IMG/VR virus record: IMGVR_UViG_3300030102_000377 | Coordinates: 7,113-35,836 of that record | Source: a virus | DNA: 28,724 bases | Strand: one strand, 5' to 3' | Shown: positions 1-28,724 of the stretch, piece by piece | Layout of the letters: each line of letters starts with the position of its first letter | Position numbering within the stretch: the stretch's first letter is position 1 | The notes under the pieces: generated by a model | Told to the model about the DNA's origin: nothing | Database searches by the model: none | Seen by the model: the letters and a program-made list of their open reading frames with translations, nothing else | Translations under genes and position numbers: made by a program

Positions 1-75
1 GATACAAACGCAAACTAGCAAACAATAATATGAAGGTGTCGTTAGCAAAAGCACCGTGGCAGCAAGGAGAGCAGC

Positions 76-537
76 ATGACAAACATGACGAAGAAGGAAG
101 AGAAGGTATGGGATTATCTTCTGAAAAACAGAAAAGCAGAAAACGCAGAGGTAGCAAGCGCGTGTGACGTTGACATACACTTTGTAAAAAATCTTATTTC
201 ACGTATCGGATCAGAAAACTGGCGAGAAGAAACGGATCTAGAGAAGCTTATATCTGAATGGGATTGGATGAAGCGAGATGAAATTTTAGACACTGCTAAA
301 AAGTACGTTACAAAAGACCGTGCAGCAGAGCATGGCGATATGGAAGATAACTTTCAGCGCATCGCCGCATATTGGAACGCACACCTTGGACTGGTCGACT
401 TTATAAAAACAGAAGATGTTGCAGCGATGATGGCACTACTAAAGATTGCTCGCATACATTCTAACCCCACACACATGGACAACTGGGTAGATGCCTGTGG
501 GTATCTAGCTTGTGGCGGTGAAGTCGCGAGCAAGTAA
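76..537 (+). CDS. HTH-like N-terminus fused to DUF6378-type domain, phage protein
   Basis: 153 residues. Residues 1-65 read like a small winged-helix or helix-turn-helix domain (EEKVWDYLLKNRKAENAEVA, then CDVDIHFVKNLISRIG). Residues 70-150 match the pattern I recall for DUF6378: a helix with DRAAEHGDMEDNFQRIAAYW, then EDVAAMMALLKIARI and the closing NWVDACGYLACGGEVA. DUF6378 proteins are common next to phage replication genes; their biochemical role is not established to my knowledge, although the all-helical, acidic-residue-rich layout recalls MazG-like nucleotide pyrophosphatases (inference only). The ATG at 76 is preceded by AAGGAGA about 6 nt upstream, a good ribosome site, and in-frame stops lie upstream, so the gene is complete. 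It ends one base into the polymerase start, so translation is probably coupled. Confidence 0.75.
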   Translation: MTNMTKKEEKVWDYLLKNRKAENAEVASACDVDIHFVKNLISRIGSENWREETDLEKLISEWDWMKRDEILDTAKKYVTKDRAAEHGDMEDNFQRIAAYWNAHLGLVDFIKTEDVAAMMALLKIARIHSNPTHMDNWVDACGYLACGGEVASK

Positions 538-2351
538 TGGACGTTTATACTCTAGACTTTGAAACTTACTATGATCAACATTACTCACTGTCCAAGCTGA
601 CAACAGAGGAGTATGTGCGTGACGAACAGTTTGAGGTTATTGGTTTAGCTATCAAAAAGAACAACGGTTCTACGGTATGGTTAGATAGTCCTGGAAGAAT
701 CAAACGTTTGTTATCACACATAGACTTCTCTGCGTGTGGTATACTCTGTCACAACACGATGTTTGACGGAGCAATATTAAAGTGGCGATACGGTGTTAGT
801 CCAAAGATATGGTTTGATACTATGTATATGTCACGTGCATTGCATGGTGTAGAGAAAAGCGCATCACTCAAAGCTGTAGCCGAGAGGTACGGCGTAGGTA
901 TCAAGGGCACTGAGGTGCAGAATGCCAAGGGCAAGCACCGTGCCGATTTCACCGATGAAGAGATAAAGAGATACGGACACTATGCTAAGAATGATGTTGA
1001 TCTGACATTTAAGCTGTTCAAGAGCATGGGAGTCAAGTTTCCACAACAAGAGTTAAAGCTGATAGACTTGTCTCTACGTATGTTTATCGAACCTACACTT
1101 GAGTTGGATCTTGGGTTGTTGCAGCAGCACCTTGAGGATACAAAGGCACGCAAGGAAAAACTGCTAGAAGATGCCAACATTACCGACAAGAAAGATCTGA
1201 TGTCAAATCAGAAGTTTGCTGATATGCTACGTGAGTTTGATGTCGAGCCACCGATAAAGGTAAGTTTGACAACAGGCAAGGATACGTATGCGTTTGCTAA
1301 GTCCGACGAAGGGTTTAAAGAATTACTTGAGCATGAGGATGATCGTGTACAAACTTTAGTTTCGGCACGGCTAGGCAACAAGTCCACATTAGAAGAGACA
1401 CGTACAGACAGGTTTATAGGAATTGCTCAACGTGGTAAGCTCCCTGTACCCGTGAGATACTACGCGGCACATACAGGTAGATGGGGTGGGGCTGACAAGA
1501 TTAACCTACAAAATCTACCAAGTCGTGGGGTCAATGCAAAGAAATTAAAGAAGGCTATTGTTGCACCCGAAGGCTATACAATAGTCGAGGCTGATAGTGC
1601 TCAGATTGAAGCGCGAGTTCTTGCATGGTTATCAGAGCAAGACGATCTTGTTAGTCAGTTCACTAACGGTGAAGATGTGTACGTCAAAATGGCAGGTCGT
1701 ATATACGGCTGTCCAGAAGAGGACGTTACAAAAGATCAGCGTTTCGTTGGTAAGACTACCATACTCGGTGCAGGTTATGGTATGGGCGCGGAGAAGTTTG
1801 CAACACAACTGAAGACGTTTGGGTATGAAGTGTCGCCCGATGAGGCCCGACGCATAATTAATATTTACCGTCAATCAAACTTTAAAATTAGTAAGCTGTG
1901 GCGTGACGCACAGTACATGGTTAGTCAGTTGGCTAACGGTAGAGCCATGGCGTTCGGGCGCAAAGGCGTGATTGGCGTTGATGCCAGTAACAAGGCTTTG
2001 ATCTTACCATCTGGACTTCCATTGTTTTACGAAGATTTAAGTTATGACGGTGATGAATACACATACAAGGTGCGGCGAGGCCGAAACAAAATCTATGGTG
2101 GGAAAGTGATAGAGAATGTTTGTCAAGCTATAGCACGTTGTATAATTGGTGAACAGATGCTAAAGATAGCTAAGAAGCACAAAGTTGTGTTGACCGTGCA
2201 CGATAGTATTGTATGCTGTGTAAAAGATAACAAAGTAGACGAAGCACGAGCATTTGTAGAGACATGTATGCGTTGGACGCCCGACTGGGCGGCAGGTTTA
2301 CCTGTTGATTGCGAAAGCGGAGTAGCTAAGTCATATGGGGATTGCGAGTGA
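537..2351 (+). CDS. polA: DNA polymerase family A with 3'-5' exonuclease domain
   Basis: 604 residues, the usual size for a compact phage Pol I without a 5' nuclease. The N-terminal proofreading domain keeps all three DEDDy motifs: exo I D7-x-E9 (TLDFETYYD), exo II HNTMFD ending at D77, and exo III Y149xxxD153. The polymerase domain has the TGRW thumb/palm motif (313-316), motif A at 350-360 (VEADSAQIEAR, catalytic D353), motif B with R402, K406, L410-G411 and Y414-G415, and motif C VHDS with catalytic D556. The residue matching E. coli Pol I Phe762 is leucine (L410). No DnaJ-like insertion is visible between the two domains. The stop TGA overlaps the GTG start of the downstream nuclease. This is surely the replicative polymerase; only its lineage is open. 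Confidence 0.97.
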   Translation: MDVYTLDFETYYDQHYSLSKLTTEEYVRDEQFEVIGLAIKKNNGSTVWLDSPGRIKRLLSHIDFSACGILCHNTMFDGAILKWRYGVSPKIWFDTMYMSRALHGVEKSASLKAVAERYGVGIKGTEVQNAKGKHRADFTDEEIKRYGHYAKNDVDLTFKLFKSMGVKFPQQELKLIDLSLRMFIEPTLELDLGLLQQHLEDTKARKEKLLEDANITDKKDLMSNQKFADMLREFDVEPPIKVSLTTGKDTYAFAKSDEGFKELLEHEDDRVQTLVSARLGNKSTLEETRTDRFIGIAQRGKLPVPVRYYAAHTGRWGGADKINLQNLPSRGVNAKKLKKAIVAPEGYTIVEADSAQIEARVLAWLSEQDDLVSQFTNGEDVYVKMAGRIYGCPEEDVTKDQRFVGKTTILGAGYGMGAEKFATQLKTFGYEVSPDEARRIINIYRQSNFKISKLWRDAQYMVSQLANGRAMAFGRKGVIGVDASNKALILPSGLPLFYEDLSYDGDEYTYKVRRGRNKIYGGKVIENVCQAIARCIIGEQMLKIAKKHKVVLTVHDSIVCCVKDNKVDEARAFVETCMRWTPDWAAGLPVDCESGVAKSYGDCE

Positions 2352-3019
2352 GTATAGCACCTTGGTCATTTAGCAAAGCAAAGGCATTTGAAACGTGCCC
2401 TAAACAATTCTATCACGAGAAAGTGTTGAAGCAGTACCCTGTCGAAGAGACAGAGGCTATGCGTTACGGCACAGAACTTCATAAAGTTTGTGAAGACTAT
2501 ATAGGCAGCGATGTGCCAGTGCCAAAAAAATTTGGCTTCATTCAAGGTATGCTTGACAATCTAAACTCTAGGCGCGGTATCAAAGTGTGCGAAAAGAAGA
2601 TGGGTCTGACCGCTAACTTAGAACCATGTGGGTTTTTTGACAAACGTGTTTGGTTTCGCGGGATAGCTGACTTGATAATCATAGACGTATTAGCAGGTGT
2701 TGCGTATGTCATAGACTACAAAACGGGCAAGTCGGCTAGGTACGCTGACAAAGGACAGTTAGAACTAATGGCGCTGACTGTATTTAAACATTATCCTGAC
2801 ATAAAAAAGATCAAGGCAGGACTTTTGTTTGTAGTTGCAAACAGCCTAGTCAAAGAAGAATACGAGATTGACTCAGAATCAAATCTTTGGGAGAAATGGT
2901 TAGGAATTTATGGTAAGATGGAAAAAGCATTTGAGTCGGACGTATGGAATCCACGCCCATCTGGGTTATGTAAACGCCACTGTCCAGTGCTTGAGTGCGC
3001 CCACAATGGGAGAAACTGA
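2348..3019 (+). CDS. PD-(D/E)XK nuclease, Cas4/RecB-like, probable Fe-S cluster
   Basis: 223 residues from the GTG at 2348, which overlaps the polymerase stop (GTGA) and lies about 8 nt after GGGG; a TTG six bases earlier is possible but less likely. The opening APWSFSKAKAFETCPKQFY and GTELHKVCEDY (H45) are typical of the RecB/Cas4/AddB nuclease superfamily. The catalytic core is visible as GIAD (D108), VIDYKTGK (D123 and K125) and Q137. Cys17 near the N-terminus and a C-terminal cluster C208-x3-C212-x4-C217 form the four-cysteine layout that holds a 4Fe-4S cluster in Cas4 and AddB, here with slightly different spacing. It should resect or trim DNA ends during replication or recombination. 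No CRISPR array or cas1/cas2 is nearby, so this is a phage replication nuclease rather than a CRISPR component. Confidence 0.9.
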   Translation: MSIAPWSFSKAKAFETCPKQFYHEKVLKQYPVEETEAMRYGTELHKVCEDYIGSDVPVPKKFGFIQGMLDNLNSRRGIKVCEKKMGLTANLEPCGFFDKRVWFRGIADLIIIDVLAGVAYVIDYKTGKSARYADKGQLELMALTVFKHYPDIKKIKAGLLFVVANSLVKEEYEIDSESNLWEKWLGIYGKMEKAFESDVWNPRPSGLCKRHCPVLECAHNGRN

Positions 3020-3309
3020 TGCCTTATAAAAACAAACCAAGACCATATAAGAAAGAATACAAACAGCAGAAAGCCAGAGGCGAGCATGAAGCTCGCATGG
3101 AACGTCAACGTGCTCGGCGTAAAATGGATAAGAAGGGAGTAGATAAGAATAAGAATGGCAAAGCAGATAAACGAGAAGGCAAGGACATTGCCCACAAAAG
3201 ACCACTAAGCAAAGGTGGAAAAAACAAAGACGGTGTAAAAATACAAAGCCGTAAGAAAAATCGTGCAGCAGGTGGAGCTATGAGTAAACCACCCAAAAAG
3301 AAAAAATAA
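3019..3309 (+). CDS. Small very basic protein with degenerate HNH-like core
   Basis: 96 residues, extremely rich in Lys and Arg. I choose the ATG at 3019 because it overlaps the previous stop (TGATG) and follows GGGAG by 7 nt; a GTG at 2995 would add eight residues overlapping the nuclease. The stretch KDIAHKRPLSKGGKNKDG followed by RKKNRAAGG closely resembles the HNH core (DHxxPLSKGG...N...NR) of small phage HNH proteins. The Asp usually before the first His is Ala here, and the second metal-binding residue is not evident, so nuclease activity is doubtful. No CxxC zinc knuckle is present. A nucleic-acid-binding role is likely from charge alone. The end is a lysine run (PPKKKK). Its place between a nuclease and a helicase fits a recombination or replication accessory role. 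Confidence 0.7.
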   Translation: MPYKNKPRPYKKEYKQQKARGEHEARMERQRARRKMDKKGVDKNKNGKADKREGKDIAHKRPLSKGGKNKDGVKIQSRKKNRAAGGAMSKPPKKKK

Positions 3310-3324
3310 AAACTGGAGAACAAC

Positions 3325-4860
3325 ATGCAGATTATTCGGGATAAGGCAGTCCTGTTGAATTTGCGCAACCCAAAAAGGGTCACAACAGTGATACCAAACA
3401 GCAAGGAGTTGTCGATGAATGAAGTAGTAGTCAAATGGGGTATGTTTGAAGCCCTAAAACTAAAAAGTTTAAATATAAACGTGCCCTCACCTATTAGCAA
3501 ACGTTACAAATGGGCTGGGCAACATAAGCCTTACGAACATCAGAAGAAAACAGCAGAGTTCTTAACAATGAACAAACGTGCTTTCTGTTTTAACGAACAG
3601 GGCACAGGTAAAACTGCATCAGCAATATGGGCTGCTGACTATCTAATGACTCAAAAGCAGATAAGGCGTGTCTTAGTAGTTTGCCCGCTCTCGATCATGG
3701 ATAGCGCATGGCGTGCAGACTTGTTCTCCTTTGCTATGCATCGTTCTGTAGATGTGGCTTACGGTAGTAAAAAGAAACGTACAGATATAATTAATAGTGG
3801 CGCAGAGTTTGTAATTATAAATTATGACGGTGTAGACATTGTTAAAGAAGACATAATAAATGGTGGGTTTGATTGCATCATTGTAGATGAAGCCACGCAT
3901 TACAAGAACGCACAAACCAAAAGATGGAAGACACTTAAAAAGCTAATCGCTGATGACACTTGGTTGTGGATGATGACAGGTACACCTGCCGCACAGTCTC
4001 CGCTAGATGCTTACGGCTTGGCAAAACTGATTAACCCACTAAACGTCCCAAAGTTTTTTGGTTCTTTTAGAGACATGGTAATGTGGAAGGTGACACAGTT
4101 TAAGTGGATGCCAAAAGAAAACGCCAGTCAAATAGTACATGAGGTGCTACAGCCTGCTATTCGTTTTACAAAAGAAGAGTGTCTTGATTTACCAGACATG
4201 GTTTATGTTAAACGTAAGGTAGAGATGACCAAGCAGCAGGTAAAATATTACGAAGAGCTACGTAAAAAGATGGTTATGCAGGTAGAAGATGAAAGCATTA
4301 CCGCCGTTAATGCAGCTATCGTACTTAACAAACTTCTGCAAATATCATCAGGCGCTGTGTATACGGATGACAGTGAGACATTAGAATTTGATATATCTAA
4401 CCGTTATAATGTTTTGAAAGAGGCAATAGACGAAAGCAGTCAAAAAGTATTAGTGTTTGTTCCTTTCCGACACACCATAGACTTGTTAGTCAACAGGCTA
4501 ACGGCGGATCAGATAACGTGTGGTGTCATACGAGGAGACGTGTCTGCGTCTAGAAGAACAGAGTTATTTGATAAGTTTCAAACTACACCCAACCCTCAAG
4601 TACTGATAATACAACCGCAAGCCGCAGCGCATGGGGTAACACTAACAGCAGCGAATACTGTTGTGTGGTGGGGTCCAACATCGTCTTTGGAAACATATGC
4701 ACAGGCAAATGCACGTGTCCATCGCTCTGGGCAGAAACATAAATGCACTGTTATTCAACTTTATGGTTCAGCCGCTGAACAACGTATATACAGATTGTTG
4801 GACAGTAGGATTGATGTACATACAAAAATTATAGATTTGTACAAAGAACTACTTGACTAA
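3325..4860 (+). CDS. SNF2-family DEAD/DEAH-box DNA helicase/translocase
   Basis: 511 residues with a complete set of superfamily 2 motifs. The Q-like region is YEHQKKTAEFL (70-80), Walker A is EQGTGKTASA (K96), motif II is IIVDEATHYK (D188-E189), motif III is MMTGTP (216-221), and the second RecA domain ends with motif VI QANARVHRSGQKHK (460-473), a hallmark of SNF2 proteins. The SGQ and following VIQLY strongly favour SNF2 over RecG or UvrB families. It probably moves along double-stranded DNA to remodel forks, displace proteins or drive branch migration; such proteins are common in marine phages lacking a DnaB-type helicase. RBS GGAGA lies 6-7 nt before the ATG. No fused nuclease or zinc domain is seen. 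Confidence 0.93.
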   Translation: MQIIRDKAVLLNLRNPKRVTTVIPNSKELSMNEVVVKWGMFEALKLKSLNINVPSPISKRYKWAGQHKPYEHQKKTAEFLTMNKRAFCFNEQGTGKTASAIWAADYLMTQKQIRRVLVVCPLSIMDSAWRADLFSFAMHRSVDVAYGSKKKRTDIINSGAEFVIINYDGVDIVKEDIINGGFDCIIVDEATHYKNAQTKRWKTLKKLIADDTWLWMMTGTPAAQSPLDAYGLAKLINPLNVPKFFGSFRDMVMWKVTQFKWMPKENASQIVHEVLQPAIRFTKEECLDLPDMVYVKRKVEMTKQQVKYYEELRKKMVMQVEDESITAVNAAIVLNKLLQISSGAVYTDDSETLEFDISNRYNVLKEAIDESSQKVLVFVPFRHTIDLLVNRLTADQITCGVIRGDVSASRRTELFDKFQTTPNPQVLIIQPQAAAHGVTLTAANTVVWWGPTSSLETYAQANARVHRSGQKHKCTVIQLYGSAAEQRIYRLLDSRIDVHTKIIDLYKELLD

Positions 4861-4881
4861 AGTAAGTTTAGATACTATCTA
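4853..4881 (+). promoter_or_regulatory. Possible sigma70-like promoter
   Basis: TTGACT at 4853-4858 and TATCTA at 4876-4881 are separated by exactly 17 bases, inside an AT-rich 49-bp gap, one of the largest in the left arm. The -10 hexamer is a poor match, so this is only a candidate; the gap may simply be a leader for the next gene. Confidence 0.22.
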
Positions 4882-4909
4882 CTAAATATAAATAACAATG
4901 GAGATATAA

Positions 4910-5299
4910 ATGGGCGTTTCAATAGAGAAGCTCGTAAAAGCGTACATAAAGATACGTGATCAGCGTAGCGAACTTGCTAATAAGTTCAAAGAAGAAGAGA
5001 ACATACTTAGTGAAAAGTTAGCTAAAATAAAGAGCGCATTGCTAGATCATTGTAAAGAGCACAATGTCGAATCGGTGCGTACAAACGAAGGGGCGTTCTT
5101 TAGGTCTATCAAACAGCGTTATTGGACAAGCGACTGGGAAAACATGTACGAGTTTATACGAGAGCATGATGTACCCGAACTTTTTGAGAAACGTTTGAAC
5201 CAAACAAATGTTCGTCAGTTCCTAGTAGAAAACCCTGATCTTATACCGAAAGGTCTTAACGTGGACTCGGAGTACACAGTATCAGTGAGGAAGAAATGA
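4910..5299 (+). CDS. Coiled-coil phage protein, Gp157-like in layout
   Basis: 129 residues. Residues 5-50 form a charged helix with heptad-like spacing (KLVKAYIKIRDQRSELANKF, then EEENILSEKLAKIKSALLDH), followed by a compact C-terminal domain with a GAFFRSIKQRYWTSDWENMY segment and the ending LNVDSEYTVSVRKK. The closing pattern (hydrophobic residue, DSEYTVSVRK) is typical of small phage proteins found beside SSB and recombination genes, and the overall form recalls Siphovirus Gp157-like proteins. A role as a replication or recombination accessory factor is suggested by context only. The ATG follows TGGAGA by about 6 nt, and its TGA overlaps the next ATG (ATGA), implying translational coupling. 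Confidence 0.75.
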   Translation: MGVSIEKLVKAYIKIRDQRSELANKFKEEENILSEKLAKIKSALLDHCKEHNVESVRTNEGAFFRSIKQRYWTSDWENMYEFIREHDVPELFEKRLNQTNVRQFLVENPDLIPKGLNVDSEYTVSVRKK

Positions 5300-5520
5300 C
5301 AGAAAAAACATATGTAGAGATAGGCAAGGTTGCTGACTACTTTGGCATATCAGTATCGACAACTAGAAAATGGTTGCGTGAGGGGCATATCCCAAGAGAA
5401 ACTTATATAAAGGCAGGTGATACGTATCGTTTCAATGTAGAAGCGATAGAGAAAGCGTTGACACGCCATGAAGAGTTAAACTCTTGGGAAGAAAACTCCT
5501 CAACATCTGAAGATCATTAG
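5296..5520 (+). CDS. MerR/excisionase-like helix-turn-helix DNA-binding protein
   Basis: 74 residues. The opening YVEIGKVADYFGISVSTTRK followed by WLREGHIP is the classic MerR-like or HTH_17 fold: helix, turn, recognition helix, then a wing where DTYRFNVEAIEKAL completes the domain. The C-terminal tail is acidic and serine-rich. Excisionases (Xis) share this fold, but no integrase or att site is visible, so a transcriptional regulator or DNA-architectural protein is at least as likely. Start ATG overlaps the previous stop (ATGA). It sits mid-operon in the replication arm, so it may regulate this arm or the switch to late genes (inference). Confidence 0.8.
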   Translation: MTEKTYVEIGKVADYFGISVSTTRKWLREGHIPRETYIKAGDTYRFNVEAIEKALTRHEELNSWEENSSTSEDH

Positions 5521-5535
5521 TAAAGGGAGAGACTA

Positions 5536-6243
5536 ATGATCCATGCAGCGGTAGCTGAACACAAACCAAACCAAATTACCATCGGGGGTAGACGTTTTTC
5601 TAAGTCTGTAGGTGGTGATCCTGTGGGTGTGGTTGACGGTTCATTGAACATGGTAATAGTTAACGCTGCAAAACTGGCTCGTACTTATTATAAAGATATG
5701 TATGATTCAGAAAATCCATCTGCTCCTACGTGTTGGTCGTCAGATACGCAGAGACCATCACCTGATGTACCGTTAGAACAGAAACAAGCAGCTCGCTGCA
5801 TGGACTGTGTACAGAACATTAGGGGATCAGGCGAAGGGGGTGGTCGTGCTTGTAGGTTTTCGCAACGTCTGGCGATTATACTAGAGGAGCAGATGGACAC
5901 TGTTTATCAAATACGCATCCCTGCAACTTCTATTTTTGGGAGACCCGAAAATGGTAACATGGGGGTGCAAGCTTATGCTAAATATTTACAGAAGCATAAG
6001 ACTCCGTCTATTGCTGTTGTTACACAGATGTATTTTGACAATAGTGTAGACATGCCGAAACTTTTCTTTAAAGCTGTTCGTGCTCTTGACGAACAAGAAC
6101 TTGAAGTAGCGTTGAAGCAAAAAAGCAGCCTTGCGGCAAGCACTGCTGCATTACAAACCATGGTGACGCAAGACAAAACTACCGTGGGTAAATCGCCATT
6201 TACTGAAGTAGATGGTTTTGAATATAACAAAGGAGAAGACTAA
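5536..6243 (+). CDS. Uncharacterised protein with possible Cys4 metal site, coupled to SSB
   Basis: 235 residues, family not recognised. The N-terminal half contains four cysteines that could bind zinc: C66, C88, C91 and C106, with C88-M-D-C91 as the closest pair and a Gly-rich stretch RGSGEGGGRAC before C106. The segment CWSSD...PSPDVP precedes the second Cys pair. The C-terminal half is helical with a Lys/Ala-rich segment and no recognisable catalytic motif. Its TAA overlaps the ATG of the probable SSB gene (TAATG), so the two are made together, suggesting a partner of the SSB or a DNA-binding accessory protein. RBS AAGGGAGAG is close before the ATG at 5536. Function is not assigned. Confidence 0.75.
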   Translation: MIHAAVAEHKPNQITIGGRRFSKSVGGDPVGVVDGSLNMVIVNAAKLARTYYKDMYDSENPSAPTCWSSDTQRPSPDVPLEQKQAARCMDCVQNIRGSGEGGGRACRFSQRLAIILEEQMDTVYQIRIPATSIFGRPENGNMGVQAYAKYLQKHKTPSIAVVTQMYFDNSVDMPKLFFKAVRALDEQELEVALKQKSSLAASTAALQTMVTQDKTTVGKSPFTEVDGFEYNKGED

Positions 6244-6962
6244 TGGCAGAAGCCAAACCCATATATCTAATTGAAAATGTTGAAGCTATGTACCCTCGTC
6301 TGGATCAGACTTATAGGTATGACAGAGATATCCCACCAAGGGGTAAAACCGTGGCTTGTGGTCCAACGGAGGAAAATGCAAAGTTTGAAATGGACTTTCG
6401 CATGTCTAAATCACAAGCAGAAAAGCTTTATAAAGCTATGGCAGCGGCTTACAAAGCAGAGGCTAAACCCGATTGGCCTGCCATGCCTAAAGCTACTGAA
6501 GTGTTTGAGAAAGACCAAGAGGGTATGTATATCGGATCGGTGCAGTTAAAAGGTCAGTATAAAGGAAAGATTACTGAACCACCTCTGCATGTGGACGCAA
6601 AGAACAAGAAGCTACCGCCAGAGTTTAAACTTACTCACGGTAGCACCATAAATATAGGTGTAGTTTTTGTGCCTTATAGCATGAGTTCGCACGGAGTGTC
6701 GTTAAGGATCAAAGCGGTGCAAGTTTTAAAAGTTGCTGAGAAGAGACAATACTCTCCGTTTGAACCACAAGAGGGTTTCTCTGTGGAAGAAGAAGACGCT
6801 TCATCTGTGTTTGAAGATGTGGTTGATACTGCTCCTGTTGAAGCAGATGAGATACCAACACCGAAAAAGGTCACTAAAAAGAAAGAGGTAACTGCTCCCT
6901 CTTCTGGCGATGACCTTGATACTATCGTGGGTGATTTGTTTGACGACGAGGACGACGAATAA
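6243..6962 (+). CDS. ssb: Probable ssDNA-binding protein with acidic C-terminal tail
   Basis: 239 residues. The body has the strand-rich, Lys/aromatic pattern of phage OB-fold ssDNA-binding proteins of the T7 gp2.5/DUF2815 type: NVEAMYPRLDQTYRYD near the start, then a GSTINIGVVFVPYSMSSHGV region and SLRIKAVQVLKV around residues 135-163. The last 70 residues are low-complexity, with a Lys patch (PKKVTKKKEV) and a strongly acidic end (DLFDDEDDE), exactly like the tails that recruit polymerase and helicase in gp2.5 and bacterial SSB. It should coat single-stranded DNA at the fork. The ATG overlaps the previous stop and follows AAAGGAGAAG. The family call rests on pattern and tail, not a database match. 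Confidence 0.75.
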   Translation: MAEAKPIYLIENVEAMYPRLDQTYRYDRDIPPRGKTVACGPTEENAKFEMDFRMSKSQAEKLYKAMAAAYKAEAKPDWPAMPKATEVFEKDQEGMYIGSVQLKGQYKGKITEPPLHVDAKNKKLPPEFKLTHGSTINIGVVFVPYSMSSHGVSLRIKAVQVLKVAEKRQYSPFEPQEGFSVEEEDASSVFEDVVDTAPVEADEIPTPKKVTKKKEVTAPSSGDDLDTIVGDLFDDEDDE

Positions 6963-6978
6963 CACCTAACGATAGTCT

Positions 6979-7019
6979 TGCCGTGGTGGAGTAGACTCCT
7001 ATCACGCCCCACCACGGCA
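6979..7019 (+). other. 11-bp perfect inverted repeat (RNA hairpin) between SSB and primase genes
   Basis: TGCCGTGGTGG at 6979-6989 pairs perfectly with CCACCACGGCA at 7009-7019, with a 19-base loop. Inside, GGAG (6988-6991) and CTCC (6996-6999) can form an alternative small stem. The tail (TTTAACTTT) is T-rich but not a continuous run, so it could act as a weak terminator or attenuator lowering primase-helicase expression, an RNA processing site, or a DNA operator. Confidence 0.6.
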
Positions 7020-7039
7020 TTTAACTTTGGAGTAGAGCA

Positions 7040-9886
7040 GTGAATACGGTAGACTTTTTAAAGAGTGTATTGGGCGATGAGGGGTACTCATGCTTGATAA
7101 CTATAGATTTGTGGCAACAAAAACCTGTGCCAAAGCACTACTGGTTTGAAACAGTAGAAGAGCTTGTAGCCAAAGCTACAGAGGTAGACACGTTCCCACA
7201 TAATGTTTACTTTGCCACGAGCACTTACAACGAAGAAGGCTCTCAGTGGGGTGGTAGATCTAAAGCAAATGTAAAGAATATAAAAGCATTTTGGTTAGAC
7301 TTAGATTGTGGAGAGGGTAAAGACTTTCCAACACAGACAGATGCTATACAAGCACTAAAACAATTTAAAAAAGATGTGGGACTACCTGCACCGATAACCG
7401 TAAACAGTGGCAACGGTATCCACGTTTACTGGCCTTTGACAGAAGCTGTAACGCGAGAGGAGTGGGAGCCTGTCGCTTCTAAACTAGGGCAGCTTTGTAG
7501 GGAGCATGACTTTCCTGCGGACGCATCTCGCACCACAGATGCAGCTAGTATTTTAAGACTACCTAGTACACATAACTATAAAAAAGACCCGCCCTTACCT
7601 GTGGATCTTCTCGGCAAAGATTTAGCTTCACCTATAGAGTTGTCTGTGTTTGTTGACAAGCTAGGTGGGATAGCTCTTAAACTACCTACATTAGATCTTG
7701 GTCCAGACGCGTTACAAGAAGCTTTAAACGAAAATAAAGAGTTTTCTTTTGGTCGAATTATGAAAAAGACATCCATGGGTAATGGGTGTGAACAGTTACG
7801 AAATATAGCTGTAAATCAGAATGAGGTGGAAGAGCCACTGTGGAGAGCAGGACTATCTATTACAAAATTTTGTAAAGAAGGTGAGAAAGCCGCGATTGCA
7901 ATATCTAGTCGGCACACTGAGTACGACGAAGAGTTCACTCTTAAAAAGTTTGACGAGATAAAAGGACCATACCTTTGTGCTAGATTCAATGAGTTGAACC
8001 CAGATGTGTGTGAGGGATGTCCGCATTGGGAACAGATAAAGACACCTCTAATATTAGGGCAGCGTATCAAAGCAGCGTCTGGTCCTCAGATCGTTTCTGA
8101 AAAAGCCGCTAATAGCCCAAGCAGTATAAAGCGCGAATACGTTATACCCGAAATGCCGAAACCATATTTTGGTGGGGAGAATGGTGGTGTATATGTTCGT
8201 GTTAAAGAAGATGACGAGTTAATCGATAAAGTTATTTATAGACATACGTTCTATGTATCTCGCCGTTTGTATGATCAGGAGCAAGGCGAGCTAGTTGTAT
8301 TTAGATTGCACCTGCCGCAAGACGGTGTGCGTGAGTTTACAGTTCCGCTAACTGTAGTGACAGCGCCGAATGAGTTTCGTAAAGCAATGTCAAAAGAAGG
8401 CGTTACAGCAATATCATCACAGGAGACAAACGTACTCATGTCGTACACAAATAAATGGATAAGTGAGTTACAACAAACAGTTAAAGCAGACGAGGCACAT
8501 AGGCAGTTTGGTTGGGTAGATGACGAGATGACAGGTTTTGTTCTAGGGGACAAACTAATTAGACCTGACAAGGTGCAATACAACCCTGCATCGCCATCTA
8601 CGTCTAGCTTGTTCCATGCTTTTGGAGAGAAGGGCACTAGAGAACGACACTTAGAGATGATCGACTTTTACAATAAACCTGACGAGGGATGGCTTCTACA
8701 TCAATTTAATGTCTGTGCAGGTTTCGGCTCTGTTCTTATGCCGTTCACAGGTATGAACAGTTTAGCAATCCATCTAACAGGTGGGTCTGGCATCGGTAAA
8801 ACAACAGCGCAAGCAATGGGACTAGCTGCATGGGGAGACCCTTGGGCGATAATGAACCGCGCTATTGGGTCAGAAGATACCTTAAATTCTTTTATGAATA
8901 GGTGCGAGGTGCTAAAAAATATACCGCCTGTGGTGGACGAGCTTACAAGCATATCAGGTGAGTTCGCGTCTGGGTATCTCTATCAGATGACTGGCGGTAG
9001 GCAAAAGAACCGTCTCGCACAGTCTGGCAATATAGAAAGGGTACGTGGTAAACCGTGGGAACTTCTGTCTTTGAGTTCGGCTAACTCAAGCATGTGGGAT
9101 GCTGTCACTGGTTACAAAGCCGATGCCGAAGCAGAACTGCTACGTCTTCTTGAAATAAGCGTGTCAGATATGGAACTTTCAACAGAGGATAAGAAGATAA
9201 CAGACAAATTGTTTGAAGAGGTTAAAGTAAACTATGGTTGGTTGGGTATTGAGTTTGTGCAGTGGGTTATGAACAACAAAGAAGAAACACGTACCATTTT
9301 AGATGCGGTTCGTGTTCGGCTAGACCAAGCAGCAGGGCTTACATCTAAGCATCGTTTCTGGTCGGCAGGAGTGGCAGCAGTGCTAACCGCAGCGATAATA
9401 CTCAGGAAGAAATTAAGCATCACCAAATATAATACTAGCAATATTTTTGATTGGTCAGTTAAGCAGCTAATACTAGCGAAAGCACGTATGGGAGATGCGA
9501 AGTCTGATACAAACGAACTATTAGGTAGGTACATAGCTGAAAAATGGAACAACATTCTTTGGATAAACGATACCGAAAGCAGCGATGGAGACCTATCAAA
9601 TATTAGTAGCCTAGTGCCACCTGCCGAAAAAGACCCAAGAAGCTTTATTGTTGCACGGTATGAAACAACTAGCGAGAAATTATACTTGTTACCTACACCA
9701 TTGAAAGACTGGTGTGTAAAGAATCAGATAAACTATAGTGAATTGTTGACTAAACTAAAGAACAAGTTCCAGGCAAAGAGCGAACAAAAGCGCATATTCG
9801 CAGACACGTACATGGGAAAGACACCTTCTGTCAAAACATGGTCTATAAAGTATACATTGGACGGTGAAGATGGCGTTAAAAATTGA
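7040..9886 (+). CDS. Primase-helicase: PrimPol-type primase plus DUF927 ATPase
   Basis: 948 residues from a GTG start that follows TTGGAG by about 8 nt; no better ATG is nearby. The N-terminal third is an archaeo-eukaryotic-type (PrimPol) primase: FWLDLDCG with D87 and D89, NSGNGIHVYW with H128, and D161 followed by ILRLPSTHNYK. The C-terminal half carries the DUF927 helicase-like ATPase: HLTGGSGIGKTTAQAMGLAA with Walker A K587, and a Walker B-like PPVVDELTSI (D633-E634). DUF927 proteins are linked to superfamily 3-like or related ring ATPases in plasmids and phages. One chain can thus prime and unwind, and no DnaB- or DnaG-type gene is seen in this arm. A CxxC pair near residue 315 (CARFNELNPDVCEGCPHW) is like the zinc or Fe-S elements of other primases. 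C-terminal residues beyond 800 are unassigned. Confidence 0.9.
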   Translation: MNTVDFLKSVLGDEGYSCLITIDLWQQKPVPKHYWFETVEELVAKATEVDTFPHNVYFATSTYNEEGSQWGGRSKANVKNIKAFWLDLDCGEGKDFPTQTDAIQALKQFKKDVGLPAPITVNSGNGIHVYWPLTEAVTREEWEPVASKLGQLCREHDFPADASRTTDAASILRLPSTHNYKKDPPLPVDLLGKDLASPIELSVFVDKLGGIALKLPTLDLGPDALQEALNENKEFSFGRIMKKTSMGNGCEQLRNIAVNQNEVEEPLWRAGLSITKFCKEGEKAAIAISSRHTEYDEEFTLKKFDEIKGPYLCARFNELNPDVCEGCPHWEQIKTPLILGQRIKAASGPQIVSEKAANSPSSIKREYVIPEMPKPYFGGENGGVYVRVKEDDELIDKVIYRHTFYVSRRLYDQEQGELVVFRLHLPQDGVREFTVPLTVVTAPNEFRKAMSKEGVTAISSQETNVLMSYTNKWISELQQTVKADEAHRQFGWVDDEMTGFVLGDKLIRPDKVQYNPASPSTSSLFHAFGEKGTRERHLEMIDFYNKPDEGWLLHQFNVCAGFGSVLMPFTGMNSLAIHLTGGSGIGKTTAQAMGLAAWGDPWAIMNRAIGSEDTLNSFMNRCEVLKNIPPVVDELTSISGEFASGYLYQMTGGRQKNRLAQSGNIERVRGKPWELLSLSSANSSMWDAVTGYKADAEAELLRLLEISVSDMELSTEDKKITDKLFEEVKVNYGWLGIEFVQWVMNNKEETRTILDAVRVRLDQAAGLTSKHRFWSAGVAAVLTAAIILRKKLSITKYNTSNIFDWSVKQLILAKARMGDAKSDTNELLGRYIAEKWNNILWINDTESSDGDLSNISSLVPPAEKDPRSFIVARYETTSEKLYLLPTPLKDWCVKNQINYSELLTKLKNKFQAKSEQKRIFADTYMGKTPSVKTWSIKYTLDGEDGVKN

Positions 9887-10088
9887 AGATTTAGATCCAG
9901 ATGGGGTTCTGATAACTGTAAATTGGGAGGCTATGGACGTTGGGTGGTCGTTTTTTATACCGTGCCTTGATGTAGAAAAAGCACAGTTACAGCTAAAAGA
10001 GGTAGAAAAACTTAAAAATTGGAAGTTTAAAACGCAAACTTGCGTCGAAAATAAAAAACTGGGTTTACGAGTATGGAGAACTATGTGA
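9870..10088 (+). CDS. Small hypothetical protein ending the replication operon
   Basis: 72 residues from the ATG at 9870; a GTG two codons earlier (9864) is an alternative. The start lies inside the end of the primase-helicase gene (17-nt overlap) and is preceded by a purine-rich GGACGGTGAAG sequence. The protein is a small alpha/beta-type chain with KIEDLDPDGVLITVNWEAMD at the start, a KAQLQLKEVEKLKNWKFK helix, and a basic end (KKLGLRVWRTM). No domain is recognised. Same strand, tight overlap and position just before the terminator support a real gene rather than chance. Confidence 0.6.
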   Translation: MALKIEDLDPDGVLITVNWEAMDVGWSFFIPCLDVEKAQLQLKEVEKLKNWKFKTQTCVENKKLGLRVWRTM

Positions 10089-10100
10089 TATACTATATCT

Positions 10101-10123
10101 GACAACGTCCTCCCGATGTTGTT
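10101..10123. other. Hairpin in the convergent junction
   Basis: ACAACGTC (10102-10109) pairs with GATGTTGT (10115-10122), 8 bp including one G-T wobble on the + strand, loop CTCCC. It lacks a T run on either strand. It lies just 5' of the main terminator and could stabilise the end of either transcript. Confidence 0.45.
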
Positions 10124-10138
10124 CTCCATTGTTATACT

Positions 10139-10167
10139 GACCCCTACATCTTGTGGGGGTCTTTTTT
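10139..10167 (+). terminator. Strong intrinsic terminator of the + strand operon
   Basis: GACCCCTACA (10139-10148) pairs with TGTGGGGGTC (10152-10161), a 10-bp stem with one T-G wobble and the 3-base loop TCT, followed at once by six T residues. It stops transcription of the replication arm before it runs into the oppositely oriented virion genes. On the - strand the stem is not followed by a T run, so it is probably one-way; the - strand stop codon TAA (10166-10168) overlaps the T tract. Confidence 0.9.
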
Positions 10168-13100
10168 AATCAAACTGTTCGGCTATCTCTCTCATGGTTG
10201 GGGTGTATGTTATGCCCCTACGCATGTTTGCTGTTGTTGTCTCGAAAGATCTTGCCGAAGCTTTTATAGAATCAGGACTAATAACCTTAGACGTGTCTCT
10301 ACGTGATTCTTCAGGTAATCCAGCATTGTACTCACGTATCTCTTTCAATACTTGTTGATATTCTGCTGTATCTCTTTCTCTACGTGCCATGTTTAGTCTA
10401 CGTAGCAAGTTTGTTTTCTTGTCTTTTAATGCTTGATCTCGTCTGCGAGACAAACGATTTATGTCCATCGCCAATCCCAAGTGTTGCGGTGCAAAGCCGA
10501 ATGCTTGAGTAATTATATTGTAAGGGCTTAGATCTTCTACAATCGGATCACGTCTACGAGTTAACGCACCCTCAGTGGCGTAACGCTCTGCTTTCATGAA
10601 GTTTCGGATTGCCACAGGTGCTATGCCTTCTACACCTCTGCGGTACTCCCCTCGACTAAAGTCAGTTATAGCTCTCTCAGTACCTAAATAGTATCCTACA
10701 ACTGGTCCACCTAGCTGTTCAAACATTGTGTATAGCATCGGCTGATCTTTACCTACGATTGGTTCTCTGTATAGTAAGCTGTTCATAGAGATACGATCTG
10801 CTATGTCTACACCGAGAAGCTCGTTAGCTAGGCCACCGTAATAAAATTCACCTAAGTTGTTACGCATCATTTCTTCAAACTGCTCGTCTTCTTCATCGCG
10901 GAACATGTCGTACAGCATTCCAAAGAAACCCATCAGTGGCATACCGCCTACACCAGTTACCACGCCTGTGGTAAATAGGAAGTTAAACAATGCTTTTCTA
11001 GCAATACGTTTCATCTCTGCTTTTTGTTCTGGGGTCAGGTTAGGATCAGCGTCTATCTGTGCGCCGATTGAATCTTTGGCTAGTCTATACATGAGGTAGT
11101 ACTTACCAACAGCAAAACGTTTGAAGAGAAATAATATGTTACCTACACCGCTTTGTGCCCATATCGGACGCCCTGCCGCAGCCGTCGAACCTAGAGAGAA
11201 GTTTGTAAAGTCTATAGCAGCTTCAGCCGCATCAATATAATCTTGATCAGTTAGAGGACCACTTTTTTCTCTCTTTTGCAGCTCAAGCTCATACTTGGCT
11301 ATGTATGTTGTTTCTCTGTTTAATCGTTCAGAGTGGTGAAACAATCCACCAGAGATAGAGTTAATCGCTTCTATAGCTTTTCCTGGAGACGAACCTGCCT
11401 CTAACATCTCACCTGTTAACGACTGGTTAAATATACCGCGTTCCATACCCATATTGACTGCGGTTTTATATCTATACAGCGGATTGTTAACATCTACCTC
11501 TGGTGCGTTAACGTCCAGATTACCTATAGACTTGTTTATACCACCTAATTGTATTTCTCTTACACGTGGCTGACCGTCTGGACCAATGTCTCTAACAGTA
11601 TAAACAGAGGAAGCTTGCCCAAACAAATTGCGTGCAACTCCATACGCCTTGGCTGTATTACCTAACCCATACTCTGCGGACAGCAAAGGCATCGCACTCA
11701 TCAGCACATCAAAGAAAGTTATGGCAGCAGATGAAAAGTTAAGACCCATGGTGGTTGCAAACCCTAGTGTATTGGCTTGCTGTGACCAACGAGGCAAGTT
11801 TGGTGACTGTGCAAACCTAGCCATTTGATCTAGTTTTTCTGCCATCAGGTATGTGTCAGGGTTCTCTTTTGCACCTGATACTTCTAGCTTCCTACGAAAT
11901 GCTTCTGTTTCGGCTGCGTATTTTAGCTGTGTGACCTGTTTGTTCATGTCACGACCTTTGACATTGACTAACTCACGTAGATCAAATTGCTGACCTAATG
12001 CACCCGTGGGTGTCTTATCGCCAAGGTAGCCACGTACATCTTTACGGCTTCTAAAGCCTTGCATAAACGACTTCTCAGGTAACGCGTCAAACACAAGATC
12101 AATCACACCATCTAATGCTGCGCCTTCTACGCCTTGGGTTTTTAGTTCTTGTAGCAAGTCAAATATAAATGAACTTGGTGGCACGTTGTCGTAGTTTCTA
12201 CGTGCTGTAGCTTTACCAAACTCTATGGCTGTGTCAGGGTTTAAAGTCTGTGTTAAGTTAGGGTTCTGTCTTATTAGACCTATATTGCGAGTACGTATGG
12301 CATCGGCTGCTTTTTCAAGCATGCCCTGATGTTGAAAGTACTCTACAAAAACTTCTACTCCACCCGTGTCTGGGTCAATAGTCGTATACTGTAATCGCCA
12401 GTCACCTTTACGCATTAGTGGGGCGTATGGGCGAATAACACCTGCTTGTTCGGTAAGCATCTTACGAAGTTTGTCCATCGCTTTGGCTCTACCATTTGGA
12501 TCACCTATTGAAGCAGCTATACGCGATTCTAGAGCAGGTATAATTTTGTCGTATGTTTCTTCAAACAAATCAAACACTTCACGATATAACTTCTTACCTT
12601 GGTTATCTAATTTTTTATATTCTGCTTGCAGCGTATCATACATAAGTAATGTATCTGGATTAGGTTCAGGCAACAAAGCAGCTTTTGAAGTTTTAGCAGG
12701 ATCGATATTTTTGTTGTGTTGTTTTGCAAAATTTAATCTTGCTATCTCTGTTGGAAAATATTTTACAGTAGATTTACCAGTTTTTAGGTTTCTAAAAGAA
12801 ACACCAAACTGTGAGTATACCTTTCTAGGCAAAGACATATCTACACGATTAAAGGTAGATAAAGGAATAAGCCCTTCTAGAATCTTGTACCTTGCTTTGT
12901 TTCCTCTATTATACGCACCTAATCTTTTGTCTAGGTTGTTTACAACCATGTTCCCAATACGCATTTCTCCGCTTTGACGTTCTATAATCGCATTTAACTC
13001 AGGTGCAAATGGTATGTATGGTGCAGCTTCTTTAGCCATTATGTTAGAAGGAATACTGTTAAGTATAAAACGACGAGCTGCTTCAGGTACAGATCTGCTT

Positions 13101-16100
13101 GCAGATTGACGCATAAATGTTTTAAGTCTTTTCTGATCTCCTTCTGGGATCATATCTAAAGAACCTTTTACCGTGCCTGCTAACTCGTTTGGATCGGTCA
13201 TTTGCATCATCATTGCAGGTGCGGCTCTAGTAGAAGGTGCAGGAGACATAATAGCTCGTACAAGATTATCTACTTCATCTAGCACAGAGTTTACTGGTCT
13301 AGGCTGAAGTCCCATGGCTTTTCTTACCATGTTTATAATAGAGCGAAGAAACTTTTTGTAAGCAGGGACAGTACCGTTATCTACTTTTGTTAGTGCTAAA
13401 TGCGTTTGAAACTGAGGGTTAGACAGCGCCTCTGCTACAAATTCTTGTAAATCTTTAGATCCGTAAAACTCGCCAATATCATCTTTAATCTGTAAGAATA
13501 AGCTGTTTAATTGTGCTACTTCTGGGACTGGTGTTTTAGCATCTAACATATGAGATACAACCGCATGCATCATTTCATGCAAGACAACATGTTGATGCAA
13601 ACCACCATCACGAACAAGGCTAATTGTATTTGTTTCAGGCGTAAACATACCAACTGAATCAGGATCAGGTAGTCTGTCTACAATCTCTACTTTTGTACTA
13701 CCAACTAATTTTGATAAAGCAGCAGATAATTTTGCTGCTCTCAACATCGGACTGTCTGCAATTTTAAATATTGCTTTTTTAGCCTCTGGTTCTGTGGCTG
13801 CGACCCCGTCTATGGCAGCTTGCACATTGTTAGCAGCGAGTGTTTGCAGTGCTAAATCAAGTCTGCCTGAATCAAGAGCACGTGTCACACTAGGATGCAT
13901 AGGCACATCAAATGGTACTACGGCGTCTCTTCCTAAAAAGAATGCTCTAAAGTGTTTTTGCAAATTAGCTTTTGAGTCAATATCTGTACCTAAATCGGTA
14001 GCTTCTGTTCCATCTTTATCAAATTCTAAACGCTCGTCTTTTCTTGTCTGAGCTGCTTGTCTAACTTTAATGAAATTTGAAAACCTTATATACATACCTG
14101 CACGTGCTTCTAACCACTGCCTAGCTGTATCACTTAAATTATTTTGAACCCACTCATATGCTAGTAAACCATTTTTATTGCCTGTGCCTTCAAAAAAAGC
14201 ATTTTCTCCATCGTCAACCTGTTTGTTTTTTCTATACGTGGCTACAGGCTGACCTTTGCTCTTACCACTTTGATGTATGATAACTCCTGCGGCATCGTAG
14301 GCAATTAAATCTAACACTTCTATGACGCTTGGTATTTTGCTAAAATATAGTTTAGCGGGCTTACCTAAAGCGCCTGTGCCACGAGTGAATCTTGTAGTTC
14401 CGAGTAATGTTAGAGTCTTTGTTACATCTTCTGAAAATACAACTGGTAATTTAAGAGCGGGGTCAGAAGCAGGAGCGTCATAACGCTCGTAAACAAAGTC
14501 TCTAAGAACTTTATCATTATTTTGTTGCCACCATGCGGCATATGTTTCTTTTAACGGCGCTATAATAGGCGCATCTTCTTTTAGATTGCGTTGTTTAACT
14601 CGTTCTTCAATATCACGTAATCTTTGATTTTGTGCTTCTTCAGACGCATCTATATTTAATTCTTCAAGCGTAGGTTCTTTTTCTACAGGTCGTATACCTT
14701 CAGGAACAAATTGACCTGGACCCGCAGGAGCACCTGTTTCTTCCCCTTTGCCTATACCTGAACGTCTTGAATCTTTTTTAGCGGCTTTCTGTGCATCATA
14801 GTTAGCTTTCCAAGCATCATACTCTGCACCTATAGGCTCACCTGCTTCTTCGTATGCTTTATCTTCTAGTTCTTGTTCTTTACGCTTTGCTTCTGCTTCT
14901 GCAACTTGGCGATCAAACTCAAGAGCTTCTTTTTCCTTCGCTTTTTGTCTTTCTGGGTCTCTAGCTTTAGCAGCAATGTCTTCAGCAAGAGCGCGTCCAG
15001 TTAATCTATTTGTATCTTCTTCTACTTCTATATCTGTATCTGTATCTGTATCTGTATCTTCTTCTACTTCTGTATCTGTATCTGTATCTGTATCTATATC
15101 TACTTCTGGTTCTACTTCAGGTAGACTGGTGAGAAGTTCATTTAATTTAGTTTGATAATCAGGAACTTGTCTTCTTATTATTGCATTGTTGCCATAACTT
15201 AATAGTTGTCGCTGTACGTCTTTATCAGTTATAGGCTTGCCAGTTATACGTCTACGTATCGCAGCGTTCTGGGTAACACCAAGATTGTCTAAAAGTTCTT
15301 TAGTAACTTCTGTAGGAACTTCATCGGTTTTTGTTTCTAACTCACCCGTTGAGTTTTCTTCGATAGTTTGTTTTCTAGTGCTAGTAAATTTAGGGACTTC
15401 TTTTTTATCTTTTTTTACTGTAGTGGACTGTTTTCTCTTTGCCACATTAGGTAGCTTAACAGTTGACAGATCTGTTCCCACTCCTCCTGTGTTAGGTGAT
15501 ACAGCGTCTTCGGTATTCGTATCTCTACCTCCTGCCCCTTCCGTTCCTGCCACGCTAGGTCTACGATTTGCATCGCCTGTTCCAGTTCTTTTTGATTTAG
15601 ATCTAGCATCATCCTCTCCTCTTGCTCTGAGAGTTCTTTCTTTATTAGAAGTTACTTGATTTTTCTCAAGCATTTCTTTGTTTATTTCATATCTTTTTAT
15701 AAAAAAGTCTTTTTCTGCCGCTGTAAGATTTTCAAAAAAAGAAGAATAAGATCTATCTTCCATAATTTTTGCTGCTTCTTTTTTAGAAAGTCCTGTTTTT
15801 TGTAGACGATCAAATTCTTCATAAAATTTAGCTCTTTTAGCAATAAACTCTTCATCTGTTTCTGCATCTGCTTCTGGCTGTGCGGCATCCTCTTCTGCTT
15901 TTATTTCCTCTGCTCTGTTTTCTATTTTCTCATCTGTATCTAGATTACCTGCAATCGTGGCTGCGGAATCTTCTTTTACTTCTATTTCTGTTGCGTCAGT
16001 GGTGCGTGAGTCTTCTGTAACTTCTGGCTCTTTACGTTTGCCAAATGCAGCGCGACCCACCCCACCAATTCCTGTTCCGAGTAGACCACCTGCAATAAAC

Positions 16101-16972
16101 GCTTCAGTCAGTATCTCTTCTACTTCTGGAGTGTCTAAATCATAGCCTGCCTGCCATAACCCTGCTAGTTCTTGTACGACCTCTGTAGAACCCTCTACAG
16201 CAAGGCCTGTACCCGCACCTGTAATTAATCTAGCAGCAAACCCCTGACCTTGTTCGTTTGCAACAGTTCTAGCAATCTGTCCTCCACCAAGCAGCTTGCC
16301 CAATACTTTAAGACCTATAGTATCTAATTTTGCTTGGAACAAAGCTGTTCCTGCTGCTCTAGCAAAATCTGTACCCGTTATATTATCTTCACCTACAATC
16401 TCTTCACGACTTTGTAAGTTTTGCCCTAAAAACAAAGTCCCTAGCCCTGCTGTTGCACCAACACCTGCGGTGGCAAATGGTAATACAGCACCTGCGGCAG
16501 CACCTGCCACACCTGCTCCAACGAAAGGCAACGAACCACCTAGTATTTCACCTGCGTAAGTTAGTCCTTTGTCGAGGGAAGGATCAGCAACTACGTCTTT
16601 ATAGCTATAATTAGCAGAAGGTTCTGAGATAGATAGCTCACCTGCTCGTTGACGTGCAGACTCCTCTATATCTGATCCAAGACTTTCTAGATATTCCAGG
16701 CCAGATAACTGACCCGCAGATTCAAGCAGTTCTCCAACTCCACCCTTTGCGGTTTGGAAGCCTCTTCGGAAACCACGACCTATAGCTGTGCCATCATCAA
16801 TCTCAGGTAAAGGCTTTCCTAGCTGTTGTTCGTAGAACTTAGAATACTCTTCTTCTTGCTCTTGTATATAGTTGGATATCCAAGCGTATTCGTAATCAGT
16901 CGGAGCATCCCCTTGGATGTTAAAACCGTAAGTTCTTCCGCTACGAGGGCCAGTAGTGTCAAATGTTCCCAT
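10166..16972 (-). CDS. Giant internal-virion-type polyvalent protein with HExxH metallopeptidase motif
   Basis: 2268 residues, the largest gene in the window. Regions in order: a start typical of long marine-phage proteins (SGRTYGFNIQGDAPTDYEYA, 11-30); a Gly/Ala-rich hydrophobic stretch (about 137-180) and a second (about 285-320); a long charged, probably disordered region (about 320-850) with a DT-rich repeat near 621-653; a metallopeptidase segment HEMMH (H1132, E1133, H1136) with VAEAL (E1177 or E1181) about 45 residues later as candidate third zinc ligand; and a helical C-terminal half with hydrophobic patches near 1735-1765 and 1985-2030. Such layouts occur in phage large polyvalent proteins and internal virion proteins ejected into the host. 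It is last in the late operon, preceded by RBS AAGGGG. The peptidase may mature virion proteins or act in the infected cell (inference). Confidence 0.8.
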   Translation of the reverse strand: MGTFDTTGPRSGRTYGFNIQGDAPTDYEYAWISNYIQEQEEEYSKFYEQQLGKPLPEIDDGTAIGRGFRRGFQTAKGGVGELLESAGQLSGLEYLESLGSDIEESARQRAGELSISEPSANYSYKDVVADPSLDKGLTYAGEILGGSLPFVGAGVAGAAAGAVLPFATAGVGATAGLGTLFLGQNLQSREEIVGEDNITGTDFARAAGTALFQAKLDTIGLKVLGKLLGGGQIARTVANEQGQGFAARLITGAGTGLAVEGSTEVVQELAGLWQAGYDLDTPEVEEILTEAFIAGGLLGTGIGGVGRAAFGKRKEPEVTEDSRTTDATEIEVKEDSAATIAGNLDTDEKIENRAEEIKAEEDAAQPEADAETDEEFIAKRAKFYEEFDRLQKTGLSKKEAAKIMEDRSYSSFFENLTAAEKDFFIKRYEINKEMLEKNQVTSNKERTLRARGEDDARSKSKRTGTGDANRRPSVAGTEGAGGRDTNTEDAVSPNTGGVGTDLSTVKLPNVAKRKQSTTVKKDKKEVPKFTSTRKQTIEENSTGELETKTDEVPTEVTKELLDNLGVTQNAAIRRRITGKPITDKDVQRQLLSYGNNAIIRRQVPDYQTKLNELLTSLPEVEPEVDIDTDTDTDTEVEEDTDTDTDTDIEVEEDTNRLTGRALAEDIAAKARDPERQKAKEKEALEFDRQVAEAEAKRKEQELEDKAYEEAGEPIGAEYDAWKANYDAQKAAKKDSRRSGIGKGEETGAPAGPGQFVPEGIRPVEKEPTLEELNIDASEEAQNQRLRDIEERVKQRNLKEDAPIIAPLKETYAAWWQQNNDKVLRDFVYERYDAPASDPALKLPVVFSEDVTKTLTLLGTTRFTRGTGALGKPAKLYFSKIPSVIEVLDLIAYDAAGVIIHQSGKSKGQPVATYRKNKQVDDGENAFFEGTGNKNGLLAYEWVQNNLSDTARQWLEARAGMYIRFSNFIKVRQAAQTRKDERLEFDKDGTEATDLGTDIDSKANLQKHFRAFFLGRDAVVPFDVPMHPSVTRALDSGRLDLALQTLAANNVQAAIDGVAATEPEAKKAIFKIADSPMLRAAKLSAALSKLVGSTKVEIVDRLPDPDSVGMFTPETNTISLVRDGGLHQHVVLHEMMHAVVSHMLDAKTPVPEVAQLNSLFLQIKDDIGEFYGSKDLQEFVAEALSNPQFQTHLALTKVDNGTVPAYKKFLRSIINMVRKAMGLQPRPVNSVLDEVDNLVRAIMSPAPSTRAAPAMMMQMTDPNELAGTVKGSLDMIPEGDQKRLKTFMRQSASRSVPEAARRFILNSIPSNIMAKEAAPYIPFAPELNAIIERQSGEMRIGNMVVNNLDKRLGAYNRGNKARYKILEGLIPLSTFNRVDMSLPRKVYSQFGVSFRNLKTGKSTVKYFPTEIARLNFAKQHNKNIDPAKTSKAALLPEPNPDTLLMYDTLQAEYKKLDNQGKKLYREVFDLFEETYDKIIPALESRIAASIGDPNGRAKAMDKLRKMLTEQAGVIRPYAPLMRKGDWRLQYTTIDPDTGGVEVFVEYFQHQGMLEKAADAIRTRNIGLIRQNPNLTQTLNPDTAIEFGKATARRNYDNVPPSSFIFDLLQELKTQGVEGAALDGVIDLVFDALPEKSFMQGFRSRKDVRGYLGDKTPTGALGQQFDLRELVNVKGRDMNKQVTQLKYAAETEAFRRKLEVSGAKENPDTYLMAEKLDQMARFAQSPNLPRWSQQANTLGFATTMGLNFSSAAITFFDVLMSAMPLLSAEYGLGNTAKAYGVARNLFGQASSVYTVRDIGPDGQPRVREIQLGGINKSIGNLDVNAPEVDVNNPLYRYKTAVNMGMERGIFNQSLTGEMLEAGSSPGKAIEAINSISGGLFHHSERLNRETTYIAKYELELQKREKSGPLTDQDYIDAAEAAIDFTNFSLGSTAAAGRPIWAQSGVGNILFLFKRFAVGKYYLMYRLAKDSIGAQIDADPNLTPEQKAEMKRIARKALFNFLFTTGVVTGVGGMPLMGFFGMLYDMFRDEEDEQFEEMMRNNLGEFYYGGLANELLGVDIADRISMNSLLYREPIVGKDQPMLYTMFEQLGGPVVGYYLGTERAITDFSRGEYRRGVEGIAPVAIRNFMKAERYATEGALTRRRDPIVEDLSPYNIITQAFGFAPQHLGLAMDINRLSRRRDQALKDKKTNLLRRLNMARRERDTAEYQQVLKEIREYNAGLPEESRRDTSKVISPDSIKASARSFETTTANMRRGITYTPTMREIAEQFD
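15012..15101. repeat. Hexamer microsatellite forming a 42-bp tandem duplication inside the giant gene
   Basis: Read on the + strand, GTATCT hexamers interrupted by TCTTCT and ACTTCT. A 42-bp block (15012-15053) is repeated at 15054-15095 with one base change, then one more partial hexamer follows. It encodes alternating Asp-Thr on the - strand, separated by EVEED. The number of hexamers stays in frame, so length changes would not break the gene. Confidence 0.9.
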
Positions 16973-16983
16973 CTATAGCCCCT

Positions 16984-19332
16984 TTATGTCGTCTGTGTGG
17001 GCACAGTCGTTCTAGTCATTCCTGATGAACCTAAAGAAGGAAGCCCTGCTAATGCTCTTCCATATGTTACTAACTGCCTACCTTCAGCAACCTGATTAGG
17101 ATCTCCTGCAAGCATACCTGCTGTTATCAGATCATTACCGTCTTTAACAAAGCCTTTTCCTAGCATTTGTCTTTGGTAGCTAGTCATACCCCCTTTAGTC
17201 TTTGCTGCATCAGCTCTTTGTTGCAGTGCAAGAAGTCCTAACCTATTTTTAGAATCTGCGCTTTGGCTAGTTCTTAGTGCTTTAGTTCCTGCAAGTCCTG
17301 CTTCACCGATTGAGCCAAGCAGTGTAGGGTTCTTAGAAGACATCATCTTCATTCCTGCTTCTGCTAGAGCTAACCATTTATTACTTTCTCGTTCTTTGTC
17401 TAACTTCTGTAACTGTCTAGCAATCTCAGCTTCTAAGTCTGTAGCTGCCCCAGAGTCTTTTCCTGTTCCTGTCCCTCTTGCTTCTTCTGCAAGTCTTTTT
17501 AACTCTTCAAGCGTTGCTAACTCTTCTTTAGAAATTGAATCAGGCTGATCAAAACTTTTTTCTTGATTAGATAGTGCTGTTTCGTTTTCTCTCTTTTCTC
17601 TTTCAGTACGTCTGTCTCTTGCGTTTTCTTTTCCCGCTGTAAAAAGATCAAGAATTTGTTCTTGCATAGTAGGGACTTCAGGAGGCTGATTTAACGCTAG
17701 GAACGCCGCTGCGTCTTCTGCTGCTAAGTCTTCTTCTACATCTCTACGGATCGCTGCGTCTGCTATTTTCTTAGCTTCATCTGCACTTGCTTCTGCGGCA
17801 AGGCGATCACTAATTGCTTGTATTTCTTCTTTAGTAGCCCCTTCATATTTAGCAATATCTCTAGGGTCTCCGCTGTATATCTCTTCAGGTGGGGTATACT
17901 GATCGTCTTGATAATACTGTAATGCTTTGGCTGAAAGCTCTCCGTAGGGATTTAGTTGACTTAAATCGCCACCGACCCTGTCAATATCTTGCTGTAGTAA
18001 CTTTTCCTGCTGTCTAAACTTTCTGTCTTCTTCTATTCCTTCATTAACTCGATCTCGTGAATCTGCAATTCCTGGCATAGAGCTTTCTGCTAAGTACTCT
18101 CTAATAGCATCTTGTCTCTCCTTTTCTTGAAAATCAGACAAGTCAGGCAATTGAGGTATTGCAGGTTCTGGATAGCGATCAAATGCAGGGGGTCTTCCTG
18201 TGCCCTCTATCGGCACGTCTATTCTAGTGGGCACAACGCTTGGTGGAGTCATGTCATCATCAAACCCACCTAATATAGTTGGATCTTCAGTAAAATTTAA
18301 TTCAGGAGCAGTCATCTTTCTTGCCTGTATTATTGACTCTGGCAAGTTGTAAATATCTAAAGGCTCTACAGGCGTGCCATCTGACTGATCTGCAATTAGG
18401 CTTGCAAAGTCTTGTACAATAGCACCAGGGGGTAGCTCGTCTTTTTCTCCGTAGTTTGGAATCGGCACTTTAGGTAGGTTAGCTGCTAAGATACGCGCTT
18501 TGCCTGCATCATCAACTGGAATACCTGCCTCTGATATCATAGACCCATCTGGGTTTAGAAAAAACTTAGTGCCTCGAAACATATACTCACCTTTTTTAGC
18601 AGGTGCGTACATAAGTGAATTTGGGTCAGTATCATTAAGGAATGTATCTGCTAAAAAAGACTGTTCAAATCTTTTTAGAGAATCACCAAGTCTGTTATCA
18701 AAATCACGATACTCTCCACTGTCATCCATTTTAAACATGCTTGCTGTAGGTTTAAAGGGCGCTGCCTTGTCTGTAAAATCAAACGTACCGATGTCTTCAA
18801 CAAACGATTCATCAGGCTCTACAGTGCGTTCTAGTTTAGAAAGAGCTAGTTGCTCTAATATCTCGGGTTCGTCTTTGTACTGCTCATAAAGCTCAGGGAA
18901 ATTTACTTTTAAACTAGCAATAGCACTTGTAGCTGTGCCACTACGAAGACCAACTCCTGGTCTTACCCCATCAACTAATTTAGTAATACCGCCAGTTGAC
19001 ATCATCTGCGGCTGTTGTGGAGCACGTGTCGGCTGCATTGGCGTGGCTTGCGCTAGTCCTGTGTCCTGCGCTAGGTTTGTGTCTGACGCTAGTGCACCTG
19101 CTATTGTCGTAAGACCTTCTTGTGACACACCCGCACCTGCAACAACCTCGTCTGCTACAGTTTGCGTATCGGCTGCTTCTCGACGGTTGTATTCATCACG
19201 CATACGTCTGCGTCTAGTAAGTTCGCTAAGAACTAAAAACTGCGGCATAGCACCTGTTGGCATTTGCATTTCTTGTATTAGTCTTCTATCTGAAAGGTCT
19301 TTTAGGTCTTCTTGCAGTTCTAATATATTCAT
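16984..19332 (-). CDS. Large internal-virion-type structural protein
   Basis: 782 residues. The N-terminus LQEDLKDLSDRRLIQEMQMP, followed by TGAMPQFLVLSELTRRRRMR, is a motif I recognise from marine phage virion proteins lying beside giant polyvalent proteins. The middle is Pro- and acid-rich, and residues about 430-640 are charged and helical, consistent with coiled coils. The C-terminal 150 residues are Ala/Gly/Met-rich (KWLALAEAGMKMMSSKNPTL). MMSTGGITKLVDG (about 110-122) resembles an SGGI(V/M)ALAEGG-type motif also present in the 381-residue protein of this operon. No enzymatic motif is seen. ATGA overlap with the previous gene and an 11-bp gap to the next place it in one late operon. A T7 gp15-like role in an ejected core is possible but unproven. 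Confidence 0.7.
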   Translation of the reverse strand: MNILELQEDLKDLSDRRLIQEMQMPTGAMPQFLVLSELTRRRRMRDEYNRREAADTQTVADEVVAGAGVSQEGLTTIAGALASDTNLAQDTGLAQATPMQPTRAPQQPQMMSTGGITKLVDGVRPGVGLRSGTATSAIASLKVNFPELYEQYKDEPEILEQLALSKLERTVEPDESFVEDIGTFDFTDKAAPFKPTASMFKMDDSGEYRDFDNRLGDSLKRFEQSFLADTFLNDTDPNSLMYAPAKKGEYMFRGTKFFLNPDGSMISEAGIPVDDAGKARILAANLPKVPIPNYGEKDELPPGAIVQDFASLIADQSDGTPVEPLDIYNLPESIIQARKMTAPELNFTEDPTILGGFDDDMTPPSVVPTRIDVPIEGTGRPPAFDRYPEPAIPQLPDLSDFQEKERQDAIREYLAESSMPGIADSRDRVNEGIEEDRKFRQQEKLLQQDIDRVGGDLSQLNPYGELSAKALQYYQDDQYTPPEEIYSGDPRDIAKYEGATKEEIQAISDRLAAEASADEAKKIADAAIRRDVEEDLAAEDAAAFLALNQPPEVPTMQEQILDLFTAGKENARDRRTEREKRENETALSNQEKSFDQPDSISKEELATLEELKRLAEEARGTGTGKDSGAATDLEAEIARQLQKLDKERESNKWLALAEAGMKMMSSKNPTLLGSIGEAGLAGTKALRTSQSADSKNRLGLLALQQRADAAKTKGGMTSYQRQMLGKGFVKDGNDLITAGMLAGDPNQVAEGRQLVTYGRALAGLPSLGSSGMTRTTVPTQTT

Positions 19333-20378
19333 CCTGTCAGCCCCTTATAAAGACCCAATGCCGAAATCCCTGCGCCAAGAGCTTGTGATATTGGATTGTA
19401 AGAAGCCATTCGTTGTTGCTCTACATTTGGCGTTATAGGTACACCACGCAATATAGCCGCTAGACGTTCGTATTGTTGTTGTGGGTACTCACGCTGACGT
19501 ACAAAGTCTTCGTAAGACAAGTCAAGACGAGCCTGATCCTCTGCACGGATGTCACGACCAAGAGTGTCAAGTAGCTGTGCACCTTGTATATCAGCAGCGC
19601 GTTGACGCTCACCTAAACTTGCTATGCCTGCGCCTATGTTGCCAAACTGCTGACCCATAGAACCTAGTTGGCTTGCTGCACCCAATGCTGCCTGCTCACC
19701 TGCAAGTCTTTGACCTATGCCGAACTGTCTATCTGCACGATCAGCTTCAAACAGACGACCCGCTTGTTCAAATGCCTGCTGCTGCCCCATAGCCTGTATG
19801 TCTTCAAGTTGGTTTTGTAATGATTCTTCTGCTAAAGCATCAACAACGCCCCTACGAGAACCACCAAATGCACCTGCACTTACAGCATCTGCATCTCTTC
19901 TTGCTTGTGATCTATCGAAATCAGATCTTGCTTGTTGTTTTTGTATATCTACAACGTTCTGCATATATGGAGACATGTATTGCTGTACCGCACCACCTGT
20001 GAAAGTTGTAGGGTTGTATTGCCCTGCATCTCTAAGTCTACCCACTGCTTGATCTGTAAATCCAATACCACGCCCTGAAGCAGCTAAACCCATTCTGCCT
20101 GCCTGCATAGCTTCTGGCATACCTGCAACACCCATCTGAGCGATGCCTCGTGTCATAGCACGAGATGCGCCTATATCACCGTACATACTAGATGGAGTTA
20201 GTCTTTCTCCAGGATAAGGTTGGTAAGGAGTACCCATACCTGTACGAGAGTCGTAAGGCGTCATAGTGTCTTCAGCACCCTGTAAGACCCGACGAAAGTA
20301 CGGATCAGCGTACTCAGGTAAGCTTGTAGTACGTGTCGTGGTATCTGTAGGTATCTGCTGACCGCCGCCTTTTGTCAT
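19329..20378 (-). CDS. Internal-virion-type structural protein
   Basis: 349 residues. The start TSLPEYADPYFRRVLQGAED and the segment SAGAFGGSRRGVVDALAEES are recurring features of structural proteins in uncultured marine phages. Long Gln/Ala-rich amphipathic stretches (about 150-290: NQLEDIQAMGQQQAFEQAGR and similar) suggest coiled-coil helices. The C-terminus is Gly-rich and hydrophobic (ALGAGISALGLYKGL). Size, composition and position upstream of two larger proteins parallel the T7 gp14-gp15-gp16 order of internal core proteins, with the preceding gp13-like gene strengthening the parallel. This is an analogy from order and composition. The ATG is preceded by GGAG at 7-8 nt. Confidence 0.65.
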   Translation of the reverse strand: MTKGGGQQIPTDTTTRTTSLPEYADPYFRRVLQGAEDTMTPYDSRTGMGTPYQPYPGERLTPSSMYGDIGASRAMTRGIAQMGVAGMPEAMQAGRMGLAASGRGIGFTDQAVGRLRDAGQYNPTTFTGGAVQQYMSPYMQNVVDIQKQQARSDFDRSQARRDADAVSAGAFGGSRRGVVDALAEESLQNQLEDIQAMGQQQAFEQAGRLFEADRADRQFGIGQRLAGEQAALGAASQLGSMGQQFGNIGAGIASLGERQRAADIQGAQLLDTLGRDIRAEDQARLDLSYEDFVRQREYPQQQYERLAAILRGVPITPNVEQQRMASYNPISQALGAGISALGLYKGLTG

Positions 20379-20379
20379 T

Positions 20380-20793
20380 TTATAACTCCATTCGATAAGC
20401 TATGTATTCAAGGTAAAACCCATACTTTTTCAATGCTCTACCCCAACCTTTTCTTCCATAGCCCTCTATATGACTACAGTCTAACTCATTTGCGTAACGC
20501 TTCATAGTCTCAACCCACTGATCTTCCCATTCTTTCATTTGCGTTCCGCCTACCCAGTCTACGGCCAATGCTTTTCGTCGAGGGTATACTATTAGTCTTG
20601 TAGTAAATGCAGCTACTATTTTGTCATCGTCATCTAATACAACCCAAAGAACGTACATACCTTCATAAACCCCAGTTAATATATCAATTACTTTTGATTT
20701 ATCTTCAATTGTATCTACGGCTTTGTCTAATATCCCTTCAACATCTTTCCATACATGACCTATTGCCTCTTCAGGCACTAAGCTAATTCTCAC
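20380..20793 (-). CDS. GNAT-fold, T7 gp13-like virion morphogenesis protein
   Basis: 137 residues, almost the same length as T7 gp13. The pattern matches a reduced acetyltransferase (GNAT) fold: a helical start, WVVLDDDDKIVAAFTTRLIV strands, a central helix (KEWEDQWVETMKRYA) and the closing HIEGYGRKGWGRALKKYGF, typical of phage gp13-like proteins. The canonical acetyl-CoA loop (Q/RxxGxG/A) is not obvious, so it is likely structural rather than enzymatic. GTG start directly abuts the previous stop (TAAGTG). It sits just before the three internal-virion-type genes, the same position as gp13 before gp14-16 in T7-like phages. Confidence 0.65.
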   Translation of the reverse strand: MRISLVPEEAIGHVWKDVEGILDKAVDTIEDKSKVIDILTGVYEGMYVLWVVLDDDDKIVAAFTTRLIVYPRRKALAVDWVGGTQMKEWEDQWVETMKRYANELDCSHIEGYGRKGWGRALKKYGFYLEYIAYRMEL

Positions 20794-21939
20794 TTACCCC
20801 ACCATTCTCCTTAACATCTCTGGTGCATCTTCTTCAGCCTCGTTGATTTTGTCTAAGAAACCACCTCCAAATGCTTTTTCAATTGCCTTAGTTGTTGGTT
20901 GTCTTAATACAAACTCATCTTCAGTCAAAAGAACATCCTGTTGCCCATCAAGTGTAGCAGGAACCATGTCATCTTTACCTGATCCATCTCCTGGGCCTTT
21001 AACCATCCCTTTTTCACCCGCAGCAAATCTATCTACTGTATCGTCATACTCTCCAGATTGTACTGATTCTACCAACTCTAAGTACTGCTCCTTACCGTAT
21101 TTCGAAAGAAAAGTACCTAAGATTATTTTTGTCTCTTCCTCACCTTTCATACCTTTAATTGCAAGAATCGCTTCAGATATAAGATCTTTTTCGTTCATAC
21201 CTGCTTCTTCCATCATTGCGTCGGCTTCAGCTTCGCCACCTTCAGCTAGAGCCATTATGCCACCACTTGCATAATAGTATGGATATTGTGGTATACTTCC
21301 ATCAGCTCGTGCAGGACGTACATAGTCAAAGTAGTTTGCTTCTCCAAACCCACCTCCAAATGGATTAGGATTAAATGTCCTACGCATAGGATTCGGCATA
21401 GGTGCTGATACTTTATTAGCTTCTTCTTCAGCTACACGGTTTTTGTACCCCTGCTGCATCAACTGCATGTCAGTCAAAGACTGTCCTATTAATCCAGGTG
21501 TAAACCCTTGCTGCGCCGCAGTAAATGCACCGCCTTTAGTAGCCTTTGGGGTGCTGCCGAAAGGCATGGCTGCACCTGCTGTCTCTGTCCCAAGAAATTT
21601 AGTAGCTAAAGGAGACGGATCACCTGCCACGATAGACGATGCAGAAGGGCTTGGGCCTAATGTAGCTTCTAAGATTCCAGGTTTTATTGCTTCTTGCGTA
21701 CCTGTGTTTAATGCTTGTGTGCTAGTCGAAGCAGATAGACCACCAAGTACTTTACCACCAAGAAAAGACGCCATACCTGTTTGTATGCCTTTGCCTATGT
21801 CCCCTGTTTGCACAAATGACCCTAGTCCTGCTCCTATTCCTGCTAGTGCAGGCACTGAGAGCTTTGCAAGGGTAGCCCCAAGTGCGCCTGTACCTGCTAG
21901 TGCGGGCAATCCTATGCTAAATAAGAGTGGCAGAACCAT
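20794..21939 (-). CDS. Virion structural protein with GA-rich N-terminus and SGGI/EFVL motifs
   Basis: 381 residues. Residues 1-60 are strongly Gly/Ala-rich and hydrophobic (LLFSIGLPALAGTGALGATL), able to associate with a membrane. Around 225-245 lies YASGGIMALAEGGEAEADAM, a motif common in marine phage virion proteins, and near 315-345 a GMVKGPGDGSGKDDMVPATL segment followed by LLTEDEFVLRQPT, the conserved C-terminal motif (GPGxGxxDxxPAxLxxGEFV) seen in many tape-measure or injection-type proteins. It is probably part of the tail or ejected apparatus. It lies after the endolysin with a 52-bp gap in which I see only the ribosome-site region (AGATGTAAATG). Confidence 0.65.
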   Translation of the reverse strand: MVLPLLFSIGLPALAGTGALGATLAKLSVPALAGIGAGLGSFVQTGDIGKGIQTGMASFLGGKVLGGLSASTSTQALNTGTQEAIKPGILEATLGPSPSASSIVAGDPSPLATKFLGTETAGAAMPFGSTPKATKGGAFTAAQQGFTPGLIGQSLTDMQLMQQGYKNRVAEEEANKVSAPMPNPMRRTFNPNPFGGGFGEANYFDYVRPARADGSIPQYPYYYASGGIMALAEGGEAEADAMMEEAGMNEKDLISEAILAIKGMKGEEETKIILGTFLSKYGKEQYLELVESVQSGEYDDTVDRFAAGEKGMVKGPGDGSGKDDMVPATLDGQQDVLLTEDEFVLRQPTTKAIEKAFGGGFLDKINEAEEDAPEMLRRMVG

Positions 21940-21991
21940 TTACATCTCCAAAACTTACACAAACTCTAACATCAAAAGTCTAAACTGGCAA

Positions 21992-22600
21992 TTATGTTAA
22001 CCATCCGTATATCTTCTTAGTCTCTTCTTTACGGTGTTTTAGTCCGTTGTAGCCACCGTTTACTCTTTTCGTGATGGTTTTTATCGTCTCATCATTGACG
22101 CCTTCATCACATATGTCCCACAACTTGTTTCTGTGAAAGAACCAAATAGCACTTTCCATAGGAAACTTAGAGGCAACAAGATCAGGATCTTCCATCACTT
22201 CAGGTAAATCCATGTCCGCTGCAAACTGGGAGTAGTTATTTTTACCAGTGCATTGTAAAAATCCACGGCCTCGCCACAAGTAGCCTTGTCCATCATTGCC
22301 CATTCTATCACCGTATACGCGGTCAGCCAATGCTTGCGGATTACGGGCACAGCTTGCAGCATCGCTTTCTGTTCTAAAGTATTTACCAAACACTGCTAGT
22401 ATAGACTCTTTGCTGTAGTTAAGATTCTCTTGAGTATAGCGAAACGTACCACTCTCGTGTACAAGCTGCCCAAGAAAATGCGCTCCACGCTCTGGGTTTA
22501 ATGCGTAATGATGGCAGATCTTTGTTGCAGTGTTGGGGCCAAATGCACCATCAGGTGTAGCCCCTATCTTTTCTTGCAGTGTCTTTAGTGCTTCACTCAT
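21992..22600 (-). CDS. Endolysin, GH19 chitinase-like muramidase
   Basis: 202 residues. A short peptidoglycan-binding-like opening (LQEKIGATPDGAFGPNTATK, 8-27) precedes a glycoside hydrolase family 19 domain: HFLGQLVHESG with catalytic acid E49, the second acid in TQENLNYS (E58), FGKYF, the substrate-groove motif RGRGFLQCTGKNNY (110-123) and the RVNGGYNGL signature (179-187). GH19 endolysins cut the glycan backbone of peptidoglycan at the end of infection. There is no signal peptide, so it needs a holin. Its start overlaps the preceding membrane-protein gene by 8 nt. The assignment is very secure. Confidence 0.95.
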   Translation of the reverse strand: MSEALKTLQEKIGATPDGAFGPNTATKICHHYALNPERGAHFLGQLVHESGTFRYTQENLNYSKESILAVFGKYFRTESDAASCARNPQALADRVYGDRMGNDGQGYLWRGRGFLQCTGKNNYSQFAADMDLPEVMEDPDLVASKFPMESAIWFFHRNKLWDICDEGVNDETIKTITKRVNGGYNGLKHRKEETKKIYGWLT

Positions 22601-22862
22601 CTACAAACTCCTTCGTGCCACAGACACGTTCATAGACCATGTCAGAGGTATAACTTTCTGCCCATTTATTTTCTGTAAACGTACAAAACTCCCACAAATC
22701 ATTCACATCTGAGTTGAGTAACTCAATGATATCTTCTTGTGCAGATACTGTTCCCTCAAGATGTTCGATGTCGTGAACCATACCAGAGATGTACCAGACT
22801 AACGCCACTAACTGCACAGCCATAGCAAAGACTAGAGCAACAGGTATTTTTAAATCACTCAT
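22593..22862 (-). CDS. Single-pass membrane protein of the lysis cassette, possible spanin-like
   Basis: 89 residues. One clear transmembrane helix at about 6-27 (IPVALVFAMAVQLVALVWYI), then a periplasm-facing, charged and probably coiled-coil region (EHLEGTVSAQEDIIELL). This N-in/C-out layout fits an inner-membrane spanin subunit (i-spanin) or a holin-associated protein. No lipobox partner (o-spanin) is seen in another frame, so the spanin call is tentative. ATGA overlap with the upstream holin gene and overlap with the endolysin tie it to lysis. Confidence 0.65.
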   Translation of the reverse strand: MSDLKIPVALVFAMAVQLVALVWYISGMVHDIEHLEGTVSAQEDIIELLNSDVNDLWEFCTFTENKWAESYTSDMVYERVCGTKEFVDE

Positions 22863-23245
22863 TTCTTACTGTCCGTTTGTTTTAGCTTATCGAATGACCT
22901 CATTCCTCCAATCCCAAGCATGCCAAGTAACAATGGCATCATCACCGACATATCAGCCTGTGGTATTTCAAAGCCAAAGCCTAAAGCAATTGGGGCAATC
23001 ATGTAATTTATACCGAGCGATATGCCTGCGATCCATCCAATAAGGGGTCGCCAAGATGACTGGAACCAGTTGCCTTGAGCATCGGCTTGCAAGATCTTTA
23101 ACTGCTGCATCACAACTGCCTGATGGTTTTTTTCTGCCATCGTTGCAATCTCGTGCGCTAGTTTTGCTTTTTGGTCTTTATCTTCTATGACCTTGTCAAG
23201 AACGCTTGAAACTGGGTCAATAAGCTTTTCTACTAAACCTAGCAT
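22859..23245 (-). CDS. Holin, GTA_holin_3TM-like
   Basis: 128 residues. A charged helical N-terminus (KLIDPVSSVLDKVIEDKDQK) is followed by the typical NWFQSSWRPLIGWIAGISLG (59-78) leading into hydrophobic helices at about 67-91 and 99-114, and ends with a basic tail. The W-RP-xGW pattern is characteristic of the gene transfer agent/phage 3TM holin family, where an N-terminal amphipathic helix counts as the third segment. It should form the lesion that frees the GH19 endolysin. It overlaps the next gene by 4 nt and follows the previous gene by 2 bp. Confidence 0.82.
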   Translation of the reverse strand: MLGLVEKLIDPVSSVLDKVIEDKDQKAKLAHEIATMAEKNHQAVVMQQLKILQADAQGNWFQSSWRPLIGWIAGISLGINYMIAPIALGFGFEIPQADMSVMMPLLLGMLGIGGMRSFDKLKQTDSKK

Positions 23246-23247
23246 TT

Positions 23248-23472
23248 TTATTCCTCTTCAACCTTCTTTTTTGAAGATGTAGACTCTTTGCCCATCCAGA
23301 TGCCGAAACAACCAGTGAGCGCACCCATACATACAGACACCAGACCGCTTTGTGCAACAGATGGATCTGATAAACTCATAAACCAATGCACTGCTTGATA
23401 TGTAAGGATTGTAACTGCCAACATCATGAGGCGTGGCAGAACTTTCCAATCATCTAGTACGGTAGCAGGCAT
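23248..23472 (-). CDS. Two-helix small membrane protein, holin-like
   Basis: 74 residues with two hydrophobic helices, about 13-31 (RLMMLAVTILTYQAVHWFM) and 42-60 (GLVSVCMGALTGCFGIWMGK), joined by a polar turn, and a charged tail rich in Lys and Glu. This is the layout of class II holins. Position directly upstream of a 3TM holin, a single-pass protein and the endolysin supports a lysis function, perhaps as a second holin or antiholin. The start overlaps the previous stop (TAATG). Confidence 0.7.
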   Translation of the reverse strand: MPATVLDDWKVLPRLMMLAVTILTYQAVHWFMSLSDPSVAQSGLVSVCMGALTGCFGIWMGKESTSSKKKVEEE

Positions 23473-24578
23473 TAAGACATCCCCATCATAAACGGCGCTA
23501 AACCACCTGCCATTTGCGGTGCAGGTCTACCCATGCCCTTACCACCGCCGCCGACCATGTTACTAAAAAAGTTAAACTGATCGTAAGGCGAATTGTAATT
23601 AGGTGTGCTGAAGTTACTCATTCCTGCAATTTGAGCACGTTCTGCTGCGCTCATCATTTCTATAGGACGAGGCGCGGTTCTTTGCATTCCGCCTAGTATG
23701 TCGTAGTTTCTAGCAGCATGCATAAATGCAGGACTCATGTTTGGAGTCTGAGCGTTCCTAGCTGCCGCCATATAATAAGGAACCTGACCTGCACCCTGTT
23801 GTGATTCAAATTGCATCAATGCGGGGCTGTAACCAAAAGCACCTAGACCGCCATACATCCCTGGATATTGGGGGCTGATCGGACGAAATGGATCGACTAT
23901 TTCTGGTGGCATTACGGGTGTAATCACCTCTGGTGGAACGTCATAAGGATCTACTTCTTCTTTAGGTCTTGGAGGTATAGTTTTTGCACGTTCATCTGAA
24001 CCAGTTGTAGTGATTCTTGTTGCATCTTTTGCCCTGTCTTGCGCTGCTTTTGTACGACCAGACAATCGGTAGTAATAATCTGCATCTTTTGGTTTTAGGC
24101 CCAAGTCCATTAAAAAATCATCTCGCATTTTTTCAAATGCGGTTTTGTTGGAGTGTTCTCCCGTTATTATTTTAGATGTTTGTTGACTAGAACTATCATA
24201 TGTTGTGGATGGTCTTGATGCACTGCTCTTGTTTATAGAACTTACTGGTACGTTACCTGTCATACCACCTAAGTCTTGTAAAGCTTGACGAGCCTTTGCA
24301 GCTTCAGCCGCTAAACGCTGCTGTTCTTGATTTGATATTGTTGATGTCGTTGGTTTTTTTGTAAAAGTTTCACGAGCCTTTGCAGCGTCTATTGCAAGTT
24401 GTTTTTCATATGCGGCTTTTTGAGCATCAAGCTGTTTCTGTAATTTTTCTCTTCTTTTTTGTGCACTGGTCTTTTTCTTTTCGGCACCGCCAGGACTAGC
24501 AGTATAGCCAGAACCCTTTGTATAAGATCTATCAGATTCACCTTTACCTGAACCACTTGTAGTACCATAATCGGGCAT
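23472..24578 (-). CDS. Low-complexity structural protein, function unknown
   Basis: 368 residues. The first 35 residues are Gly/Ser-rich; about 35-105 is a Lys/Ala/Gln-rich helix containing two related units (AIDAAKARETF and AAEAAKARQALQ), whose DNA also shares the block CACGAGCCTTTGCAGC or close to it. The middle is charged, then a Pro-rich linker (PPEVITPVMPPEIVDPF) and a Met/Gly/Pro-rich C-terminus (GGGGKGMGRPAPQMAGGLAP). No enzyme motif is visible. Composition and position between tail genes and the lysis cassette suggest a virion component. Overlaps on both sides by TAATG. Confidence 0.6.
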   Translation of the reverse strand: MPDYGTTSGSGKGESDRSYTKGSGYTASPGGAEKKKTSAQKRREKLQKQLDAQKAAYEKQLAIDAAKARETFTKKPTTSTISNQEQQRLAAEAAKARQALQDLGGMTGNVPVSSINKSSASRPSTTYDSSSQQTSKIITGEHSNKTAFEKMRDDFLMDLGLKPKDADYYYRLSGRTKAAQDRAKDATRITTTGSDERAKTIPPRPKEEVDPYDVPPEVITPVMPPEIVDPFRPISPQYPGMYGGLGAFGYSPALMQFESQQGAGQVPYYMAAARNAQTPNMSPAFMHAARNYDILGGMQRTAPRPIEMMSAAERAQIAGMSNFSTPNYNSPYDQFNFFSNMVGGGGKGMGRPAPQMAGGLAPFMMGMS

Positions 24579-24811
24579 TACGTTTCTCCTGATATTGCTT
24601 CGGGCGCGGTTACCGTAATAGCCGTGTGCCGTTTAGTTTCTGCCGTCCAAGACTTTCCGCAATCAGGACACTTCCCATCTGGATACGAGGCAACCTCTTC
24701 TGGTGTGTCTACTACGTTATCACAGTGATGACACTGCAACTTGTCTACAGATGTTGATGGTCTAAACTTAGAGCCATCTCCTATTACTATAATATGTTCA
24801 TCATCGCTCAT
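24578..24811 (-). CDS. Small zinc-ribbon protein
   Basis: 77 residues. Four cysteines in two CxxC knuckles, C27-H-H-C30 and C48-P-D-C51, form a zinc ribbon, with the second knuckle ending CPDCGKSW. The rest is polar. It could be a small DNA- or protein-binding factor; being inside the virion operon, a virion-associated role is also possible. Its ATG overlaps the previous stop (ATGA). Confidence 0.75.
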   Translation of the reverse strand: MSDDEHIIVIGDGSKFRPSTSVDKLQCHHCDNVVDTPEEVASYPDGKCPDCGKSWTAETKRHTAITVTAPEAISGET

Positions 24812-25104
24812 GTCGTACTCACTGTTACTGTCCCTACACTCCCCGTGCCTTGAGATCCACGAAGAAAAGCAGAGTGGGTTAAAGGCACTCTAACACGACC
24901 ATCGTGTTGAAATAAAGTCCCAGTTTCAAGTCCACTGTCATCTGTGGGCAAATTGGTAATAGTTATCTCTGTTGCCCTAATATCTCCTGGGTTCTGGATC
25001 TGCTCCAAAAACACAGAAAACGCACGAATAACCTCACTAAAATACGTTCTTTGATATTGCTCTGGGGGTATAGGAAAATACGGACGAGGTAAACGTCTGG
25101 ACAT
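24808..25104 (-). CDS. Small virion-operon protein with GTGSVGTVTV end
   Basis: 98 residues, no known domain. The N-terminus is Pro/Arg-rich (MSRRLPRPYFPIPPEQYQRT) followed by a helix and a strand-rich end. Residues 86-95 (GTGSVGTVTV) match the repeat unit of the protein at the right edge of the window, both in protein and in the underlying DNA (ACTGTTACTGT on the + strand at 24821 and 28268). It could be a small tail component. The start overlaps the gp10-like stop as TGATG. Confidence 0.6.
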   Translation of the reverse strand: MSRRLPRPYFPIPPEQYQRTYFSEVIRAFSVFLEQIQNPGDIRATEITITNLPTDDSGLETGTLFQHDGRVRVPLTHSAFLRGSQGTGSVGTVTVSTT

Positions 25105-27023
25105 CAGCGCCTCCCATCAGGTCTTAGTTCTAAGCGTGGAGAACCTAGTCTCCAAGTTACGCCAAGATCATCTGAAGATATTTTAAAACGCATCTGCCTA
25201 CCACGCAATCTAAAGAATAGTTTTTCAGTTCTTGCATCTAACGGTGCTGCTTGCGTTTTTACAAAAGCATCTGTCTGCGAGTTTGAATACGTGCCATCAG
25301 GCACATTCTTAACATCTAGTGTTATGTTTACATCAGGTAATATAGCTGTTGAGTTTTTAAAATCGACGTCAGGTATCATCTTACGAACTAACATAAACTG
25401 TTCACCATCTCCTATATCAATAGGACTTGATTGTATAAATGCATTAATGGGTGTGGTTGGATTAGTTGTGCCATCATCAAACCCGATTTCATGCTCATAA
25501 ATATAACCGTCAGCATTTGCTGCAAAAGGGAAATCAAAAATACCCCTGTCAATCCATGCAGTTCTACCAAAAGATCCATAGTACCAAACCTGTTCTAGGT
25601 AGTTATAAACAACATACTTATTTACTTCTTCACTGTCAGAAGAAGGGTAATACCACCATACTTCAGAATGTTGTGTGTTTATGGCAGCATTTACTTTTTC
25701 AATCTGCCCTTCATTTAAATCAGAGAAAACAAAATCACGAACCATACAAGGTAGCCTTTGAACAGAACCACTATATACATAGAACTCTGATCTACCCATC
25801 CAAAATACATTGTCATCTACAGCTATGGCTGCGTTTGGCCCTGCAACTGTTATATTTTCTGACAACGAGTTTACACCAAATGTAAACGGTGGGCCAAGAA
25901 ACTGCATTGAATATAGAGTTGTGTCTGTAAACACTAATATCTGTTGTCTCGTTTCTAAAGCAGTAACGATCTCCGAACCAGAGCCAAGCCTTAGCTCACC
26001 TGCTGTGTTGGTTGTTTGTGTTCTCCAGTCTGTTAAAGACTCTTGATCTGAGAACCTAATCGCCAGTGGATCTTGTACACCTGGATTTGCCTCTGTATCG
26101 CAGCCAAAAGCAATAACATGTCTATCTCTATCAGAGACTAATATTTGTTTTGCAATAGTTGGGGCGCTATCTGATCCTGCCAGAGATGTAATATCTACAG
26201 CCCTGTTTGCCAATGTGTTAGTTTCGTCCCAGTAATATATGCCACCGTCCCTAACATTAATTAAAAGATCTTCACCAAAGTTGTCGTGTGACCAAAGTCT
26301 CAATGTGTTTATTACAATGGGGTCAGAAGATGCAGAACCCCAAGCACCTCTCGCCCAATTACCTGTACCCCAACCTGCACCTGACACGCCTATATCTAAT
26401 CCTGTGTTAATCTGATAAGCACCTACAACAGATCCTCCACCATTGCCTGTATCTGACCCGTTAGCAGCCACTAACGATGGATTTAAACTACCCTCGTATG
26501 TTATGTCATATATAGAAGTGCCTGCTGTCCTAGCTTTAATCTTATAACTATTTGTGTTTACCACTTCTGTTACATAATACTCTTGATTAATAACATCAGC
26601 CGTAATTAAACCGCCAAGACTTGCAGCGCCAGAGTAGGTTACAAAATCATTTACAACTGCACCATGACTAGAATGAGTAACTGTCAGTTCTGAAGATCCA
26701 TTAGTTGCAGCAAATGTAATTGCACCCGCAGAAGTTGTAAGCCTCAGAGGTGTAACGTCATTATAAAAGCCACCTTCATCAATGTAATATTTGAGATTTG
26801 TGCCAACACCAACATACTGATCTCTGTTTAAAGAAACCCAAGGATGCAAAGCACGGCAAGTTCCAAGAAAAGAGTTTGACGATCTCTTTTGCCAACCGCC
26901 TATTTTTTCAGGGTAGCCCTTTTGAAATCGCACATTATCAATATCAAACCAACCGCCTTCATTAGAATAGGCTGTTATCTCACGATTTACTCCTGGATTG
27001 AATTGAAGTTTTGATAATGTCAT
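25104..27023 (-). CDS. P22 gp10-like packaged-DNA stabilisation / tail-plug protein
   Basis: 639 residues. The opening FNPGVNREITAYSNEGGWFD and NVRFQKGYPEKIGGWQKRS, repeated strand-turn-strand elements with W-G-x-G spacing, and motifs such as DPLAIRFSDQESLTDWRTQT and ITVAGPNAAIAVDDNVFWMG followed by EFYVYSG resemble the head-closure protein gp10 of P22-like phages and its marine relatives. P22 gp10 seals the portal after DNA packaging; this one is longer than the 472-residue P22 protein. The C-terminal segment (residues about 540-639) is a separate beta-rich part ending LGSPRLELRPDGRR. The assignment is by fold pattern, so a tail tube or adhesin role is an alternative. Confidence 0.65.
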   Translation of the reverse strand: MTLSKLQFNPGVNREITAYSNEGGWFDIDNVRFQKGYPEKIGGWQKRSSNSFLGTCRALHPWVSLNRDQYVGVGTNLKYYIDEGGFYNDVTPLRLTTSAGAITFAATNGSSELTVTHSSHGAVVNDFVTYSGAASLGGLITADVINQEYYVTEVVNTNSYKIKARTAGTSIYDITYEGSLNPSLVAANGSDTGNGGGSVVGAYQINTGLDIGVSGAGWGTGNWARGAWGSASSDPIVINTLRLWSHDNFGEDLLINVRDGGIYYWDETNTLANRAVDITSLAGSDSAPTIAKQILVSDRDRHVIAFGCDTEANPGVQDPLAIRFSDQESLTDWRTQTTNTAGELRLGSGSEIVTALETRQQILVFTDTTLYSMQFLGPPFTFGVNSLSENITVAGPNAAIAVDDNVFWMGRSEFYVYSGSVQRLPCMVRDFVFSDLNEGQIEKVNAAINTQHSEVWWYYPSSDSEEVNKYVVYNYLEQVWYYGSFGRTAWIDRGIFDFPFAANADGYIYEHEIGFDDGTTNPTTPINAFIQSSPIDIGDGEQFMLVRKMIPDVDFKNSTAILPDVNITLDVKNVPDGTYSNSQTDAFVKTQAAPLDARTEKLFFRLRGRQMRFKISSDDLGVTWRLGSPRLELRPDGRR

Positions 27024-27409
27024 TAACTAATCTCTTCATACGACACTATAACTTTAAAATCGTTTGCACCACCCGCAGTGGCACTCAAGGATGTTCCTGT
27101 GCTTCCGTTCTCTTCTAAATACATCGGTGAGTCTTTGGTAATTACATCAAAGAAATCATTGTTGTTTACAGATTTAAGCTGCACAAGCTCTGTAGCTGTG
27201 CCACCTGCGTTAGTTGCATTATGGTAGCTTATTGTACAAGTGCTTGCGGAACTACCATCCACATTGACTATTCGCACAAGATTAACTTTTAAAACCTTAT
27301 TATTAGATCCTGGGTTGTTTAGAACCGCTGTTTGTGATGTTGTTGTCAGGTTGGTTACAGTGACCTTTCCTGTCATCGTTGTTAATGCTGCAATGTTTGG
27401 CTCTGCCAT
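27023..27409 (-). CDS. Small beta-rich virion protein
   Basis: 128 residues, mostly short strands rich in Thr, Val, Asn and Gly (TGKVTVTNLTTTSQTAVLNN; VVNVDGSSAST-like turns; DFKVIVSYEEIS end). There is no signal peptide or cysteine pair typical of enzymes. The composition is that of a small tail, head-decoration or fibre-associated protein. RBS AGGAGATA precedes the ATG, and its stop overlaps the gp10-like ATG (TAATG). Confidence 0.6.
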   Translation of the reverse strand: MAEPNIAALTTMTGKVTVTNLTTTSQTAVLNNPGSNNKVLKVNLVRIVNVDGSSASTCTISYHNATNAGGTATELVQLKSVNNNDFFDVITKDSPMYLEENGSTGTSLSATAGGANDFKVIVSYEEIS

Positions 27410-27418
27410 GTCTATCTC

Positions 27419-28135
27419 CTATCCCAGAATAATGCTGAGGGCTATTGATGTGTTAGGTGCAAGGTTAGAGAACCCTATAGTTCCTGACCCGTTTGTAGTC
27501 AAAGCTCTATTTGCGCTACCATCTGAGGTAGGTAAAGTAAGAGCAGTAACAAAAGCCTGTAAGTTTGCATCATAAGCAAGAACATTTGAGCCAATTGCTA
27601 GTCCAAGGTTTGTTCGAGCATCAGCAGCAGAACTGCCTCCTGTGCCACCATCTGTGATAGCTAGATCGGTAATTCCTGTAATAGATCCGCCTGTAATGTT
27701 GACGTTACTCATACCAAAATTGGCTGTAATGTCTACAACCGCAGCTCCAGATCCTGCACCGTCAGCGTAAATTATTGCATTGTCGCCATTTGCTACAGTT
27801 ACATTTGCGCCAGAGCCTTGACTGAAGGTACAAGCTTGCCCTGATCCGTTGACCACAAAGTATATATGTTGCCCATCATTAGGAGCTATTGTAATCGTGC
27901 AAGCTTGGGTTGCACTAGATAAAACAAGTGTTTTAAACTGACCATCTGATAACGTGCCATCACTTGTTGTAAGTGTATGTGACGCACCCGAAGATCCAAG
28001 GTTTATAGTGCCAACACCATTTGTAAGTCGATCTACTATGTTAAGATTATTGTTGGTGGTTGTACCCCATGTACCCGACTGTTCGCCGTTTCTTATAAGC
28101 TCGATACCACTATTTGTTGCATATGTACTTGGCAT
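27419..28135 (-). CDS. Tail fibre-like protein
   Basis: 238 residues. The N-terminal part, GIELIRNGEQSGTWGTTTNN followed by LNIVDRL, is a widespread start of phage tail fibre and baseplate adhesin proteins. The middle is a beta-strand-rich Ser/Thr/Gly section, and residues about 160-185 hold LAITDGGTGGSSAADARTNL, the GGTG(A)xxxAxARxNLGL motif that marks trimeric tail fibres. The C-terminus is short (SIALSIILG), so a separate receptor-binding tip is not obvious; the gene may supply only the shaft or a short fibre. RBS AGGAAAGA precedes the ATG. Confidence 0.85.
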   Translation of the reverse strand: MPSTYATNSGIELIRNGEQSGTWGTTTNNNLNIVDRLTNGVGTINLGSSGASHTLTTSDGTLSDGQFKTLVLSSATQACTITIAPNDGQHIYFVVNGSGQACTFSQGSGANVTVANGDNAIIYADGAGSGAAVVDITANFGMSNVNITGGSITGITDLAITDGGTGGSSAADARTNLGLAIGSNVLAYDANLQAFVTALTLPTSDGSANRALTTNGSGTIGFSNLAPNTSIALSIILG

Positions 28136-28143
28136 GTTCTTTC

Positions 28144-28724
28144 CTACGCAGCTACTATTTGTGTCCAGATTGTGTCTTCTTCTGGAATTATTCTACTCCA
28201 GACTAGCACAGTTCCTACTTCTCCGCTACCCGCAACTCCTCCAACTGTAGCAGAGGAGCCACCGCTAACTGTTACTGTACCAACAGCACCCGTTGCGGCT
28301 AAAGACACAGCAGGTATAACTGCTGTTGTTCTTTGCGTTACTGTGCCGACACTTGCGGTGGCAGCTAAACCTGTTTCAGGCACAATCGCATCACCAATAA
28401 CGGTAACTTGGTGTATATTTGCACTAGCCTCAAGACCTGTAATCGTTGGCTGTACGTTGATTACTACACTTACTGAACCAACCGCAGATGATAAAGCAGA
28501 AACAGTCGGAAGATTTACTAGAGCCGTACCTGTAACAGTCGGCAATGTAACTTCTCCAGTTCCTGCTACTCCTGTGACACTTACGTCAACATTCGTAATT
28601 GGCGTTACATCGTTTGTGGAGCCTGTTGCAGTCAAGCTACCAACTAGGACAACTGTACCGCCACCAACACTAACGGCTACCGACCCAACTGCACCTGTGC
28701 CTACAAGACCACTTGCATCAAGAT
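28144..28724 (-). CDS. Repeat protein, 5' end beyond the window
   Basis: The reading frame is open to the right edge, so the visible 192 residues are the C-terminal part; a TTG within it is not a real start. It is built from about eight repeats of roughly 20-25 residues with the core (A/G)TGxVGTVTV: for example GTGAVGSVAVS near the edge, ASANIHQVTVI, ATASVGTVTQ, ATGAVGTVTVS and GSGEVGTVLV. Composition is almost only Val, Thr, Gly, Ala and Ser with one Trp pair at the end (VWSRIIPEEDTIWTQIVA). This suggests a beta-solenoid or beta-strand virion protein, perhaps a tail fibre shaft or a surface adhesin, lying just upstream of the tail-fibre-like gene. Confidence 0.75.
   Translation of the reverse strand, partial: LDASGLVGTGAVGSVAVSVGGGTVVLVGSLTATGSTNDVTPITNVDVSVTGVAGTGEVTLPTVTGTALVNLPTVSALSSAVGSVSVVINVQPTITGLEASANIHQVTVIGDAIVPETGLAATASVGTVTQRTTAVIPAVSLAATGAVGTVTVSGGSSATVGGVAGSGEVGTVLVWSRIIPEEDTIWTQIVAA

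Follow-up and report, generated by a model that had tools for sequence, protein, structure and literature searches.

Gene content of the window and its DNA polymerase

The stretch of DNA analysed here (the window, 28,724 nucleotides) spans positions 7113-35836 of the virus record IMGVR_UViG_3300030102_000377 (G000), which is 35,836 bases long. It carries a replication module with the following genes and, within polA, two codons discussed below.

76-537, plus strand: DUF6378 protein, upstream of polA (Pfam PF19905, E 8.7e-32)
537-2351, plus strand: polA, family A DNA polymerase with an N-terminal 3'-5' exonuclease, 604 aa (Pfam, PHROG, alignment)
1764-1766, plus strand: L410, encoded by CTC, at the position corresponding to 762 in E. 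coli Pol I (translation, alignments)
1767-1769, plus strand: codon GGT, G411, remainder of the span singled out in the preliminary description (translation)
2348-3019, plus strand: PD-(D/E)XK (RecB/Cas4-like) exonuclease (Pfam PDDEXK_1, E 7.1e-14)
3325-4860, plus strand: SNF2-type helicase/translocase (Pfam SNF2-rel_dom, E 1.7e-25; 41% identical to a protein of Rhizobium phage RHph_TM3_14A)
5296-5520, plus strand: small HTH_17 (excisionase/MerR-like) protein (Pfam HTH_17, E 1.1e-8; conserved in G000-G004)
6243-6962, plus strand: Gp2.5-like ssDNA-binding protein (PHROG 112, E 1.5e-12)
7040-9886, plus strand: primase/helicase-like protein with DUF927 (Pfam DUF927, E 4.2e-18; PHROG 8841 DNA primase/helicase, E 1.1e-36)

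After the replication module the opposite strand encodes a 2,268-aa protein, an endolysin, a holin and a virion protein. The left 7.1 kb of the record, outside the window, encode an ATPase (PHROG 1297), a DUF2201/VWA protein, an Hjc-like nuclease and a tandem HTH_3 protein. Since this gene order is common to four relatives of 58-62 kb (G001-G004, of which G001 is reversed and G003 permuted), the record is probably a fragment of a source genome of about 60 kb; most of the other relatives are fragments as well. End repeats were found in none of G000-G004. The record begins inside the conserved early gene p354, and the first early gene is missing from it. Ten early proteins were scanned for a ringed helicase of the DnaB or gp4 kind and gave no match.

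PolA has Pfam matches above cut-off to DNA_pol_A (E 1.3e-39) and DNA_pol_A_exo1 (E 7.6e-8) and matches PHROG 17 (DNA polymerase) with E 1.7e-88. Motif A (DSAQIE), the R and K of motif B and the HD pair are all present, as expected of a family A polymerase with a 3'-5' exonuclease. Residues D7, E9, D77, Y149, D153, R402, K406, H555 and D556 are invariant in an eight-member alignment; their catalytic roles in the exonuclease and polymerase are presumed from the E. coli Pol I equivalents. The replicative PolA is apparently intact.

The preliminary description had placed a leucine at the position equivalent to 762 of E. coli Pol I, and two alignments agree on Leu rather than Phe or Tyr. Using phmmer, residues 71-426 of PolA align to the E. 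coli Klenow fragment (8oo6_A, best PDB match, E 3.8e-28). Motif B, R402-FVG-K406-TTI-L410-GAG-Y414, is gap-free in this alignment and L410 lies beneath the Phe of INFGLIYG, which we take to be position 762 of E. coli Pol I. A second alignment, comprising 20 cultured phage records, one plasmid, two MAG contigs and two relatives, puts L410 in the same column, where 17 of the 20 cultured phages have Leu and 3 have Phe. Among 83 loci examined, Leu occupies this position in all 82 that cover it, namely the best 80 of 532 IMG/VR PolA relatives (75-98% identity, all Leu) and the record of the window itself, which is present twice; the uncovered locus is L002. Motif B is nearly invariant, reading RFVGKTTILGAGYGMG in 80 loci and RHIGKTTILGAGYGMG in 2. 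With Leu in all of these best 80 relatives, L410 is no accidental reading but a trait fixed in the close family. The residue is correctly assigned, ordinary for this phage family and already known. In the excerpts of PMC6302109 and PMC9069017 compared, viral PolA groups with Leu762 likewise have SNF2 and a RecB/Cas4-like exonuclease beside polA, and no difference from the window was found in the features considered there (residue and neighbour genes).

Residue 762 and phage lifestyle

An association of Leu762 with temperate phages was cited in the preliminary description and has indeed been proposed in print, in the parts consulted of Nasko 2018 (PMC6302109) and Keown 2022 (PMC9069017), both citing Schmidt 2014. 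From there it had been suggested that the residue directly marks a temperate or slow-replicating phage. For a comparison of residue and integrase content we hand-picked 20 cultured phages from 2,101 tblastn hits. A tyrosine integrase scoring over the curated cut-off was detected in 5 of the 17 Leu762 phages and in none of the 3 Phe phages, and a resolvase-type match in none of the 20. That all 5 integrase-bearing phages of this sample have Leu agrees with the published association, but the remaining 12 Leu762 phages, among them a Jerseyvirus, a Kagunavirus and KPP25, carry no tyrosine integrase, and some Leu762 phages are reported to be lytic. The Leu762 phages of B. elkanii are described as virulent or lytic in the text seen of PMC12632393, whose authors add that lysogeny cannot be excluded. 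CRPAP1904, whose motif has Leu762, is called lytic from its growth and missing integrase homology in the portion seen of PMC13340246. A 2026 preprint, consulted in part, reports that Leu placed in T7 polymerase, a Tyr enzyme, removes 97% of activity (PMC13228545). The same text argues that native Leu enzymes need or carry compensating changes, which also counts against the residue as a direct marker. Given the integrase-free majority of sampled Leu phages and the existence of lytic-reported ones, Leu762 fits either lifestyle. The residue alone says nothing firm about lifestyle, the earlier suggestion is not supported by this sample, and we consider direct marking unlikely. PolA position 762 serves as a lifestyle proxy in viral ecology, and the sample shows this proxy to be weak by itself.

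The window had been described as lacking an integrase, and this extends to the whole 35.8-kb record, in which neither a tyrosine nor a resolvase-type integrase was found, as well as to five relatives of 58-62 kb. Tyrosine integrase (PF00589) gave no match in 23 relatives or in the six genomes G000-G004 and G024 (61.9 kb), and resolvase-type integrase (PF00239) none in the same six. The excisionase-like HTH gene of the preliminary description does exist, as the HTH_17 protein at 5296-5520, but its value as a sign of excision is lost: it is conserved beside the replication genes in G000-G004, none of which has an integrase match. When 84,980 genomes of bacteria and archaea were scanned with two peptide patterns, a search of limited sensitivity, no close prophage turned up and there were 2 distant hits (40% and 28%).

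Dispersed palindromic sites in the early genes

A repeat search found three perfect copies of an 18-bp palindrome, GTTAGTC-N4-GACTAAC (type A), in the left flank of the window. Motif searches locate three sites of this type in the window itself.

1650-1667, palindromic: type-A site 1 inside polA, GTTAGTCAGTTCACTAAC, 1 mismatch
1920-1937, palindromic: type-A site 2 inside polA, GTTAGTCAGTTGGCTAAC, 1 mismatch, with a left arm of type A and a right arm of type A2
4485-4502, palindromic: type-A site inside the SNF2 gene, GTTAGTCAACAGGCTAAC, 1 mismatch

Against these three sites with at most one mismatch, 40 first-order Markov shuffles of the window averaged 0.03 and never gave more than 1. The third site, about 3.95 kb past the polA start, is also present in L004 and L005. 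Site 2 of polA is a perfect type-A palindrome, GTTAGTCAGTTGACTAAC, in L003-L009, is of type A2 (GTTAGCC-N4-GGCTAAC) in L010-L013 and of type B (GTTGGTC-N4-GACCAAC) in L014-L017. Across these types both arms switch jointly and the protein sequence is altered with them. L010 has type A at polA site 1 and A2 at site 2; this locus and the window, whose site 2 has one arm of each type, look as if they were in transition. No such palindrome occurs in polA of L019, L041, L057, L073 and L082, the sequences compared. Sites embedded in polA accompany amino-acid changes in the polymerase, which calls for caution when PolA variation is read as enzyme adaptation.

In relatives of the window, each genome has some 10 palindromic sites, which are dispersed over the early genes and confined to them. 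Sites of the main type with at most one mismatch number 6 in G000 and 10, 10, 11 and 12 in G001-G004 (shuffle means 0.00-0.35), and all of them fall in the early region, which as delimited here makes up 25-48% of each record. Each of G001-G004 has its own main palindrome. We also surveyed the 66 loci of at least 6 kb with no motif preset, leaving out 14 of the 80 that were shorter. At least three copies of one gapped palindrome, above the locus's own shuffles (first-order Markov simulations), were present in 35 loci, which are related to one another and so are not independent counts; families of three copies arose in none of 1,320 shuffles. The other 31 loci lack a qualifying family, many of them having little upstream sequence. 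Stretches of 35-42 kb from the control phages KPP25, Rollin and phiA008 contain no family of more than two copies at arm length 6.

At least six types were seen: A (GTTAGT-N6-ACTAAC), A2 (GTTAGC-N6-GCTAAC), B (TTGGTC-N4-GACCAA), C (GTAGTG-N3-CACTAC), C2 (GTAGTT-N3-AACTAC) and F (GCGTGG-N7-CCACGC). L121 has 8 copies of a variant, GTAGT-N5-ACTAC. Types are mostly, not wholly, exclusive within one locus, and homologous positions are occupied by different types. The p354 gene has a site at codon 41-55 in types A, A2, B, C, C2 and F alike, the VWA gene has one at codon 173-179 in A, A2, B and C, and polA has one at codon 464 in A, B and A2. A site upstream of the VRR gene is likewise kept across types.

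The cultured Rhizobium phage RHph_TM3_14A (60.9 kb) resembles the window in its PolA (34.6% identity over the full length, Leu762), its SNF2 protein (41%) and a similar module. It also has a palindrome family of its own, with 31 copies of GTTACC-N6-GGTAAC (at most one mismatch) in 41.9 kb. This palindrome differs from that of the window, and 25 of its 31 sites lie in the rightward block, the other 6 lying outside.

Dispersed inverted repeats with short loops, whose type pairs specifically with the gene in first position (see below), could instead form RNA hairpins in the early transcript, recognised by an antiterminator encoded by that first gene in the manner of N and nut. The pattern of mismatches does not support this. 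In 115 one-mismatch sites, with types A and A2 overlapping in the count, a G.T pair occurs on the early strand 16 times and an A.C pair 30 times, where chance predicts one in six each; the lack of an excess of G.U-compatible mismatches favours recognition of DNA rather than RNA. Moreover, inspection by eye often places the promoter-proximal site ahead of the -35-like element and so outside the rightward transcript, although L113, L114, L118 and L134 have a site nearer the gene. We regard RNA hairpins as very unlikely. Intrinsic terminators were also considered as a role for the sites, but no T-run was seen by eye after those of G000. No RNA family was detected in the window at gathering score.

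Partition or genome marking would offer another role for such repeats, as centromere-like or nucleoid-type sites of a phage-plasmid, with the types as its incompatibility groups. A 60.5-kb circular plasmid record from E. coli (CP061838), which also carries phage genes, does encode a related PolA (29% identity, Leu762), beside a ParB-like gene with a ParB_N match below cut-off; this record has no near matches among E. coli genomes and phages. In the plasmid stretch, palindrome families do not exceed two copies at arm length 6, and at arm length 5 the largest has five. Neither ParB_N (PF02195) nor ParA-type AAA_31 (PF13614) matched any protein of G000-G004 or G024, and the sites flank the early promoter and follow early genes. 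A partition function is, in our view, quite unlikely.

The first early gene and a putative repressor network

The first rightward gene is hypervariable, encodes about 180-210 aa and lies just right of a divergent gene with a weak terminase-small-subunit match. L112, a sister of the window that shares 153 aa with it at 99% identity, has type-A sites and a first gene of family pA. A recognisable first gene is present in 53 loci, from which 10 duplicate cassettes were removed. In the resulting 43 non-redundant cassettes, which come from related loci, the dominant palindrome type matches first-gene family 41 times, compared with at most 27 times in 20,000 label shuffles; the family-type pairings were set after viewing the data, and the figure falls to 40 of 43 if L017, whose first-gene protein is 27% identical to pA2, is scored as a mismatch. 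L121 and L165 fall outside the simple pairing. In 40 of the 43 cassettes the first gene is preceded, at a distance of no more than 260 bp, by a perfect site of the matching type, the exceptions being L061, which is cut by the contig end, L041, whose site is imperfect by eye, and L121 with its variant. By eye, this promoter-proximal site usually stands beside a sigma70-like pair, TGTGACA followed after about 17 bases by TATAAA or TATACT. L113, L114, L118 and L134 have a site nearer the first gene, about 50 bp upstream.

The genomes G003 and G004 are 98.0% identical in PolA, 97.8% in SNF2 and 93.4% in HTH_17, and their palindromes differ. The first gene of G003 has no BLAST match in G004. Five more early ORFs of G003, including three short ones adjacent to the first gene, are also unmatched in G004, and others are 65-75% identical; for this reason the comparison singles out a block and not one gene. 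Mixed genomes occur as well. In L163 and L164 the sites near the cassette are of one type and most of those further off are of another, G003 retains a few relict-like sites of a second type, and in L165 both types are interleaved close to the first gene. We read L163, L164 and G003 as probable cases of cassette exchange with lagging site conversion.

Sequence and structure comparisons say little about the encoded proteins. Families p181, p202 and pF are mutually related (hhalign 97%) and pA, pA2 and pB are weakly related among themselves, with no detectable relation between the two groups (A8 vs A5 56%). The first gene of the Rhizobium phage has no detectable homology to p181, p202 and pF, a further difference of that phage. 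Among 14 first-gene proteins scanned there was no Pfam match over cut-off and no HTH was recognised; one member showed a weak 36-residue match to an Arc-like repressor family (E 6e-4), and a further scan gave none. The predicted structure of p181 is helical (mean pLDDT 80.6). Foldseek yielded no PDB match at E <= 0.001 for this model, its best viral match being the uncharacterised A0A6J5RDQ4 (E 0.03), and a second structure alignment reached Z <= 5.7, mostly over short helices. With tblastn, p181 had no match in 50,697 phage records. The model of a type-A first-gene protein (mean pLDDT 45) was too poor for use.

Two other DNA-binding candidates were considered and rejected. HTH_17 is not the best candidate for the specificity protein, being 93% common to G003 and G004 despite their differing operator types. 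The tandem HTH_3 protein of G000 (record positions 5813-6472) was discarded as a general regulator, since it has no convincing BLAST homologue in G001-G004, where only weak matches to PolA were obtained, and HTH_3 was not found in G008, whose stretch L007 carries the same sites.

The palindromes and the first gene look like an immunity-type repressor/operator network, stoperator-like, with swapped specificities, in which the first rightward early gene most likely encodes the protein that binds the palindromes. The best explanation, and one we hold to be rather probable, is a dispersed operator network through which the first-gene protein silences early genes and whose immunity types arise by cassette exchange. 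The first gene would encode a DNA-binding protein that binds palindromes of 15-19 bp beside the early promoter and at about ten more places across the early and replication genes, in type A also inside polA. Acting by repression rather than activation, the bound protein would block both initiation and elongation of early transcription in the fashion of a stoperator repressor, and this early shut-off may confer superinfection immunity. Such immunity would suit the observation that types diversify between near-identical phages. New immunity types could then arise when a repressor cassette is exchanged and distant sites are converted stepwise afterwards, in that direction. Since no known integrase was found, any lysogeny or carrier state would be episomal or pseudolysogenic.

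The main rival is an early-gene regulator of a strictly virulent phage, which would time early expression by shut-off or activation and whose types would diverge to avoid cross-talk in coinfection, with no lysogeny involved. Integrase, resolvase and ParA are all missing from the IMG/VR genomes searched, the first gene sits behind an early promoter-like region, and distant cultured relatives come from plaques or are reported lytic (the main text of the Rhizobium paper omits RHph_TM3_14A). Phages with 98% identical PolA, unrelated first genes and different operators, on the other hand, present what immunity selection, more than a timing switch, would be expected to produce, and sites within genes and at gene ends fit blocks to elongation. 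We consider a virulent timing regulator possible, though clearly less probable than the repressor network.

Lambda operators are clustered at two promoters, whereas the putative operators of the present network, unlike those of lambdoid CI, are dispersed over roughly 15 kb and lie within genes as well. The likeness to lambdoid CI immunity is one of concept, with heteroimmune types in which repressor and operator specificity are swapped together (as outlined in the part seen of PMC6550527). The network is also reminiscent of the stoperators of Cluster A (L5-type) mycobacteriophages, for which the same text describes many dispersed sites, phage-specific motifs, intermediate types in relatives and a motif type that goes with repressor type, matched here by the association with the candidate gene. 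In Cluster A the sites are 13 bp long and mostly in one orientation (PMC6550527, seen in part), whereas here they are palindromes of 15-19 bp. Also unlike Cluster A, no HTH was recognised in the first-gene protein and no integrase was found, and we infer the binding from the association. Open-licence literature on stoperators and dispersed operators, with marine and virome sources included, yielded mycobacteriophage and general papers and no description of such a network. The repressor/stoperator principle itself is already known.

More tentatively, and with somewhat less than even confidence, we propose that these uncultured phages with Leu762 PolA possess a fast-diversifying immunity system, consisting of a helical repressor superfamily with hypervariable DNA specificity, dispersed palindromic operators particular to each repressor (six or more types besides the Rhizobium type), cassette exchange with stepwise operator conversion and a non-integrating temperate state. 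The palindrome network is a more direct sequence signature for lifestyle than residue 762. Should the operator reading prove correct, contigs would suffice to tell the immunity types of uncultured phages, natural populations would allow cassette swaps and half-converted genomes to be followed, and the cultured Rhizobium phage would make the system testable.

Left edge of the window and the early region

Two features of the window's own source record (L083) lie at or beyond the left edge of the window:
5813-6472, a tandem HTH_3 (Cro/CI-type) protein, outside the window and about 1.2 kb upstream of polA
near 7100-7130, a short N run at the left edge of the window

HTH_3 scored above cut-off in only two of the 15 records searched. 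The open reading frame at 6939-7130 reads XXXX at the N run and the whole record contains 10 N in total; the window's record is therefore scaffolded near 7100-7130. By eye, a G-rich block, about GGGGGGTGGGGGGTAGGTGGGGT, is conserved 5' of the putative operator and promoter in many relatives. It lies in the divergent region that precedes the first early gene, for example in:
relative L093, upstream of 5082
relative L140, upstream of 2666

An annotated integrase and a giant protein

Two further features concern large products:
MN988472.1 (L100), 30610-33693, 'putative integrase' by annotation
window 10166-16972 (-), a 2,268-aa protein within the virion gene cluster

The product with the integrase annotation is homologous to the DUF927 primase/helicase encoded in the window, at 26% across 827 columns (E 8e-58). 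A search of the MN988472.1 record with PF00589 gave no match, and its annotated attL occurs once within the stretch of the record searched. In its C-terminal part, the 2,268-aa protein has matches to giant phage proteins, including DarB-like ones. A zincin-like HEMMH motif was also noted by eye in this protein.

A plasmid-encoded Leu762 PolA

A further PolA with Leu762 (29% identity) is encoded on a plasmid:
CP061838.1 (L168), 22859-26594, a circular E. coli plasmid record of 60.5 kb

A ParB-like gene adjoins polA, and the plasmid also carries DEAD/DEAH helicase, DUF927, holin and lysozyme genes. No near matches to this record were found among the E. coli genomes or phages searched. The plasmid is possibly a phage-plasmid relative.
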